A stretch of 64,000 bases of DNA from Pseudorhodoferax aquiterrae (lineage in GTDB: Bacteria > Pseudomonadota > Gammaproteobacteria > Burkholderiales > Burkholderiaceae_C), in assembly GCF_014652235.1 (NCBI RefSeq), contig NZ_BMYK01000005.1, forward strand, positions 124,001 through 188,000. The letters run 5' to 3'. Within the stretch, counting starts at the first letter, position 1, and each line of letters starts with the position of its first letter. Shown one piece after another: positions 1 to 64,000 of the stretch. A program made the translations under genes and the position numbers. The notes beneath the pieces were generated by a model. It was given only the letters and a program-made list of their open reading frames with translations. It made no database searches and was not told where the DNA came from.

Positions 1-102
1 CACGCCGTAGCCGGCCGCCTCCAGCGCGTCGACGAGAAAGCCCAGTGCGTCCGGTGCGTCGTCCACCACCTGCACGACCAGCTTGGGCGCCGCGGCCGTC
101 AT
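1..102 (-). CDS. Response regulator, N-terminal fragment (cut by window edge)
   Basis: Only the first 34 codons lie in the window. The start codon (complement of 100-102) overlaps the stop of the upstream kinase gene as ATGA, so the two are probably translationally coupled. The visible peptide has the beginning of a receiver domain: a hydrophobic strand (KLVVQVVDD) ending in the acidic pair that binds magnesium, then a helix. The phospho-acceptor Asp and the output domain lie outside the window. Position right after a hybrid kinase makes it the likely partner regulator. A LuxR/NarL-type DNA-binding output is a guess, based on the palindromic sites found at the neighbouring amide and urea promoters. 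Confidence 0.8.
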   Translation of the reverse strand, partial: MTAAAPKLVVQVVDDAPDALGFLVDALEAAGYGV

Positions 103-3100
103 TCCCGTTGCAACCATCTCAGAAGACTTTCCAGATCGACCCGATCGACCAGCTGGCGCAGGTAGTCGCATTCGCGCTGCGTGGCGGTGTCGGCCGCGGC
201 CATGCGGGCAATGCCGCGCTTGAGGGAGCCCAGGTCGCCGATGCGGGCGAGCCAGATCAGCTCGGCCGTGGCCTCGTTGGACAGCGTATGGGCCAGCGGC
301 GGCGCGGTCTCCTGCGGTGCCGGCGCGGGCGGTGTTTCGTGCAGCCACTCCAGCTGCAGCAGCCGCTCCAGCTGCCCCAGCAATTCGGACTCGGCCACCG
401 GCTTGGTCACGAAGCCGTTGCAGCCGCTGCCGTCCAGCTGCTCGGGCGCGTGGAACACGTTGGCCGAGACCATCACCACGGGCAGCGCCGCATGGCCGGC
501 CTGGCGCAGCGCGCGGCAGGTGGCCCAGCCGTCCATGTCGCCCATGTTCACGTCCAGCAGCACCATGTCGGGCGCATGCGCGGCGACGGCCTGCAGGCAC
601 TCCGGGCCACTGGCGGCCTCCAGCGTGGCGAAGCCCAGCGGGATCAGGATCGCGGCCAGCAGCTGCCGCTGCTCGGGCTGGTCGTCCACGAGCAGCAGCC
701 GGCGCCGCGCGCCCTGGTAGCCGATCACGCGGCGGTGGTTCTCCACCCGGTGCTGGTCGATGGCAGTCAGTTCGCGCATGTACAGCCTGAGCCTGAAGCA
801 GCTGCCCCGGCCCACGGCGCTGTCCACCGAGAGTTCGCCGCCCATGAGGTCGGTCAGCAGCCGCGTGATGGCCAGGCCCAGACCGGTGCCGGGCTCGTGC
901 GCGATGCGGCCCGAGCTGCTGCGCTCGAATGGCAGGAAGATGCGCTCGATGTCGTGCGGCGCGATGCCCAGGCCGGTGTCCTCGACCTCGAAGCGCGCCA
1001 CCTCCATGCGGTGCGAGACGCGCAGCACCACGCTGCCCTCGGCCGTGAACTTGATCGCATTGCTGAGCAGGTTGAGCAGGATCTGGCGCAGCCGCTTGGC
1101 GTCGGCCTGCACGTAGGCGGGCAATGCCCGGGCCGGCAGCTCCAGGCGGAAATCCAGGCCTTTGGCATGGGCCTGCGGCTCCACCATGCGCACGAGATCG
1201 TCGAGGAAGTCGCGCAGCGAGATGGCGGCGGTCTCGATGCGCATGCGGCCGGCCTCGATGCGGGCCAGGTCCAGCATGCCATCGATGAGGCTCGAGAGGT
1301 GCTGTCCGCTGCGCTGGATCGTGGCCACCGGACCGCGCACGGCCTCGCTGGCGGCGCTGCGCAGCAGCACCTGCGAGTAGCCCAGGATGCTGTTGAGCGG
1401 CGTGCGGAACTCGTGGCTCATGCCGGTCACGAAGCGCGTCTTGGCCAGGTTGGCGGCCTCGGCCACTTCCTTGGCCTTCTGCAGCGCCGCGTCGGTGCGC
1501 TTGTGCGCCTCGATCTCGGCCAGCAGCAGCTGGTTCTGGTGGTTGGATTCGTCCTGGGCGACCTCGCGGCTCTCCACACCCAGCACGATCCACCAGGCGC
1601 CTACGGCCAGCAGCAGCAGCGCCAGCGTGTAGACCTTCTGGAAGCCTGCGCGCATGCTGGCGCGCGCGTGTTCGTCCAGGCCGGCAGCCACCACGTCCTG
1701 GTAGTAGACCAGGCCCATCACGGTGGACAGCAGCAGCACAAGGGAAACCAGCACCACGAGGTAGTGTGTGAGCCGGAAGTTCAGCCGCTGCGCCATCGCG
1801 CCGGGCAGCAGCGTGCGCAGCAGGTCCTGCGTCTGCTCGGACGCTTTCGCGCGGCTCTTGCAGCGGTCGTGGCAGCGCGACTCCAGCGTACAGCACAGCG
1901 AGCAGATCGCCGCGCCGTAGGCCGGGCAGAAGGACATGTCCTCGGACTCGAAGCGGTTCTCGCAGACCGAGCAGGCCACGCTTTCGCCGGGCCGCCACAG
2001 CGGCGTGCGCGGCCGCGCGATGTACCAGCGTCCGCGCGTGGCCCAGGCGATCAGCGGCGCGGCCACCAGCGCCGTGCCCAGCGCCAGCAGCGGCGAGAAC
2101 GCGCGCGCGGCCGGCCCCAGCGCGCCCGCGTAGCTGGCCACGCCCAGGGCGCCGGCCAGCAGCGTGGCGCCCACGCCGACCGGGTTGATGTCATACAGGT
2201 GGCCGCGCTGGAACTCGATGCCCTTGGGCGACAGGCCCAGCGGCTTGTTGACGACCAGGTCGGCCACCAGCGCGCCGACCCAGGCGATGGCGATGTTGGC
2301 GTACAGGCCCAGCACCTCCTCCAGGGCGCGGAACACGCCCAGCGTGAGCAGCAGGATGGCGATCAGCACGTTGAACACCAGCCAGACCACGCGGCCCGGG
2401 TGGCTGTGCGTGAGCCGCGCGAAGAAGTTCGACCAGGCCAGCGAGCCGGCGTAGGCATTGGTCACGTTGATCTTGATCTGCGAGAGCACCACGAAGACCA
2501 CCGTGATGGCCACGGCCCAGGCCGGATCCGCGAACAGCAGGCCGAAGGCCGCCAAGTACATCTGCGTCGGGTCCAGCGCCTTGTCCAGCGGCAGCTGGAT
2601 CTGCAGCACCAGGTAGGCCAGCAGCATGCCGCCCATCATCTTCAGCATGCCGGGCACGATCCAGCCCGGCCCAGCGGCCAGCACGGCGGCCCACCAGCGC
2701 AGCCGGTTGGCTGCGGTCTGCTCGGGCAGAAAGCGCAGGAAGTCCACCTGCTCGCCGACCTGCACCACGAGCGCGAAGGCCATGGTGGCGGCCGCGCCGA
2801 ACATCAGCCAGGAGAAGTCGCTCTCGCCCGAGCTGAAACCCGACAGGCCCGGCAGCTGCGCGAACACGCCCGGGTTCTTGACCAGGATGGCGATGAAGGG
2901 CAGCACCAGCAGCGCCAGCCAGAGCGGCTGGGTCCACGACTGCAGCCGGCTGATGAAGGTGATGCCATAGGCCACGAGCGGGATCACCACCAGCGAAGAC
3001 AGCAGGTAGCAGGCCGTGATCGACCACTCGGTGAAGTACAGCTGCAGCGCCGAGGCCATGATGGCGGCCTCCAGCGCGAAGAAGATGAAGGTGAAGCTCG

Positions 3101-3485
3101 CGTAGATCAGCGAGGTGATGGTCGAGCCCAGGTAGCCGAAGCCCGCGCCGCGCGTGAGCAAGTCCATGTCGACCGCGTAGCGCGCCGCGTAGTAGCTGAT
3201 CGGCAGCGCGGTGAGGAAGGTGATGGCGCCGACCAGCAGGATCGCCCACAGCGCGTTGGCAAAGCCGTAGTTCAGCGCCATGGCCGCGCCGATGGCCTCC
3301 AGCGCAAGGAAGGAGACGGCGCCCAGCGCCGTGTTGGCGACGCGGAACTCCGACCAGTGGCGGCGCGCGCGCGGCGTGAAGCGCAGCGAGAAGTCCTCCA
3401 TGGTCTCGTCGGCGACCCAGGTGTTGTACTCCCGGCGGATGCGGAAGATCTTCTGGGCGGGGGCTGCGGTGTGCGTGTCATGCAT
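99..3485 (-). CDS. Hybrid histidine kinase with NCS1-type transporter sensor domain
   Basis: 1128 residues. Residues about 1-480 form a complete NCS1 (cytosine/purine/hydantoin permease-like) domain with many membrane helices. A Cys-rich segment follows at about 503-545 (CSVC, then FCPAYGAAICSLCC), resembling a metal-binding knuckle. Two more membrane helices, a coiled coil, a HisKA domain (H-box MSHEFRTPLN, His near 690), a HATPase domain and a C-terminal receiver (VLLDVNMGDMDG, Asp near 978; TKP Lys) come next. The start at 3485 was chosen because a longer reading would enter the upstream gene; it leaves a 40-base gap to that gene's stop. The design parallels CbrA, where a solute-symporter domain heads a kinase. 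Inference: it senses or transports a nitrogenous compound and controls the neighbouring amide/urea genes through the coupled response regulator. Confidence 0.93.
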   Translation of the reverse strand: MHDTHTAAPAQKIFRIRREYNTWVADETMEDFSLRFTPRARRHWSEFRVANTALGAVSFLALEAIGAAMALNYGFANALWAILLVGAITFLTALPISYYAARYAVDMDLLTRGAGFGYLGSTITSLIYASFTFIFFALEAAIMASALQLYFTEWSITACYLLSSLVVIPLVAYGITFISRLQSWTQPLWLALLVLPFIAILVKNPGVFAQLPGLSGFSSGESDFSWLMFGAAATMAFALVVQVGEQVDFLRFLPEQTAANRLRWWAAVLAAGPGWIVPGMLKMMGGMLLAYLVLQIQLPLDKALDPTQMYLAAFGLLFADPAWAVAITVVFVVLSQIKINVTNAYAGSLAWSNFFARLTHSHPGRVVWLVFNVLIAILLLTLGVFRALEEVLGLYANIAIAWVGALVADLVVNKPLGLSPKGIEFQRGHLYDINPVGVGATLLAGALGVASYAGALGPAARAFSPLLALGTALVAAPLIAWATRGRWYIARPRTPLWRPGESVACSVCENRFESEDMSFCPAYGAAICSLCCTLESRCHDRCKSRAKASEQTQDLLRTLLPGAMAQRLNFRLTHYLVVLVSLVLLLSTVMGLVYYQDVVAAGLDEHARASMRAGFQKVYTLALLLLAVGAWWIVLGVESREVAQDESNHQNQLLLAEIEAHKRTDAALQKAKEVAEAANLAKTRFVTGMSHEFRTPLNSILGYSQVLLRSAASEAVRGPVATIQRSGQHLSSLIDGMLDLARIEAGRMRIETAAISLRDFLDDLVRMVEPQAHAKGLDFRLELPARALPAYVQADAKRLRQILLNLLSNAIKFTAEGSVVLRVSHRMEVARFEVEDTGLGIAPHDIERIFLPFERSSSGRIAHEPGTGLGLAITRLLTDLMGGELSVDSAVGRGSCFRLRLYMRELTAIDQHRVENHRRVIGYQGARRRLLLVDDQPEQRQLLAAILIPLGFATLEAASGPECLQAVAAHAPDMVLLDVNMGDMDGWATCRALRQAGHAALPVVMVSANVFHAPEQLDGSGCNGFVTKPVAESELLGQLERLLQLEWLHETPPAPAPQETAPPLAHTLSNEATAELIWLARIGDLGSLKRGIARMAAADTATQRECDYLRQLVDRVDLESLLRWLQRE

Positions 3486-3525
3486 CAGGGCGGTGCCCGA
3501 CGCAAAAAACGTACCGGGGCCGGAT

Positions 3526-5103
3526 TCAGCCCGACCGTGCGAGCTGGGCCTCCAGCGCCTGCACGCGCTGGCGCAGTTCATGTTCGACCGTGATGTCGGT
3601 GATCAGTCCATACCAGCGCGTGACCTCTCCCTGCGCGTCGAACTGCGGACGCGCCCGGCTGCGCACCCACTTGTGCGTGCCATCGGGCCACAGGATGCCG
3701 AACACGGTCTCGAACGGCTGCTTGCTCGGCAAATGGGCCAGCCACTCGGCGCGCACGCGCAACTGGTCTGCCGGGTCCATGCGCTCGCGCCAGCGGGCGT
3801 GGCGTTCGGCGCTGGTGCTCATGGGTGACCATTCCCAGGTCTGGCCCATGTAGTCGATGCTGCCGTCGGGGCCGGCAGCCCAGGCCACGTTGGGGGCCAG
3901 CGCGATCACCTGGCGGTAGTGTTCGATGGTGTCCTGCAGCGTGCGCTCGGCAGCCACGCGCTCGGAGATGTCGATGGCGAACACCGAGACCCCCAGGACC
4001 TGCCCAGACACGCTGCGCACCTGCTGCAGCGCGATGAGGCTGGTGGTGCCGGCGTCGCGGCGGCGGTACTCGACGGGCGCGAGCGGTTCGCCCTGCAGCA
4101 CGCGCCGCAGCAGCGCGATGAAATCCGCGTGGCGCCGGCCGCCCTGCAGCTGGTCGGCCGTGCGCCCCATCGCCTGCGCCACGTCCAGCCCCAGCATCTC
4201 GCCGATGCGCGCGTTGGCGCTGACGACGCGCAGCTGCGCGTCGAGGAAGCCCAGGCCCACGGGCGCGGCCTGGTACAGCGATTCGAGCTGGTGGAAGCGC
4301 TGGAATGGCGAGGTGTCCAGCGGACGGTCCCGTCTGGAGAAGCTGCCTTGCCGCGCGAGCACCTGCTGCGCCTGTGGTGCGGCCTGCGGCGCGCCCCACA
4401 GGTAGCCCTGGCCGAGCTCGCAGCCCATGCGGGCCAGGATGGCGGCCTGCCGTTCGTTCTCGATGCCCTCGGCCACCACGTGCACGCCCAGGCTCTGGCC
4501 CAGGCCCAGCACGGCGGTCACGATCTTCAGGCTGTTGGGGTCGGTCTCCAGGCCGCGCACGAAGCTGGCATCGATCTTGATCTCGTCGAAGGGCAGGGCC
4601 TGTAGCCGCGTCAGGCTGGAATGGCCGGTGCCGAAATCGTCCAGTGCCAGCCGCATGCCGGCCTGCTTGAACAGCGCGATGGCGCGCTGCGCGGTCGAGT
4701 TGCTGTGGAACAGCGAGCTCTCGGTGATCTCGATGCACAGGCGTTGCAGCGCAAAGCCGCTCGCGGCGGCGGCCGCGCTGACATGGTCGACGATGCCGAG
4801 GTCCAGGAACTGCGTCGGTGCCAGGTTGAACGCGAGATGGAAGTCGCCCGGCCAGGTCCTGACCTGCGCGCAGGCCTGGCGGACCAGGTGCAGGATCAAG
4901 CCGTCCAGCAGGCCCGCCTGCTCGGCCACGGGGATGAAGCGCATCGGAGAGACCGACCCCAGCGTGGGCGAACTCCAGCGTGCCAGCACCTCGAAGCCGG
5001 TGATCTGGCGCGTCTGCAGGTCGACCTGCGGCTGCAGGGCCGGCCAGATTTCCCCAGCTGCGATGGCGTTGCGCAGGTGCCCCAGCAACTGCTGTTCGTC
5101 CAT
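3526..5103 (-). CDS. EAL-domain cyclic-di-GMP phosphodiesterase with C-terminal PAS domains
   Basis: 525 residues. The EAL domain comes first (about 10-255). The signature reads EVLAR instead of EALxR, but the catalytic Glu is kept, as are NLAPTQ, EITES, DDFGTG, the Lys of KIDASF, AEGIE and GQGYLWG, so it should be an active phosphodiesterase. Two PAS/PAC segments follow (about 285-395 and 405-515); the last has the RWYGLITDIT ending typical of PAC motifs. No membrane segment is seen, so it is probably cytoplasmic. The start at 5103 is supported by a strong AAGGAGG seven bases upstream. It lies 40 bp before the kinase gene and is probably co-transcribed with it. EAL before PAS is the reverse of the commoner order. 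Confidence 0.93.
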   Translation of the reverse strand: MDEQQLLGHLRNAIAAGEIWPALQPQVDLQTRQITGFEVLARWSSPTLGSVSPMRFIPVAEQAGLLDGLILHLVRQACAQVRTWPGDFHLAFNLAPTQFLDLGIVDHVSAAAAASGFALQRLCIEITESSLFHSNSTAQRAIALFKQAGMRLALDDFGTGHSSLTRLQALPFDEIKIDASFVRGLETDPNSLKIVTAVLGLGQSLGVHVVAEGIENERQAAILARMGCELGQGYLWGAPQAAPQAQQVLARQGSFSRRDRPLDTSPFQRFHQLESLYQAAPVGLGFLDAQLRVVSANARIGEMLGLDVAQAMGRTADQLQGGRRHADFIALLRRVLQGEPLAPVEYRRRDAGTTSLIALQQVRSVSGQVLGVSVFAIDISERVAAERTLQDTIEHYRQVIALAPNVAWAAGPDGSIDYMGQTWEWSPMSTSAERHARWRERMDPADQLRVRAEWLAHLPSKQPFETVFGILWPDGTHKWVRSRARPQFDAQGEVTRWYGLITDITVEHELRQRVQALEAQLARSG

Positions 5104-5227
5104 GCTTGCCTCCTTGGTATCCGGTTGTAAACCAAAAGGCACCGGTGGTGGGCGAGTTCAGACGAGATCGGGCCCTGGCGCCGAGCAGCCGCGCGGCGCC
5201 TCCGGGCGTGCGGGAGGGCCGCGTCCT

Positions 5228-6649
5228 TCAACGGCCGAGAAGGGCCCGGGATGCGCCCGACAGGCACAGCGCCATCGGTGCAGCAGCGTCGAGCAGGTGC
5301 AGGCAGGCTGCCCCGAACACCGGCTGCAGTTCGGCCAGGCCAGCGGCAACGCCGGTGATGCAATGCGCCTGCACGCCGGTCGCCCGCAGGGCGTCGACGG
5401 CCCGGCGCGCATCGTGCAGCAGATGCCCGGCCTCGAACACGTCGATGTCCCAGGGCTGCCCGTCGCTGAGCAGCACCAGGCCGCGGCGCGGGCTGTCCTC
5501 CTCGGCGAGCAGCGCCTGAGCGTGGCGCAGCGCGGCACCCAGGCGCGTGGAGTGGCGCACGGGCAGCGCGGCAAGGGTGGCCGCATCGCAGGGTGCGCCG
5601 AACTCCACCGCGCGCCAGTAGGCCACCGCGGCGCGGCCGTTGGAAGCGAAGCCGTGCACGGCCACGCGAGCACCCAGAGACGCCAGCCGGCGCGCCAACG
5701 ACAGCGCCGCCTGCTGCTGCGCGGCCTGCACGGTCAGCGGCCCGCCGCACCAGGGGGCCAGCGTCGACCGCGACAGGTCCAGCAGCAGCAATACGCTGGC
5801 GCGTACCGGCGGCACCGTGCGGCGGAACATGCGCGGGTCCCAGGCGCGGTTGCGGCGCCGGTCCGCCAGCGCGGCCACAGCGGCCTGCACGTCCAGCGTC
5901 TCGCCCTCGGCTTCGGGTGGCAAGTGGCGGGGGCGGGGGCGGGGGCGGGGCCGTGGTCCGGCGGCCGGGCGGGCCAGCGAGCGCTCCTGCACACGGCACC
6001 AGGCCGTGCGCCACAGGCCGAGCTGCGCGTGCCATTCGCCGTAGTGCCGCTCCCGCAGCATGGCGACTTCGGCGCCGGGCTGGCTGCCAGCCGCGGGTGC
6101 CGCTGCACCGGCGTCGGCTGGCAACGGGTCGTCTTCGGCGCTGCGGCCGTGGTCCCACAGGTAGCTGTGGTCGTCACGGTAGGCCGGGCCGGGCCGGTAC
6201 CGGGTGTCGAAGGGCACGCGCATCTGCCCCAGCATGTTGGCCAGCAGCAGCGCGAACTGGGCGAAGTCGGCAGGCGGCGCATCGGCCGGCAGCCCCCAGA
6301 ACCCTTGCCGTGCGCGCTGGACCCAGTGGTGCCCGTCGTGGGCTGCCGGATCTGCCAGCACGCGGTCGAGTCGAGCCATCAGCGCAGCGAAGCCCAGCCC
6401 CGGCTCCGCCTGCGCGGGCAGGAAGGGGGCGAACCAGCGGCGCGCGCCTGGCCACTGCGCGACGAGCAGGCGCTCCACGCGCGCGTCCTCCACCGCGGAC
6501 AGCACGGCGAGCGCCAAGGGTTTGCGCCCGCGCGCATCCTGGCCGGTGCGTGAATGCAGCAGATGCGCCGCCGCATGGGCGACGGCCGCCTGCTGCAATC
6601 CAGGCGCACCGGCAGGGGGCAGCAGCAGCTGCGCGGCCGCCGGCGTCAC
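5228..6649 (-). CDS. VWA-domain protein, NorD/CbbO-like
   Basis: 473 residues. The C-terminal third is a von Willebrand A domain with a full MIDAS site: DLSRS, the Thr of HSTRLGAAL, and LLSDGQPWDID. The N-terminal half is the Ala/Arg-rich helical region usual in NorD/CbbO proteins. A linker of Arg-Pro repeats is encoded by a hexanucleotide repeat at 5929-5950. The GTG start (6649) overlaps the stop of the AAA+ gene as GTGA. In characterised systems NorQ/NorD and CbbQ/CbbO act together as ATP-driven metal-insertion or activation chaperones. Here the partner is AmiE-type amidase, so a role in amidase maturation or activation is inference. Family assignment is firm; substrate is unknown. Confidence 0.88.
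   Translation of the reverse strand: MTPAAAQLLLPPAGAPGLQQAAVAHAAAHLLHSRTGQDARGRKPLALAVLSAVEDARVERLLVAQWPGARRWFAPFLPAQAEPGLGFAALMARLDRVLADPAAHDGHHWVQRARQGFWGLPADAPPADFAQFALLLANMLGQMRVPFDTRYRPGPAYRDDHSYLWDHGRSAEDDPLPADAGAAAPAAGSQPGAEVAMLRERHYGEWHAQLGLWRTAWCRVQERSLARPAAGPRPRPRPRPRHLPPEAEGETLDVQAAVAALADRRRNRAWDPRMFRRTVPPVRASVLLLLDLSRSTLAPWCGGPLTVQAAQQQAALSLARRLASLGARVAVHGFASNGRAAVAYWRAVEFGAPCDAATLAALPVRHSTRLGAALRHAQALLAEEDSPRRGLVLLSDGQPWDIDVFEAGHLLHDARRAVDALRATGVQAHCITGVAAGLAELQPVFGAACLHLLDAAAPMALCLSGASRALLGR
5929..5950. repeat. Hexanucleotide G-rich repeat (GGGGGC units) inside the VWA gene
   Basis: Nearly four perfect copies of GGGGGC on the plus strand, giving four runs of at least four G separated by single C. 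It encodes alternating Arg-Pro in the minus-strand VWA gene. A six-base unit keeps the frame if it expands or contracts, so length changes would alter only the linker. The G-rich strand fits the G-quadruplex pattern. Confidence 0.8.
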
Positions 6650-7461
6650 GGATACAGCGCGTCTGCCAGCGCGCGCAGCGCCTGCACGCGCTCGGGTTGA
6701 TCCGACCAGGCCTGCACCAGCGCCAGCTCGCAGGCCACGCGGGCGGGCATACCGCCGGCGATCAGCTGGGCCGCGCGCACCAGCATGCGCATGGAGATGG
6801 CCTGGTCCGCGCCTTCGTCCAGCGCGCGTGTGCGCTCGGCCAGGCCCACCAGCCGCATCGCCTGCTCCACCGCCAGGCCGGACTCGTGCACCACGATGGC
6901 CACCTGGGCCGCCACCGGGGGCGGATCGAAGGCCATGGCCACGAAACGCTGGCGCGTGGCCGGCCGCAGGTCGCGCCCGGCCTGGGGGTTGTAGGAGACC
7001 ACCAGCTGGAAACGCGGGTGTGCCACCAGCAGTTCGCCGTTGCGCTCCAGCGGCAGCACGCGCCGCGTGTCGGCCAGCGGGTGCAGCACGGTGAGCGCAT
7101 CGGGCCGCGCCTCGATCAGCTCGTCCAGGTAGCACAGCGCGCCGTGGCGCGCGGCCAGCGTGAGCGGTCCGTCCTGCCAGCGCGTGCCGTCGGCGTCGAT
7201 CAGCCAGCGGCCCAGCAGGTCGCCGGCCGCCATGTCCTCGTGGCAGGCCACGGTGACCAGCGGCAGGCCCAGCGTCCAGGCCATGTGCTCGACGAAGCGC
7301 GTCTTGCCGCAGCCGGGCGGGCCCTTGAGCAGCAGGGGCAGGCGCAGGGCGCAGGCGTCCCGGAACTGCGCGACCTCATCACCGACCGGACGGTAGTAGG
7401 GCTCGTGCGCGATCCGCCACTGTGCCAGCGGATCGGCCGGTGCCTGCAGAACGGCGCTCAC
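6646..7461 (-). CDS. MoxR-family AAA+ ATPase (CbbQ/NorQ/AmiB-like)
   Basis: 271 residues. Walker A is [10 protein letters not shown], Walker B is [10 protein letters not shown], and the MoxR signature [18 protein letters not shown] includes the arginine finger region. The length matches CbbQ/NorQ (about 260-275). The start is the GTG at 7461, whose GTGA overlaps the amiE stop; its own stop overlaps the VWA start in the same way, so the three genes form a tightly coupled unit. In Pseudomonas aeruginosa the amidase operon also carries an AAA+ gene (amiB) after amiE, which supports a link to amidase function. Role by inference: ATP-driven remodelling or activation together with the VWA protein. 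Confidence 0.9.
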
Positions 7462-8495
7462 CGGTGCTGGGGCAACTGGTTCGGAATGCCCTCGATCGGG
7501 CATTCCGGCGTGCCCGGCGTGCTGCGCGTGATGGCCTCGACTTTCTTGCGCGTGCCCTCGGGGTCCTTGATCCAGTCGGCGTAGAAGCCATAGGGGCAGG
7601 CCGCCACGCCGTGCATGTCCTCGCCCGAATTGATCTTGCCCGTGTAGCCGCGGTGCAGCAGCTTGTACAGGTGGTTCTGCGACTGGCCGTTCTTGCGTGC
7701 GTCGCGGATCAGGTGCATGGAGAGTTCGGCGTAGTTGATGCCCATCTCCTCCTCGCCGCATTCGCCCAGCGTGCGGCCGTCGAAGCCGATCAGCGCGGAA
7801 TGGCCGAAGTACGAGTACACGCCGTCGAAGCCGGTGGCGTTGGCCACGGCCACGTAGCAGTTGTTCATGAACGCCATGGCCTTGGCCACCAGCACCTGCT
7901 GCTCCTTGGCCGGGTACATGTAGCCCTGGCAGCGCACGATGAGTTCGGCGCCCTTCATCGCGCAGTCGCGCCAGATCTCGGGGTAGTTGCCGTCGTCGCA
8001 GATGATGAGGCTGATCTTCAGGCCCTTGGGACCCTCGCTGACGTAGGTGCAGTCGCCCGGGTACCAGCCCTCCACGGGCACCCAGGGCATGATCTTGCGG
8101 TACTTCTGCACGATCTCGCCCGCATCGTTCATGAGGATCAGCGTGTTGTAGGGCGCTTTGTGCGGGTGCTCCTCGTGGCGCTCGCCGGTCAGCGAGAACA
8201 CGCCCCAGACCTTGGCCTTGCGGCAGGCCTCGGCAAAGATGGCCGTCTCCTCGCCGGGCACGGTGGCGGCGGTCTCGTACATCTCTTTGGCGTCGTACAT
8301 GATGCCGTGCGTCGAGTACTCCGGGAACACCACCAGGTCCATGCCCGGCAGCCCCTGCTTCATGCCGACCACCATGTCGGCGATCTTTCGCGCGTTGGCC
8401 AGCACCTCGGCCTTGGTGTGCAGGCGCGGCATCTTGTAGTTGACGACGGCGACGCCCACGCCGTCCTTGCTGCTGGAAATGTCGCCGTGGCGCAT
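7458..8495 (-). CDS. amiE: Aliphatic amidase
   Basis: 345 residues, the usual AmiE length, beginning MRHGDISSS as in the Pseudomonas enzyme. It hydrolyses short aliphatic amides (acetamide, propionamide) to carboxylate and ammonia. The nitrilase-superfamily triad is present: Glu in VVFPEYS, Lys in YRKIMPW and Cys in [10 protein letters not shown]. No signal peptide, so cytoplasmic. An AGGAG lies just upstream of the ATG. It is the first gene of the amiE-AAA+-VWA unit and diverges from the amide-importer operon across a 169-bp region holding a 16-bp palindrome, so import and hydrolysis are probably co-induced. No amiC/amiR genes are seen nearby, so regulation must differ from the Pseudomonas model. 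Confidence 0.97.
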
Positions 8496-8559
8496 CGCAT
8501 GGCTCCTGTCTGAAATGGGATCGGGCCACCAGTGTTCTCGCCTGTGGTGTGCCGCGCAC

Positions 8560-8575
8560 TACGTTGAATGACGTA
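8560..8575. promoter_or_regulatory. Palindromic operator TACGT-N6-ACGTA, amiE/amide-importer divergent promoter
   Basis: TACGTTGAATGACGTA. Its reverse complement differs at one base from the site at 15545-15560 before fmdB, and a third copy with the same 5-6-5 geometry precedes urtA (17870-17885). It sits about 65 bp upstream of amiE and 90 bp upstream of the binding-protein gene. It is a probable activator site shared by both directions. Confidence 0.65.
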
Positions 8576-8598
8576 TTCGGCCTGCGCAGGGTCGCGGA

Positions 8599-8604
8599 TA
8601 CCTT
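8599..8604 (+). promoter_or_regulatory. Predicted -10 element (TACCTT) for the amide-importer operon
   Basis: Matches TATAAT at positions 1, 2 and 6 and begins 24 bases after the palindrome ends (23-bp gap), the same gap as at fmdB and urtA. No good -35 is seen, as expected for an activator-dependent promoter. Alone it would be weak evidence; the shared spacing is what supports it. Confidence 0.45.
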
Positions 8605-8664
8605 CTGTTGCACCGCAGCACACCAAGTTCGGTGCCGCGAACGGTTCAACACAAAGGAGTGCCC

Positions 8665-9918
8665 ATGTCCGCTGATTCCCGTCCCGAGTCCCTGCTGCGC
8701 CGGCGCATGCTGCAGATGGCCGCCATGTCGCCCTTCGCCGGCCTGTCGGCCGCCGCGCTGGCGCAGCAGTTCCCCACCGCCAAGGTCAACACCACGGGCC
8801 TGGCCATCACTGACACCGAGGTGACGGTCGGCCAGCTGCACTCGGCCACCGGCACCATGGCCATCTCGGAGACCGGCTCGATCCAGGCCGAGCAGCTGGC
8901 CATCGACCAGATCAACGCCATGGGCGGCATCCTGGGCCGCAAGATCAAGGTCATCAAGGAAGACGGCGCCTCCGACTGGCCGACCTTCGCCGAGAAGAGC
9001 CGCAAGCTGCTCGTCAACGACAAGGCCGCCTGTGTCTTCGGGTGCTGGACCAGCGCCTCGCGCAAGGCCGTGCTGCCGGTGTTCGAGAAGGAGAACGGCC
9101 TCTTGTACTACCCCACCTTCTACGAAGGCCTGGAGCAGAGCAAGAACGTGATCTACACGGGCCAGGAAGCCACGCAGCAGATCATCTGGGGCCTGGACTG
9201 GGGCGCCAAGGAGAAGAAGGCCAAGACTTTCTTCCTGGTCGGCTCGGACTACATCTGGCCACGCACCTCGATGAAGATCGCGCGCAAGCACATCGAGACG
9301 GTCGGCAAGCTGGGCAGCGTGAAGGGCGAGGAGTACTACCCGCTGGGCCACACCAACTTCAACTCGCTGATCAACAAGATCAAGGTGGCCAAGCCCGACT
9401 GCATCTTCGCGGCCGTGGTGGGTGGCTCCAACGTGGCCTTCTACAAGCAGCTCAAGGCCGCCGGCATCACGGGCGACAAGCAGTTCCTGCTCACGCTGTC
9501 GGTGACCGAGGACGAGATGACCGGCGTGGGCGGCGACAACTTCGCCGGCTTCTACTCGTCGATGAAGTACTTCCAGTCGCTCGAGAACGAGAACAACAAG
9601 AAGTTCGTCGAGGCGTTCAAGGCCAAGTACGGCAAGGACGCCGTGATCGGCGACGTGACGCAGGCCGGCTACCTGGGCCCCTGGCTCTGGAAGGCGGCCG
9701 TCGAGAAGGCCGGAAGCTTCGACGTGAACAAGGTCACGGCAGCCTCGCCCGGCATCGAGCTCAAGACGGCGCCGGAGGGCTACGTCAAGCTCGATGCCAA
9801 CCACCACCTGTGGAGCAAGGCGCGCATCGGCCAGGGCCAGAAGGACGGCACCTTCAAGGTGGTCGCCGAGTCGTCGAACCTGATCGCACCGGACCCGTTC
9901 CCCAAGGGTTACCAGTAA
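8665..9918 (+). CDS. fmdD: Short-chain amide/urea ABC transporter, substrate-binding protein
   Basis: 417 residues, a type 1 periplasmic binding protein of the UrtA/FmdD/AmiC group (motifs TVGQLHSATGTMAISE, FGCWTSASRKAVLPVFE, LLYYPTFYEGLEQS). The N-terminus has three arginines before a hydrophobic stretch ending ALA, a Tat-like signal. The ATG at 8665 follows AAAGGAG; the upstream in-frame ATG at 8608 lacks a ribosome-binding site. It captures short amides or urea in the periplasm for the permeases that follow. It is paralogous to the UrtA at 17989. Presence of amiE and fmdA on either side suggests amides rather than urea as main ligand, but this is inference. Confidence 0.93.
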   Translation: MSADSRPESLLRRRMLQMAAMSPFAGLSAAALAQQFPTAKVNTTGLAITDTEVTVGQLHSATGTMAISETGSIQAEQLAIDQINAMGGILGRKIKVIKEDGASDWPTFAEKSRKLLVNDKAACVFGCWTSASRKAVLPVFEKENGLLYYPTFYEGLEQSKNVIYTGQEATQQIIWGLDWGAKEKKAKTFFLVGSDYIWPRTSMKIARKHIETVGKLGSVKGEEYYPLGHTNFNSLINKIKVAKPDCIFAAVVGGSNVAFYKQLKAAGITGDKQFLLTLSVTEDEMTGVGGDNFAGFYSSMKYFQSLENENNKKFVEAFKAKYGKDAVIGDVTQAGYLGPWLWKAAVEKAGSFDVNKVTAASPGIELKTAPEGYVKLDANHHLWSKARIGQGQKDGTFKVVAESSNLIAPDPFPKGYQ

Positions 9919-9927
9919 GCCACCCGG

Positions 9928-9952
9928 CCCTCTCCCGGCGGTCGGGGGAGGG
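9928..9952 (+). terminator. Hairpin between binding-protein and permease genes
   Basis: A nine-pair stem (CCCTCTCCC with GGGGGAGGG, one G-U pair), seven-base loop, followed by CGCTTCTT. It resembles a weak intrinsic terminator. Because the operon continues, it more likely lowers expression of the downstream genes or stabilises the binding-protein mRNA. Confidence 0.55.
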
Positions 9953-9983
9953 CGCTTCTTGACTTGTGGAGAGCGAGCGTGCC

Positions 9984-10898
9984 ATGACCATTTCCGAGAT
10001 GCTCAACATCGGCCTCATGCAGGGCTTCGCGGGCCTGTCCCTGTTCGCGGTGCTGCTGCTGATGGGGCTGGGCCTGGCCATCATCTTCGGCCAGATGGGG
10101 GTCATCAACATGGCGCATGGCGAGTTCATGGCCATCGGCGCCTACACCGTCTACATGGCCGCCACCTTCACCGAGCACCACGCGCCCGGCGCGATGGCAG
10201 CCTACTTCCCGGTCGCCATCGTGCTGGCCTTCCTGGTGGCCTTCTTCTTCGGCTGGCTCATGGAATGGGCGCTGATCCGCCACCTGTACAGCCGGCCGCT
10301 GGACACGCTGCTGGCCACCTGGGGCGTGAGCCTGGCGCTGCAGCAGTGCTTTCGCAGCTTCATCGGGCCCAAGGAAGTGAGTCCCACGCTGCCCGACTGG
10401 CTGATGGGCTCCTGGGCGCCCATGGAAGGCCTGGACATTCCGATCAACGGCATGTTCGTGCTGGGTCTGACGCTGGTGGTCACCGCCGGCGTGCTGCTCG
10501 CGCTGAACAAGAGCCGCTGGGGCCTGCGCGTGCGCGCCACGGTCAGCAACCGCACCATGGCCAACGCCACGGGCATCGACACCAAGAAGACCGACCGCCT
10601 GACCTTCGCGATCGGCTGCGGCATCGCCGGTGTGGCCGGCGCGGCCTTCACCACCATCGGCTCCACCGGGCCGACCTCGGGCTCGCTCTACATCGTCGAC
10701 GCCTTCCTGGTCGTCACCTTCGGCGGCGCCGCCAGCCTGCTGGGCACCGTGGTCTCGGCCTTCGGCATCGCGCAGACCCAGTCCATCACCGAGTTCTTCA
10801 TGAGCGGCTCGATGGCCAAGGTGCTCACGCTCTCCTTGATCGTGCTGATCCTGATGGTGCGCCCGCAAGGCCTGTTCGCTTCCAAAGTCCGCCGCTAG
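9984..10898 (+). CDS. fmdE: Amide/urea ABC transporter permease (LivH/UrtB family)
   Basis: 304 residues of hydrophobic branched-chain-amino-acid-type permease. Motifs: IFGQMGVINMAHGEFM near the N-terminus, SRPLDTLLATWGVSLALQQ in the middle and a C-terminal MVRPQGLFA. The ATG at 9984 has GGAGAG upstream; the GTG at 9966 is in frame but has no ribosome-binding site. Unlike the UrtB at 19340 it lacks the long periplasmic N-terminal extension. It forms the inner-membrane channel with the next gene, powered by the two ATPases. Confidence 0.92.
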   Translation: MTISEMLNIGLMQGFAGLSLFAVLLLMGLGLAIIFGQMGVINMAHGEFMAIGAYTVYMAATFTEHHAPGAMAAYFPVAIVLAFLVAFFFGWLMEWALIRHLYSRPLDTLLATWGVSLALQQCFRSFIGPKEVSPTLPDWLMGSWAPMEGLDIPINGMFVLGLTLVVTAGVLLALNKSRWGLRVRATVSNRTMANATGIDTKKTDRLTFAIGCGIAGVAGAAFTTIGSTGPTSGSLYIVDAFLVVTFGGAASLLGTVVSAFGIAQTQSITEFFMSGSMAKVLTLSLIVLILMVRPQGLFASKVRR

Positions 10899-10907
10899 AG
10901 GTTCCGT

Positions 10908-12086
10908 ATGAAAGAACTGATCCACCGTTACCAGTTGGCCAGCGTGCTGCTGCTGACCATCCTGCTGGTCATCGTCCTGCCGTTGTCGCTCGACATCTTC
11001 CGCCTGAACCTGGTCGGCAAGTACCTCTGCTACGCCTTCGTCGCGGTGGGCCTGGTCATGGTGTGGGGCTACGGCGGCGTGCTGAGCCTGGGGCAGGGCG
11101 TGTTCTTCGGCCTGGGCGGCTACGCCATGGCCATGTTCCTCAAGCTCGAGGCCTCCGACCCCGAGAGCACCAAGATCCAGTCCACGCCCGGCATTCCGGA
11201 CTTCATGGACTGGAACCAGCTGACCGAGCTGCCGACCTTCTGGCTGCCGTTCAAGAGTCTGCCGCTGTCGCTGCTGCTGGTGGTGCTGGTGCCCATGGCG
11301 CTGGCCTGGCTGATCAGCTTCGCGATGTTCAAGCGCCGCGTGGGCGGCGTGTACTTCGCCATCATCACGCAGGCCGTGGCGCTGATTCTCACGGTGCTCA
11401 TCATCGGCCAACAGGGCTACACGGGCGGCGTGAACGGCATGACCGACCTCAAGACCCTGCTGGGCTGGGACATCCGCACCGACAGCGCCAAGACCATCCT
11501 GTACTTCGTCTGCGTGGCGCTGCTGATCGCCAGCATCCTGCTGTGCCGCTGGATCCAGACCAGCAAGCTGGGCACGCTGCTGCTGGCCATGCGCGACAAG
11601 GAAGACCGCGTGCGCTTCTCGGGCTACGACGTGTCCAACTTCAAGGTGTTCACCTTCTGCCTGGCGGCGGCGCTGTCGGGCATCGGCGGTGCACTGTTCA
11701 CGCTGCAGGTGGGCTTCATGTCGCCCACGCTGGTCGGCATCGTGCCCTCGATCGAGATGGTGATCTTCGCGGCCGTGGGCGGGCGCATGAGCCTGGTCGG
11801 CGCGGTCTACGGCGCGCTGCTGGTCAATGCCGGCAAGACGCTGTTCTCCGAAAGCTTTCCGGACCTGTGGCTGTTCCTGATGGCCGCATTGTTCATCGGC
11901 GTGACCATGGCCTTCCCGATGGGACTGGCCGGTGTCTGGGAGGACAAGGTCAAGCCCTGGTGGCGCAGTCGCCGAGCCGCGCACAAGGCCTACGACGAGC
12001 AACTGCTGGCCCGCCGCCGTGCAGAAGCCGCCGCCGTGGTCGAGACCACACCGCCCGCTGCCAACACGCAAGGAGCGCATGCATGA
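10908..12086 (+). CDS. fmdF: Amide/urea ABC transporter permease (LivM/UrtC family)
   Basis: 392 residues. UrtC/LivM motifs are visible: VWGYGGVLSLGQGVFFGLGG, FKRRVGGVYFAIITQAVAL, and GTLLLAMRDKEDRVRFSGY (the EAA-like cytoplasmic loop). A polar tail of about 40 residues, rich in Arg and Ala, follows the last membrane helix. It begins nine bases after fmdE. Its stop codon overlaps the start of a 22-codon mini-ORF (ATGA at 12083). Confidence 0.92.
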   Translation: MKELIHRYQLASVLLLTILLVIVLPLSLDIFRLNLVGKYLCYAFVAVGLVMVWGYGGVLSLGQGVFFGLGGYAMAMFLKLEASDPESTKIQSTPGIPDFMDWNQLTELPTFWLPFKSLPLSLLLVVLVPMALAWLISFAMFKRRVGGVYFAIITQAVALILTVLIIGQQGYTGGVNGMTDLKTLLGWDIRTDSAKTILYFVCVALLIASILLCRWIQTSKLGTLLLAMRDKEDRVRFSGYDVSNFKVFTFCLAAALSGIGGALFTLQVGFMSPTLVGIVPSIEMVIFAAVGGRMSLVGAVYGALLVNAGKTLFSESFPDLWLFLMAALFIGVTMAFPMGLAGVWEDKVKPWWRSRRAAHKAYDEQLLARRRAEAAAVVETTPPAANTQGAHA

Positions 12087-12151
12087 GCGCCGCGCCGGGC
12101 CGCCCCAAGCAAGCTCGCACCGCAGTGCGCAGCACGGAGGTTTTCCAATGA
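12083..12151 (+). CDS. Bridging mini-ORF with PGRPKQAR motif
   Basis: 22 codons. Its ATG overlaps the upstream permease stop (ATGA at 12083-12086), and its own TGA overlaps the ATG of the downstream ATPase (ATGA at 12148-12151). The peptide opens MSAAPGRPKQAR. A second ORF with the same opening and the same double overlap lies at 40677-40757 between unrelated genes. A small hairpin (CGCAC-CGCA-GTGCG) and the ATPase ribosome-binding site (CGGAGG) lie within it. Whether the peptide or the RNA/DNA repeat is the conserved unit cannot be told here. Confidence 0.5.
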   Translation: MSAAPGRPKQARTAVRSTEVFQ

Positions 12152-12891
12152 GCAACACCGACTTCGCCCTGGCCGTGGAAGACCTCACGGTCGCCTTCGA
12201 CGGCTTCAAGGCCATCGACAGCCTGACCCTGTACGTGGACCGGAACGAGCTGCGCGTGATCATCGGCCCCAACGGCGCGGGCAAGACCACGCTGCTGGAC
12301 CTGATCTGCGGCAAGACCAAGGCCAGCGCCGGCTCCATCAAGTTCAAGAACACCGAGCTGACCGGCATGGCCGAGCACAAGCGCGTGCGCTTAGGCATCG
12401 GCCGCAAGTTCCAGACTCCCTCGATCTACGAGAACCTCTCGGTGTTCCAGAACCTGGAAGTGTCCTACCCCTCGGGCCGCTCGGTGCTGGGCGCGCTGGC
12501 CTTCAAGTGCACGGACCAGGTCAAGGCCCGCGTGCAGGTGGTGGCCGAGGACATCGGCCTGGCGGACAGGCTGCAAACCGAGGCCGGCCTGCTGTCCCAC
12601 GGCCAGAAGCAGTGGCTGGAGATCGGCATGCTGCTGATGCAGGAACCCGAACTCCTGATGCTGGACGAGCCCATCGCCGGCATGAGTTCGCGCGAGCGCG
12701 AGCTGACGGCCGAGCTTTTGAAGCGCATCAGCCAGAACCGCGCCGTGATCGTGATCGAGCACGACATGGACTTCGTCGCGCAGATCGCGCACAAGGTCAC
12801 CGTCATGCACCAGGGAAAGATCCTCGCCGAAGGGCCGATGGACAAGGTGCAGGCCGATCCCAAGGTCATCGACGTCTACCTGGGGCATTGA
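12148..12891 (+). CDS. Amide/urea ABC transporter ATPase (LivG/UrtD family)
   Basis: 247 residues, one complete ABC ATPase: Walker A GPNGAGKTT, signature LSHGQKQWLEIGMLL, Walker B LLMLDEPIAGMS and a switch His in VIEHDMDFV. The signature LSHGQ instead of LSGGQ is typical of UrtD-type subunits and is also found in the paralogue at 22152. The ATG at 12148 is eight bases after CGGAGG. It forms the ATPase pair with the gene at 13231, from which it is separated by 339 bp of repeats. Confidence 0.92.
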   Translation: MSNTDFALAVEDLTVAFDGFKAIDSLTLYVDRNELRVIIGPNGAGKTTLLDLICGKTKASAGSIKFKNTELTGMAEHKRVRLGIGRKFQTPSIYENLSVFQNLEVSYPSGRSVLGALAFKCTDQVKARVQVVAEDIGLADRLQTEAGLLSHGQKQWLEIGMLLMQEPELLMLDEPIAGMSSRERELTAELLKRISQNRAVIVIEHDMDFVAQIAHKVTVMHQGKILAEGPMDKVQADPKVIDVYLGH

Positions 12892-12940
12892 GATGAAGCT
12901 GTGGCAGCTTGGTCGTGCGACGGCGGTTGCACGTGATGCG

Positions 12941-13027
12941 CAAGGCGGCGGGGCACCCCATCGCTCCGTGTCCCCCGGCCTGGCGGCCTCCTCCTTGACC
13001 TGCGCGATGGGGTACCCCACCGCCTTG
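12941..13027. repeat. Long imperfect palindrome A with 29-bp core
   Basis: Arms 12941-12964 and 13004-13027 are inverted repeats matching at 21 of 24 bases. The loop contains a 29-base core at 12968-12996 ending CCTCCTCCTT. The same core occurs as a perfect reverse complement at 13106-13134 in palindrome B, though B has different arms. The stretch 12892-13230 has no convincing gene and holds these two elements. Confidence 0.75.
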
Positions 13028-13071
13028 CTCGGCGTTGGCTCATCGTCGACACGTGCAGCCGCCGGTGGCCT

Positions 13072-13164
13072 GCTCGGGGTGTGGGTGGGGGCGTCCACGA
13101 AGGTAAAGGAGGAGGCCGCCAGGCCGGGGGACACGCAGTGGACGCCCCCACCCGCAGCCCGAGC
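13072..13164. repeat. Long imperfect palindrome B with inverted 29-bp core
   Basis: Arms 13072-13098 and 13138-13164 match at 25 of 27 bases, including an unbroken 16-base pairing (GGGTGGGGGCGTCCAC). The enclosed core at 13106-13134 is the exact reverse complement of the core of palindrome A. It lies about 65 bp before the ATPase start at 13231. REP/MITE-like intergenic repeats would look like this; no transposase is nearby. Confidence 0.75.
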
Positions 13165-13230
13165 TCCCGCCCGCCTTTATCCCCTGAATCCCAGCCTTGT
13201 GAAGGCCGCGCAACGCCGTGGAGAACTGAC

Positions 13231-13932
13231 ATGAGCGACATCCTTCTGAACGTCAACGACATCCACACCGCCTACGGTCAGAGCGAGGCGCTGCATGGCA
13301 TCAGCTTCGCTGCCCACGCGAACGAGACCGTGGCCATCATGGGCCGCAACGGCATGGGCAAGACCACCCTGTTCAAGAGCCTCATGGGCATCCTGCCGCT
13401 CAAGAGCGGCAGCATCCAGGTGGCGGGGCAGGACGTGTCGAAGGACGAGAGCTTTCGCCGCGTGGCCAAGGGCATCGCTTACGTGCCGCAGGGCCGCATG
13501 ATCTTTCCGACATTGACGGTCGAGGAGAACATCCAGACCGGCCTGCAGAGCGGCCCCAGCCTGCGCGTGCCGGACGAGATCTACGCGCTGTTCCCGGTCC
13601 TCTTCGAGATGAAGAAGCGCAAGGGCGGCAACCTGTCGGGCGGCCAGCAGCAGCAGTTGGCCATCGCGCGCGCGCTCGTCACCAACCCCAAGGTGCTGCT
13701 GCTGGACGAGCCGACCGAAGGCATCCAGCCTTCCATCATCAAGGACATCGCCAAGGCCCTCAACGAGATCCGGCGCATGAAGGGCATCGCCATCGTGGTG
13801 TCCGAGCAGGTGCTGTCCTTCGCGATGGACGTGGCCGACCGCCTGTTCGTGATCGAGGGCGGCCGCCTCGTGCACGAGACCGCGCGCGACAAGACCGACA
13901 TCGCGCACATCAAGCGCTACCTCTCTGTCTGA
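13231..13932 (+). CDS. Amide/urea ABC transporter ATPase (LivF/UrtE family)
   Basis: 233 residues. Walker A GRNGMGKTT, signature NLSGGQQQQLAIARAL, Walker B VLLLDEPTEGIQPSII; the last is diagnostic of UrtE/LivF subunits. GTGGAG precedes the ATG. It completes the first importer (one binding protein, two permeases, two ATPases). Similar in length to the UrtE at 23026 but not a recent duplicate. Formamidase follows 24 bases later, so imported amide would be hydrolysed by products of the same operon. Confidence 0.92.
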   Translation: MSDILLNVNDIHTAYGQSEALHGISFAAHANETVAIMGRNGMGKTTLFKSLMGILPLKSGSIQVAGQDVSKDESFRRVAKGIAYVPQGRMIFPTLTVEENIQTGLQSGPSLRVPDEIYALFPVLFEMKKRKGGNLSGGQQQQLAIARALVTNPKVLLLDEPTEGIQPSIIKDIAKALNEIRRMKGIAIVVSEQVLSFAMDVADRLFVIEGGRLVHETARDKTDIAHIKRYLSV

Positions 13933-13956
13933 TTTTTCACAACCAGGAGCCACCAG

Positions 13957-15186
13957 ATGCCCGAAACCCTGATCAAGGTCGACCTCTCCCAGCCCGCGCC
14001 GAGCAACGAGCTCGTGCACAACCGCTGGCATCCCGACATCCCCATGGCCTGCTGGGTCAATCCGGGCGACGACTTCGTGCTGGAGACCTACGACTGGACG
14101 GGCGGCTTCATCCAGAACAACGACAGCGCCGACGACGTGCGCGACATCGACCTGACCACCGTGCACTACCTCAGCGGCCCGGTCGGTGTGAAGGGCGCCA
14201 AGCCCGGCGACTTGCTGGTGGTGGAGCTGCTGGACATCGGCGCCAAGCAGGACAGCCTGTGGGGCTTCAACGGCTTCTTCAGCAAGAAGAACGGCGGCGG
14301 CTTTTTGACCGAGCACTTCCCGCAGGCGCAGAAGTCGATCTGGGACTTCCACGGCATGTTCACGACCTCGCGCCATGTGCCGGGCGTGAAGTACGCGGGC
14401 CTGATCCACCCGGGCCTGATCGGCTGCCTGCCCGACCCCAAGATGCTGGAGACCTGGAATGCGCGCGAGCAGGCGCTGATCGACTCCGACCCGGCCACCA
14501 GCGGCCTGGCCAACCCGCCTTTCGCGGGCACGGCCCACATGGGCAAGCTCACGGGCGAGGCCAAGGCCAAGGCGGCCGCCACGGGTGCGCGCACCGTGCC
14601 GCCGCGCGAGCACGGCGGCAACTGCGACATCAAGGATCTGTCGCGCGGCTCCAAGATCTTCTTCCCGGTCTACGTGGACGGGGCCGGCCTGTCGGTCGGC
14701 GACCTGCACTTCAGCCAGGGCGACGGCGAGATCACCTTCTGCGGCGCCATCGAGATGGCCGGCTGGGTGCACATGAAGGTCACCGTCATCAAGGACGGCA
14801 TGGCCAAGTACGGCATCAAGAACCCGATCTTCAAGCCCAGCCCCATCGTGCCGACCTACAACGACTACGTGATCTTCGAAGGCATCAGCGTGGACGAAAG
14901 CGGCAAGCAGTACTACCTGGACGTCAACGTGGCCTACCGCCAGGCCTGCCTGAACGCCATCGAATACCTCAAGAAGTTCGGCTACTCGGGCGCCCAGGCC
15001 TACTCCATCCTGGGCACGGCCCCGGTGCAGGGCCACATCAGCGGCGTGGTGGACGTGCCCAACGCCTGCGCCACGCTGTGGTTGCCGACGCAGATCTTCG
15101 ACTTCGACATCAACCCGAGCGCAGCCGGGCCGACCAAGTTCCTGGACGGCTCGGTGCAGATGCCGCTGTCGCCCGACCTGGTCTGA
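13957..15186 (+). CDS. fmdA: Formamidase
   Basis: 409 residues, matching the acetamidase/formamidase family (Methylophilus FmdA is of similar size). It hydrolyses formamide to formate and ammonia. Recognisable segments: HNRWHPDIPMACWVNPGDDF, VHYLSGPVGVKGAKPGDLLV, PPREHGGNCDIKDLSRGSK, VDGAGLSVGDLHFSQGDGE and the C-terminal LGTAPVQGHISGVVD. No signal peptide. The ATG follows AGGAG. Last gene of the importer operon; with AmiE this gives two enzymes for different short amides. Confidence 0.96.
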   Translation: MPETLIKVDLSQPAPSNELVHNRWHPDIPMACWVNPGDDFVLETYDWTGGFIQNNDSADDVRDIDLTTVHYLSGPVGVKGAKPGDLLVVELLDIGAKQDSLWGFNGFFSKKNGGGFLTEHFPQAQKSIWDFHGMFTTSRHVPGVKYAGLIHPGLIGCLPDPKMLETWNAREQALIDSDPATSGLANPPFAGTAHMGKLTGEAKAKAAATGARTVPPREHGGNCDIKDLSRGSKIFFPVYVDGAGLSVGDLHFSQGDGEITFCGAIEMAGWVHMKVTVIKDGMAKYGIKNPIFKPSPIVPTYNDYVIFEGISVDESGKQYYLDVNVAYRQACLNAIEYLKKFGYSGAQAYSILGTAPVQGHISGVVDVPNACATLWLPTQIFDFDINPSAAGPTKFLDGSVQMPLSPDLV

Positions 15187-15198
15187 GCCTGCGGGGCC

Positions 15199-15221
15199 GC
15201 GGCATGATGTCGTCATGCCGC
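15199..15221 (+). promoter_or_regulatory. Hairpin burying the start codon of the next gene
   Basis: Perfect nine-pair stem (GCGGCATGA with TCATGCCGC) and five-base loop. The ATG of the gene at 15215 lies in the 3' arm. There is no T-tract, so it is not a classic terminator. It could limit translation initiation of the small gene or act as a boundary after fmdA. Confidence 0.45.
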
Positions 15222-15538
15222 GCCCGCACCACCATGTCTACGTCGTCCAGCTCGCCGACCCTGTGTGGAACAGCGCGCGCTTTCGTGCTGCCAACCCGGA
15301 CTACCAGCTCGGCAAGCCCTTCGTCTACGTGGGCATGACGGGCCTGGACCCGGACATCCGCTTCGACAAGCACAAGGCCGGCATCCAGGCCAACCGCTTC
15401 GTGATGCTGTACGGCGAGCGGCTTCTGCCGGCGCTGTACGCGCGCTACAACCCCATGCCCTACCAGGCCGCGCGGGAGATGGAGGTGGAACTCGGCATCC
15501 GCCTGCGCGCGCAGGGCTTCGGCGTGTGGCAAGGTTGA
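15215..15538 (+). CDS. Small GIY-YIG-like protein
   Basis: 107 residues. The order VYVVQLAD, then FVYVGMTGLDPDIRFDKHKAG resembles the GIY-YIG fold (a YVV strand, YVG strand, then Arg and His), followed by conserved-looking LPALYARYNPMPYQ and a Glu in AAREMEVELG. That pattern is weak, and nuclease activity is not established. No clear ribosome-binding site; the start is inside a hairpin. It lies between fmdA and the fmdB promoter. It could equally be an unrelated conserved hypothetical. No membrane segment or signal is seen. Confidence 0.7.
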   Translation: MPRPHHHVYVVQLADPVWNSARFRAANPDYQLGKPFVYVGMTGLDPDIRFDKHKAGIQANRFVMLYGERLLPALYARYNPMPYQAAREMEVELGIRLRAQGFGVWQG

Positions 15539-15544
15539 AGCGCC

Positions 15545-15560
15545 TACGTCATTCGACGTA
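15545..15560. promoter_or_regulatory. Palindromic operator TACGT-N6-ACGTA before fmdB
   Basis: TACGTCATTCGACGTA, extended to CTACGT...ACGTAG. It is 15/16 identical to the reverse complement of the site at 8560-8575. Both sites are followed by CGGCCTGCGCAG. Distance to the -10-like hexamer at 15584 is 23 bp. Confidence 0.65.
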
Positions 15561-15583
15561 GTGCCCGGCGCGGCCGGCCTGCG

Positions 15584-15589
15584 CAGAAT
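15584..15589 (+). promoter_or_regulatory. Predicted -10 element (CAGAAT) for fmdB
   Basis: Four of six matches to TATAAT, 23 bp beyond the palindrome. The predicted transcript would begin near 15596, giving a leader of under 30 bases to the fmdB ATG. No -35 is evident. Confidence 0.45.
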
Positions 15590-15622
15590 GGCCCGAACTT
15601 TCCCACCGACCGGACCCTGGCC

Positions 15623-15967
15623 ATGCCCACCTACGACTACGACTGCCCCGATTGCGGCGGCTTCGACGCCTTCCGCACGCTGGCCCAGCGCAACGAGCCG
15701 GCCGCCTGCCCGGACTGCGGCACCTCCTCGCCGCGCGTGTTCGTGAGCGCGCCGCGGCTGGCACTCATGGACGGCCGCACCCGTGCGGCCATCGGCGTCA
15801 ACGAACGCGCGCGGCACGAGCCCAAGAGCTCGCGCGACTACCAGCGCATGCGCCACCCGGCCGGCTGTGGTTGCTGCAGCACGGGCGGCAAGCGCTCGTC
15901 CACGGTCACGGCGCCGAACGGGGCCAAGGCCTTCCCCTCCAAGCGGCCCTGGATGATCAGCCACTGA
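15623..15967 (+). CDS. fmdB: FmdB-family zinc-ribbon protein
   Basis: 114 residues. The N-terminal FmdB zinc ribbon is clear: MPTYDYDCPDCGGFDAF followed by PAACPDCG. The tail is basic and contains a second Cys cluster (AGCGCCS). FmdB was described in Methylophilus as a regulatory protein of the formamidase locus; family members are now thought of as small zinc-ribbon proteins of unclear activity. It has its own promoter palindrome, so it may be expressed apart from fmdA. Its 3' end overlaps the convergent LysR gene by 11 bases. Confidence 0.92.
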   Translation: MPTYDYDCPDCGGFDAFRTLAQRNEPAACPDCGTSSPRVFVSAPRLALMDGRTRAAIGVNERARHEPKSSRDYQRMRHPAGCGCCSTGGKRSSTVTAPNGAKAFPSKRPWMISH

Positions 15968-16823
15968 GGCGGACCGAACGCAGGGTCTGCACCAGCATGC
16001 GGTGCAGGCTGTCCACGGCCTGCGAGCCTTGCGAGGCCTTGCTGCGGTAGACGGCCACCTGCATGGGCTCCATGGGCCCCAGGCTGTGTTCGAGGCCCAG
16101 CACCTGCAGGTGCTCCGGTGCGCTGCACTGCGTGAGGGCCGCCACCGCCAAGCCGCTTTCCACGGCGGCGATCTGGCCCGCGAGGCTGGAGCTGTTGTAG
16201 ACCACCTTGTAGGGCCGGCCCTGCTGGGCGAGCGCGTGCAGCGCACTGCGCCGGCCCAGGCTCTCGGCTTCGTAGACCGCGATCGGCAAGGGCGTGCGCC
16301 GCCAGATTTCGAACTGCGGCGAGCCGACCCAGACCATGGGTTCGTGGAACAGCAGCATGCCGCGCCGCGCATGGTCGCGCGAGACCAGGGCCAGGTCCAG
16401 GTCGCCACTGGCCACGCGCGGGATCAGCGAGGTCGATTGCTCGCAATCGAGCTGGATCTCCACACTGCCGTGGCGTGGCGCGAAGCGCTTGAGCACCGGC
16501 GTCAGGTACTTGCTGGCGTAGTCGTCCGGTACGCCCAAACGCACCTGGCCCGAGATCGTCTCTCCCTGCAAGGTGGCCTGGGCCTCGGCCTGCAGTTCCA
16601 GCATGCGCCGCGCGTAGCCCAGCAGCTGCTGGCCGTCGGGCGTGAGCTGCAGGTGGCGCGGCCCGCGCGCAAGGAGCGGCCGGCCGACGGCCGCCTCGAG
16701 CTTCTTGAGCTGCATGCTGACGGCCGACTGCGAGCGGTGCACCTGCAGCGCGGCGCTGGACAGCGAGCCGGCGTCCACACAGGCGACGAAGGCCCTCAAC
16801 CAGTCGATCTGCAGGTCGTGCAT
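15957..16823 (-). CDS. LysR-family transcriptional regulator
   Basis: 288 residues from the ATG at 16823 (MHDLQIDWLRAFV). The N-terminal winged helix-turn-helix is clear (SLSSAALQVHRSQSAVSMQL), followed by the LysR effector domain. The longer in-frame start would add 20 residues without family support. It diverges from the EamA exporter at 16898, the usual arrangement for a LysR regulator and its target. The effector is unknown; control of the exporter is the simplest inference, and a link to the amide genes is only by position. Confidence 0.92.
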   Translation of the reverse strand: MHDLQIDWLRAFVACVDAGSLSSAALQVHRSQSAVSMQLKKLEAAVGRPLLARGPRHLQLTPDGQQLLGYARRMLELQAEAQATLQGETISGQVRLGVPDDYASKYLTPVLKRFAPRHGSVEIQLDCEQSTSLIPRVASGDLDLALVSRDHARRGMLLFHEPMVWVGSPQFEIWRRTPLPIAVYEAESLGRRSALHALAQQGRPYKVVYNSSSLAGQIAAVESGLAVAALTQCSAPEHLQVLGLEHSLGPMEPMQVAVYRSKASQGSQAVDSLHRMLVQTLRSVRLSG

Positions 16824-16897
16824 GGATTCGATTACCGCATGGCAGGGCTGCGAATTATCCGCTTTCCATGGGGGTTGGCGCACGGCACAGTGCCGCC

Positions 16898-17851
16898 ATG
16901 TCCCTCTCTCACCTGTCCGCGCCGACCCATGGTGCGCTCGACGCCCGCGCCACCGGCGTCATGGCGCTGCTGTGCCTGCTCTGGAGCCTGCAACAGATTT
17001 CGCTCAAGGCCGTGGCCGACGCGGCCAGCCCCATGCTCATGGTCGCGCTGCGCTCGGGCATCGCGCTGGTGCTGCTGGCCGGGCTGATGGCGCGCCGCGG
17101 CGAGGCGCCGCAGCGGGCGCGCTACGGCGCCGGCCTGCTCGTCGGTGCACTGTTCGGCGTCGAGTTCCTGCTGGTCAGCACTGCGCTGGAATTGACCCAG
17201 GCGGCGCACGTGGTCGTGTTCCTCTACACCTCGCCGATCTTCGCGGCCCTGGGCCTGCAGTGGCGGCTGCCGGCCGAGCGCTTGGGGGCGCTGCAGTGGC
17301 TGGGCATCGGTCTGGCCTTCGGCGGTATCGCCGTGGCGTTCCTGGGCGGGCAGGGCGGCGCGGCCGGCGGCCGGCCGCAGGCCTGGCTCGGCGACCTGCT
17401 GGCCTTGGCGGCCGGCGCCGCCTGGGGTGCGACCACGGTGGCGATCCGCTGCACGTCGCTGGCCAGCGCGCCGGCCACCGAGACGCTGCTGTACCAGTTG
17501 CTGGGCGCCTTCGTGCTGCTGCTGCCGGCGGCCTGGCTGCTGGGGGAGTGGCGCTTCTCGCCCACGCCCGCGGTGTGGGCGCACCTGGGCTTCCAGGGCG
17601 TGGTGGTGTCGTTCGCCAGCTTCCTGACCTGGTTCTGGTTGCTGCGGCGCTACCTGGCCTCGCAACTCGGCGTGTTCTCGTTCCTCACGCCCTTGTTCGG
17701 CGTGCTGCTGGGCGTCTGGCTGCTCGGCGAAGCGCTGGCGCCGGGCTTCGCGGCCGGCGGCGGCCTGGTGCTGGCCGGCATCGCGCTGGTCGGCGGGCAT
17801 GCGGCGCTGGCGCGGCGGCTGGCGGCCGTGCGGGGGCTCGCCCCGCGCTGA
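16898..17851 (+). CDS. EamA/DMT-family transporter
   Basis: 317 residues with about ten membrane helices in two EamA repeats (GVMALLCLLWSLQQISLKA in the first; GDLLALAAGAAWGATTVAIR in the second). It is probably an inner-membrane exporter of small metabolites, as for RhtA/YdcZ-type proteins; substrate unknown. The ATG at 16898 was preferred over 16868 because it starts just before the first helix and leaves 74 bp for a divergent promoter with the LysR gene. Confidence 0.9.
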   Translation: MSLSHLSAPTHGALDARATGVMALLCLLWSLQQISLKAVADAASPMLMVALRSGIALVLLAGLMARRGEAPQRARYGAGLLVGALFGVEFLLVSTALELTQAAHVVVFLYTSPIFAALGLQWRLPAERLGALQWLGIGLAFGGIAVAFLGGQGGAAGGRPQAWLGDLLALAAGAAWGATTVAIRCTSLASAPATETLLYQLLGAFVLLLPAAWLLGEWRFSPTPAVWAHLGFQGVVVSFASFLTWFWLLRRYLASQLGVFSFLTPLFGVLLGVWLLGEALAPGFAAGGGLVLAGIALVGGHAALARRLAAVRGLAPR

Positions 17852-17869
17852 TCTGCCCCAAGCACCACA

Positions 17870-17914
17870 TACGCCACCTGGCGTACAGACCCTTTTCGGG
17901 GTTCTCCCTAGGAT
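17870..17914 (+). promoter_or_regulatory. urtA promoter: palindrome TACGC-N6-GCGTA plus -10
   Basis: TACGCCACCTGGCGTA (17870-17885) has the same 5-6-5 layout as the amiE and fmdB sites. TAGGAT at 17909-17914 follows after 23 bp, the same gap as at those promoters. With a start near 17921 the palindrome centres at about -43, a class II activator position. The urtA ATG is about 68 bases further on. Confidence 0.6.
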
Positions 17915-17988
17915 CGCTCCCAAGGTCAGACAAGGCCCACAGGCTTGTAGGACCGGACCGATCCAACCACCCAACGGGAGCACTCCGA

Positions 17989-19260
17989 ATGCAACGCAGC
18001 TTCACCATCAAGGCCACCGCTCTGGCCAGCGCCGCCATCGCCCTGGCCGGCCTCGCCGCCGTTCCCGCCTTCGCGCAGGACACCATCAAGGTCGGCGTGC
18101 TGCACGCGCTGTCCGGCACCATGGCGATTTCCGAGACGGCGCTCAAGGACATGGCGCTGATGACCATCGAGGAGATCAACGCCAAGGGCGGCGTGCTGGG
18201 CAAGAAGCTCGAGCCCGTGGTGATCGACACGGCCTCCAACTGGCCGCTGGCGGCCGAGAAGGCCAAGCAGCTCATCACCCAGGACAAGGTGGCCGTGACC
18301 TTCGGCTGCTGGACCTCGGTCTGCCGCAAGTCGGTGCTGCCGGTCTATGAAGAGAACAACGCGCTGCTCTACTACCCCGTGCAGTACGAGGGCGAAGAGC
18401 TGTCCAAGAACGTGTTCTACACGGGCGCAGCGCCGAACCAGCAGGCCATCCCCGCCGTGGAGTACCTGATGGGCAAGGAAGGCGGCTCGGCCAAGCGCTG
18501 GGTGCTGCTGGGCACGGACTACGTCTACCCGCGAACGGCCAACAAGATCCTGCGCGCCTTCCTGAAGTCCAAGGGTGTGGCCGACGCCGACATCATGGAG
18601 ACCTACACCCCCTTCGGCCACAGCGACTACCAGACCATCGTTGCCGACATCAAGAAGTTCAGCACCGGCGGCAAGACGGCCGTGATCTCCACCATCAACG
18701 GCGACTCCAACGTGCCGTTCTACAAGGAACTGGGCAACGCGGGCCTGTCGGCGAAGAACGTGCCCGTGGTGGCCTTCAGCGTGGGCGAGGAAGAGCTGCG
18801 CGGCCTGGATCCCAAGCCGCTGGCCGGCCACCTGGCCTCGTGGAACTACTTCATGAGCGTGAAGAACCCGACCAACACGGCCTGGATCAAGCAGTGGAGC
18901 GACTACGCCAAGGCCAAGAAGCTGCCGGGCCAGTCCACCAAGCCGCTGACCAACGACCCGATGGAAGCCACCTACGTGGGCATGCACATGTGGAAGCAGG
19001 CCGTGGAGAAGGCCAAGTCCACCGACCCGGACAAGGTCATCGCCGCCATGGCCGGCCAGACCTTCAACGCGCCCAGCGGCTTCACGCTGACCATGGACGC
19101 CAAGAACCACCACCTGCACAAGCCCGTGCTGATCGGCGAGATCCGCCCGGACGGCCAGTTCAACGTGGTGTGGCGCACCAAGGCCCCGATCAAGGCCCAG
19201 CCCTGGAGCCCCTTCATCGAAGGCAACGACAAGAAGAAGGACGAGCCCGAAAAGAAGTGA
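17989..19260 (+). CDS. urtA: Urea ABC transporter, substrate-binding protein
   Basis: 423 residues with a Sec signal peptide (hydrophobic run, cleavage after AFA at about residue 29). UrtA motifs: IKVGVLHALSGTMAISETAL, FGCWTSVCRKSVLPVYEE, LLYYPVQYEGEE, GTDYVYPRTANKI. GGGAG lies eight bases before the ATG. It binds urea (or short amides) in the periplasm for UrtBCDE. It shares its domain and many motifs with the binding protein at 8665 but has a Sec rather than Tat-like signal. No urease genes are in the window, so imported urea must be degraded by enzymes encoded elsewhere. Confidence 0.95.
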   Translation: MQRSFTIKATALASAAIALAGLAAVPAFAQDTIKVGVLHALSGTMAISETALKDMALMTIEEINAKGGVLGKKLEPVVIDTASNWPLAAEKAKQLITQDKVAVTFGCWTSVCRKSVLPVYEENNALLYYPVQYEGEELSKNVFYTGAAPNQQAIPAVEYLMGKEGGSAKRWVLLGTDYVYPRTANKILRAFLKSKGVADADIMETYTPFGHSDYQTIVADIKKFSTGGKTAVISTINGDSNVPFYKELGNAGLSAKNVPVVAFSVGEEELRGLDPKPLAGHLASWNYFMSVKNPTNTAWIKQWSDYAKAKKLPGQSTKPLTNDPMEATYVGMHMWKQAVEKAKSTDPDKVIAAMAGQTFNAPSGFTLTMDAKNHHLHKPVLIGEIRPDGQFNVVWRTKAPIKAQPWSPFIEGNDKKKDEPEKK

Positions 19261-19285
19261 CGGCTGCCCTGTAGCGCGACGCACG

Positions 19286-19313
19286 AGAAGGGGCCGCGCG
19301 CCCCTTCTTTTTC
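19286..19313 (+). terminator. Intrinsic terminator-like hairpin between urtA and urtB
   Basis: A perfect nine-pair stem (AGAAGGGGC with GCCCCTTCT), five-base loop, then a run of T. This is a good Rho-independent terminator. Since urtB follows within 30 bases, it probably works as a partial terminator giving excess urtA mRNA. Confidence 0.8.
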
Positions 19314-19339
19314 ATCTGGACAGACATCAGGGGGTTGCC

Positions 19340-20938
19340 TTGCGAAGTTGGACAAGGGCTTTGGCCGCAGCATGCATCGGGTGGGCCGTGGCCATGCTGC
19401 CGGCGCACGCGCTCACGAACGAGGCCGCGCTGGCCATGGCCTCGGGCACCTCGTCCGTGCGCATCGAGGCCATCACGGCGGCCGTGATCGAGGCGGTCGA
19501 GAAGGGCGACGACAAGACCGAGGCCTTCCTGAAGGCCATGGCCGATGACAGCGTGCGCTTCACGGCCGACAAGGTCTTCGTCGTGCAAGGCGACAAGGGC
19601 ATCGACCCGGTCACGGGCGCAGAGCTGCCGCTGCCGGCCGATGCGGAGGACGTGGTCAACAACAACCTCATGCGCAGCGAGCTGGACGTGGCGCTGGCCG
19701 CGCTGCAACTGCGCAGCAGCGACACCGCCGTGCGCGCCGAGGCCGCACGCGCGTTGGCGGGCGCCCCGTCCGAAGCGCGCGTGCCCCTGGTCCAGAAGGC
19801 GCTGGCGACCGAGAAGGACGCTGGCATCCGCGAACAGCTGGAACTGGCCCAGGCCGGCGGCCTGCTCGGCAGCGAGGACCCGGCCAAGCGCCTGGCCGCC
19901 GCCACCACACTTTCCGAGAACAAGCGCCCGGCCACCAAGCTGCTGCTCAACGAACGCCTGGCCGAGGAGCAGGACCCGGCCGTCAAGAAGGCCATCGTGG
20001 CGGCGATTGCCAGCATCGACGCCGGCCTGGTCTGGGGCGAACGCCTGGGCCAGGCCTTCACGGGCGTGAGCCTGGGCTCCATCCTGCTGCTGGTGGCGCT
20101 GGGCCTGGCCATCACCTACGGCCTCATGGGCGTGATCAACATGGCCCACGGCGAGCTCATGATGATCGGTGCCTACGCCACCTACGTGGTGCAAGGCCTG
20201 TTCCAGAAGTACCTGCCGGGCGCCTTCGACGCCTACCTGATCGCCGCCATCCCGGCCGCCTTCCTGAGCTCGGCACTGGTCGGTGCCATCCTCGAGCGCG
20301 GCGTGATCCGCTTCCTGTACGGCCGGCCGCTGGAGACGCTGCTGGCCACCTGGGGCATCAGCCTGGTGCTCATGCAGCTCGTGCGTTCGACCTTCGGCGC
20401 GCAGAACGTGGCTGTGGAAAGCCCATCCTGGATGAGCGGCAGCGTGCAGCTGCTGCCCAACCTTGCGCTGCCCTGGAACCGCGTGCTCATCATCGTGTTC
20501 GCATTGCTGGTGCTTGGCGCCGTGGCCTGGATGATCGGCCGCACGCGGCTGGGCCTGTTCGTGCGCGGCGTGACGCAGAACCGTCCGATCGCCTCGTGCA
20601 TGGGCGTGAACACCGCGCGCATCGACACCTACGCCTTCGCGCTGGGCTCGGGCATCGCGGGCCTGGCCGGCTGCGCGCTGAGCCAGGTCGGCAACGTGGG
20701 CCCGGACCTGGGCCAGAGCTACATCGTCGATTCCTTCATGGTCGTCGTGGTCGGCGGCGTGGGCCAGCTGGCGGGCACGGTCTACGCCGCGCTGGGCCTC
20801 GGCATCCTGAACAAGCTGTTCGAGGGCTGGGCCGGCGCGGTGCTGGCCAAGATCGCCGTGCTGGTCCTCATCATCGTCTTCATCCAGAAGCGGCCCCAGG
20901 GCATCTTCGCGATGAAGGGCCGCAGCGCAGAAGCGTGA
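19340..20938 (+). CDS. urtB: Urea ABC transporter permease UrtB
   Basis: 532 residues. It starts at TTG 19340, preceded by AGGGGG, with a signal-like N-terminus (ALAAACIGWAVAMLPAHA). Residues about 25-235 are a periplasmic extension with HEAT-like helical repeats (AARALAGAPSEARVPLVQKAL), characteristic of UrtB. The LivH-type permease follows (ITYGLMGVINMAHGELM, GRPLETLLATWGISLVLMQ, QKRPQGIFAMKG). Its stop overlaps an in-frame GTG of the next gene. Confidence 0.94.
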   Translation: MRSWTRALAAACIGWAVAMLPAHALTNEAALAMASGTSSVRIEAITAAVIEAVEKGDDKTEAFLKAMADDSVRFTADKVFVVQGDKGIDPVTGAELPLPADAEDVVNNNLMRSELDVALAALQLRSSDTAVRAEAARALAGAPSEARVPLVQKALATEKDAGIREQLELAQAGGLLGSEDPAKRLAAATTLSENKRPATKLLLNERLAEEQDPAVKKAIVAAIASIDAGLVWGERLGQAFTGVSLGSILLLVALGLAITYGLMGVINMAHGELMMIGAYATYVVQGLFQKYLPGAFDAYLIAAIPAAFLSSALVGAILERGVIRFLYGRPLETLLATWGISLVLMQLVRSTFGAQNVAVESPSWMSGSVQLLPNLALPWNRVLIIVFALLVLGAVAWMIGRTRLGLFVRGVTQNRPIASCMGVNTARIDTYAFALGSGIAGLAGCALSQVGNVGPDLGQSYIVDSFMVVVVGGVGQLAGTVYAALGLGILNKLFEGWAGAVLAKIAVLVLIIVFIQKRPQGIFAMKGRSAEA

Positions 20939-20943
20939 ACACC

Positions 20944-22151
20944 ATGAGCAGCACACCCATGTCTTCGATCGAACGCGCGCTGGCGGCAGAGGCCGGCACC
21001 CAGGTGTCCCCGCCCCCGCCGCCACCCGCGCCCATCGTGCGCCCGGAGGTCACGCTGCCGGGCCGCGCGCCGCTGCTGACCCGGCCCGGCTGGGCCGCCT
21101 TCTTCGCCGCGCTGCTGGCCGTCTGCGCGCTGGCGCCGGCCCTCAACCTGCTGGTGCCCGAGGGCAGCGCGCTGCACCTGTCGGACTACAGCGTGGCCGT
21201 GCTGGGCCGCATCATGTGCTATGCCATCGCGGCGCTGGCCATGGACCTGATCTGGGGCTACACCGGCATCCTGTCGCTGGGCCATGGCCTGTTCTTCGCG
21301 CTGGGCGGTTACATGATGGGCATGTACCTCATGCGCCAGATCGGCCTGGAGGGCAACTACAAGAGCGAGCTGCCCGACTTCATGGTCTTCCTGGACTGGA
21401 AGGAGCTGCCCTGGCACTGGACCTTCAGCGGCTCCTTCATCCTGCAGATGATTCTGGTGGTCGCGGTGCCGGGCCTGCTGGCTTTCGTGTTCGGCTACTT
21501 CGCGTTCCGTTCGCGCATCAAGGGCGTGTACTTCTCCATCATCACGCAGGCGCTGACCTTCGCCGCCATGCTGCTGTTCTTCCGCAACGAGACGGGCTTC
21601 GGCGGCAACAACGGCTTCACGGACTTCAAGCGCATCCTGGACATCCCGCTCGCCACGCAGCAGATGCGCATGACGCTGTTCGTGCTGACCGGTCTCACGC
21701 TGCTGGGCTTCTTCCTGTTCGCGCGCTGGCTGGTGGGCAGCAAGTTCGGCCGCGTGCTGCAGGCCATCCGCGACGCCGAGAGCCGCGTGATGTTCTCGGG
21801 CTACAACCCGGTGCGCTACAAGCTCACGGTCTGGACCATCTCGGCCATGATGTGCGGCGTGGCCGGGGCGCTGTACGTGCCCCAGGTCGGCATCATCAAC
21901 CCGACCGAGATGTCGCCGGCCAACTCCATCGAGATCGCGATCTGGGCCGCGGTGGGCGGCCGGGCCACGCTGATCGGGCCCATCGTCGGCGCCTTCCTGG
22001 TCAACGGTGCCAAGAGCTGGTTCACCACGGCCTTCCCCGAGTACTGGCTGTACTTCCTGGGCGCCATGTTCATCATCGTCACGCTGTACCTGCCGCACGG
22101 CGTGGTGGGTCTGGTGCGCAAGCTGGCCGCACGCGGCAAGGAGGAGCGCGC

Positions 22152-22155
<4 letters not shown>
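20944..22155 (+). CDS. urtC: Urea ABC transporter permease UrtC
   Basis: 403 residues from the ATG at 20944; a GTG at 20935 overlapping the urtB stop is an equally possible start three codons earlier. A Pro-rich stretch (about 22-30) precedes the first helix. Motifs: DLIWGYTGILSLGHGLFFAL, IKGVYFSIITQALTF, GRVLQAIRDAESRVMFSGY. It forms the inner-membrane channel with UrtB. The stop overlaps the urtD start (ATGA). Confidence 0.94.
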
Positions 22156-23024
<869 letters not shown>

Positions 23025-23025
23025 G

Positions 23026-23724
23026 ATGAGCATTCTGAGCGTCAAGAACGTCAACCAGTACTACGGCGGCTCGCACATCCTGCGCGATGTGAGCCTTGAG
23101 GCGCAGCTGGGCAAGGTCACCGTGCTGCTGGGCCGCAACGGCGTGGGCAAGACCACGCTGCTCAAGTCGCTGATGGGCCTGGTGCCGATCAAGACCGGCT
23201 CCATCGCCTTCGACGGCAAGCCCATCGAACGCACCACGCCCTACGAGCGCGCGCGCGCCGGCATCGGCTTCGTGCCGCAGGGCCGCGAGATCTTCGCGCG
23301 GCTCACGGTGGAGGAAAACCTGCGCATGGGGCTGGCCTACAAGAGCGGCAGCACGCCGATCCCGGCCGAGCTGTTCGAGCTGTTCCCGGTCTTGAAGCAG
23401 ATGCTGCACCGGCGTGGCGGCGACCTGTCGGGCGGGCAGCAGCAGCAGCTCGCGATCGCGCGCGCGCTGGCGCCCAAACCCAAGCTGCTGATCCTGGACG
23501 AGCCGACCGAGGGCATCCAGCCGTCCATCATCAAGGACATCGGCCGCGTGATCCGCATGCTGGCCGACCGGGGCGACATGGCCATCCTGCTCGTGGAGCA
23601 GTACTACGACTTCGCCGAGGAACTGGCCGACGAGTACCTGGTGATGGAGCGCGGCGTGTTCATCGCGCGCGGGCCGGGCAGCGAGATGCAGGAGAAGGGG
23701 ATCCGCCAGCTGGTGGCGATCTGA
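23026..23724 (+). CDS. urtE: Urea ABC transporter ATPase UrtE
   Basis: 232 residues. Walker A GRNGVGKTT, signature DLSGGQQQQLAIARAL, Walker B LLILDEPTEGIQPSII. It begins one base after the urtD stop and is the last gene of the operon. Two strong hairpins follow before the convergent HU gene. With UrtD it hydrolyses ATP to drive urea uptake. Confidence 0.95.
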   Translation: MSILSVKNVNQYYGGSHILRDVSLEAQLGKVTVLLGRNGVGKTTLLKSLMGLVPIKTGSIAFDGKPIERTTPYERARAGIGFVPQGREIFARLTVEENLRMGLAYKSGSTPIPAELFELFPVLKQMLHRRGGDLSGGQQQQLAIARALAPKPKLLILDEPTEGIQPSIIKDIGRVIRMLADRGDMAILLVEQYYDFAEELADEYLVMERGVFIARGPGSEMQEKGIRQLVAI

Positions 23725-23776
23725 GCGCAGCCGGGGCGGCTGCGCGAAGCAGGGTGCCGCCCTTGCAGCGGCACCC
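23725..23776. terminator. Two tandem perfect hairpins between urtE and the HU gene
   Basis: Stem 1 pairs 23725-23733 with 23737-23745 (GCGCAGCCG / CGGCTGCGC). Stem 2 pairs 23752-23760 with 23768-23776 (GGGTGCCGC / GCGGCACCC). Both are perfect nine-pair GC-rich stems filling the 63-bp convergent gap. Neither has a T-tract. A bidirectional block or mRNA 3'-end stabiliser is likely. Confidence 0.6.
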
Positions 23777-23787
23777 GGACCGGCGCC

Positions 23788-24279
23788 TTACAGCGCGGCG
23801 TCCTTGAGCTTCTTGAGCGAACGCACCTTCACGCGCACGGTGGCGGGCTTGGCGGCGAATTCGCGCTCGACCTTGGTGAAGGGGTCGATGCCGCGGCGCT
23901 TCTTCTTCGCGGGGATCGCGACCGCGTTGATCTTGAGCAGGCCGGGCAGCGTGAACTCGCCCAGGCCCTTCTTGTTCAGCGAAGCGACCATGGTGGCTTC
24001 CAGCGCGCCCAGCACGGCCTTGACGACCTTGGGCTCGGCACCCGACAGCTCGGCCAGCTGGGCCTGCAGCGTGGTCTTGTTGAAGGCGGTCTTGATGGGC
24101 TTGAGCGGGCCGGCGGCGGCCTTGGCGGGCGCTGCCTTCTTGACGGGCGCGGCAGCCTTCACAGGGGCAGCCTTCTTGGCGGACGCAGCGGCCTTCACGG
24201 GAGCGGCCTTCTTGGCGGGAGCTGCCGCCTTGGCGGTGGCGGTCTTCTTGACGGGAGCGGTTTTCTTAGCAGTTGCCAT
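23788..24279 (-). CDS. HU-family DNA-binding protein with Lys/Ala-rich N-terminal tail
   Basis: 163 residues. The first 65 or so are repeats of the type PAKKAAPVKAAA, resembling the tail of eukaryotic histone H1 and of Bordetella/Comamonadaceae histone-like proteins. The HU-like domain follows: TTLQAQLAELSGAEPKVVKAV and GLGEFTLPGLLKI, with the DNA-binding beta-arm region KKKRRGIDPFTKVEREFAAK. It is a probable nucleoid protein. The repeat tract could vary in length by recombination. No partner gene; it is transcribed alone, convergent with urtE. Confidence 0.92.
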   Translation of the reverse strand: MATAKKTAPVKKTATAKAAAPAKKAAPVKAAASAKKAAPVKAAAPVKKAAPAKAAAGPLKPIKTAFNKTTLQAQLAELSGAEPKVVKAVLGALEATMVASLNKKGLGEFTLPGLLKINAVAIPAKKKRRGIDPFTKVEREFAAKPATVRVKVRSLKKLKDAAL

Positions 24280-24534
24280 GTTCGAAATACGTCTTTGGAA
24301 TCGGAAATGCGCAATGTCGCGCAGCGCGATTCTAGGAAAGTCGCGGTGGCCGCCCCGAATCCAGTGTCCACGAGAGGTCGTTGCGACGCGCAACCGCGCC
24401 GGCGAGCGCATGGCGCGATCGCGTTCGCAAGCGCGTGGCCCCGCGCGGCGGCAGCTTCCACGCGGAGCGGCGGCGCTCCGAGGAGCGCGCCGGCCATCCG
24501 CGTGGACGGTGCCGTGCACAGCACGGCGGCCATC

Positions 24535-25632
24535 TCAGGCCGTGGCCGGCCGGACGATGATCTTGACGTTGGCGTCCTTGTTGTGGACCAGTTCCTCGAA
24601 GCCGTGGGTGACGATGTCGGGCAGCGCGATGCGGCCCGTGATCAGGGGCCGCACGTCGATGCGACCGTCGGCGATGAAGCGGATGACGTCGGCGAATTCG
24701 CCGTTGTACGCCAGTGAGCCCACAACCTCCTTCTCGGTCGCCACCAGCTCGAAGAAGTTGAACTGGCTCGGCTCTTCGAAGATGCCGACCATGACGCAGC
24801 GCCCTGCCTTGCGGATCACGTCGAGCGCCAGCTTGGCGGTGTTCTTGTTGCCGATGCACTCGAAAGAAACGTCTGCGCCGTACCCGCCCGTCAATGCCTT
24901 GAGTTCGGCGATGGCATCGCACTCCTTGGGATCGATGACCAGGCTGGCACCGACCTCCATCGCCTTGGCCTTGCGGGCCGCCGACATCTCCAGCGCGATG
25001 ACGCGGCCGGCCCCGGCGGCTTTGGCGCACATGATGGTGCAAAGACCGATGGTGCCGGCGCCCACGACCACGACGGTTTTTCCGACGAGCTCGCCGGCCT
25101 TCTTGACGGCATGCAGCCCGACGGCCAGCGGCTCGATCAGCGCACCGGCTTCGGTCGGAAAGTCGTCGGGCAGCTTGTAGAGCAGCTCGGCCGGCACGTT
25201 CACGTACTCTGCGAACGCGCCGTTGTTCATGAGGCCGGTGAACGCGAGGTTCTCGCAGATGTTGTACAGACCGTGCGTGCAGTAGTAGCACTTGCCGCAA
25301 TGCTGGCAGGCGTCGGCAGTGACGCGTTCACCGACGGCGTAACCGGTGACGCCGTCGCCGAGTTCGGCAATCTCGCCGCTGAACTCATGGCCCAGCGTGC
25401 ACTGGCCCTTGAGGCCGGTGAGCGGATGGGGGTGGTCGACGGGGATGAACACGGGACCGGCGAGGTACTCGTGCAGGTCGGATCCGCAGATGCCGCACCA
25501 ATGCACGCGGATCTGGACCCAGCCTGCGGGCGGTTTCTGTGGTACCGGCACGTCCTGGACGCGGATGTCATGGCGTCCGTGCCAGACGGCGGCTTGCATG
25601 CTGCGTTGATGCTCGGTGCTTGCGCTGTTCAT
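24535..25632 (-). CDS. Zinc-dependent dehydrogenase, 2,3-butanediol dehydrogenase type
   Basis: 365 residues of the medium-chain dehydrogenase family. Catalytic zinc ligands: Cys in HWCGICGSD, and the His-Glu of TLGHEF. Structural zinc Cys cluster: CQHCGKCYYCTHGLYNIC. NAD-binding motif: VVVGAGTIGLC. The closest type by pattern is (R,R)-butanediol/acetoin dehydrogenase, which interconverts butanediol and acetoin. The ATG at 25632 follows GGAGA; an internal ATG at 25599 is possible. It is the second gene after the SDR in the predicted sigma-54 operon. The exact substrate cannot be read from sequence. Confidence 0.9.
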   Translation of the reverse strand: MNSASTEHQRSMQAAVWHGRHDIRVQDVPVPQKPPAGWVQIRVHWCGICGSDLHEYLAGPVFIPVDHPHPLTGLKGQCTLGHEFSGEIAELGDGVTGYAVGERVTADACQHCGKCYYCTHGLYNICENLAFTGLMNNGAFAEYVNVPAELLYKLPDDFPTEAGALIEPLAVGLHAVKKAGELVGKTVVVVGAGTIGLCTIMCAKAAGAGRVIALEMSAARKAKAMEVGASLVIDPKECDAIAELKALTGGYGADVSFECIGNKNTAKLALDVIRKAGRCVMVGIFEEPSQFNFFELVATEKEVVGSLAYNGEFADVIRFIADGRIDVRPLITGRIALPDIVTHGFEELVHNKDANVKIIVRPATA

Positions 25633-25710
25633 GGTGTGTCTCCAGTGCGTTGGGAAGGGCTGTGCGCATGCCCTGGCCTTGCCAGGGCGCGGGGGGAGGG
25701 GGGGACGGCG

Positions 25711-26499
25711 TCAGACCAGGACCATGCCGCCGTCGACGACCAGCGACTGGCCGGTCATGTAGTCCGAATCGGGCGATGCGAGGAAGCAGGAGACGCCCAC
25801 CAGGTCATCGGCCCGCGATGGCCGGCCGAGCAGGATGTCGGCCGAAAATTGGTCGAAGGCCTCGTTCTCGCGCGTCGTCATGCCCTCGGTGCGAAAGCCC
25901 TGGTCGATCAGCTTCCACATGTCGGTGGCGACCACGCCGGGGCAGATCGCGTTGACGGTGATCTTGTGCTCGCCGAACGCACGGGCGCCCGCCTGCGTCA
26001 GCGCGACCACGCTGAACTTGCTGGCACAGTAGTGGGCCAGCGGCGCATAGCCTTGCTTGCCAGCGATCGAGGCGGTATTGACGATCTTCCCGCCGCCGCC
26101 CTGCGCAATCATCTGTTTGGCCGCCTCCTGCATGCCGATCAGCACTCCGAGGGCGTTGATGTCCATGACGCGGTGCCAGTCGTCCTCGGTGATCGAGAGG
26201 AAGCTGCGCGTTTGCGCAATGCCGGCGTTGTTGAAGATGCCGTCGAGGCGGCCGAACCGGGCCACCGTGGTTTCGACCAACGCCTTGACGCTGGCGCGCT
26301 GGCTCACGTCCACCGGCACGGCGATGGCTTCGCCGCCTTGCTCGCGGATCGCGCTGGCCACGGCTTGGGCGTTGTCGATGTCGATGTCGGCGATCGCCAG
26401 GCGGCCACCCTGTGCGGCCAGGCCGCGGGCGATCGCTGCGCCGATTCCGCGGCCTGCGCCGGTGACGATGATGGACTTGCGCTCGAGGCGGCTGGGCAT
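25711..26499 (-). CDS. Short-chain dehydrogenase, diacetyl/acetoin reductase type
   Basis: 262 residues, classical SDR. Cofactor motif TGAGRGIGAAIA; NNAG; catalytic Ser in NTASIAGKQG; Tyr and Lys in YCASK; ICPGVVATDM; C-terminal TGQSLVVDGG. An Asp (IADIDID) after the second strand suggests NAD preference. AGGAGAC precedes the ATG at 26499. With the adjacent butanediol-type dehydrogenase and AcoR-like activator, it fits acetoin/2,3-butanediol turnover. Other hydroxyketones or sugars are possible. Confidence 0.9.
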   Translation of the reverse strand: MPSRLERKSIIVTGAGRGIGAAIARGLAAQGGRLAIADIDIDNAQAVASAIREQGGEAIAVPVDVSQRASVKALVETTVARFGRLDGIFNNAGIAQTRSFLSITEDDWHRVMDINALGVLIGMQEAAKQMIAQGGGGKIVNTASIAGKQGYAPLAHYCASKFSVVALTQAGARAFGEHKITVNAICPGVVATDMWKLIDQGFRTEGMTTRENEAFDQFSADILLGRPSRADDLVGVSCFLASPDSDYMTGQSLVVDGGMVLV

Positions 26500-26537
26500 G
26501 CTGGTCTCCTGTCTGTTGGTGTGGAAGCCCACTCCTC

Positions 26538-26553
26538 TGCATGCGCCGTGCCA
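26538..26553 (-). promoter_or_regulatory. Sigma-54 (-24/-12) promoter of the SDR-dehydrogenase operon
   Basis: On the minus strand: TGGCACGGCGCATGCA, preceded by C. It matches the consensus TGGCACGN4TTGCA at every fixed base but one, and GG and GC are separated by exactly ten bases. The predicted start would be about 27 bases before the SDR ATG. The activator with a sigma-54 interaction domain is encoded just upstream. Confidence 0.85.
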
Positions 26554-26613
26554 GCCGGTTTTGGCCGGATTGACGGGGATTTCGTGGCCGCATGCGGTGC
26601 CAGGCGCAACAGC

Positions 26614-26656
26614 TGTCGCAGCCGCATGCCACAGGCGTCGCGCCACGGATGCGACA
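26614..26656. promoter_or_regulatory. Probable upstream activator sites, TGTCGCA half-sites
   Basis: TGTCGCAGCC at 26614-26623 and GGATGCGACA at 26647-26656 form an inverted pair matching at nine of ten bases, with centres 33 bp apart. They lie about 60-120 bp upstream of the -24 element, the usual place for enhancer-binding protein sites. Related palindromes lie upstream of the activator gene itself. Confidence 0.55.
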
Positions 26657-26813
26657 GATGGCGCACACGGGAGCGCGGGGAGCCGCTCTCTACGGGTGGG
26701 CGCGGGGAAGCTGGGCGGAACGCGGCGCATGCCCCGTCGCGAAGGAAGGCGCGGCACGGCCCTGGCAAGGCTTGGACACCCCCGCGCTCCCCGGGCCGGG
26801 GCAAGGGTCGGCC

Positions 26814-28838
26814 CTACAGCAGATGCGGCTGCGTGATGCCGTAGCGCTCCATCTGCCGGTAGATCGTGGCCCGGCAGCGCTGCAGCGTGCGCGCGGTCGA
26901 GGCGATGTTCCACTGGTTCGCCTTCAGGGCCTGCAGGAGGCGTGTCGCGCCGGCATCTTCGGCCGCGTGTGCGGCGTCGGCCGCAGGCGCGCGCAGGCCC
27001 TGTTGCACCGGTGCGGTGTCGGAGCGCTCTGCCGGCTGCGGGGCCGGCGCACCGCTGACTTCCGGCGGCAGATCCGCGACCACGACCGGCCGGTCGCCGG
27101 CTTGCGCCAGGGCGAAGCGCAGCGCGTTGCGCAGTTCGCGGATGTTGCCGGGCCAGTCGTGCGCGAGCAGGCTGCGCAGCGCCTCGGGGTCCAGGCTGGC
27201 GTTCAGGCCCAGCGTGCAAGCCTCCTCGGCGAACAGCTTGCGCACCAGGAACGCCTGGTCCTTGCGCGCACGCAAGGGCGGCAATGCCAGCGTGGCGCCC
27301 GCCAGCCGGTAGTAGAGGTCCTCGCGAAAGCGGCCATCGGCAATCGCATGGCGCAAATCGCGGTGGGTGGCCGCGATCACGTTCAGGCGCACGGCCACCG
27401 GCCGCTCCGCACCGAGCGGCAGGACCTCGGATTCCGCGAGCACGCGCAGCAAGCGTGTCTGCAGCGCCAGTGGCATGTCGCCGATCTCGTCCAGGAACAG
27501 CGTGCCGCCGTCGGACTGGGCGATCAGTCCTTTCATGCCCTTGCTCCTGCCGCCGGTGAAGCTGCCCGGCATGTAGCCGAACAGTTCGCTCTCGATCAGG
27601 CTCTCCGGGATCGACGCGCAGTTGACCGCCACGAAAGGCTGGGCGGCACGCGCGCTGTACGCATGCAGGGCGCGTGCGAGCACTTCCTTGCCGGTGCCGG
27701 TTTCGCCGCGGATCAACAGGGGCACGTGGCTGTCCACCAGGCGTTTGGACTGGTCGACGAGGCGGCGCATCACCGCGTCGTCGCCGAGCAGGCGGTCGAG
27801 TGCATCCGACCTGCGGGTGTCCGCGTGGTCCGCACTGCGCACCAGGGCCTGCGGCTTGGGGCCGTCCGTGGCCGCAGGCCCGGATGCGACCGTGCCCGCG
27901 CCCTTGGGCGGGATCAGGATCCCCTGGAATTGCGCATTCCTGTGCGAACCGCCGGCCGTGACGGGCTCGGACGCGCCGCTGCGGGCCATGCGGCGCAGCG
28001 CGTCCATTCCGATGTCCAGCAGCTGCGTGATCGGCTGGCCCACCAGATCGGCGGCAGGGCCGCCGAAGTGTCGCCTGGCTCCGGTGTTGGCGCCGCACAC
28101 GACGCCGTCGTCGTCCAGCGCGAACATCACGTGACCCGAGACCTCCACCAGCCCCGGCACGGTGCCCAGCCGCAGCACGGCATGCCTGGCAAAGCAGCGC
28201 AGGAAGTTGGCGTCCTCGATCATCTGCGCGTACATCGCGGTCAGGTGCTGGACCAGGTGCTGGCTTTCGCGCGCTTGCGGCGAATGCAGCGCGGACACGT
28301 CCAGCACGCCCAGCAGCTGGCCGCTGGGCGCGCGCAGCGGCGCTGCGGTGCAGGTCAGCGCGATGTGGGTGGCGTCGAAGTGCTCGGCCTGGTGGCAGGT
28401 GATCGTGGCCTGTTCGACCAGGCAGGTGCCCACGCCGCAGGTTCCGGCATGGGCCTCGTTCCAGTCGGCGCCGATGTACAGCCCGGCGGCCTTGAACTGC
28501 GACTCGGAGGCCGGGTTGCCGATGTAGTCGACGGTGATGCCTTCGGCATCGGTCAGCAGCAGCATGTAGCCCAGGTCGGCGACGCGGCCGTACAGGTCCT
28601 GCATGCCGGCGCGCGCGACGCGCATGAAACCGTCCATGCGCTGCTGGTGGTCGCGCACCAGATCGGAGGGCAGGATACGGGTGGGCGTCGGGCGCGTCGG
28701 GTCCAGGCCGTGCTGCTGCATGCAGCGTGTCCAGGACTTGTGGATGATGGCCTGCGGTCCGCCACCGGACAGGCTGGATGCGTTGGCAGTACCGATCCTG
28801 ACCACGTTGTCGATGTGTCTTGACCTGACGCTGGACAT
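26814..28838 (-). CDS. acoR: Sigma-54-dependent activator, AcoR type
   Basis: 674 residues. An N-terminal GAF domain (about 75-220), a PAS-like segment (about 235-300), then the AAA+ sigma-54 activation domain: Walker A GETGTGKE, the sigma-54-contact loop GYMPGSFTGG (GAFTGA variant, with Ser for Ala and Gly for Ala), Walker B GGTLFLDEIG, and RFREDLYYRL. The C-terminal Fis-type helix-turn-helix is NIASTARTLQRCRATIYRQM. The ATG at 28838 starts MSSVRSRHID. This layout is that of AcoR, activator of acetoin catabolism. It lies upstream of, and in line with, the SDR-dehydrogenase pair, its likely target. Confidence 0.92.
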   Translation of the reverse strand: MSSVRSRHIDNVVRIGTANASSLSGGGPQAIIHKSWTRCMQQHGLDPTRPTPTRILPSDLVRDHQQRMDGFMRVARAGMQDLYGRVADLGYMLLLTDAEGITVDYIGNPASESQFKAAGLYIGADWNEAHAGTCGVGTCLVEQATITCHQAEHFDATHIALTCTAAPLRAPSGQLLGVLDVSALHSPQARESQHLVQHLTAMYAQMIEDANFLRCFARHAVLRLGTVPGLVEVSGHVMFALDDDGVVCGANTGARRHFGGPAADLVGQPITQLLDIGMDALRRMARSGASEPVTAGGSHRNAQFQGILIPPKGAGTVASGPAATDGPKPQALVRSADHADTRRSDALDRLLGDDAVMRRLVDQSKRLVDSHVPLLIRGETGTGKEVLARALHAYSARAAQPFVAVNCASIPESLIESELFGYMPGSFTGGRSKGMKGLIAQSDGGTLFLDEIGDMPLALQTRLLRVLAESEVLPLGAERPVAVRLNVIAATHRDLRHAIADGRFREDLYYRLAGATLALPPLRARKDQAFLVRKLFAEEACTLGLNASLDPEALRSLLAHDWPGNIRELRNALRFALAQAGDRPVVVADLPPEVSGAPAPQPAERSDTAPVQQGLRAPAADAAHAAEDAGATRLLQALKANQWNIASTARTLQRCRATIYRQMERYGITQPHLL

Positions 28839-29006
28839 GGCTGCGACTCCTGATCTGGGTCTCGTGCGCTGGGACTCGCGGTCCCGTGGCTTCGTCGTTG
28901 CGGTCTGGCGCCGCGCACGGCGGGTGGCCGGGCCGATCGCCCGGTGGAGCATCCGCGCCGCATGATGGTGCGGTGCATCCGGTGTCTCAATTGCCGCTTT
29001 CCCTAG

Positions 29007-29049
29007 GCGACAGGTGTCGCACCGGGGCCGCTTGTCGCAGCTTGCGACT
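29007..29049. promoter_or_regulatory. Two TGTCGC palindromes upstream of acoR
   Basis: GCGACAGGTGTCGC (29007-29020) is a perfect palindrome around GG. TGTCGCA-GCT-TGCGACT (29033-29049) is near-perfect. They share the half-site with 26614-26656. They lie 170-210 bp before the acoR start and 80-120 bp before alaC. Self-regulation by AcoR is the likely meaning. Confidence 0.5.
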
Positions 29050-29128
29050 GCGTTAGCATCGCGGCGGGTCGGCCCCATTGCCGACCACGTCGCTCGGACG
29101 GTTCCGGGCGCTTACGTGAGAGTTCTCC

Positions 29129-30334
29129 ATGTCCGCATCTGCTGCAGGCAAGCGCCGTTTCGCGCGCATCGACCGCCTGCCCCCCTACGTGTTCAACATC
29201 ACGGCCGAGCGCAAGCTCGCCGCACGCCGCGCCGGCGTGGACGTGATCGACATGAGCATGGGCAACCCCGACGGGGCCACGCCGCCGCACATCGTGGCCA
29301 AGCTGGTCGAGGCCGCGCAGCGGCCCGACACGCACGGCTACTCGGCCAGCAAGGGCATCCCGCGGCTGCGCCGTGCGATCTGCCACTGGTACGAAGAGCG
29401 CTACGGCGTGGCTTTCGATGCCGACACCGAGGCCATCGTGACCATCGGCTCCAAGGAGGGCCTGGCCCACCTGATGCTGGCCACGCTGGACCGCGGCGAC
29501 ACCGTGCTGGTGCCCGACCCGAGCTACCCCATCCACATCTACGGCGCCGTGATCGCGGGTGCCGACATCCGCTCGGTGCCCATGGCGCCGGGCGTGGACT
29601 TCTTCGGCGAACTCGAGAAGGCCATCCGCGGCAGCTACCCCAAGCCCAAGATGATCGTGCTGGGCTTTCCGTCCAACCCCACGGCGCAATGCGTGGAGCT
29701 GGACTTCTTCGAGCGCGTGGTGGCGCTGGCGAAGAAGCACGACATCTTCGTCGTGCACGACCTGGCCTATGCCGACATCGTGTTCGACGGCTGGAAGGCG
29801 CCGTCCATCATGCAGGTCAAGGGCGCGCGCGACATCGCGGTGGAGTTCTTCACGCTGTCCAAGAGCTACAACATGGCGGGCTGGCGCGTGGGCTTCATGG
29901 TCGGCAACGCCGACCTCGTGGCGGCGCTGGCGCGCATCAAGAGCTACCACGACTACGGCACCTTCACGCCGCTGCAGGTGGCGGCCATCGCCGCGCTGGA
30001 GGGCGACCAGCAGTGCGTGAAGGACATCGCGCTGCAGTACCAGCGCCGGCGCGACGTGCTCTACAAGGGCCTGACCGAGGCCGGCTGGCAGGTCGAGTGC
30101 CCGAAGGCCTCGATGTACATCTGGGCGCGCATCCCCGAGGCCTACCGCGCCATGGGCTCGCTCGAGTTTTCCAAGCAGCTGCTGGACAAGGCCAAGGTCA
30201 GCGTCTCGCCCGGCATCGGCTTCGGCGACCACGGCGACGAGCATGTGCGCTTCGCCCTGATCGAGAACGAGTCGCGCATCCGACAGGCGGTGCGGGGCAT
30301 CAAGGCCATGTTCAAGGCCGACGGCCTGGTGTGA
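29129..30334 (+). CDS. alaC: Alanine transaminase (PLP-dependent aminotransferase)
   Basis: 401 residues, closely following Escherichia coli AlaC along its length ([60 protein letters not shown]). The PLP-binding Lys is in [17 protein letters not shown]. It makes alanine from pyruvate and glutamate in the cytoplasm. It is followed by an intrinsic terminator and appears to be a single-gene unit. The upstream 290 bp carry the AcoR-type palindromes, but a link to alaC is not implied. Confidence 0.96.
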
Positions 30335-30347
30335 GGGCTCGGATGCC

Positions 30348-30373
30348 GATAGTGAGCATGCGTTATCATTAGC
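30348..30373. promoter_or_regulatory. Candidate zinc-regulator site before the ZIP gene
   Basis: GATAGTGAGCATGCGTTATC is an imperfect palindrome, and GTTATCATTAGC within the region loosely resembles Zur boxes of the GTTAT-N-ATAAC type. A Zur-like gene lies at the far end of this cluster. The match is weak and the site is upstream of a terminator-like hairpin. Confidence 0.25.
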
Positions 30374-30378
30374 GCCTC

Positions 30379-30408
30379 GCGAGGGCAGCCGCCCTCGCTT
30401 TCTTTTTT
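30379..30408 (+). terminator. Intrinsic terminator after alaC / in ZIP leader
   Basis: Perfect eight-pair stem (GCGAGGGC with GCCCTCGC), four-base loop AGCC, then TTTCTTTTTTC. It is a strong Rho-independent terminator for alaC. If the ZIP promoter lies upstream of it, it would also act in the ZIP leader. Confidence 0.85.
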
Positions 30409-30427
30409 CGAAGAATCGCGCACCGCC

Positions 30428-31351
30428 ATGGATCTGCTCGGCATCCTGATCGCCACCCTGGTCGCCGGCGTCGGCAGCGTGTGGCTGGCGGCGCTGCTGC
30501 TGCGGCTGGCCGCACGCCAGCGCCGGCTTCTCGCCGACCGCCGCTACCTGCTGAGCTTTGCCGCCGGCGCGCTGCTGGCCACGGCCTTCGTGCACCTGCT
30601 GCCCGAGGCCTTCGAGAGCGGCATGAACCCCGCGCTGCTGTTCGGCGTGCTGCTGGCCGGCCTGGTGTTGTTCTTCCTGCTCGACAAGGTGGAGCTGTGG
30701 CACCACGGCCATGAGCACGCCGACCACGGCCACGCGCATGGCCAGGACCACCACCACGGCCACCACCATCACCACCACGGTGGCAAGGGCGGCAGCTGGG
30801 CCGTGCTGGCCGGCGACAGCGTGCACTGCTTCGGCGACGGCATCGTGATCGCCTCGGCCTTCGCGGTCAGCCCCGCGCTCGGGGCGGTGGCGGCGCTGGC
30901 CGTGCTCGCGCACGAGGTGCCGCACCACATCGGCGACCTCGTCGTGCTGGACGGTGGCACCGGCACGCCGCGTGTGGCCGTGCTCAAGCTGACGCTGGCC
31001 GGCATGGTCACGGCCCTGGGCGGCCTGGTCGGCTGGTGGCTGCTGGAGCGGCTGCAGGCCTGGCTCCCGTACTTTCTCGTGGTGGCCAGCAGCAGCTTCG
31101 TCTACGTCGCGCTGGCCGACCTGATCCCGCAGCTGCAGACACGGCTGACCAAGCGTCAGACGGCGGCCCAGGTCAGCTGGCTGGTGGCCGGCATCGCGAT
31201 CGTGGCCGTGGTGGGCACGCTGGCGCACCACGGCCACGACCATGGCCATGGCGACCACGACGGGCACGGCCACGACGGTGTCACGCAGCCGCACGACCAT
31301 GCAGGCGAGCACGCGCACGACCATGCGCCTGCGGCGCCGGCCTTCAAGTAG
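30428..31351 (+). CDS. ZIP-family metal transporter with His-rich loops
   Basis: 307 residues, about eight membrane helices. Transport-site motifs: HCFGDGIVIASAF in helix four and HEVPHHIGDL in helix five. A cytoplasmic loop (about 95-118) holds over a dozen His residues, and the C-terminus (about 264-300) is another His/Asp-rich tail. Both are typical metal-binding segments of zinc ZIP proteins. Predicted inner-membrane zinc uptake. The downstream ZrgA-like, ABC and Zur-like genes support a zinc role. Confidence 0.9.
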   Translation: MDLLGILIATLVAGVGSVWLAALLLRLAARQRRLLADRRYLLSFAAGALLATAFVHLLPEAFESGMNPALLFGVLLAGLVLFFLLDKVELWHHGHEHADHGHAHGQDHHHGHHHHHHGGKGGSWAVLAGDSVHCFGDGIVIASAFAVSPALGAVAALAVLAHEVPHHIGDLVVLDGGTGTPRVAVLKLTLAGMVTALGGLVGWWLLERLQAWLPYFLVVASSSFVYVALADLIPQLQTRLTKRQTAAQVSWLVAGIAIVAVVGTLAHHGHDHGHGDHDGHGHDGVTQPHDHAGEHAHDHAPAAPAFK

Positions 31352-31405
31352 GGGAACTTCCGGGCCGCTGCGGCGGTCCGCACGGTGACAACAGCACGAC
31401 GCAGC

Positions 31406-31999
31406 ATGCCCATTTCTTCTTTGCTCCCGACCCGCCGCCTGCTCGCGGCCTGCGGCCTGGCGCTGGCCCTGGCCACAACGGCGTTCGCGCAGCACGACCA
31501 CAAGGCCCACGCCCATGGCCGCATCGAACTCGACGTCGCCGTGGACGCCCAGCGCATCAGCTTGCGCATGGAATCGCCGCTGCACGACCTGCTGGGCTTC
31601 GAGCGCGCTCCGCGCTCGGTGGCCGAGCGCGGCCGCGTGACGGCGCTGGCCGAGCAGTTGCGCGCGGCCGACAAGCTGTTCGTGGTCGATGCCGCAGGCG
31701 AATGCCGGCTGGCCGATTCCGTGGTCGAGGCGCCTATGCTCGGCCTGGGCGCGGCAGCGCCGGCGGCTTCCGCCGCGTCCACGCCGGCCGCGGCGCCCGA
31801 TGCCGAGACCCATGCCGACCTGGTGCTGACGGCCAACTTCGATTGCCGCAAGGCCGCGGCCGCGCAGCACGTCGATGTGCGCCTGTTCGAGGCCTTCCCG
31901 GGCGTGCGCACGGTGGCCGCCCAGGTGGCCGGACCCAAGGGCCAGAGCCTGACGCTGCTGCGCAAGGCGGCGGCCCGCTTGCCGCTCGCAGGCAAGTGA
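31406..31999 (+). CDS. DUF2796 (ZrgA-like) periplasmic zinc-binding protein
   Basis: 197 residues from ATG 31406; a GTG at 31385 is an alternative. Signal peptide with cleavage after AFA. The mature start QHDHKAHAHGRIELDVAV and SPLHDLLGFERAPRS match the DUF2796/ZrgA family, whose Vibrio member binds zinc. A His-rich N-terminus fits that role. Two Cys (AGEC, FDC) may form a disulfide. An Ala-rich low-complexity segment separates two halves. Its stop overlaps the ABC ATPase start (GTGA). Role: periplasmic zinc binding for the following transporter, inferred from family and context. Confidence 0.85.
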   Translation: MPISSLLPTRRLLAACGLALALATTAFAQHDHKAHAHGRIELDVAVDAQRISLRMESPLHDLLGFERAPRSVAERGRVTALAEQLRAADKLFVVDAAGECRLADSVVEAPMLGLGAAAPAASAASTPAAAPDAETHADLVLTANFDCRKAAAAQHVDVRLFEAFPGVRTVAAQVAGPKGQSLTLLRKAAARLPLAGK

Positions 32000-32709
32000 G
32001 CCATCCGGTTCTCCAGGTCGAGGGGCTGCGCTTCGCCTGGCCGGGCAGCGCGGCCGACTGCCTGGACATCCCGGCCTTCACGGTCGCGGCCGGCGACACG
32101 GTGTTCGTGCACGGCCCCAGCGGTTGCGGCAAGAGCAGCCTGCTGGCGCTGGCCGCCGGCGTGCTGCTGCCCCAGCAGGGCCGCGTGCTGCTGGCCGGGC
32201 GCGACTGGCGGGGCCTCTCGCGCGCCGCGCGCGACCGCTGGCGCGTGGACCATGTGGGCATCGTGTTCCAGCAGTTCAACCTGCTGCCCTACCTGAGCGT
32301 GCTCGACAACGTGCTGCTGCCCTGTCGCTTTTCCACGCAGCGCCAGCGCGCCGCCGCGCAGCAGGGCGGCTCGGCCCGCGCGCAGGCCGGCCACTGGCTG
32401 GCGGCCATGGGGCTGGACGAGGCGCTGTGGTCGCGCCAGCCTGGCCAGCTCTCGGTGGGCCAGCAGCAGCGCGTGGCGGCGGCGCGCGCGCTGGTCGGCA
32501 TGCCGGCCCTGGTGATCGCCGACGAGCCGACCTCGGCGCTGGACGAAGACCGGCGCGATGCCTTCGTCGACCTGCTGCTGGCGGCCTGCGCGGGTGCCGG
32601 CAGCGCGCTGCTGTTCGTGAGCCACGACCGGCGGCTCGCACCGCGCTTCGGCCGCCAGGTGGCGCTGCCCGAACTCAACCGCGCGCTAGCGGGGAGGGTG
32701 GTGGCATGA
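31996..32709 (+). CDS. ABC transporter ATPase, LolD/MacB-like
   Basis: 237 residues. GTG start overlapping the upstream stop. Walker A GPSGCGKSS, Q-loop FQQFNLLPYLSVLDNV, signature QLSVGQQQRVAAARAL (Val in place of Gly), Walker B LVIADEPTSALDED, switch His in SHDRR. The Q-loop pattern and length place it with MacB/LolD-type ATPases. It pairs with the FtsX-like permease whose ATG overlaps its end. Confidence 0.9.
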   Translation: MSHPVLQVEGLRFAWPGSAADCLDIPAFTVAAGDTVFVHGPSGCGKSSLLALAAGVLLPQQGRVLLAGRDWRGLSRAARDRWRVDHVGIVFQQFNLLPYLSVLDNVLLPCRFSTQRQRAAAQQGGSARAQAGHWLAAMGLDEALWSRQPGQLSVGQQQRVAAARALVGMPALVIADEPTSALDEDRRDAFVDLLLAACAGAGSALLFVSHDRRLAPRFGRQVALPELNRALAGRVVA

Positions 32710-33962
32710 AGCCCTTCCTGGCCGTGCTGGCGCTGCGCAGCGCCTGGAACCGGCGCTTCACGCTGGCGCTGACCATCGCCTCGATCGCGCTGTCCACCTT
32801 CATGCTCTTGGGCGTGGAGCGCATCCGCAGCGACCTGCGCGACAGTTTCGCCTCGGCCGTCTCGGGCACCGATCTCATCGTGGGCCCGCGCACGGGCTCG
32901 GTGCAGTTGCTGCTGTACTCGGTGTTCCATGTCGGCGGCGCACGCAACAACATCGGCTGGAACACGGTGCAGGCGCTCAAGGCGCAGCCGGCGGTTTCCT
33001 GGGTCGTGCCGCTGTCGCTGGGCGATGCGCACCGCGGCTTTCCGGTCATGGGCACCAGCGTGGAGATCTTCGAGCGCTTCCGCCATGGCGAAGGCCAGCC
33101 GCTGCGCCTGGCGCAGGGCCAGCCGTTCGCCCAGCTGTTCGACGCCGTGATCGGCGCCGAGGTGGCCGAGCGCCTGGGCTACGGGCTGGGCCAGCGCATC
33201 ACGCTGGCCCATGGCGGTGGAGAGCTGGAGCAGGACAGCCACGCCGACAAGCCCTTCGGCGTGGTGGGCGTGCTGGCGCGCACGGGCACGCCGATCGACC
33301 GCAGCGTGCTGGTGAGCCTTCAGGCCATGGAGGCGCTGCACGCCGACTGGATCGGCGGCATCCGGTTGCCGGGGCGTGCGCCCGCGGCGCTGCCGGCCGA
33401 CCTCACGCCCAAGTCCGTCACGGCCGCGCTGGTCGGCCTCAAGAGCCGGGCGCAGGTGTTCTCGGTGCAGCGCTGGGTCAACAACTACAGCGGCGAGCCC
33501 GTCATGGGCATCCTGCCCGGCGTGGCCATGGACGAGCTGTGGGATGTGATCGGCCCGGGCGAGCAGGCGCTGCTGGCCATGTCGGGCCTGGTGGCGCTGG
33601 TCAGCATGGCGGGCCTGGTGGCCGTGGTGCTGGCCGGCCTCAACGAGCGCCGGCGCGAACTGGCCGTGCTGCGCGCCGTGGGCGCCGGCCCGGTGCAGGT
33701 CATGGGCCTGCTGGCGCTGGAAGGCCTGTGGGTCACGCTGGCCGGGCTGCTGCTGGGCCTGGCGGCGCAGTGGGCCGTCATCGCCGCCACCGGGCCCTGG
33801 CTGCAGTCGCAGTTCGGCCTCAGCCTGCAGCTGGCGCTGCCGAGCGCAGCACAATGGACCCTGTTGGCCGCCTTGCTGGTGGCCGGATTGCTGGCCAGCC
33901 TGGTGCCGGGCTGGCGAGCCTACCGTTTGTCCCTGGCCGACGGCCTGACCCCGAGGATTTGA
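32706..33962 (+). CDS. ABC transporter permease, FtsX/MacB family
   Basis: 418 residues. One helix at the N-terminus (FTLALTIASIALSTFMLLGV), a large periplasmic domain of about 240 residues, and three C-terminal helices; the FtsX-like stretch LNERRRELAVLRAVGA lies between them. This four-helix type VII layout usually does mechanical work or export rather than import. In a zinc cluster it may serve ZrgA-like binding, but direction and substrate are unknown. ATGA overlap with the ATPase. Confidence 0.9.
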   Translation: MKPFLAVLALRSAWNRRFTLALTIASIALSTFMLLGVERIRSDLRDSFASAVSGTDLIVGPRTGSVQLLLYSVFHVGGARNNIGWNTVQALKAQPAVSWVVPLSLGDAHRGFPVMGTSVEIFERFRHGEGQPLRLAQGQPFAQLFDAVIGAEVAERLGYGLGQRITLAHGGGELEQDSHADKPFGVVGVLARTGTPIDRSVLVSLQAMEALHADWIGGIRLPGRAPAALPADLTPKSVTAALVGLKSRAQVFSVQRWVNNYSGEPVMGILPGVAMDELWDVIGPGEQALLAMSGLVALVSMAGLVAVVLAGLNERRRELAVLRAVGAGPVQVMGLLALEGLWVTLAGLLLGLAAQWAVIAATGPWLQSQFGLSLQLALPSAAQWTLLAALLVAGLLASLVPGWRAYRLSLADGLTPRI

Positions 33963-33963
33963 C

Positions 33964-34518
33964 ATGTTCCAAGACCGTGACCGCATGCCGACGCGCCGGG
34001 CCGCCCTGGCCGCCTGTGCCGCTGCCTCCCTCGCGCCGCTGGCCGCCCGCGCCACGCAGTTCCGCGAGATCACCTGGACCGAGCTCGTGCCGGCCGGCTG
34101 GGACCCGTCCAAGGACCTGCAGGGCCTGAGCGCCGGCACCGGTGGCCTGCAGGACACCGACCCGCGCGCCAAGGAGCTCATGGACAAGCTGCGCGAGATC
34201 TGGGACAACGCGCCCACCGTCGCCGCCATGAACGGCATCGACGCCAAGCTGCCCGGCTACCTGGTGCCGCTGGAAGAGGGCAAGCAGGGCATCCGCGAGT
34301 TCCTGCTGGTGCCGTACTTCGGCGCCTGCATCCACACGCCGCCGCCGCCTTCCAACCAGATCCTGCTGGGCCGGGCCGAGAAGCCCTTCACGGGCCTGCG
34401 CACCATGGAGGCGATCTGGGTCTACGGCCGCCTGGAGATCGAACGTGCGCCGTCCGCGATGGGCGTGGCCGGTTACACCATGCGCGTGGCCAAGGTCGAG
34501 AAGTACCGGGAGAAGTAA
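33964..34518 (+). CDS. DUF3299 exported protein
   Basis: 184 residues. N-terminus MPTRRAALAACAAASLAPLAARA looks like a Tat or Sec signal with two arginines. Recognisable DUF3299 segments: GYLVPLEEGKQGIREFLLVP and CIHTPPPPSNQI. The latter carries the Cys-His pair conserved in the family. Function unknown. The family is often found beside DUF2796/ABC genes, consistent with metal homeostasis. It begins one base after the permease stop. Confidence 0.85.
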   Translation: MFQDRDRMPTRRAALAACAAASLAPLAARATQFREITWTELVPAGWDPSKDLQGLSAGTGGLQDTDPRAKELMDKLREIWDNAPTVAAMNGIDAKLPGYLVPLEEGKQGIREFLLVPYFGACIHTPPPPSNQILLGRAEKPFTGLRTMEAIWVYGRLEIERAPSAMGVAGYTMRVAKVEKYREK

Positions 34519-34521
34519 GGG

Positions 34522-34932
34522 GTGGAGCGCACGACCCGCCAGCGCGACGCGATCCGCCAGGCCCTGGTGCAGGCCGGCCGGCCGCTGCTGCCCACCGAGA
34601 TCCTGGCCGCGGCCCAGGCCGAGGTGCCGGCGCTGGGCATCGCCACCGTCTACCGCAACCTCAAGCAGCTGGCCGAGGCCGGCGAGGTGCAGAGCGTGGA
34701 ACTGCCCGGCGAGGCGCCGCGCTTCGAGCCGGGCGGGCACCACCACCACCACCACTTCAGCTGCACTGTCTGCCACCGCGTGTTCGACGTGCACGCCTGC
34801 CCGGGCGACATGCAGAAACTGGCGCCGCCCGGCTTCGCGGTGGAGCGCCACGAACTCACGCTGTACGGCCGCTGCGACGAGTGCGCCGCCCCCCAAGGCG
34901 GCCAGCGCCGCAAGGCCGCACGGCGAAGCTGA
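34522..34932 (+). CDS. zur: Fur-family regulator, probably Zur
   Basis: 136 residues. GTG start preceded by AAGGGG. DNA-binding winged helix (TYRNLKQLAEAGEVQSVEL follows the recognition helix region), then a metal-binding stretch with six consecutive His, CTVC, and a C-terminal CDEC pair forming the structural zinc site. The natural His run is longer than the usual HHHH of the family. Last gene of the zinc cluster, so feedback control of these genes by zinc is the natural reading. Fur or PerR specificity cannot be excluded from sequence. Confidence 0.85.
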   Translation: MERTTRQRDAIRQALVQAGRPLLPTEILAAAQAEVPALGIATVYRNLKQLAEAGEVQSVELPGEAPRFEPGGHHHHHHFSCTVCHRVFDVHACPGDMQKLAPPGFAVERHELTLYGRCDECAAPQGGQRRKAARRS

Positions 34933-35030
34933 GAAAAGCGTCCGCGGACGGCCTTTTGTCCCACAATGGTCTGGCGGGCCGATGGCGAGAATGCGCTCGT
35001 CGGGCGCGCTGGCCCGCCCAAGGAGGACGT

Positions 35031-35645
35031 ATGGACAGCTTGCGAACGCGTGCGGCTCTGGCCGTCGGTCTGCTGGCAGGTGCCTGCGCTTTCGCGCAGG
35101 GCGGCAGTACCCCATCGTCGCCACCCTCCGGCCCCAACTACGAACTGCGCCGCAGCAGCTGGCTGCCGGGCGGTTATGCCGGGCTGAGCCTGGGCCGCCC
35201 GAGCTACCGGCTGGACTGCGGCATCGGCGGCTGCGACCAGCCCAACCTGTCGGGCCATGCCTACGTGGGCGGCATGTTCAGCCCCTACTTCGGTGCGGAA
35301 ATCGGCTTGCTGAGCATGGGCGAGGTCGAGCGCGCAGGCGGCGAGACCCGCGCCGAAGGGGTGAACTTCAGCCTGATGGGGCGTGCGCCGGTCGGCGCCG
35401 GGTTCGGCGTGTTCGGCCGCGTCGGCACGACCTGGGGCCGCACGCGCATCGATGCGGCGCCCGGTGCCGGCATTGCCACCGGCCGCGCGAGCGGCTGGGG
35501 GCCGGCCTACGGGCTCGGGGTGGACTGGGCCTTCAGCAACAACTGGTCGGCCGTGCTGGACTGGCAGCGCCACCGCTTCGATTACGCCGGCGACGACAAT
35601 GGCTGGGTCCGGTCCACCAGCATCGGGCTCAAGTACCGCTTCTAG
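35031..35645 (+). CDS. Outer-membrane beta-barrel protein
   Basis: 204 residues. AAGGAGG precedes the ATG. Signal peptide with cleavage after AFA. The mature part alternates hydrophobic and polar residues in Gly/aromatic-rich strands (GGYAGLSLGRPSY, GHAYVGGMFSPYFGAEIG) and ends GLKYRF, with the terminal Phe needed for Bam insertion. Resembles eight-stranded OmpA/OmpW-type barrels. One pair of Cys (DCGIGGCDQ) near the N-terminus. Function unknown. Confidence 0.85.
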   Translation: MDSLRTRAALAVGLLAGACAFAQGGSTPSSPPSGPNYELRRSSWLPGGYAGLSLGRPSYRLDCGIGGCDQPNLSGHAYVGGMFSPYFGAEIGLLSMGEVERAGGETRAEGVNFSLMGRAPVGAGFGVFGRVGTTWGRTRIDAAPGAGIATGRASGWGPAYGLGVDWAFSNNWSAVLDWQRHRFDYAGDDNGWVRSTSIGLKYRF

Positions 35646-35656
35646 ACACTGCCTCC

Positions 35657-36034
35657 ATGCCCCAGACCCGCATCCTGTACGTCGAAGACAACGAAGACCT
35701 GCGCGATTCCATTGCCATGCTGCTGGAGGAGGAGCCCGGCTACGCCGTGACGGTCTGCGGCACCGGCGAGGAGGCGCTGGCGCTGCTGGCGCAGGACGAT
35801 TGCGACATCCTGATCACCGACGTGGGGCTGCCAGGGCTGTCGGGCGTGGAACTGGCGCAGCAGTTGCTGGCGCGCAAACCGGCGCAACATGTGCTGCTGT
35901 GCTCCGGTTATGACATGGGGGGCGAGCTGGCCGCGATGGGCCCTCATGTGCGGGCGCTGACCAAGCCCTTCGAAGTCGACGAACTCGAGCGCTTGCTGCA
36001 GGAGATGGTGGCAGCGTTGCGCAGCGCCGCTTGA
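35657..36034 (+). CDS. Stand-alone receiver-domain response regulator
   Basis: 125 residues, a receiver only. Acidic pair VEDNED, phospho-acceptor Asp in ITDVGLPG, Ser in LLCSGYD and Lys in TKPFE are all present. No output domain. No kinase lies next to it, so it may serve a distant hybrid kinase or the chemotaxis/c-di-GMP network. Begins 11 bases after the barrel gene. Confidence 0.88.
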   Translation: MPQTRILYVEDNEDLRDSIAMLLEEEPGYAVTVCGTGEEALALLAQDDCDILITDVGLPGLSGVELAQQLLARKPAQHVLLCSGYDMGGELAAMGPHVRALTKPFEVDELERLLQEMVAALRSAA

Positions 36035-36051
36035 GCGCTGCGGCGCACGGC

Positions 36052-36342
36052 TCAGTCCCGGCGTTCCATCCAGCCCAGGGCCTGGTCCCGCAGTTGCACA
36101 ATGCGTGACCAGCTCATGCACATGCGCGCGTAGGCGCGCAGGACGTCGGTATTGACGGGTGCCTCCATGCCTTCCAGGGCGGCGGGTTCGAGCCGGTTGC
36201 GCGCCACGGTCTCGAACTCGCTGCTGGCCTGCAGCCATTGGTCGGCCAGGTCCCCGTAGCCGGAATCGTGCAAGGTGATGCACGCGTCGTCCCGGCGGTG
36301 CTCCTCGATCAGAGCCAAGGCCCTTGCCTGCTGCAAATCCAT
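36052..36342 (-). CDS. Hypothetical protein
   Basis: 96 residues from ATG 36342, preceded by AGGGGAAA. Helical, soluble, three Cys-free segments apart from DDACITLHDSGYGD and RMCMSWSRI. No family recognised. It converges on the receiver gene with a 17-bp gap. Codon use (strong GC3) looks like its neighbours. Confidence 0.6.
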   Translation of the reverse strand: MDLQQARALALIEEHRRDDACITLHDSGYGDLADQWLQASSEFETVARNRLEPAALEGMEAPVNTDVLRAYARMCMSWSRIVQLRDQALGWMERRD

Positions 36343-36425
36343 CGCTTTCCCCTGTTGCTGCACTGCAGCGTCGCTGTTGCATCCGGTTTCAGCACGCGAT
36401 ACTGCGCGGCCGCCGGTGGCCTCCT

Positions 36426-36476
36426 TGTAGGCCGTGGGCGCATCAGCATGTGCGCCATGTCCGTGGCTGGCCTACA
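36426..36476. repeat. Nested inverted repeat in the gap 36343-36659
   Basis: Outer arms TGTAGGCC (36426-36433) and GGCCTACA (36469-36476) pair perfectly. Inner arms TGGGCGCA (36435-36442) and TGCGCCA (36451-36457) pair with one bulge. The rest of the 317-bp gap holds no gene I can support. It could be a transcription end structure or part of an RNA leader. Confidence 0.4.
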
Positions 36477-36659
36477 GCGCGGGCAAGGGCGAAAGCCGCC
36501 GCATCGTGGGGGAAAGGCGCACCGGCGGTGCGCTGGGCCGGCAGGTGGCATGCGGACGCATCGCCGGTCGGCTGCGGGCCGCGGCATGGCGGCGTCCGCA
36601 AGGGCCGTGCAGGGCTGCGCGGGGGAGCCGGATGGGCCGGCTCCGCGCGGCATCGGCCC

Positions 36660-37913
36660 TCAGGCCGTCTCGGCCCAGGCCAGCGCCTGCAGGTGCGCCA
36701 TGTTGACCTGCCGGCTCGACAGCGCCAGCGCGTTGGCGACGCGGGCGAACACCGCGTCATCGCCGCGCTCGCAGGCCTCGGTCAGTTCGAGGAAGGGGGC
36801 GTACAGGCCGCGGCGGTGCAGCAGCGCATCGACGACCGGCTCGGGCAGGGCCACCGATTCGAGCGCCTTGGCCATGGGCACGCCCAGCATGCTGTCCAGC
36901 AACGAGAACACACCCACCGTGAAGGCGTTGTCGCATTCCTCGGGCGACAGCAGCTCGGCCGTCAAGAGCTCCATGAGGCGGCCGCGCACCACCGCGGTCT
37001 GGCCGATGGCCGGGGGCGGGCCGCCGCTGCGCGACGTGCTCAGGAGCAGCGCCGCCCAGCGCAACAGCTTTTGCATGCCGAGGATCATGACCGCGTGGCG
37101 GAAGGAGGTGATCTCGCAGTTCAGGCCGAAGCCCGAAGCGTTGATGAAGCGCAGCAGGTTGAACGACAGCGTGGGGTCGCGCTTGAGCAGCTCCTCCAGT
37201 TCGGCACTGCCGGCCTGGTTGCGCACCAGGTTGACGAGCCGCAGGATGGTCGCCTGCGAGGGGCGGATGGTCAGGGCCTTGACCATGGTCGGCTTGGCGA
37301 ACCAGTAGCCCTGGAACAGCTTGACGCCGTAGCCGGCCAGCAGCTTGTGCTGCTCGCCGGTTTCCACCTTTTCGGCCACCAGCTGGGCGCTGGTGTTGCT
37401 GCGGGCGAACTGCACGAAGGCCTCGACCTTGTCGCCGGACAGCACCATGAGGTCCAGCTTGATGTAGGCGGCCAGCGGGCGCCAGGGCGCATAGCCGCGC
37501 GTCAGGACGCTGTGGTTGAAGGCGAAGCGAAAGCCTTCCTTGTGCAGCTTGTGCATGACCTCGGCCATCCTCGCGATGAGCGCGGGGTCGTGCCCGGGCA
37601 CCGGCGGCACCTCCAGCACCACCTTGTCCGGATGGATCAGCTCCAGGTGGCCCCCGGCCAGGCTTTCGTGCGTGCAGTTGATGAACACCAGCTTGTTGCC
37701 GACCAAGGTCTCGGTGTCGGCGAACGACAGCGCGTTGAACAGCAGGGCGGCATCGCTGTCGGCCGTGTGCTGGCTGGGCGAGGTCGAGCGGTCGAACAGC
37801 TCGTAGCCGAGCACCGTGCGGGTGTCGTCCACGATGGCCTGGCGCGCGATCACGACCTGGTTGTCATCGCCCGCGGGCTTCATCGGTGTCAGCGCGTCGG
37901 GGATGATGGACAT
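36660..37913 (-). CDS. Degenerate-EAL/HDOD signalling protein (copy 1)
   Basis: 417 residues from ATG 37913. The N-terminal half follows the EAL fold (ARQAIVDDTRTVLGYELF, FINCTHESLAGG, YIKLDLMVL, VAEKVETGEQHKL, LFQGYWFAKP), but ELF replaces EAL and the DDFGTG motif is missing, so phosphodiesterase activity is unlikely. The C-terminal half is an HDOD domain (LKRDPTLSFNLLRFINASGFGL, ITSFRHAVMILGMQKL). This is the YuxH/CdgJ architecture, tied to motility or c-di-GMP signalling. It lies 73 bp downstream of a paralogue on the same strand. Confidence 0.9.
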   Translation of the reverse strand: MSIIPDALTPMKPAGDDNQVVIARQAIVDDTRTVLGYELFDRSTSPSQHTADSDAALLFNALSFADTETLVGNKLVFINCTHESLAGGHLELIHPDKVVLEVPPVPGHDPALIARMAEVMHKLHKEGFRFAFNHSVLTRGYAPWRPLAAYIKLDLMVLSGDKVEAFVQFARSNTSAQLVAEKVETGEQHKLLAGYGVKLFQGYWFAKPTMVKALTIRPSQATILRLVNLVRNQAGSAELEELLKRDPTLSFNLLRFINASGFGLNCEITSFRHAVMILGMQKLLRWAALLLSTSRSGGPPPAIGQTAVVRGRLMELLTAELLSPEECDNAFTVGVFSLLDSMLGVPMAKALESVALPEPVVDALLHRRGLYAPFLELTEACERGDDAVFARVANALALSSRQVNMAHLQALAWAETA

Positions 37914-37986
37914 GGTGCAGGCTCCGTGCGGGCAGGCGGTTCTTGGCAGGGGGCGGGATGCGTCGGCCGGTGTGGCGGGGTGGGGC

Positions 37987-39213
37987 TCACTCGACCAGGG
38001 CGTCGGCCCAGGCCAGCGCATCCAGGTGCGCCAGGCTGACCTGGCGCTCGGTCAGGTGCAGGGCCGCCGTGGCGCGGCGGAAGGCCTCGGCATCGCCGGT
38101 TTCGCAGGCCTGCGCCAGTGCCAGCAGGTCGGCATACGGCCCGTTGCCGTGCAGCAGCGCGTCGACGATGGGCGGCTGCAGCGTCAGCAGGCCCACGGCC
38201 TGCTCCATGGGCATGCCCAGCATGGTGTCCAGCAGCGAGAACACACCGACCACGAAGGCGGCGTCGCATTCCTCGGGCGACATGGACTCGGCCGCCAGCA
38301 GCTCCATGAGCCGGCCGCGCACCACCGCCGTGCTGCCCACCACCGGCGAGGCTGCGCCGGCCGCCGCCGTGGTCAGCAGCAGTGCGGCCCAGCGGAACAG
38401 CTTCTTCAGGCCCAGCAGCATCACGGCCTGGCGGAAGGAGGTGATTTCGCGCGTGAGCCCGAAGCCCGAGGAGTTGATCAGGCGCATCAGGTTGAAGCCC
38501 AGCATCGCGTCCTTCTTGAGCACCTGCTCGATCTCGTCGGTGCTGGCCTGGTTGCGCACCAGGTTGATGAGCTGGATCACGTTGGCCTGCGAGGGCGCGA
38601 GCAGGCGCGTCTTGATCAGGTCCGGCTTGGCGAACCAGTAGCCCTGGAACAGCTCCACGCCGTAGCCGACCAGCTGCTCGTACTGGGCGGCGGTCTCGGT
38701 CTTCTCGGCGATCAGCCGCGCGCCGGTGCGGGTCAGCGCGGCCTGGATCAGCTTGGGCAACTGCATCGGGTCGATGTCCGCGAGGTCCAGCTTGATGAAG
38801 TCGGCCAGCGGCTGCCAGCTGGCATAGGCCGGCTCGAGCACCTGTTGGCTGAAGGCCAGGCGAAACCCCCGTTTGCGCAGCCCATGCAGCGCGTGCGAAT
38901 GCGCTTCGATCTCGGCGGGCGCGTCGCCTGCGATGCCCTCGATCTCCAGCACCAGCCGCTCGGGCTGCACCAGATCCAGGTGGCCGCCGGCCAGGCTGTT
39001 GTGGGTGCTGTTGACGAAGATCGCGAACTGGCCGACCAGGGCCTCGCTGCCGGTATGCGCCAATGCGCTGAACACCAGGGCTACGTCGTGCGCAGGCGCG
39101 TGCGCGTCCGCGGGGTGGGAGCGGTCGAACAACTCGTAGCCGAACACCGCCCGGCGCTTGTCCACGATGGGCTGGCGGGCGATCAGCATGGACGCGGTAT
39201 CGGCAACGGTCAT
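37987..39213 (-). CDS. Degenerate-EAL/HDOD signalling protein (copy 2)
   Basis: 408 residues from ATG 39213; an ATG 57 bases upstream (MKRSALEF) is possible. Same architecture as copy 1: LIARQPIVDKRRAVFGYELF, FVNSTHNSLAGGH, FIKLDLADID, LIAEKTETAAQYEQL, LFQGYWFAKPD, then HDOD (LKKDAMLGFNLMRLINSSGFGL). Catalytic EAL residues are again missing. The two copies are clearly homologous over their length but have many differences, so the duplication is old. Likely co-transcribed. Confidence 0.9.
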   Translation of the reverse strand: MTVADTASMLIARQPIVDKRRAVFGYELFDRSHPADAHAPAHDVALVFSALAHTGSEALVGQFAIFVNSTHNSLAGGHLDLVQPERLVLEIEGIAGDAPAEIEAHSHALHGLRKRGFRLAFSQQVLEPAYASWQPLADFIKLDLADIDPMQLPKLIQAALTRTGARLIAEKTETAAQYEQLVGYGVELFQGYWFAKPDLIKTRLLAPSQANVIQLINLVRNQASTDEIEQVLKKDAMLGFNLMRLINSSGFGLTREITSFRQAVMLLGLKKLFRWAALLLTTAAAGAASPVVGSTAVVRGRLMELLAAESMSPEECDAAFVVGVFSLLDTMLGMPMEQAVGLLTLQPPIVDALLHGNGPYADLLALAQACETGDAEAFRRATAALHLTERQVSLAHLDALAWADALVE

Positions 39214-39307
39214 GGGGGCGTGGCGGTTCAACCAGAATGGAGTCTTGGCGAATTCTAGGGCGCTGCGTTTCATTCGTACGCCATCTCTTTCCAATGGGCT
39301 CCGACAC

Positions 39308-40126
39308 TTGACCCAATCTCCGAACATCGAAGCCGGCCTGCGTCCCGCCGCGCTGGCCGCGCTCTGCGAAAGCGCGCCCGCGCGCAAGGCCGTGCGCGCG
39401 CGTGCGCTGGACGATGGCCTGCCGCTGGACGCGCAGCAGCGGCTCGAGGCGCCGGCCGCGGTGCCGGGCCGGCCGGCGCAGCCCATGCTGGTGCCGCACC
39501 AGCAGCTCAAGCCGCGGCCGGTGCACACCCCCGCGGGCCGTGCCGTGTTGCTGCACGCGCTGGCCCACATCGAATTCAACGCCATCAACCTGGCCTGCGA
39601 CATCCTGTGGCGCTTTGACGGACTGCCCGAGGCCTTCTACCGCGACTGGGCCCGTGTGGCGCGCGAGGAGGCCTTGCACTTCCAGCTGCTGGCCGCACAT
39701 CTGGCAGAGTCGGGCCACGCCTATGGCGACTTCCCGGCCCACAGCGGCCTGTGGGACATGGCCGAGAAGACGCAGGACGATCTGCTCGCGCGGCTGGCCC
39801 TGGTGCCGCGCACGCTGGAGGCGCGCGGCCTGGATGCCGCGCCGCCGATCCGCGCCAAGCTGGTTGCTGCAGGCGACCGGCGTGCGGGCGAGATCCTGGA
39901 CGTGATCCTGGCCGACGAGGTCGGCCACGTGGCCATCGGCAACCACTGGTACGGCTGGCTGTGCCGGGCGCGCGGGCTGGAGCCGGTCGCCACCTACGCG
40001 GCGCTGGCACGCCAGTACGGGGCGCCGCGGCTCAAGGGCCCGTTCAATCTGGAGGCCCGGCGCGCGGCCGGCTTCAGCGAGGCCGAGCTGGCCGCCCTGC
40101 AGCAGCCGGACGCCTCCCTACAATGA
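39308..40126 (+). CDS. DUF455 ferritin-like protein
   Basis: 272 residues if it starts at TTG 39308; no in-frame ATG fits the family start (LRPAALAALCESAPARKAVRARAL). Ferritin-like helices with metal ligands: ALAHIEFNAINLACDIL, AREEALHFQLLAAHL, ADEVGHVAIGNHWY. PGRPAQPMLVPHQQLKPR is typical of the family. Possibly a di-iron protein; substrate unknown. It diverges from the HDOD pair. The start codon is uncertain. Confidence 0.85.
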   Translation: MTQSPNIEAGLRPAALAALCESAPARKAVRARALDDGLPLDAQQRLEAPAAVPGRPAQPMLVPHQQLKPRPVHTPAGRAVLLHALAHIEFNAINLACDILWRFDGLPEAFYRDWARVAREEALHFQLLAAHLAESGHAYGDFPAHSGLWDMAEKTQDDLLARLALVPRTLEARGLDAAPPIRAKLVAAGDRRAGEILDVILADEVGHVAIGNHWYGWLCRARGLEPVATYAALARQYGAPRLKGPFNLEARRAAGFSEAELAALQQPDASLQ

Positions 40127-40152
40127 CCCGGACACCACCACGAGGACGCAAG

Positions 40153-40677
40153 ATGGCTTTGTACGCATTGGATGAACGCACGCCCCAGGTGGCCGAGACG
40201 GCCTGGGTGGCCGAGAGCGCCCAGGTCATCGGCGGCGTGGCCCTGGGGCCGGACAGCAGCGTCTGGCCCGGCGTGGTGATCCGCGGCGACAGTGGGCCGA
40301 TCTCGGTGGGCGAGGGCAGCAACATCCAGGACAACAGCGTGCTGCACGCCGACGAAGGCGTGCCCCTCACCATCGGCAAGCACGTCACCGTGGGCCACCA
40401 GGTCATGCTGCACGGCTGCACGGTGGGCGACGAGTCGCTGATCGGCATCGGCGCCATCGTGCTCAACAACGCGAAGATCGGCCGCAACTGCCTGGTCGGC
40501 GCGGGGGCGCTCGTGACCGAGGGCAAGGAATTCCCGGACGGCTCGATGATCGTCGGCAGCCCCGCCAAGGTGGTGCGCCAGCTGACGCCCGAGCAGATCG
40601 AGGGCCTGCGCCGCAGCGCGCGGCATTACATGGACAACGCCCGGCGCTACCGCGCGGGCTTGAGGAAGATCGGCTGA
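40153..40677 (+). CDS. Gamma-class carbonic anhydrase-like hexapeptide protein
   Basis: 174 residues of left-handed beta-helix repeats (VGEGSNIQDNSVLHADEG, VTVGHQVMLHGCTVGDESL, IGIGAIVLNNAKIG). The three zinc-type His residues (VLHAD, GHQVMLHG) are kept. The family (YrdA/CaiE-like) often lacks shown carbonic anhydrase activity. GAGGA precedes ATG 40153; an ATG at 40123 overlapping the DUF455 stop is an alternative. Its stop overlaps a mini-ORF start. Confidence 0.9.
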   Translation: MALYALDERTPQVAETAWVAESAQVIGGVALGPDSSVWPGVVIRGDSGPISVGEGSNIQDNSVLHADEGVPLTIGKHVTVGHQVMLHGCTVGDESLIGIGAIVLNNAKIGRNCLVGAGALVTEGKEFPDGSMIVGSPAKVVRQLTPEQIEGLRRSARHYMDNARRYRAGLRKIG

Positions 40678-40757
40678 TGCGCGCCGTGCCGGGCCGCCCC
40701 AAACAAGCGCGCTCCCGCTCGGCGGGACCGGCCGCAGGCCGAAGGGTGCAGAAATGA
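40677..40757 (+). CDS. Bridging mini-ORF with PGRPKQAR motif (second copy)
   Basis: 26 codons. ATG shares a base with the carbonic anhydrase stop (TGATG), and its TGA overlaps the hslO start (ATGA at 40754-40757). The peptide opens MRAVPGRPKQAR, matching the copy at 12083 at nine of twelve residues or more; the nucleotide blocks are also similar (GCCGGGCCGCCCCAA, then CAAGC). A hairpin (TCCCGC-TCG-GCGGGA) follows the conserved block, as in the first copy. Peptide versus repeat element is unresolved. Confidence 0.5.
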   Translation: MRAVPGRPKQARSRSAGPAAGRRVQK

Positions 40758-41752
40758 GTGAATTGCGCAAGTTTCTGTTCGACGGCCTGCCCGTGCGGGG
40801 GGCCATCGTGCGCCTGACCGACGCCTGGCAGGAGGTGCTCCGCCGGCGCGCGTCCAACACCACGGCGGGTGCCTACCCGGCGCCCGTGCAGTCGCTGCTG
40901 GGCGAGATGACGGCGGCCGCCGTGCTGATGCAGTCCGGCATCCAGTTCGATGGTGCGCTGGTGCTGCAGGTGTTCGGCGACGGCCCGCTCAAACTGGCGG
41001 TGGTGGAGGTGCAGTCCGATCTGCGCGTGCGGGCCACGGCCTCGCTGAGCGGCGCGGTCGAGAACGGTGCCGCCCTGTCCGAACTCATCAACCAGAATGG
41101 CCAGGGGCGCTGCGCGATCACGCTGGACCCGGCGCGCAAGCAGCCCGGCCAGCAGCCCTACCAGGGTGTGGTGGCGCTCAGCGACGGCGAGGGCCAGGGC
41201 TTCGAGCGCATGGCCGAGGTGTTGCAGCACTACATGCGCCACAGCGAGCAGCTCGACACCGTGCTGGTGCTGGCAGCCGACGCCCAGGTGGCGGCCGGCC
41301 TGCTGATCCAGCGCCTGCCCGTCAAGGGCGAGGCCAACCTGGCCGGCCAGGCCAGCGAGGGCGAGGATGCGGCGCAAGCCGACACCCAGGGCCAGAACGA
41401 GGACTTCAACCGCATCGCCCACCTGGCCAGCACGCTCAAGCGCGAGGAACTGCTGACGCTGGACATCGACACCGTGCTGCGCCGCCTGTTCTGGGAAGAG
41501 CGCGTGCTGACCTTCGCGCCGCTCACGGGCGAGGCCGGCCCGCGCTTCGCCTGCACCTGCAGCCGCGAGCGCGTGGCGCAGATGATCCGCGGCCTGGGGC
41601 AGGCCGAAGCCGAGTCCATCCTGGCCGAGCGCGGCGACATCGAGGTGGGTTGCGAGTTCTGCGGCCAGCATTACCGCTTCGACGCGGTCGACGCGGCGCA
41701 GATCTTCGCCGCGCCGGGCTCGCTGCCGCCGGGCAGCCAGTCGGTTCAGTAG
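40754..41752 (+). CDS. hslO: Redox-activated chaperone Hsp33
   Basis: 332 residues. N-terminal Hsp33 fold (FDGLPVRGAIVRLTDAW, GEMTAAAVLMQSG, YQGVVAL). The C-terminal zinc switch is complete: CTC in RFACTCSRERV and CEFC in VGCEFCGQHY. It is a cytoplasmic holdase turned on by oxidative unfolding. The C-terminal tail overlaps the convergent NadR-like gene by seven bases. A mini-ORF couples it to the gamma-carbonic anhydrase gene. Confidence 0.96.
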   Translation: MSELRKFLFDGLPVRGAIVRLTDAWQEVLRRRASNTTAGAYPAPVQSLLGEMTAAAVLMQSGIQFDGALVLQVFGDGPLKLAVVEVQSDLRVRATASLSGAVENGAALSELINQNGQGRCAITLDPARKQPGQQPYQGVVALSDGEGQGFERMAEVLQHYMRHSEQLDTVLVLAADAQVAAGLLIQRLPVKGEANLAGQASEGEDAAQADTQGQNEDFNRIAHLASTLKREELLTLDIDTVLRRLFWEERVLTFAPLTGEAGPRFACTCSRERVAQMIRGLGQAEAESILAERGDIEVGCEFCGQHYRFDAVDAAQIFAAPGSLPPGSQSVQ

Positions 41753-42393
41753 CCCTGCAACCGGCGGAACAGCCGGTGCTCGCAGGCCGCGTCGCCATCG
41801 CAGGCGCAGCGCCAGCGGGCGGCGGCCGGCGCGTCGGGCAGGGCGCCCAACCGGGGGGCGAGCACGGGCAGGGCGCGCAGCGCGCGCTCGGCGCGGGCCA
41901 GCCGCGCAGGGCCGTGGCCGTAGACCACCTGGAAGGGCAGGCCGGCGCGGTCCAGCGCTGCACGCACCAGCGCGTCCACGGGCGCCTGCACCTGTGGGCC
42001 GTCGCGCTGGATGCCGTCGGCCACCCAGGGCAGGTCCAGCCCCATGACCAGGGTCAGGGCGTAACTGCGCTGGTGCTCCAGCGCGAACGGGTACAGCGTG
42101 CGGTCGGCGAACAGCAGGTCGCTGTAGACGGCGACCATGAGCGGCGTGGTGTCGGCGATGAGCAGGTCCGGTGCCCTGGCGCCGGCGCGGGCGATGGCAT
42201 CGGCGTGGGCGCGGGCGATGCCTTCCTGCTCGTCCGCACGCGGCGTGCGGCCGGCGTCCAGGCACCACTGGCGCAGCAGCTCGGGCACCAGTTCCACGGT
42301 CAGCCCGCGCGCGGTGAGCGATTGCGCCAGCGCCTGCGACAGCGCGGTCTTGCCGCTGCTCTCGGCCCCGAGCAGCGCGATGCGCAGTGTCAC
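41746..42393 (-). CDS. NadR-like ATPase, probable nicotinamide riboside kinase
   Basis: 215 residues. P-loop LLGAESSGKTALSQAL and DTTPLMVAVYSDLLF match the kinase domain of NadR; the N-terminal helix-turn-helix and adenylyltransferase domains of full NadR are absent. GTG start overlapping the pnuC stop as GTGA. With PnuC it would trap imported nicotinamide riboside as the mononucleotide. A Cys cluster near the end (RCACDGDAACEH) is an odd addition. Confidence 0.87.
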   Translation of the reverse strand: MTLRIALLGAESSGKTALSQALAQSLTARGLTVELVPELLRQWCLDAGRTPRADEQEGIARAHADAIARAGARAPDLLIADTTPLMVAVYSDLLFADRTLYPFALEHQRSYALTLVMGLDLPWVADGIQRDGPQVQAPVDALVRAALDRAGLPFQVVYGHGPARLARAERALRALPVLAPRLGALPDAPAAARWRCACDGDAACEHRLFRRLQGY

Positions 42394-43037
42394 GGGGAGC
42401 CCGGGACGGCCGCCACGAGCCGGCGTTTCCAGGCCTGCCAGCCCAGCCAGCTCAGACCGATGAACAGCGCGTAGAGCAGCGTGGTCAGCCACAGGCCCTT
42501 GTAGGCGAACAGGCCCACACTGACGGTGTTGACGACCAGCCAGACCAGCCAGTTCTCGATGTACTTGCGGCCCAGCAGGTACTGGCCGACCAGGCTCACG
42601 GCCGTGGGAAAGGCGTCCCACCAGGGCACATCGGTGTCGGTGAAGCGCATCAGGAACAGCGCCACCAGCGGCCACAGCACAGCGCAGGCCGCCACCACGG
42701 CCCAGCAGCCCGCCGCGGACAGGCGCGCCACGCGCAGCGCCGAGCCATCGGGCCGGTGACCGCGCAGCCAGTTGAACCAGCCCCACAGGGCGACGCTGGC
42801 GAAGAAGATCTGCAGCGCCGCATCGCCGTAGAGCTTGCTGCGCGAAAACAGTCCGAAATAGAGCAGCGAGCTCACGGCGGCCAGAGGCCAGCCCCAGTGC
42901 CGCTCGCGGATGTTGAAACCCACCATGGCCAGCGCCAGCAGCACGGCAACAATCTCGAGCCAGCTGCTGGCCACGCCCCACAGCGTGAAGGCCGGCTCCA
43001 GCAGCCACAGCCACAGGGCGCGCAGCGGCTCGGGCAT
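42390..43037 (-). CDS. pnuC: Nicotinamide riboside transporter PnuC
   Basis: 215 residues with about seven helices. PnuC motifs: WLEIVAVLLALAMVGFNIRE, WGWPLAAVSSLLYFGLF, YGDAALQIFFASVALWGWFNW, QYLLGRKYIENWLVWLVVN. ATG shares a base with the ftsB stop. Facilitated uptake of nicotinamide riboside across the inner membrane, with the kinase gene directly downstream. Confidence 0.93.
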   Translation of the reverse strand: MPEPLRALWLWLLEPAFTLWGVASSWLEIVAVLLALAMVGFNIRERHWGWPLAAVSSLLYFGLFSRSKLYGDAALQIFFASVALWGWFNWLRGHRPDGSALRVARLSAAGCWAVVAACAVLWPLVALFLMRFTDTDVPWWDAFPTAVSLVGQYLLGRKYIENWLVWLVVNTVSVGLFAYKGLWLTTLLYALFIGLSWLGWQAWKRRLVAAVPGSP

Positions 43038-43312
43038 CAGCGGGTGAGTTGCACGAACAGTTCGTTGGGCTTGACCATGCCCAGTTCGCCACGGGCCTTT
43101 TCTTCCACCATCTCCAGGCCGTCCTTGAGGTCGGCCACCTCGGCCGCGAGCCGGTCGTTGACGGCCTGGGCCTTGGCGTTGGCGGCCTGCTGGTCGATCA
43201 GCCGCTCCTGCAGCTCGGCCACATTGGAGATGCTGCCGCGGCCGAACCATAGCTGGGCGTGCACGACGGCCAGCAGCACCAGCAGCACGGCCGGAACGAA
43301 GCGCGAGCCCAT
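43037..43312 (-). CDS. ftsB: Cell-division protein FtsB
   Basis: 91 residues. One N-terminal membrane helix (FVPAVLLVLLAVVHAQLWFG), then a coiled coil (LQERLIDQQAANAKAQAVND) and the conserved EEKARGELGMVKPNE. It joins FtsL and FtsQ in the divisome. Standard neighbour of eno in proteobacteria; 38 bp downstream of eno here. Confidence 0.93.
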   Translation of the reverse strand: MGSRFVPAVLLVLLAVVHAQLWFGRGSISNVAELQERLIDQQAANAKAQAVNDRLAAEVADLKDGLEMVEEKARGELGMVKPNELFVQLTR

Positions 43313-43350
43313 GGGAACGGCGACGGAAGCAGAGGGTGGGAGCGGGACGC

Positions 43351-44646
<1,296 letters not shown>

Positions 44647-44678
44647 CTAAGAGCTAGGGAATCCTTGGGGCGGGCGCT

Positions 44679-44969
44679 TCAGACGCCTTCGACCACGATC
44701 ATGCGCATGATGGCCGCGCCCTGGCGTGCCGCGCGCGCCTTGCCGTACTCGGGCGAGGCGTCGAAGGCCTTGGCGGCCTCGACGCTGGGGAACTTGAGCA
44801 TGACCAGCCGGCTCGGCGACCAGTCGCCTTCCAGCACCTCGACCTTGCCGCCGCGCACACAGACCTCGGCGCCATGCGCCTGCATCGCGGCCGTGGACCA
44901 CTTCTTGTACTCCTCGTACTGTGCAGGGTTGGTGACGGTGACGTCGGCAAGGATGTAGGCGCTGGGCAT
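44679..44969 (-). CDS. DUF1330 protein
   Basis: 96 residues, dimeric ferredoxin-like fold. Family signature: MPSAYILADVTVTNPAQYEEY, VRGGKVEVLEGDW, MLKFPSVEAAKAF. Function unknown. Between pyrG and eno, 44 bases before the eno start. In several related genomes kdsA occupies part of this interval; it is absent here. Confidence 0.9.
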   Translation of the reverse strand: MPSAYILADVTVTNPAQYEEYKKWSTAAMQAHGAEVCVRGGKVEVLEGDWSPSRLVMLKFPSVEAAKAFDASPEYGKARAARQGAAIMRMIVVEGV

Positions 44970-44996
44970 GCGGTCGGGTCTTTCGGTGGTGGGCGA

Positions 44997-48384
<3,388 letters not shown>

Positions 48385-48388
<4 letters not shown>

Positions 48389-48831
48389 ACATCGACGTCA
48401 AGATCCTCGACCCCCGCATGGCCGAACAGCTGCCGGCCTATGCCACGCCGGGCAGTGCCGGCCTGGACCTGCGCGCCTGCCTGGACGCGCCGCTGCTGCT
48501 GGCACCCGGCGCCTGGGAACTGGTGCCCACCGGTATCGCCATCCACCTGGCCGACCCGGGCTACGCCGCCATGATCCTGCCGCGCTCGGGCCTGGGCCAC
48601 AAGCACGGCATCGTGCTCGGCAACCTCGTGGGACTGATCGACAGCGACTACCAGGGCCAGCTCATGGTCAGCGCCTGGAACCGCAGCAGCACGGCCTACA
48701 CCGTGCAGCCGCTGGAGCGCATCGCGCAGCTGGTGGTGGTGCCCGTGGTGCAGGCCAAATTCAACATCGTGCAGGACTTCGAAGCTTCCGCCCGCGGGGC
48801 GGGCGGTTACGGTTCTACCGGGACCGCCTGA
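48385..48831 (+). CDS. dut: dUTP diphosphatase
   Basis: 148 residues with all five dUTPase motifs: [38 protein letters not shown] and the C-terminal [11 protein letters not shown] trimeric enzyme hydrolysing dUTP to dUMP. The coaBC-dut order is common in proteobacteria; here a small membrane gene lies between. Confidence 0.97.
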
Positions 48832-48847
48832 GCCGCGGCGCAGCGCT

Positions 48848-49372
48848 TCAGTGCAGGGTGTCGTTGCCGGCCACCGGCACCTGGACCTTGAAGAAGCCCG
48901 TGCCGGCCGTGCCGCGGCCGATCTCGTCCTCGGTCGCCTCGCGCACGGCGTTGACCGTCAGCGACAGGCGCAGCGCGATGCCGGCCAGCGGGTGGTTGCC
49001 GTCCAGCACCACGTGCTCGGGGTAGATCTCGGTCACCGTGTACATGCGGTTGCGGGGAATGCCCGCCGACAGGCCCTGGGGCAGGGCCGTGCCCTCGAAG
49101 CTCATGCCTTCCTCGAGCACGTCGGGGAACAGCGCGCGCGGCTCCAGGAAGATCAGCTCTTCGTTGAAGTCGCCGAAGGCGTCCTCGGGTTCCAGGTGCA
49201 GGTGCAGCTGGTCGCCGGCCACATGGCCCTGCAAGGCCTCTTCGACCTTGGCCAGCAGATCGTCGCCGCCGACCAGGAATTCCACGGGGTCGCTCAGCAC
49301 GTCCAGGTCTTCGCCCAGCGTGTCCTTGAGGGTCCAGGTCAGCGCCACGACGCATTGGGGGATGATTTCCAT
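48848..49372 (-). CDS. FKBP-type peptidyl-prolyl isomerase, SlyD-like
   Basis: 174 residues from ATG 49372. FKBP/IF fold with the SlyD-like insert-in-flap region (HLHLEPEDAFGDFNEELIF). The start CVVALTWTLKDTLGE and PVEFLVGGDDLLAKVEEAL match SlyD family members. The His/Cys-rich nickel-binding tail of E. coli SlyD is absent. Converges on dut and diverges from the oxygenase at 49441. Confidence 0.9.
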   Translation of the reverse strand: MEIIPQCVVALTWTLKDTLGEDLDVLSDPVEFLVGGDDLLAKVEEALQGHVAGDQLHLHLEPEDAFGDFNEELIFLEPRALFPDVLEEGMSFEGTALPQGLSAGIPRNRMYTVTEIYPEHVVLDGNHPLAGIALRLSLTVNAVREATEDEIGRGTAGTGFFKVQVPVAGNDTLH

Positions 49373-49440
49373 GGAAGAATTGTCGCAGCTTCGCCCCGCC
49401 GGCATCCGCGCGGGGCGATGGCGTTTTTGCACAGGACTCC

Positions 49441-50568
49441 ATGGACACGACCCAACCCCTGCCGCTGCTGGGCGGCCTTTCGCCCGAACGCTTCATGCGC
49501 AGGCACTGGCAGAAAAAGCCCCTGCTGGTGCGTGGCGCCATCCCCGGCTTCAAGGCCCTGCTGGAACGTTCTGCGCTGTTCGCGCTGGCGGAGCAGGAGG
49601 GCGTGGAGTCCCGCCTGGTGCAGCAGGGCGCCAAGGGCTGGACGCTCCAGCACGGCCCGTTCGCGCGGCGCGCACTGCCGCCGCTGAGCCGGCGCCAATG
49701 GTCGCTGCTGGTGCAGGGCGTGGACCTGCACAGCGATGGCATTCATGCGCTGCTCCAGGCCTTTCGCTTCGTGCCCGACGCGCGGCTGGACGATGTGATG
49801 ATCAGCTATGCCACGGACGGCGGGGGCGTCGGTCCGCACTTCGACAGCTACGACGTGTTCCTGCTGCAGGCCCATGGCCAGCGCCGCTGGCGCATCGGCC
49901 GCCAGCGCGACTTCCAGCTGCAAGAGGGCGTGCCGCTCAAGATCCTGGCGGCCTTCGAACCCGAAGAGGAATACGTGCTGGAGCCCGGCGACATGCTCTA
50001 CCTGCCGCCGCGCTACGCGCACGACGGCGTGGCGGTCGGCGAGTGCATGACGTATTCCATCGGCTTCAGGGCGCCCAGCCGCGGTGGCATCGCCCGCGAG
50101 CTGCTGCAGCGGCTGGCCGACACGGCAGAGGAGAGCCTGGGCGCTGCGCTGTACCGCGATCCCAAGCAGACGGCCACGCCACAGCCGGCCGCCGTGCCGG
50201 TCGAGGTGCGCTCGTTTGCGGCCGATGCCCTGCGCGCTTTGCTGGACGACCCGGCCGCACTGGACTGCGCGCTCGGCGAAATCCTGAGCGAACCCAAGGC
50301 GCAGGTCTGGTTCGGCGAGGGCGCGGACCTGCCCGAGGGCTGCGGCGTCGCGCTGGACCGGCGCAGCCGCATGCTCTACGACGCCGGCCATGTCTACCTG
50401 AACGGTGAGAGCTGGCGCGCCGGCGGCCGCGATGCGCGCCTCATGCAGCGCCTGGCGGACCTGCGCCGCCTGTCGGCACGCGAGGTCGCCGGCGCCAGCG
50501 AGGGCGCGCGCGAACTGCTCGCGCAATGGTGCGAAGACGGCTGGCTGCAGCCGCTACCGCATGGCTGA
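49441..50568 (+). CDS. JmjC/cupin oxygenase, ribosomal protein L16 arginine hydroxylase-like
   Basis: 375 residues. Start LLGGLSPERFMRRHWQKKPLL and the iron site HFDSYDVFLLQAHGQRRW (HxD) with the second His in YLPPRYAHDGVA match YcfD/RoxA, a 2-oxoglutarate and iron(II)-dependent oxygenase that hydroxylates an Arg of L16. The C-terminal winged-helix part is present (SAREVAGASEGARELLAQW). Overlaps the next gene by eight bases. Confidence 0.92.
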   Translation: MDTTQPLPLLGGLSPERFMRRHWQKKPLLVRGAIPGFKALLERSALFALAEQEGVESRLVQQGAKGWTLQHGPFARRALPPLSRRQWSLLVQGVDLHSDGIHALLQAFRFVPDARLDDVMISYATDGGGVGPHFDSYDVFLLQAHGQRRWRIGRQRDFQLQEGVPLKILAAFEPEEEYVLEPGDMLYLPPRYAHDGVAVGECMTYSIGFRAPSRGGIARELLQRLADTAEESLGAALYRDPKQTATPQPAAVPVEVRSFAADALRALLDDPAALDCALGEILSEPKAQVWFGEGADLPEGCGVALDRRSRMLYDAGHVYLNGESWRAGGRDARLMQRLADLRRLSAREVAGASEGARELLAQWCEDGWLQPLPHG

Positions 50569-51061
50569 GGACGCCGCGCCGGCGCTGCCGCAGGGCCGCT
50601 TCGCGGGCCGCGCGCAGTTCCACCAGTGGTTGTGCGCCGGTCTGCAGGCGGCCGCGCGCGCCGGCTGGGCCGAGCTGATCCTGGCCGATGCCGACTTCGC
50701 CGACTGGCCGCTCGGCGAGCGCGCCGTGGTCGCCGAGCTGCAGGCCTGGGCGCGGCCGGGCCGCCGCTGCACGCTGCTTGCAGGCAGCTACGAGGAGCTG
50801 CGGCGGCGCCATGCCCGCTTCGTGCAGTGGCGCATGCAATGGGACCACCTGATCAGCTGCCGCGCCTGCAGGGCCATGGACCGGCAGGATTTCCCGAGCG
50901 CGCTGTGGAGCCCGCACTGGAGCCTGCGCCGACTCGACACCGTGCACTGCACCGGATGGGCCGGGCCCGAGGCGGCACGCCGTGTGCAGACGCAGGAATT
51001 GCTGGCCGAGGCGCTGCGGCGCAGCACGCCCGCATTCGCGGCCTCCGTGCTGGGTCTGTAA
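50561..51061 (+). CDS. Conserved-looking hypothetical protein
   Basis: 166 residues from ATG 50561, overlapping the oxygenase end. Trp- and Arg-rich, soluble: FHQWLCAGLQAAARAGWAEL, ADADFADWPLGERAVVAELQ, LISCRACRAMDRQDFPSALW. The Cys pair SCRAC could bind metal. No family recognised. Coupling suggests a partner or co-regulated role with the hydroxylase. Confidence 0.75.
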   Translation: MAEDAAPALPQGRFAGRAQFHQWLCAGLQAAARAGWAELILADADFADWPLGERAVVAELQAWARPGRRCTLLAGSYEELRRRHARFVQWRMQWDHLISCRACRAMDRQDFPSALWSPHWSLRRLDTVHCTGWAGPEAARRVQTQELLAEALRRSTPAFAASVLGL

Positions 51062-51097
51062 CCAGGGTTTACACGGGGTTTACAGAATGTCGCTGCC

Positions 51098-51103
51098 TAT
51101 AAT
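51098..51103 (+). promoter_or_regulatory. Perfect -10 element upstream of the Ala-rich lipoprotein
   Basis: TATAAT. The upstream GGTTTACACGGGGTTTACA contains two TTTACA hexamers, but at 13 and 24 bases, neither ideal for a -35. The predicted transcript has a leader of about 110 bases before the ATG at 51222. Confidence 0.5.
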
Positions 51104-51221
51104 CGCGGGCTGAGCTGAAGGCGACCTTGTGCTTTCAACTCGGTCGTTGCAGCCCCTCGTTCTTCTGGCGGGACTGCAGCTCTTCAGGACTGTTTTCCAG
51201 AGAACACAAAGGATTCATGCA

Positions 51222-51578
51222 ATGAACAAGAAGCTCGTTCTGGCCGCTCTGATGGCCGCTGCTGCCCTGGCCGCCTGCGGCAAGAAGGAAGAGCCGGCGC
51301 CCGCGCCTGCTCCGGCTCCTGCTGCCGAAGCACCGGCGCCCGCGCCCGCCGCAGCTCCGGCCGAAGCTGCTGCTTCCGCCGCCGCCGATGCCGCGAGCGC
51401 TGCCTCCGCTGCAGCCGACTCCGCTGCTTCGGCCGTGGGCTCCGCCACCGAGGCCGCCAAGGATGCCGCTGCCGCTGCCGTGAACAACGCCACCGAAGCC
51501 GCCAAGGACGCCGCTGCTGCCGCGTCCGACGCCGCCAAGGCCGCCGCCGAAGCCGCCAAGGGCGCTGCCAAGCAGTAA
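51222..51578 (+). CDS. Ala-rich repetitive lipoprotein
   Basis: 118 residues. Lipobox LAAC (Cys19) after a short hydrophobic signal, then a Pro-Ala stretch (APAPAPAPAAEAP) and an Ala-rich amphipathic region with a repeated unit EAAKDAAAAA. About half of all residues are Ala. The pattern of Ala with spaced Lys/Asp/Glu suggests a long helix, possibly a periplasmic spacer or stress lipoprotein. The ATG 51222 is preceded by a near AAAGGA. Strong terminator just after. Confidence 0.85.
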   Translation: MNKKLVLAALMAAAALAACGKKEEPAPAPAPAPAAEAPAPAPAAAPAEAAASAAADAASAASAAADSAASAVGSATEAAKDAAAAAVNNATEAAKDAAAAASDAAKAAAEAAKGAAKQ

Positions 51579-51602
51579 GCTGCTCCGCAGCCTGTCCGAA
51601 GG

Positions 51603-51624
51603 AGCCACCGCAAGGTGGCTTTTT
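51603..51624 (+). terminator. Intrinsic terminator after the lipoprotein gene
   Basis: Perfect seven-pair stem AGCCACC / GGTGGCT with a GCAA tetraloop and a T-run. It lies six bases short of the convergent MBL gene's stop codon. No T-run on the other strand, so it is one-directional. Confidence 0.9.
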
Positions 51625-51629
51625 CGTTT

Positions 51630-52406
51630 CTAGACCTCGATCCAGTCCGTGCCCGTGACCGGGTCGGCCACGCCCAGCGCCAGGCTGCCGCAGCCTTGCG
51701 CGCCGGCCAGTGCGGCCAGTGCCAGCTCGGGCCGGTTGTTCTGCCGGCTCAGGTGCGCGGCGACGATCTGCTGCAGGCCCTGCGCCGCCAGCGCCGTGGC
51801 GATCCCCGCCGCCAGCGGGTTGGCCAGATGGCCGTGCGTGCCCCCCACGCGCCGTTTGAGGAAGTAGGGGTAGGGAGAGGCGGCCAGCAGCTCCGGGTCA
51901 TGGTTGCATTCCAGCAGCATCGCGCGGCAGCCGGCCAGCTGCGCCAGCACATGCTCGGTGGCGTGGCCGAGATCGGTCAGAACGCCCAGGCAGGTGGCGC
52001 CGTCGGACAGGCGCAGCTGCAAGGGCTCGCGCGCATCGTGCGGCACCGTGAAGGGGCGGAACTGCAGCGCACCCAGGCCGACCACGTCGCCGTCGCGCGC
52101 GATGTGCAGCAGATCGCCCAGGTCGGGCGCGCCGATGGCCTGGTGCGTGCCGTGGCTCATCCACAGCGGGATGCGGTGGCGCAGCGCGATCTTGCAGGCG
52201 CTGCCGATGTGGTCGCTGTGCTCGTGCGTGATGAAGATCGCGTCGATGTCGGCCATGTCCAGGCCGGCGAGCCCCAGACGCGTGGCCAGCGTGCGCGGGC
52301 CCAGGCCGCAATCGATCAGCAGGCGGTTGGGCCGGCCGCCGTCACGGGCTTCCACCACGGTGGCGTTGCCCGAACTGCCGCTGCCCAGGTTCTTGAAGCG
52401 CAGCAT
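51630..52406 (-). CDS. MBL-fold metallohydrolase (YycJ/WalJ-like)
   Basis: 258 residues. Metallo-beta-lactamase motif ITHEHSDHIGS, further His in FTVPHDA and LLECNHD, and a late His in VAAHLSRQNNRPE. GSGSSGNATVV at the N-terminus is typical of the YycJ group, which has exonuclease-like activity. Downstream of bamC by 15 bases in the dapA-bamC-MBL operon. Confidence 0.9.
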   Translation of the reverse strand: MLRFKNLGSGSSGNATVVEARDGGRPNRLLIDCGLGPRTLATRLGLAGLDMADIDAIFITHEHSDHIGSACKIALRHRIPLWMSHGTHQAIGAPDLGDLLHIARDGDVVGLGALQFRPFTVPHDAREPLQLRLSDGATCLGVLTDLGHATEHVLAQLAGCRAMLLECNHDPELLAASPYPYFLKRRVGGTHGHLANPLAAGIATALAAQGLQQIVAAHLSRQNNRPELALAALAGAQGCGSLALGVADPVTGTDWIEV

Positions 52407-52421
52407 CTGTGCGCCGGCTCC

Positions 52422-53513
52422 TCAGCGCAGGTCGTCGGCGATGACCTTGACGATGTTCTGCGCGTCGGCCTGCTTGGCCGGGCCGCCATCGGCGCCCAGC
52501 ACGGCCACGGTGCTGATCTCGCCCTGGCTGCGCACCGTGATGCGGTACTTGAGCGGTGCCTCGGTCTTGGAGGAGCTGCCGAACAGCTTGCCGAAGAAGC
52601 CGGGCTCGGCCTTGTTCGGATTGGGCGCCACGTAGCGCACGAAGTAGGTGCCCTGGCTGCGGTCACGGTCTTCCACGGTGAAGCCGGTGCGGTCCAGTGC
52701 CAGGCCGACGCGGCGCCAGGCGCGGTCGAAGCCGTCGTCCATCTGCACCACGGGCTGGTTGTCGACCGTGGCCACGCGCGTGGTCGAGCGCACCATGGTC
52801 TCGGACGCGGCCGCGGCCTTGACCTGCTCGTCGCGTGTGCCCAGCTTGACCATCAGCCGGCGCAGGAACTCGGCTTCGAGCTCGGGATCGACGGCGCGCG
52901 GCTGCCAGACGGTGCGGTCGCGGGCGTTGGTGTCGGGATAGACCTCGATCATGCCGCGGTGGCTGATGAAGATCTCCGAGCCTTTGGCCGTGCGCTCGAT
53001 GCGGGTGCGGAAGCGGTCGCGCTCACCGGTGGAGTAGACCGAATCCAGCACCTTGCCCAGCGTGCTGCGGATGAAGTCCTGCGGCAGCTTGGCACGGTTC
53101 TCGGCCCAGTCGGTCTCCATGATGCCCAGGTTGCGCTGGTCGATCGTGAGCAGGAAGCCGTTCTCCTGCCAGAAGTCGCGCACCTGGTCCCAAAGCTTCT
53201 CGTCCGGCGCACGGTCGAGCACCAGCCAGCGCGTGTTGCCGTCGCGCTCGATGCGCACGTCGCCGATCTGGCTGGCCGCGATGGGCACGCCGGCCTGCTG
53301 CTGCGGCTGGGTGGTCTGGTAGGCATTGGCCGAGATGGTGCTGCCGGGCACCACGTAGCGGCTGTCGCGGCTCAGCTGCGTGAGGTCGGGCGGCACCTCC
53401 AGCGTGGGCGCCTTGCCGGCGCTCTTGTAATCGATCTTGCTGCCTTCGAGCACCGAGCAGGCGCCAAGCGCCAGGGACAGCGCGAGCAGCGCCAGTCGAG
53501 CGGGAAATTTCAC
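52422..53513 (-). CDS. bamC: Outer-membrane assembly lipoprotein BamC
   Basis: 363 residues, GTG start at 53513. Signal with lipobox LGAC. N-terminal unstructured segment (YKSAGKAPTLEVPPDLTQ), which in E. coli binds BamD, then two helix-grip domains (RWLVLDRAPDEKLWDQVRDF; GFDRAWRRVGLALDRTGF). Component of the Bam complex at the outer membrane. Follows dapA as usual. Confidence 0.92.
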   Translation of the reverse strand: MKFPARLALLALSLALGACSVLEGSKIDYKSAGKAPTLEVPPDLTQLSRDSRYVVPGSTISANAYQTTQPQQQAGVPIAASQIGDVRIERDGNTRWLVLDRAPDEKLWDQVRDFWQENGFLLTIDQRNLGIMETDWAENRAKLPQDFIRSTLGKVLDSVYSTGERDRFRTRIERTAKGSEIFISHRGMIEVYPDTNARDRTVWQPRAVDPELEAEFLRRLMVKLGTRDEQVKAAAASETMVRSTTRVATVDNQPVVQMDDGFDRAWRRVGLALDRTGFTVEDRDRSQGTYFVRYVAPNPNKAEPGFFGKLFGSSSKTEAPLKYRITVRSQGEISTVAVLGADGGPAKQADAQNIVKVIADDLR

Positions 53514-53551
53514 GGACGGGATTCCTGTAGAAAGACCGGGGCGCCGGCGGC

Positions 53552-54448
53552 TCAGAGCAGGCCGCTGGCGCGCAATGCCGCTTCGACGACGGCTTCGTTG
53601 TTCTGGGCGAGGGGGGTCATGGGCAGGCGCATGGTGCCGCCGCACAGGCCCATGCGGGCCATCGCCCACTTGAGCGGGATGGGGTTGGCTTCGACGAACA
53701 GGTGCTTGTGCACGGGCAGCAGCTTGCGCTGGATCTCCATGGCGCCGCGCGCATCGCCGGCGATGGCGGCCACGCACAGTTCGTGCATGAGGCGCGGCGC
53801 GATGTTGGCCGTCACGCTCACATTGCCCTGGCCGCCGCACAGCATCAGCGCCACGGCGGTCGGGTCGTCGCCCGAATAGACGGCGAAGCCCTTGGGCACG
53901 TCGCGGATCAGCCACTGCGCACGTTCGATGTTGCCCGTGGCTTCCTTGATGCCGACGATGCCGGGCACCTGGGCCAGGCGCAGCACGGTGTCGTGCGCCA
54001 TGTCGGCCACGGTGCGGCCGGGCACGTTGTACAGCACGGTGGGCAGGTCGCCGACGGCTTCGGCGATGGCCTTGAAGTGCTGGTACTGGCCTTCCTGCGT
54101 GGGCTTGTTGTAGTAGGGCACGACCTGCAGCTGGCAGTCGGCGCCGACCTTCTTGGCGAAGCGGGCCAGCTCGATGGCCTCGGCCGTGGAGTTGGCGCCG
54201 CAGCCGGCCATGATGGGCACGCGGCCCTTGGCTTGTTCCACCGAGACGCGGATGATCTCGCAATGCTCTTCGACATTGACGGTGGGCGACTCGCCCGTCG
54301 TGCCGACCACGCCGATGCAGTCGGTGCCTTCGGCGATGTGCCAGTCGATCAGCTTGCGCAGCGCCGGGTAGTCGACGCTGCCGTCCTCGTGCATGGGCGT
54401 GACGAGGGCGACGATGCTGCCCGTGATGCTGGCGGTTAAAGAGGTCAT
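53552..54448 (-). CDS. dapA: 4-hydroxy-tetrahydrodipicolinate synthase
   Basis: 298 residues from ATG 54448. Schiff-base Lys in [10 protein letters not shown]; Thr pair in [10 protein letters not shown]; Tyr in VLYNVPGRT. Condenses pyruvate with aspartate semialdehyde for lysine and diaminopimelate. First of dapA-bamC-MBL. A 60-bp gap separates it from the methyltransferase upstream. Confidence 0.97.
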
Positions 54449-54508
54449 GTCCGCGGTCTGGAACGGAAAAACGCGCATTCTACCCAGCCGGTCTTGGCTG
54501 GAAGGGGC

Positions 54509-55075
54509 TCAGAGCCGGTGGCGCGGCGGGAGTTCCGTCGGGCTTTCCCGTACGGCGGCGATGCGTTGCACGAAGCGCGGGTGCTCCTCGAGGAAGCCGT
54601 CTTCGTAGGCGACCACGCGCAGGTCCGCCGCAGCGCGCAGCAGTTCCCCGGGCCGCAGCAGGAATTCGGGCCGCGACGGCCGGCCGACGGCCTCGTTGCC
54701 GAGCGCGAAGGTTTCGTAGACCAGCACGCCGCCCGGGCCGACCGCGGCCACCACCTCGGCCAGGCGCGGGCGCCAGAGGTAGTTCGTGACGACCACGGCG
54801 TCGAACCGGCGGCCCGCCAGCGGCCAGGGGCCGTCTTCGAGCTCTGCCTGCAGCACCTCGGCACCGGCTGCGGCCAACGGTGCCAGGCTGGCCAGGGCCT
54901 CGGGCGCGCGGTCGATCGCCGTCACGGCGAAGCCCTGCGCGTGCAGCCAGTAGGCGTGGCGGCCGGGCCCGCAGGCCAGGTCGAGCACATGTCCGCCGGG
55001 GGTGATCAGATGCGCCCAGCGCTGCACCCAGGCCGACGGCGGGTGCAGCGGGGCGGGCGGTGTGACGGCGCTCAA
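54509..55075 (-). CDS. Class I SAM-dependent methyltransferase (TehB-like)
   Basis: 188 residues, TTG start. SAM motif VLDLACGPGRHAYWL, acidic loop ITAIDRAP-like (VTAIDRAPEAL) and VVVTNYLWRP. Small size resembles TehB/tellurite-type methyltransferases, but substrate is unknown. TTGA overlap with the 40-residue gene upstream shows coupling. Confidence 0.88.
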   Translation of the reverse strand: MSAVTPPAPLHPPSAWVQRWAHLITPGGHVLDLACGPGRHAYWLHAQGFAVTAIDRAPEALASLAPLAAAGAEVLQAELEDGPWPLAGRRFDAVVVTNYLWRPRLAEVVAAVGPGGVLVYETFALGNEAVGRPSRPEFLLRPGELLRAAADLRVVAYEDGFLEEHPRFVQRIAAVRESPTELPPRHRL

Positions 55076-55194
55076 AAGCAGGCCCAGACCTGGTTGGCCA
55101 GCCCCACCATGAATTCGGGCTGCAGGTACATCGTGAACACGCCGGCCAGGGCGGCCAGCGCGATGGACCAGGCCGCGATGCGTGCCATGCTCAT
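55072..55194 (-). CDS. 40-residue single-helix membrane protein
   Basis: Begins MSMARIAAWSIALAALAGVF; a single hydrophobic helix (about 6-24) then FMVGLANQVWACF at the end. Both ends overlap neighbours by four bases (ATGA with the MFS gene, TTGA with the methyltransferase). Such coupling on both sides argues that it is translated. No family known to me. Confidence 0.75.
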   Translation of the reverse strand: MSMARIAAWSIALAALAGVFTMYLQPEFMVGLANQVWACF

Positions 55195-56414
55195 GTGGCC
55201 TTCAGCGCCGCGCCGCGCCGGATCGCGGCTTCCTTGACGGGCAGGTTCACGAGCCCGGCGAAGACCCCGAGCGCGATGGTGATCATCCAGACCACGTCGT
55301 AGCTGCCCGTGCGGTCGTACAGGTAGCCGCCCAGCCAGACGCCCAGGAAGGAGCCGATCTGGTGCGAGAAGAACACGAAGCCGCCCAGCATCGAGAGGTG
55401 CTGGATGCCGAAGATCGAGGCCACGGCGGCCGTGGTCGGCGGCACGGTGGACAGCCACAGCAGGCCCATGGTGGCGGCGAACAGGTACACGCTCAGGGGC
55501 GACAGCGGTGCCAGGATGAAGGCCGTGATGACCACGGCGCGCGCGAAGTAGATGAAGGACAGGATGTTCTTCTTGGCCATGCGCTGGCCCAGCGTGCCCG
55601 CGATGTAGGTGCCGAATACGTTGAACAGCCCGACCAGCGCCAGCGCGTAGCTGGCCACCTGGGGCGACAGGCCGTGGTCTTTCAGGTAGCTCGGCAGATG
55701 CACGCCGATGAAGACGACCTGGAAGCCGCAGACGAAGTAGCCGGCCATGAGCAGCTGAAAGCTTGGGTACTTGAAGGCCTCGGCCAGCGCCTGGGCGATG
55801 GTCTGCTCGCGCTTCACCGGTGCCGCGCCCGTGAAGCCCGGCTCGCGCAGCGCGAAGGCCAGCGGCACGATCAGGAGCGCGGCCGCGCCCAGGATCACGA
55901 GCGCCTCCTGCCAGCCGAAGCGCGCGATCAGAAAGCCCTCCACCGGCACCATCAGAAACTGCCCGAACGAGCCGGCCGCCGCCGCGATGCCCATGGCCCA
56001 GGAGCGCCGCTCGGCCGAGACGTTGCGGCCGATCACGCCGAAGATCACGGCGTAGGTGGTGCCGGCCTGGGCCATGCCCAGCAGCACGCCGGTGGACAGC
56101 GAGAACATCAGCGGCGTGGTGGCATGGGCCATGCCGAACAGGCCGAGCGCGTACAGCGCGGCGCAGACCAGCAGCACGCGGAAGGCGCCGAAGCGGTCGG
56201 CCGCCATGCCGGCGAAGATGCCGGCGATGCCCCAGGAGATGTTCTGGACCGCAATCGCCAGCGCAAAGGCCTCGCGCGTCCAGCCATTGGCCTGCGTGAT
56301 GGGCTGCAGCCACAGGCCGAAACCGTGGCGGATGCCCATGGACAGCGTCACGATCAGGCCGCCGCAGACCAGGATGCGGGCCAGCGGAAGGGGTGTCTTC
56401 GTTGTATTTGTCAT
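55191..56414 (-). CDS. MFS transporter
   Basis: 407 residues, 12 helices. MFS loop AGMAADRFGAFRVL between helices two and three; N-terminal IRHGFGLWLQPITQANGW and VFFSHQIGSFLGVWLGGYL resemble the oxalate/formate-type and monocarboxylate-type group (YbfB/OFA-like). Substrate unknown. Diverges from parE at 56517. First gene of a four-gene-overlap run. Confidence 0.9.
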   Translation of the reverse strand: MTNTTKTPLPLARILVCGGLIVTLSMGIRHGFGLWLQPITQANGWTREAFALAIAVQNISWGIAGIFAGMAADRFGAFRVLLVCAALYALGLFGMAHATTPLMFSLSTGVLLGMAQAGTTYAVIFGVIGRNVSAERRSWAMGIAAAAGSFGQFLMVPVEGFLIARFGWQEALVILGAAALLIVPLAFALREPGFTGAAPVKREQTIAQALAEAFKYPSFQLLMAGYFVCGFQVVFIGVHLPSYLKDHGLSPQVASYALALVGLFNVFGTYIAGTLGQRMAKKNILSFIYFARAVVITAFILAPLSPLSVYLFAATMGLLWLSTVPPTTAAVASIFGIQHLSMLGGFVFFSHQIGSFLGVWLGGYLYDRTGSYDVVWMITIALGVFAGLVNLPVKEAAIRRGAALKAT

Positions 56415-56516
56415 GGGGGCGCACTGTAGTGAATTTGCGTGACCCTTGCCGTCGCCCAGACTCCGGTCTGTGTTTGCATCCAGTCGCGCCGCGCGGCGAC
56501 CCTACAATCCCGCGCC

Positions 56517-58496
56517 ATGGCAACCCAATCCTCCGCTAAGGCGCAGCCACAGTACGGCGAAGCCTCCATCCGAGTTCTGAAAGGCCTGGAGCCCGTCAAG
56601 CAGCGGCCCGGCATGTACACGCGCACCGACAACCCGTTGCACGTGGTCCAGGAAGTGCTGGACAACGCGGCCGACGAGGCCCTTGCCGGCCACGGCAAGC
56701 GCATCCGCGTGACGCTGTTCGCCGACGGTTCCGTCGGCATCGACGACGACGGCCGCGGCATCCCGTTCGGCATGCACCCCGAAGAGAAGGCACCCGTCAT
56801 CGAACTGGTCTTCACGCGCCTGCACGCGGGCGGCAAGTTCGACAAGGGCAAGGGCGGCGCCTACAGCTTCTCGGGCGGCCTGCACGGCGTGGGCGTGTCC
56901 GTCACCAATGCGCTGGCCCGGCGGCTGGAAGTCACGAGCCACCGCGAGGGCCAGGTGGCCCGGCTGGTGTTCGCCGATGGCGACGTGGCCGAGCCGCTGG
57001 TCGTGCGCAAGGCGGGCGAGGGCGATCGCCGCAGCGGCACCTCGGTGCGCGTGTGGCCCGACGCCAAGTACTTCGACAGCGAGGCCCTGCCCATGCAGGA
57101 GCTGGCGCATCTGCTGCGCAGCAAGGCCGTGCTGATGCCGGGCGTCACCGTCTCGCTGACGGTCGAGAAGACCCGGGAAAGCCAGACCTGGCAGTACAAG
57201 GGCGGGCTCACCGACTACCTCTCGCAGACGCTCACGGCCGATCCCGTGATCCCGCTGTTCGAGGGCGAGGGCTATGCCGACAGCAACGAGACCTTCGCCG
57301 AGGGCGAGGGTGCGCAGTGGTCGGTCGCCTTCACCGAGGACGGCCACGTGGTGCGCGAGAGCTACGTCAACCTGATCCCGACCAGCGCCGGCGGCACGCA
57401 CGAGGCCGGCCTGCGCGAGGGCCTGTTCACGGCCGTCAAGAGCTTCATCGAACTGCATTCGCTGCTGCCCAAGGGCGTCAAGCTGCTGCCCGAGGATGTG
57501 TTCGCGCGCGCCAGCTACGTGCTGTCGGCCAAGGTGCTGGACCCGCAGTTCCAGGGCCAGATCAAGGAACGGCTGAACTCGCGCGACGCCGTGCGCCTGG
57601 TGGCCAGCTTCGTGCGGCCTGCGCTTGAGCTCTGGCTCAACCAGCATGTGGACTACGGCAAGAAGCTGGCCGAGCTGGCCATCCGCGCCGCACAGACGCG
57701 CCAGCGCGCGGGCCAGAAGGTCGAGAAGCGCAAGGGTTCGGGCGTGGCCGTGCTGCCCGGCAAGTTGACCGACTGCGAAAGCCGCGACATCTCGCACAAC
57801 GAGGTCTTCCTGGTCGAGGGCGACTCGGCCGGCGGCAGCGCCAAGATGGGCCGCGACAAGGAATGCCAGGCCATCCTTCCGCTGCGCGGCAAGGTGCTCA
57901 ACACCTGGGAGGTCGAGCGCGACCGGCTGTTTGCCAACACCGAGATCCACGACATCTCGGTGGCGGTGGGCGTCGACCCGCACGGCCCGAACGACAACCC
58001 CGACCTCTCCGGCCTGCGCTACGGCAAGATCTGCATCCTGGCCGACGCCGACGTGGACGGCTCGCACATCCAGGTGCTGCTGCTCACGCTGTTCTTTCGG
58101 CACTTCCCCAAGCTCATCGAAGCCGGCCACGTGTTCGTGGCGCGCCCGCCGCTGTTCCGTGTCGATGCGCCGGCGCGGGGAAAGAAGCCGGCCTCCAAGA
58201 CCTACGCGCTGGACGCTGGCGAACTGACCGCCATCCTCGATAAACTGCGCAAGGAAGGCGTGCGCGAGGGCAGCTGGACCATCAGCCGGTTCAAGGGCCT
58301 GGGCGAAATGAGTGCCGAGCAGCTGTGGGACACCACGCTGAACCCGGACACGCGGCGCCTGCTGCCGGTGCAGCTCGGTTCCGTGGACTTCACGGGCACC
58401 GAACAGCTGATCACCAAGCTCATGGGCAAGGGCGAAGCCGCATCCCGTCGCGAACTGATGGAATTGCATGGCGACGCCGTCGAGGTGGACATCTGA
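56517..58496 (+). CDS. parE: DNA topoisomerase IV subunit B
   Basis: 659 residues. GHKL ATPase (EVLDNAADEALAGHGKR, DDDGRGIPFG, SGGLHGVGVSVTNAL), TOPRIM region (VEGDSAGGSAKMGRDKECQA, ILADADVDGSHI) and C-terminal FKGLGEMSAEQLW. Length and the absence of the GyrB insert point to ParE rather than GyrB, as does parC nearby. The stop shares a base with the next start (TGATG). Confidence 0.95.
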   Translation: MATQSSAKAQPQYGEASIRVLKGLEPVKQRPGMYTRTDNPLHVVQEVLDNAADEALAGHGKRIRVTLFADGSVGIDDDGRGIPFGMHPEEKAPVIELVFTRLHAGGKFDKGKGGAYSFSGGLHGVGVSVTNALARRLEVTSHREGQVARLVFADGDVAEPLVVRKAGEGDRRSGTSVRVWPDAKYFDSEALPMQELAHLLRSKAVLMPGVTVSLTVEKTRESQTWQYKGGLTDYLSQTLTADPVIPLFEGEGYADSNETFAEGEGAQWSVAFTEDGHVVRESYVNLIPTSAGGTHEAGLREGLFTAVKSFIELHSLLPKGVKLLPEDVFARASYVLSAKVLDPQFQGQIKERLNSRDAVRLVASFVRPALELWLNQHVDYGKKLAELAIRAAQTRQRAGQKVEKRKGSGVAVLPGKLTDCESRDISHNEVFLVEGDSAGGSAKMGRDKECQAILPLRGKVLNTWEVERDRLFANTEIHDISVAVGVDPHGPNDNPDLSGLRYGKICILADADVDGSHIQVLLLTLFFRHFPKLIEAGHVFVARPPLFRVDAPARGKKPASKTYALDAGELTAILDKLRKEGVREGSWTISRFKGLGEMSAEQLWDTTLNPDTRRLLPVQLGSVDFTGTEQLITKLMGKGEAASRRELMELHGDAVEVDI

Positions 58497-59296
58497 TGGC
58501 ACGCGCACGACGGAACTGGAAGACACTGCTGGCAACGCTGACCGCCGCCGCCACCTTGTGGCCGGTGGCGTCGCGCGCGGATGTCTGGGGTTTCATCGAT
58601 GCGCGCGGCGTCGCCCATTTCTCCAGCCACCAGGTCGACGAGCGCTACACGCTGTTCTACAAGGGCGACGACAGCTTCGACACCCGCAGCGGCATCGGCG
58701 CCTTCAACCCGGCGCCGGAGGACCGGCCCGCGCTGCCGCTCAAGCTGCAGAACTTCTTCGAGGTCTCGCCGACCTACAAGCAGGTGCTGCCGCATCTGCG
58801 TGCGGCTGCGGCCAAGCACGGCATCGAGATCGAGCTGCTGCAGGCGCTGATCGTGGCCGAGTCGGGGTTCGACCGCCAGGCCGTCTCGCCCAAGGGCGCG
58901 GTCGGCCTCATGCAGATCATGCCCGCCACGGCCGAGCGCTACGGCCTGGTGGGCGATGCCAAGGTGCCGATCGAGGCCAAGCTCACCGACCCCAAGACCA
59001 ACATCGGCATCGGCACGCGCTACCTGCGCTTCCTGCTCGACCTGTTTCCGGGCCAGCTCGAACTGGCGCTTGCTTCCTACAACGCAGGCGAAGGCGCCGT
59101 GCAGAAGGCCGGCAACCGGATCCCGAACTACAAGGAAACGCAGGACTACGTGCGCACCGTCACGCGGCTGTACCTGGGCCTCAAACCGCCGCCGGAAACA
59201 CGCCGGCTGCAGCTGCCGCAGCAGCGCCTGCGCATGGAGCTGCGTGGCCGTGCGCCCGCGGGCGACGCCGGCACGCAGCTCGCGCAGCAACCTTGA
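58496..59296 (+). CDS. Lytic transglycosylase (SLT domain, MltC/Slt family-like)
   Basis: 266 residues. Signal peptide (LLATLTAAATLWPVASRA). A short DUF4124-like segment (DVWGFIDARGVAHFSSHQVD) precedes the SLT domain: catalytic Glu in LIVAESGFDRQAVSPKGAVG, LMQIMPATAERYG, LALASYNAGEGAV, IPNYKETQDYV. Periplasmic cleavage of peptidoglycan. Between parE and parC, an order common in the family. Confidence 0.93.
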   Translation: MARARRNWKTLLATLTAAATLWPVASRADVWGFIDARGVAHFSSHQVDERYTLFYKGDDSFDTRSGIGAFNPAPEDRPALPLKLQNFFEVSPTYKQVLPHLRAAAAKHGIEIELLQALIVAESGFDRQAVSPKGAVGLMQIMPATAERYGLVGDAKVPIEAKLTDPKTNIGIGTRYLRFLLDLFPGQLELALASYNAGEGAVQKAGNRIPNYKETQDYVRTVTRLYLGLKPPPETRRLQLPQQRLRMELRGRAPAGDAGTQLAQQP

Positions 59297-59367
59297 TCTC
59301 CTGAGCCGGCCCGCACCGGCCATCACTGCGGCGGCCTCGCTGCCGCATGTCCCTCTCGTTCTGCAAC

Positions 59368-61767
59368 ATGACTGATTCTTCGATCCTGGACGATTCCCAC
59401 CTGCCTCCGCAGGGCCCCGGCACGGGCGGCCCCGGCGACGGCGAGAGCGACGACGCGCTCGACCTGGGCCGCTACGCCCAGCGCGCCTACCTCGAGTACG
59501 CGATGAGCGTGGTCAAGGGCCGCGCGCTGCCCGATGTCTGCGACGGCCAGAAGCCCGTGCAGCGCCGCATCCTGTACTCCATGGGCCGGATGGGCCTCGG
59601 TTTCGGCGGTGCCAACGGCACCGTCGGCGCCAAGCCCGTCAAGAGCGCGCGCGTGGTCGGCGACGTGCTGGGCCGCTTCCATCCGCACGGCGACCAGGCC
59701 GCCTACGACGCGCTGGTGCGCATGGCGCAGGATTTTTCCCAGCGCTACCCGCTCATCGACGGCCAGGGCAACTTTGGCAGCCGCGACGGCGACGGCGCGG
59801 CGGCCATGCGCTACACCGAGGCCCGGCTCGCGCGCATCACGCGGCTGCTGCTCGACGAGATCGACGAGGGCACGGTGGACTTCGTGCCCAACTACGACGG
59901 CTCGACCGAAGAGCCGCGCCAGCTGCCCGCACGGCTGCCGTTCACGCTGCTCAACGGCGCCAGCGGCATCGCCGTGGGCCTGGCCACCGAGATCCCGAGC
60001 CACAACCTGCGCGAGGTGGCCGACGCCTGCGTGGCGCTGATCAAGACGCCCAAGCTCAGCGACGAGGAACTGCTGCAGATCCTGCCCGGCCCCGACTACG
60101 CCGGTGGCGGCCAGATCATCAGCGCGGCCAGCGACATCTTTGAGGCCTACCGCACGGGCCGCGGCTCGCTCAAGGTGCGCGCACGCTGGAAGATCGAGGA
60201 ACTCGCACGCGGCCAGTGGCAGATGGTGGTCACCGAGCTGCCGCCCGGCGTCAGCAGCCAGCGCGTGCTCGAGGAGATCGAGGCGCTGACCAACCCGCAG
60301 GTCAAGGCCGGCAAGAAGACGCTGAGCCAGGAGCAGCAGCAGCTCAAGGCCAGCATGCTGGCCGTGCTGGACGTGGTGCGCGACGAGTCCAGCAAGGACG
60401 CGCCCGTGCGGCTGGTGTTCGAGCCCAAGACGAGCCGCATCGCCCAGCCCGAGCTGATCGGCGCGCTGCTGGCCCACACGAGCCTGGAGACCAGCGCGCC
60501 GATCAACCTGACCGGCGTGGGCCTGGACGGCCGGCCCGTGCAGAAGTCGCTGCGCCAACTGCTCGAAGAGTGGATCGCCTTCCGCCAGACCACGGTGCAG
60601 CGGCGCTCGCGCTTCCGGCTCGACAAGGTGCTGGACCGCATCCACATCCTCGAAGGCCGGCAGCTCGTGCTGCTCAACATCGACGAGGTCATCGCCATCA
60701 TCCGCCAGTCGGACGAGCCGAAGGCCGCGCTGATCGCGCGCTTCAACCTCAGCGACCGGCAGGCCGAGGACATCCTCGAGATCCGGCTGCGCCAGCTGGC
60801 GCGGCTGGAGGCCATCAAGATCGAGCAGGAGCTCAAGGAACTGCGCGAAGAGCAGGGCCGGCTCGAGGACATCCTGGCCAATCCGGCCTCGCTGCGCCGC
60901 CTGATGGTCAAGGAGATCGAGGCCGATGCCAAGACCTTCGCCGACCCGCGTCGCACCTTGATCCAGGCCGAGAAGCGCGCCGTGGCCGAGGTGCGCGTGG
61001 TCGACGAGCCCGTCACCGTGGTCGTCTCGCAAAAGGGCTGGGTGCGTGCGCAGAAGGGCTGGGCCAAGGACCGCAGCGCACCGGCCGAGTACAGCTTCAA
61101 GTCCGGCGACACCTTGTACGGCGCCTTCGAATGCCGCAGCGTGGACCACCTGCTGGTGTTCGGCAGCAACGGCCGCGTGTACAGCGTGGCGGTGGCGGCG
61201 CTGCCGGGCGCGCGCGGCGACGGCACGCCGTGCAGCTCGCTGATCGAGCTCGAAAGCGGCACGCAGATGGCGCACTTCTTCGCCGGGCCGGCCAGCGCCC
61301 AGCTGCTGCTGTCCAGCTCGGGCGGCTACGGCTTCCTGGCCACGGTGGAGAACATGCTGTCGCGCCAGCGCGGCGGCAAGAGCTTCGTCAGCGTGGGCGA
61401 GGGCGAATCGCTGTGCCGGCCTTCGCACGCCGCGGGCGTGGCCCAGGGCCTCACGCTGGCGCCGGCGACGCACGTGGCCTGCGCGTCCACAGGCGGCCGC
61501 ATCCTGACCTTCGAGATCGCCGAACTCAAGGCCATGGAGAAGGGTGGCCGCGGCCTCATGCTGATGGACCTGGAGCCCAAGGACGCGCTGGCCGGGGCCG
61601 CCGCCTACACGCGCAGCGTGCGCATCGAAGGCATCGGCCGCGGCGGCAAGGCGCGCGAGGAGCAACTGGAGATCCGCTCGCTCAACAACGCGCGCGGCGC
61701 GCGCGGGCGCAAGGGCAAGAGCACGGACCTGGGCTTCAAGCCGACCACGGTCCTGCGCGTCGAGTAA
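59368..61767 (+). CDS. parC: DNA topoisomerase IV subunit A
   Basis: 799 residues from ATG 59368; ATG 59347 is possible. Catalytic Tyr in [14 protein letters not shown]. The quinolone-determining stretch reads [17 protein letters not shown]: at the positions of E. coli ParC Ser80 and Glu84 are Gln and Asp. C-terminal beta-pinwheel repeats are present but shorter than in GyrA, and the GyrA box is not obvious. Partner of ParE in chromosome decatenation. Confidence 0.95.
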
Positions 61768-61777
61768 GCCCCCGCTC

Positions 61778-63685
61778 CTAGGCCCCGATCACCCCACCGT
61801 CCACACGGCGGATCACCACGGTCGCCGAGCGCGGCCGGTGCGGGCCCTTGTCGGGCCAGTTGGAAAAGCGCGTGGGCGCGGCCGGGTCGCTGCGCTCGCT
61901 CGGGCTCTCGCCCGGGTGCTGGATGTTGATGAACATCGTGCGGCCGTCCGGCGTGCCGGTGGCGCCGGTGATCTCGCAGCCGGCGGGGCCCGTGAGGAAA
62001 CGGCGGATCTCGCCCGTGGCCGGGTCGGCCGCGAGCATGGCGTTGTGCGCCAGGCCGGCCAGTTCACCCTTGCCCATGGCCGAGGTCGACATGTCGGTCT
62101 GGATCCACAGCACACCGCGCGCGTCCACCCACAGGCCGTCGGGGCAGGCGAAGGCATCGCCCTTGACGTTGCCCCGGGCCTCCGCGCGTTCGTTGAGCGG
62201 GTCGCCCGCCAGCACGAAGTGGTTCCACTGGAACCCCAGTCCGTCGTGGTCGCCGTCTTCCTTCCAGCGCAGGATATGGCCCATGCCGTTGTTGGCACGC
62301 GGGTTGGCCGCGTCCACGCCCAGCTGGTCCTTGCCACCGCGGTTGCTGTTGTTGGTCAGCGTGCAGTAGACCCAGCCCTGCTTGTCCACGGCGATCCACT
62401 CGGGCCGGTCCATCTTGGTCGCGCCGAGGCGGTCGCTGGCCTGGCGGCTCTTGATCAGCACCTCGCCCTGGTCGGCGAAGCCGTTGGCGGCGGTCAGCGG
62501 GCCTTCGCCGTGCGTCAAGGCGATCCAGCGGCCGCGGCCGTCGGCGTCGAAGCGCGCCACGTACAGCGTGCCGGTGTCCAGCAGCGTCGCGTTGGCCGCG
62601 GCGCCACCGGCCTGGATGCGGCCGGCGCTCACGAACTTGTAGATGTACTCGAAGCGGGCGTCCTCGCCCATGTAGACCACGGCGCGGCCGTCGCGCGTGA
62701 CGGCCACGGTCGCGCCTTCGTGCGCGGCGCGGCCCAGCGCCGTGCGCTTGACCGGCGTGCTGCTCGGGTTGTGCGGGTCGATCTCCACGACCCAGCCATG
62801 GCGGTTCAGCTCATTCGGGTGCCTGCCGGCGTCGAAGCGCTCGTCGTGCTCGTGCCAGCGGTAGCCGGCCGGGTCCCCCTTGCGCAGGCCCCAGCGTGCC
62901 TGGTGCGCGTCGGGCTGGTCCGGGCCCTTGAAGTAGTTGACGAAGTTCTCTTCGCAGGTGAGGTAGGTGCCCCAGGGGGTGATGCCGCTGCCACAGTTGT
63001 TGAAGGTGCCCAGCACGCGCCGTCCGCTCGGGTCGGCGGCGGTCTGCATCAGCACGTGGCCGGCGGCCGGGCCGGACACGGCCATGGGCGTGCGCGCCGT
63101 GATGCGGCGCGCCCAGGGCGAAGGCCGCACCACGTCCCAGCGGCCGTCCTTCAGCGCCACCTCGCAGATGCTGACACCGTGCGCGGCCTGGGCCTTGCGC
63201 ACCTTCTCGGCCGTCCAGGGCGCCATGCCGCCCGCGTGCAGCAGGCCGTCGTCGGTGTACTCGTGGTTCATGACCAAGAGGCCGGAGGTGGCGCTCTGCG
63301 CGTAGAAGTGGATGCCGTCGTGGTGCATGCCGAACTGGGCCTCCTGCTCGGCCGCGCTGTTGCTGGCGTCGGACCTGTAGGCCGGGTTGTCGCCCGACAG
63401 GCCGACCGGCTCGCCCCAGGGCGCGATCACCTGCGCGGTATAGCCCTCGGGCACGGTGACGGTGTCGGCGTTGGAGATCGGCACGCTCTTGAAGCCGAGC
63501 GCGGTGCCCGTGGCACCGCCACCGGTGGTGGCGCAGCCCGCCAGGCCGAGCCCGGCCAACGGTGCGAGGAAGGCCGACGCCGCCGCGCCGCGCAGCACGG
63601 CACGGCGCGAGGGCTGGCTGACCTCATGGATGCTGGGGTTGGGACAGCGGTTGCTGTCCTCCATCGTGGAGAAGTCCTTCGGCAT
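61778..63685 (-). CDS. phoX: PhoX-family alkaline phosphatase
   Basis: 635 residues (DUF839). Tat signal SRRAVLRGAAASAF with a following LAGC that may be a lipobox. Family stretches: GMHHDGIHFY, GLLVMNHEYTDDGLL, NNCGSGITPWGTYLTCEENF, GRAAHEGATVAVTRDGR, TCEE and GEDARFEYIYKF, the last groups carrying Fe/Ca ligands. Releases phosphate from organic esters outside the cytoplasm under phosphate starvation. ATG 63664 (after AAGGA) is an alternative start. Pho box just upstream. Confidence 0.95.
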   Translation of the reverse strand: MPKDFSTMEDSNRCPNPSIHEVSQPSRRAVLRGAAASAFLAPLAGLGLAGCATTGGGATGTALGFKSVPISNADTVTVPEGYTAQVIAPWGEPVGLSGDNPAYRSDASNSAAEQEAQFGMHHDGIHFYAQSATSGLLVMNHEYTDDGLLHAGGMAPWTAEKVRKAQAAHGVSICEVALKDGRWDVVRPSPWARRITARTPMAVSGPAAGHVLMQTAADPSGRRVLGTFNNCGSGITPWGTYLTCEENFVNYFKGPDQPDAHQARWGLRKGDPAGYRWHEHDERFDAGRHPNELNRHGWVVEIDPHNPSSTPVKRTALGRAAHEGATVAVTRDGRAVVYMGEDARFEYIYKFVSAGRIQAGGAAANATLLDTGTLYVARFDADGRGRWIALTHGEGPLTAANGFADQGEVLIKSRQASDRLGATKMDRPEWIAVDKQGWVYCTLTNNSNRGGKDQLGVDAANPRANNGMGHILRWKEDGDHDGLGFQWNHFVLAGDPLNERAEARGNVKGDAFACPDGLWVDARGVLWIQTDMSTSAMGKGELAGLAHNAMLAADPATGEIRRFLTGPAGCEITGATGTPDGRTMFINIQHPGESPSERSDPAAPTRFSNWPDKGPHRPRSATVVIRRVDGGVIGA

Positions 63686-63732
63686 GGTGTTCTCGGGGTT
63701 CGTGGGAAACCCCGGAACACTGCCCGGTCATG

Positions 63733-63750
63733 GTGACAGTCGCGTGACGG
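63733..63750 (-). promoter_or_regulatory. Pho box before phoX
   Basis: Minus strand: CCGTCACGCGACTGTCAC, two seven-base repeats separated by four, matching CTGTCAT-N4-CTGTCAC with the second repeat perfect. It lies between the end of the SDR gene and phoX, 47 bases before the phoX start. Predicts PhoB control. Confidence 0.8.
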
Positions 63751-64000
63751 TCACACGGCGCGCGTGATGCCGCCGTCGATGCGGATGTTCTGCCCCGTGA
63801 TGTAGCCGGCCTTGTCGGACGCGAGGAAGGCGATCAGCTCGCCCACCTCTTCCGAGGTACCGTAGCGGCCCATGGGAATGCGTGCGCGCCGATCTTGCTT
63901 CTCGGGCAGGCTGTCGATGTAGCCGGGCAGCACGTTGTTCATGCGGATGTTGTCGGCCGCATAGCGGTCCGCATAGAGCTTGGCGAAGCTGGCCAGGCCG
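63751..64000 (-). CDS. Short-chain dehydrogenase, C-terminal fragment
   Basis: The last 82 codons of an SDR; the start lies beyond the window. Visible: [10 protein letters not shown] (PG motif), [20 protein letters not shown] and the C-terminal [10 protein letters not shown], all typical of classical SDRs. The catalytic Tyr-Lys is outside. Substrate unknown. Confidence 0.88.

Follow-up and report, generated by a model that had tools for sequence, protein, structure and literature searches.

Genes and palindromes of the locus

The window (the whole 64-kb stretch of DNA analysed) opened with a two-component pair on the minus strand. RR-A, a NarL/FixJ-type response regulator of 323 aa, had its start at 1..171 (whole gene G000:C5:123200-124171, or L008:5200-6171), and the hybrid histidine kinase HK-A occupied 99..3581, with its start codon possibly at 3485. 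RR-A contained an N-terminal REC domain (Response_reg PF00072, 1.4e-23) and a C-terminal GerE domain (PF00196, 1.9e-18), and the same layout was found in RR-B, a paralogue with 49% identity encoded some 9 kb beyond the left end of the window; NarL is likewise composed of REC and a LuxR-type HTH. RR-B and its kinase HK-B (G000:C5:110628-115101) were located just outside the window.

The aliphatic amidase gene amiE (7458..8495, minus strand; NF009802, 715.5 bits against a cut-off of 427) was divergent from an amide-type ABC operon on the plus strand. This operon encoded the UrtA-like substrate-binding protein SBP1 (8665..9918) and UrtB-, UrtC-, UrtD- and UrtE-like permeases and ATPases (9966..13932, by profile matches), and was followed on the same strand by the formamidase gene fmdA (13957..15186; NF045496, 743.3 bits against 500). 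The name 'amide' for SBP1 was taken from its FmdA and AmiE neighbours, and since its ORF (8608-9918) also passed the urea UrtA model (TIGR03407, 521.1 bits against 492.75), the amide/urea substrate split is a putative one. Further along the plus strand, translation gave a zinc-ribbon protein of 114 aa (15623..15967), presumably FmdB, whose homologues adjoin FmdA in other genomes. The urea ABC substrate-binding gene urtA (17989..19260, plus strand; TIGR03407, 573 bits against 492.75 for the longer ORF) was followed by urtB, urtD and urtE (20048..23724, plus strand; TIGR03409, TIGR03411 and TIGR03410 above cut-off), the urtC region between them not being scanned separately.

The pattern TACGYN6RCGTA had exactly three matches in the window, against a mean of 0.02 expected from 100 shuffles, and these made up three of its seven positions in the 7.1-Mb genome. 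Operator A1 (TACGTTGAATGACGTA, 8560..8575) lay between amiE and the amide-type ABC operon, A2 (TACGTCATTCGACGTA, 15545..15560) before fmdB, and B1 (TACGCCACCTGGCGTA, 17870..17885) before urtA, where the earlier note had placed them, and the 23-bp gap which it had read between palindrome and -10-like hexamer was exact at all three. The plus-strand hexamers were TACCTT for A1 (8599..8604, towards the ABC operon, at a conserved position), CAGAAT for A2 (15584..15589, identical in three species) and TAGGAT for B1 (17909..17914, identical in four species). On the opposite side of A1, again at 23 bp, AACACT (8531..8536, minus strand) was directed towards amiE; this side matched the composite site-plus-hexamer pattern on the minus strand, with hexamer and spacing alike in G000 and its congeners G001 and G003. 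Each operator was a 16-bp inverted repeat with the 7-2-7 shape of NarL sites, just upstream of a weak -35. Its centre was 31 bp before the start of the -10, so that the centre would lie near -43, and the class II geometry proposed earlier would be supported, if the conserved hexamers are the true -10s.

Two operator types and their candidate regulators

The third site differed consistently from the first two (TACGCC..GGCGTA vs TACGT..ACGTA), giving a type A, TACGTYRN2YRACGTA, at A1 and A2, and a type B, TACGCCN4GGCGTA, at B1. A1 was unchanged in G001 and G003, and B1 in G001, G003 and G004; A2 had an altered core in G001 (TACGTTGTTTGACGTA), with both half-sites retained. In other genomes xAnnnT was present at +23 in 75 of 88 target-oriented A-type sites (absent from 13) and in all 31 of the B-type. 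When matches were sampled by pattern alone, 30 loci for A (one per genome, covering 30 of the 40 that had a match) and 30 for B (from 30 of 87 genomes), 29 A matches stood before an amide/urea gene, 26 with xAnnnT at +23, and 25 B matches stood before urtA, all 25 with xAnnnT at +23, while no recognised target followed the other 5 B matches; each set of 30 included six loci from genomes already used when the patterns were drafted. Sites and spacing thus recurred before orthologous targets, as the conservation check put forward in the earlier note had called for, and the 23-bp spacing is not due to chance. Across the phylum, a TAC-type palindrome was found at 11 of 23 sampled loci with a target, 4 of the 11 having xAnnnT at +23.

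Towards the kinase, xAnnnT stood at +23 in 17 of 64 A sites, against 7 at the next-best offset. This hints that the kinase gene may be autoregulated from the A site, although we make no claim of it and give no weight to a binomial p calculated on an ad hoc background of 2 per 64. A supposed third motif, TACGCTGAA(C/A)TACGTA, was seen in several family genomes and was set aside, since at L014 and L015 it stands where a conserved reading frame starts; at L017 it had a similar placement on the other strand.

Co-occurrence was counted in 200 family genomes. Motif A was present in 35 of 37 genomes with RR-A vs 5 of 163 without, and motif B in 72 of 97 with RR-B (E <= 1e-78) vs 15 of 103 without. 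Ordered as both present, only the regulator, only the site and neither, the tables were 35, 2, 5, 158 for RR-A/A and 72, 25, 15, 88 for RR-B/B, a strict B site being absent from 25 of the 97 RR-B genomes. The 167 genomes outside the pattern definition gave 27, 2, 3, 135 (Fisher 1.5e-25) and 62, 22, 12, 71 (Fisher 3.2e-15), respectively. Four of the 97 RR-B genomes (G091, G109, G112 and G202) matched at just 50-52% identity, and in G109 a single gene was scored as both RR-A and RR-B; without these four the RR-B table was 70, 23, 17, 90. Among the five genomes with A but without RR-A, three had an RR-A match on reading, with the frame apparently shifted in G008 and the match split in G062 and G187; in G097 HK-A adjoined the site and the contig ended there, and only G023 was an orphan. 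RR-A was within 20 kb of 42 of the 48 listed A sites of RR-A genomes, and RR-B within 20 kb of the compared site in 26 of the 49 RR-B genomes with a listed B site. The left-edge regulator therefore tracks A-type sites, a co-occurrence that the earlier note had proposed to look for. Its kinase/regulator pair held up as the activator candidate for A1 and A2, on this co-occurrence and proximity, and not for the urt site, whose type co-occurs with RR-B.

TACGYN6RCGTA was missing at 12 of 80 named RR-A-type loci, some of them on short contigs. Regulators of the RR-A/RR-B family were found in 49 of 398 sampled phylum genomes (E <= 1e-70).

Recognition helices and kinase sensor

The recognition helix was RTVNK in RR-A and [AMG]T[VIA]KK in RR-B. 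Among 25 proteins taken from the top whole-protein matches, with no helix filter, RTVNK was found in 13 of 13 RR-A and [AMG]T[VI]KK in 12 of 12 RR-B. For the regulator tree 149 proteins were gathered, a set that includes the helix-biased RR-A-type proteins, and 6 of them were left out because their helix could not be read; the helix K regulators (RR-B) formed one clade with support 100 among the remaining 143. The 80 named RR-A-type loci are helix-biased because the peptide patterns of the scan included RTVNKHLE. A one-residue code, in which the residue after T-V/I/A (N, K or T) would set operator base 5 (T, C or A), was broken by the phylum-wide sample, where RTVTK regulators had TACGCA-type sites (L328, L348, L349) and RTV/INK regulators had TACGCA (L325, L339). 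The N/K helix split stands only within the Burkholderiales-centred sample.

HK-A was composed of an NCS1-like transporter-type sensor domain, a Cys-rich segment, HisKA, HATPase_c and REC. Modelling gave the sensor part an NCS1-type transporter fold: for the AlphaFold2 model of the N-terminal part (mean pLDDT 74) the five best Foldseek chains were Mhp1 and CodB (2jln, E 3.5e-8; 7qoa_A, TM 0.74 on the target), and SLC5-type SiaT was a weaker fold match (1.9e-5 vs 3.5e-8). By sequence, neither Pfam nor the PDB sequence search gave an NCS1 match for this sensor, and a Pfam comparison of 18 homologues at E up to 1 yielded 10 families in all, SSS not being one of them. Pfam, which may lack a STAC model, gave no named domain between the transporter part and HisKA. 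The sensor domain of HK-B was homologous to that of HK-A, the fold match covering HK-A alone.

Proposed regulation of amide and urea uptake

The computation itself gave the sites with their spacing and conservation, their co-occurrence with the regulators, the paralogy and helix difference of the latter, and the HK-A fold match; binding, phosphotransfer, activation rather than repression, the ligand and the start sites are inferred. Amide-type uptake and urea uptake are likely to be activated each by its own two-component system, acting from a class II position through operators A and B, respectively; the two systems are paralogous, and both combine a hybrid kinase with a NarL-family regulator. 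RR-A with HK-A would bind type A at A1 and A2, and RR-B with HK-B would bind type B at B1. From A1, one bound dimer could activate both ways, towards amiE and towards the amide-type ABC-fmdA operon, while A2 would serve fmdB and B1 urtABCDE. At many alphaproteobacterial loci an A-type system, with a kinase and regulator of this type and an A-type site, stands ahead of urtABCDE. Given the NCS1-like sensor of HK-A and the homologous one of HK-B, the systems probably respond to a short-chain amide or urea, or to its flux.

The earlier note had joined amiE, fmdB and urtABCDE in a single regulon. Such an arrangement, with RR-A binding all three sites and A and B as degenerate forms of one motif, could be argued from the outer bases TACG..CGTA and the spacing that both types share, from the neighbouring operons, and from the A-type site ahead of urt at many alphaproteobacterial loci; in G085 urtA had upstream sites of both A and B-like type, so that cross-regulation is possible. 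We consider it improbable, however, since 52 of the 70 RR-B-only genomes had motif B and 3 had motif A, whereas of the 10 RR-A-only genomes 9 had motif A and 3 had motif B, and the recognition helices differ. In the same-genus G004, moreover, the best match to the RR-A query was RR-B, and RR-B, the B site and urt were kept, with no exact A site and no amide-type genes within the 20 kb examined. The urt site is thus of a second type, co-occurring with the paralogous pair outside the window.

Chance or coding coincidence would fit some of the genome-wide matches, which look coding or unexplained, such as L006, which we take to be a ribosomal-protein-like frame, and the frames around L014/L015; for the locus as a whole it is hardly credible against the excess over shuffled sequence, the homologous targets that follow 29/30 A and 25/30 B matches in other genomes, and the regulator co-occurrence, also outside the genomes of pattern definition. 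Control by another factor, or by NtrC with sigma-54 while the palindromes are secondary, would agree with an NtrC regulon reconstruction that, in the part cited, includes urease and urea ABC transporter genes in several taxa (PMC5343134). It is very unlikely, as the palindromes co-occur tightly with RR-A/RR-B and a sigma-70-like -10 stands at a fixed distance. Two paralogous activators with their own operators are thus preferred, cross-binding between them being possible.

Transporter-type kinases are described in the cited parts of two papers. The CrbS/CrbR acetate system of Pseudomonas and Vibrio comprises a transporter-fused hybrid kinase and a LuxR-family regulator whose site, an imperfect inverted repeat from -52 to -36, is just before an RpoD promoter, an uptake gene being among the targets (PMC5715377). 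The kinase type, regulator family, inverted repeat by the (here predicted) promoter and uptake target are alike here, but the transporter domain of CrbS is of SLC5 type and accompanied by a STAC domain, whereas the HK-A model is closest to NCS1 (Mhp1, CodB) with a Cys-rich segment, and the operator sequence and targets (here amide/urea uptake) differ. In the RpuS/RpuR pyruvate system of Sinorhizobium, a transporter-type hybrid kinase and a LuxR-family regulator also control an uptake operon (PMC9100948), as proposed here, but with an SLC5/STAC sensor, an imperfect direct repeat and a pyruvate symporter as target. The NarL site of E. coli is, as cited, a 16-bp inverted 7-2-7 repeat, one site abutting -35 and centred at -44.5 (PMC7419079); the repeat and, if the hexamers are the true -10s, much the same position are shared here, unlike half-site, kinase type and signal.

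The fmdCABDEF cluster of Methylophilus shares formamidase and amide/urea ABC uptake with this locus, and is induced by formamide and urea and repressed by ammonia; as its regulator the review mentions, in the part cited, no more than a 'putative positive regulator' gene within the cluster, and the term 'two-component' is absent from its text (PMC10781810). For Dechloromonas aromatica the cited table passage lists, beside UrtA, a histidine kinase of 1131 aa and a CheY-like receiver of 308 aa, with neither role nor operator assigned (PMC2907700); they resemble the HK and RR here in size and UrtA neighbourhood. In the open-access literature, subscription papers being mostly outside the scope, no amide/urea regulator pair or operator of this kind was recognised.

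Many kinds of bacteria scavenge urea and short-chain amides as nitrogen source, and the sources as cited name no regulation for this beyond general nitrogen control and an in-cluster regulator that is unproven. The present analysis adds candidate dedicated regulators, base-level operators, predicted start sites and a paralogue pair whose DNA specificity appears diverged, so that the signal of a transporter-shaped kinase and the avoidance of cross-talk by duplicated regulators become directly testable; bacteria probably use these switches to turn on amide/urea nitrogen scavenging. We lean slightly towards a widespread two-component family in which a kinase with an NCS1-transporter fold senses amides/urea, and which was duplicated in Burkholderiales, where one copy retained the A operator and acquired the amide genes, and recognition helix (RTVN to ATVK) and operator (TACGT to TACGC) changed jointly in the urea copy. 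If true, this would be a natural case of paralogue insulation, testable by residue and base.

Genes and palindromes of the locus

The left edge of the window carries the hybrid kinase HK-A (99-3581, minus strand) and its NarL-type response regulator RR-A, which starts at 171 and continues past the edge. A second, paralogous pair, HK-B and RR-B (C5:110628-115101), lies further left on the same contig, where the window spans G000:C5:124001-188000, with 49% identity between RR-A and RR-B. Curated profiles assigned amiE, a UrtA-like binding protein with UrtB-, UrtC-, UrtD- and UrtE-like partners, fmdA, and urtA, urtB, urtD and urtE, while the putative FmdB was named from sequence and position. The binding protein of the first operon also scored above the urea UrtA cut-off (521.1 vs 492.75), and this operon was called amide-type because amiE and fmdA adjoin it. 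An EAL + PAS protein (3526-5142, minus strand), kept in the congener G003 (L073, 87% identity), separates HK-A from the amide genes and suggests a possible link to cyclic-di-GMP. Downstream of amiE, two frames (5228-7400, minus strand) presumably resemble a MoxR/CbbQ-type AAA+ ATPase and its partner, and are possibly an amidase-associated chaperone pair; a Pfam search with the 5228-7135 frame gave no match.

TACGYN6RCGTA occurred three times in the window, at 8560-8575 (A1, between the divergent amiE and amide-type ABC operon), 15545-15560 (A2, before fmdB) and 17870-17885 (B1, before urtA), against 0.02 expected from dinucleotide shuffles, and exactly 23 bp separated each site from the downstream -10-like hexamer which the earlier note had named. 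Seven positions were found in the full 7.1-Mb genome, these three included. The other four, labelled by reading the sequence alone, were upstream of a frame (L001), coding-like (L005 and L006) or on contig 33, about 1.3 kb away from its end (L007). The L001 site, CTACGTACACTGGCGTAG (L001:1501-1516, G000:C4:457782), stands directly before a frame which we take to be metallo-beta-lactamase-fold-like, and the identical 16-bp site was present in the congener G004. No -10 was found 23 bp from it, and it may belong to another regulator.

A1 and its flanking hexamers, TACCTT on the ABC operon side and AACACT on the amiE side, were identical in three species, each hexamer at 23 bp. On this basis, A1 appears to be an operator for both directions. 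B1 and TAGGAT were identical in four species, and A2 in the congener G001 had an altered core with both half-sites retained. The leader directly after the -10-like TACCTT (8605-8625, CTGTTGCACCGCAGCACACCA) was identical in three species and conserved above the surrounding stretches.

Two operator types and two regulators

Two forms were distinguished among the sites of the window and 60 relatives, A (TACGTYRN2YRACGTA; 8560 and 15545) and B (TACGCCN4GGCGTA; 17870). The same 200 family genomes were searched for A, B, RR-A (E below 1e-80, 37 genomes) and RR-B (1e-78, 97 genomes); seven of the 44 genomes matched by the RR-A query, with weaker matches only, at their RR-B positions, were not counted as RR-A genomes. 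A was present in 35 of the 37 RR-A genomes vs 5 of 163 others, and B in 72 of the 97 RR-B genomes vs 15 of 103 others. With RR-A only (n=10), A was found in 9 genomes and B in 3; with RR-B only (n=70), A in 3 and B in 52; with both (n=27), A in 26 and B in 20; with neither (n=93), A in 2 and B in 12. Of the 200 genomes, 33 had already been used when the patterns were defined; the other 167 gave A in 27/29 genomes with RR-A vs 3/138 others, and B in 62/84 with RR-B vs 12/83 others. Fisher values for this co-occurrence overstate certainty, as related genomes are not independent. Reversed patterns, run as background controls, gave up to 8 matches per genome for B, so B alone is weak evidence away from a urtA promoter, and up to 3, mostly 0, for A.

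The palindrome finding is real, and stronger than the sequence alone could tell. The proposed co-occurrence with the left-edge regulator held for A-type sites, while the single regulon joining amide, fmdB and urt sites was not supported, as the urt site is type B, which co-occurs with RR-B. The preferred reading of the sites is a pair of parallel regulons instead of a single one.

Five genomes had A without an RR-A call. RR-A matches were split by a divergent middle in G062 and G187, and apparently changed frame in G008; in G097, HK-A and an amide-type binding protein adjoin the A site, where the contig ends; in G023, nothing recognisable was seen near the A site within the 12 kb read. The two RR-A genomes without A were G078, with an interrupted HK-A match and the searched amide genes absent from the 17 kb read, and G109, with a symmetric operator variant, TACGACGAATGTCGTA, before urtA. 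This variant was observed before urtA at L140:5181 and L282:4186, paired with the regulator helix RTVTK. Upstream of urtA in G085 (L284:5002 and 5086), the B-like TACGCAAGGTGGCGTA, with TAGTCT at +23, lies 84 bp from an A site that has CATGCT at +23, and joint control by both systems is possible. In G127, the core TACGCCTGACGGCGTA made up 6 of 8 B-pattern matches in scattered places (both strands counted once), and may be a dispersed repeat, not an operator.

Loci in other genomes were collected by pattern alone. Of 30 A loci (from 30 of 40 genomes), 29 lay no more than 300 bp from an amide/urea target, and 26 carried the -10-like xAnnnT at +23. The 30 B loci, taken from 30 of 87 genomes, included 25 that stood before urtA, all 25 with xAnnnT at +23. 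A larger set, partly regulator-selected, gave xAnnnT at +23 for 75/88 A, 31/31 B and 14/16 other target-oriented sites, with 24 the next-best offset for A (20/88). When 300 genomes of the order were searched, the composite of A, 23 bp and xAnnnT was matched 25 times, in 16 genomes (reversed control, 6 matches).

Regulator family, sensor and proposed mechanism

The recognition helix was RTVNK in 13/13 RR-A and [AMG]T[VI]KK in 12/12 RR-B proteins, picked from whole-protein matches. In a quick midpoint-rooted tree of the 143 regulators with readable helix (149 gathered), helix K formed one clade (37 rows, support 100), and helix N the other 106. Helix N with the A operator would be the simpler candidate for the ancestral state, because alphaproteobacterial systems combine helix N with A-type sites before urtA. 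Among 80 named loci with RR-A-type regulators, 53 had strict A, 15 only the looser TACGYN6RCGTA and 12 none. Most mapped Burkholderiales loci had the site flanked by HK-A and the amide-type operon, and many loci of Rhizobiales and Devosia, as well as one from Acetobacteraceae, had it before urtABCDE. The family regulator was found in 49 of 398 genomes of a phylum sample. An amide- or urea-type binding protein was present in 23 of 30 loci fetched from 29 of these 49, a TAC-type palindrome upstream in 11 of the 23, and xAnnnT at +23 in 4 of the 11; operator and spacing are thus well kept in Burkholderiales and many alphaproteobacterial loci, drifting elsewhere.

The N-terminal 658 residues of HK-A matched no Pfam family, and 17 homologues gave weak or short unrelated matches only (10 families up to E = 1). 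Sequence comparison with solved structures gave no match, the one hit being at chance level (E 6.2). The structure modelled with AlphaFold2 (mean pLDDT 74) was closest to the NCS1 transporters Mhp1 and CodB, with SLC5 proteins behind and the plant urea transporter DUR3 ninth (4e-5). A Cys-rich segment and two further predicted helices precede HisKA. Filing as an SLC5/STAC system was rejected, as the SLC5 domain was tested for and not found.

The computed results comprise the sites with their spacing and conservation, the co-occurrence, the paralogy and the match in fold; the mechanism is a proposal. The NCS1-like domain would sense a ligand, phosphotransfer would reach the NarL-type regulator, and its dimer would bind the 16-bp repeat, in the 7-2-7 arrangement known from NarL sites (PMC7419079), giving class II activation from an operator centred near -43. 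In Pseudomonas, CrbR works through a repeat spanning -52 to -36 (PMC5715377), the same place as that predicted for the A and B operators. The amide/urea pairs would function like CrbS/R. According to a published regulon study, NtrC controls urea transport in several taxa (PMC5343134), so an additional layer of general nitrogen control may act on the two systems.
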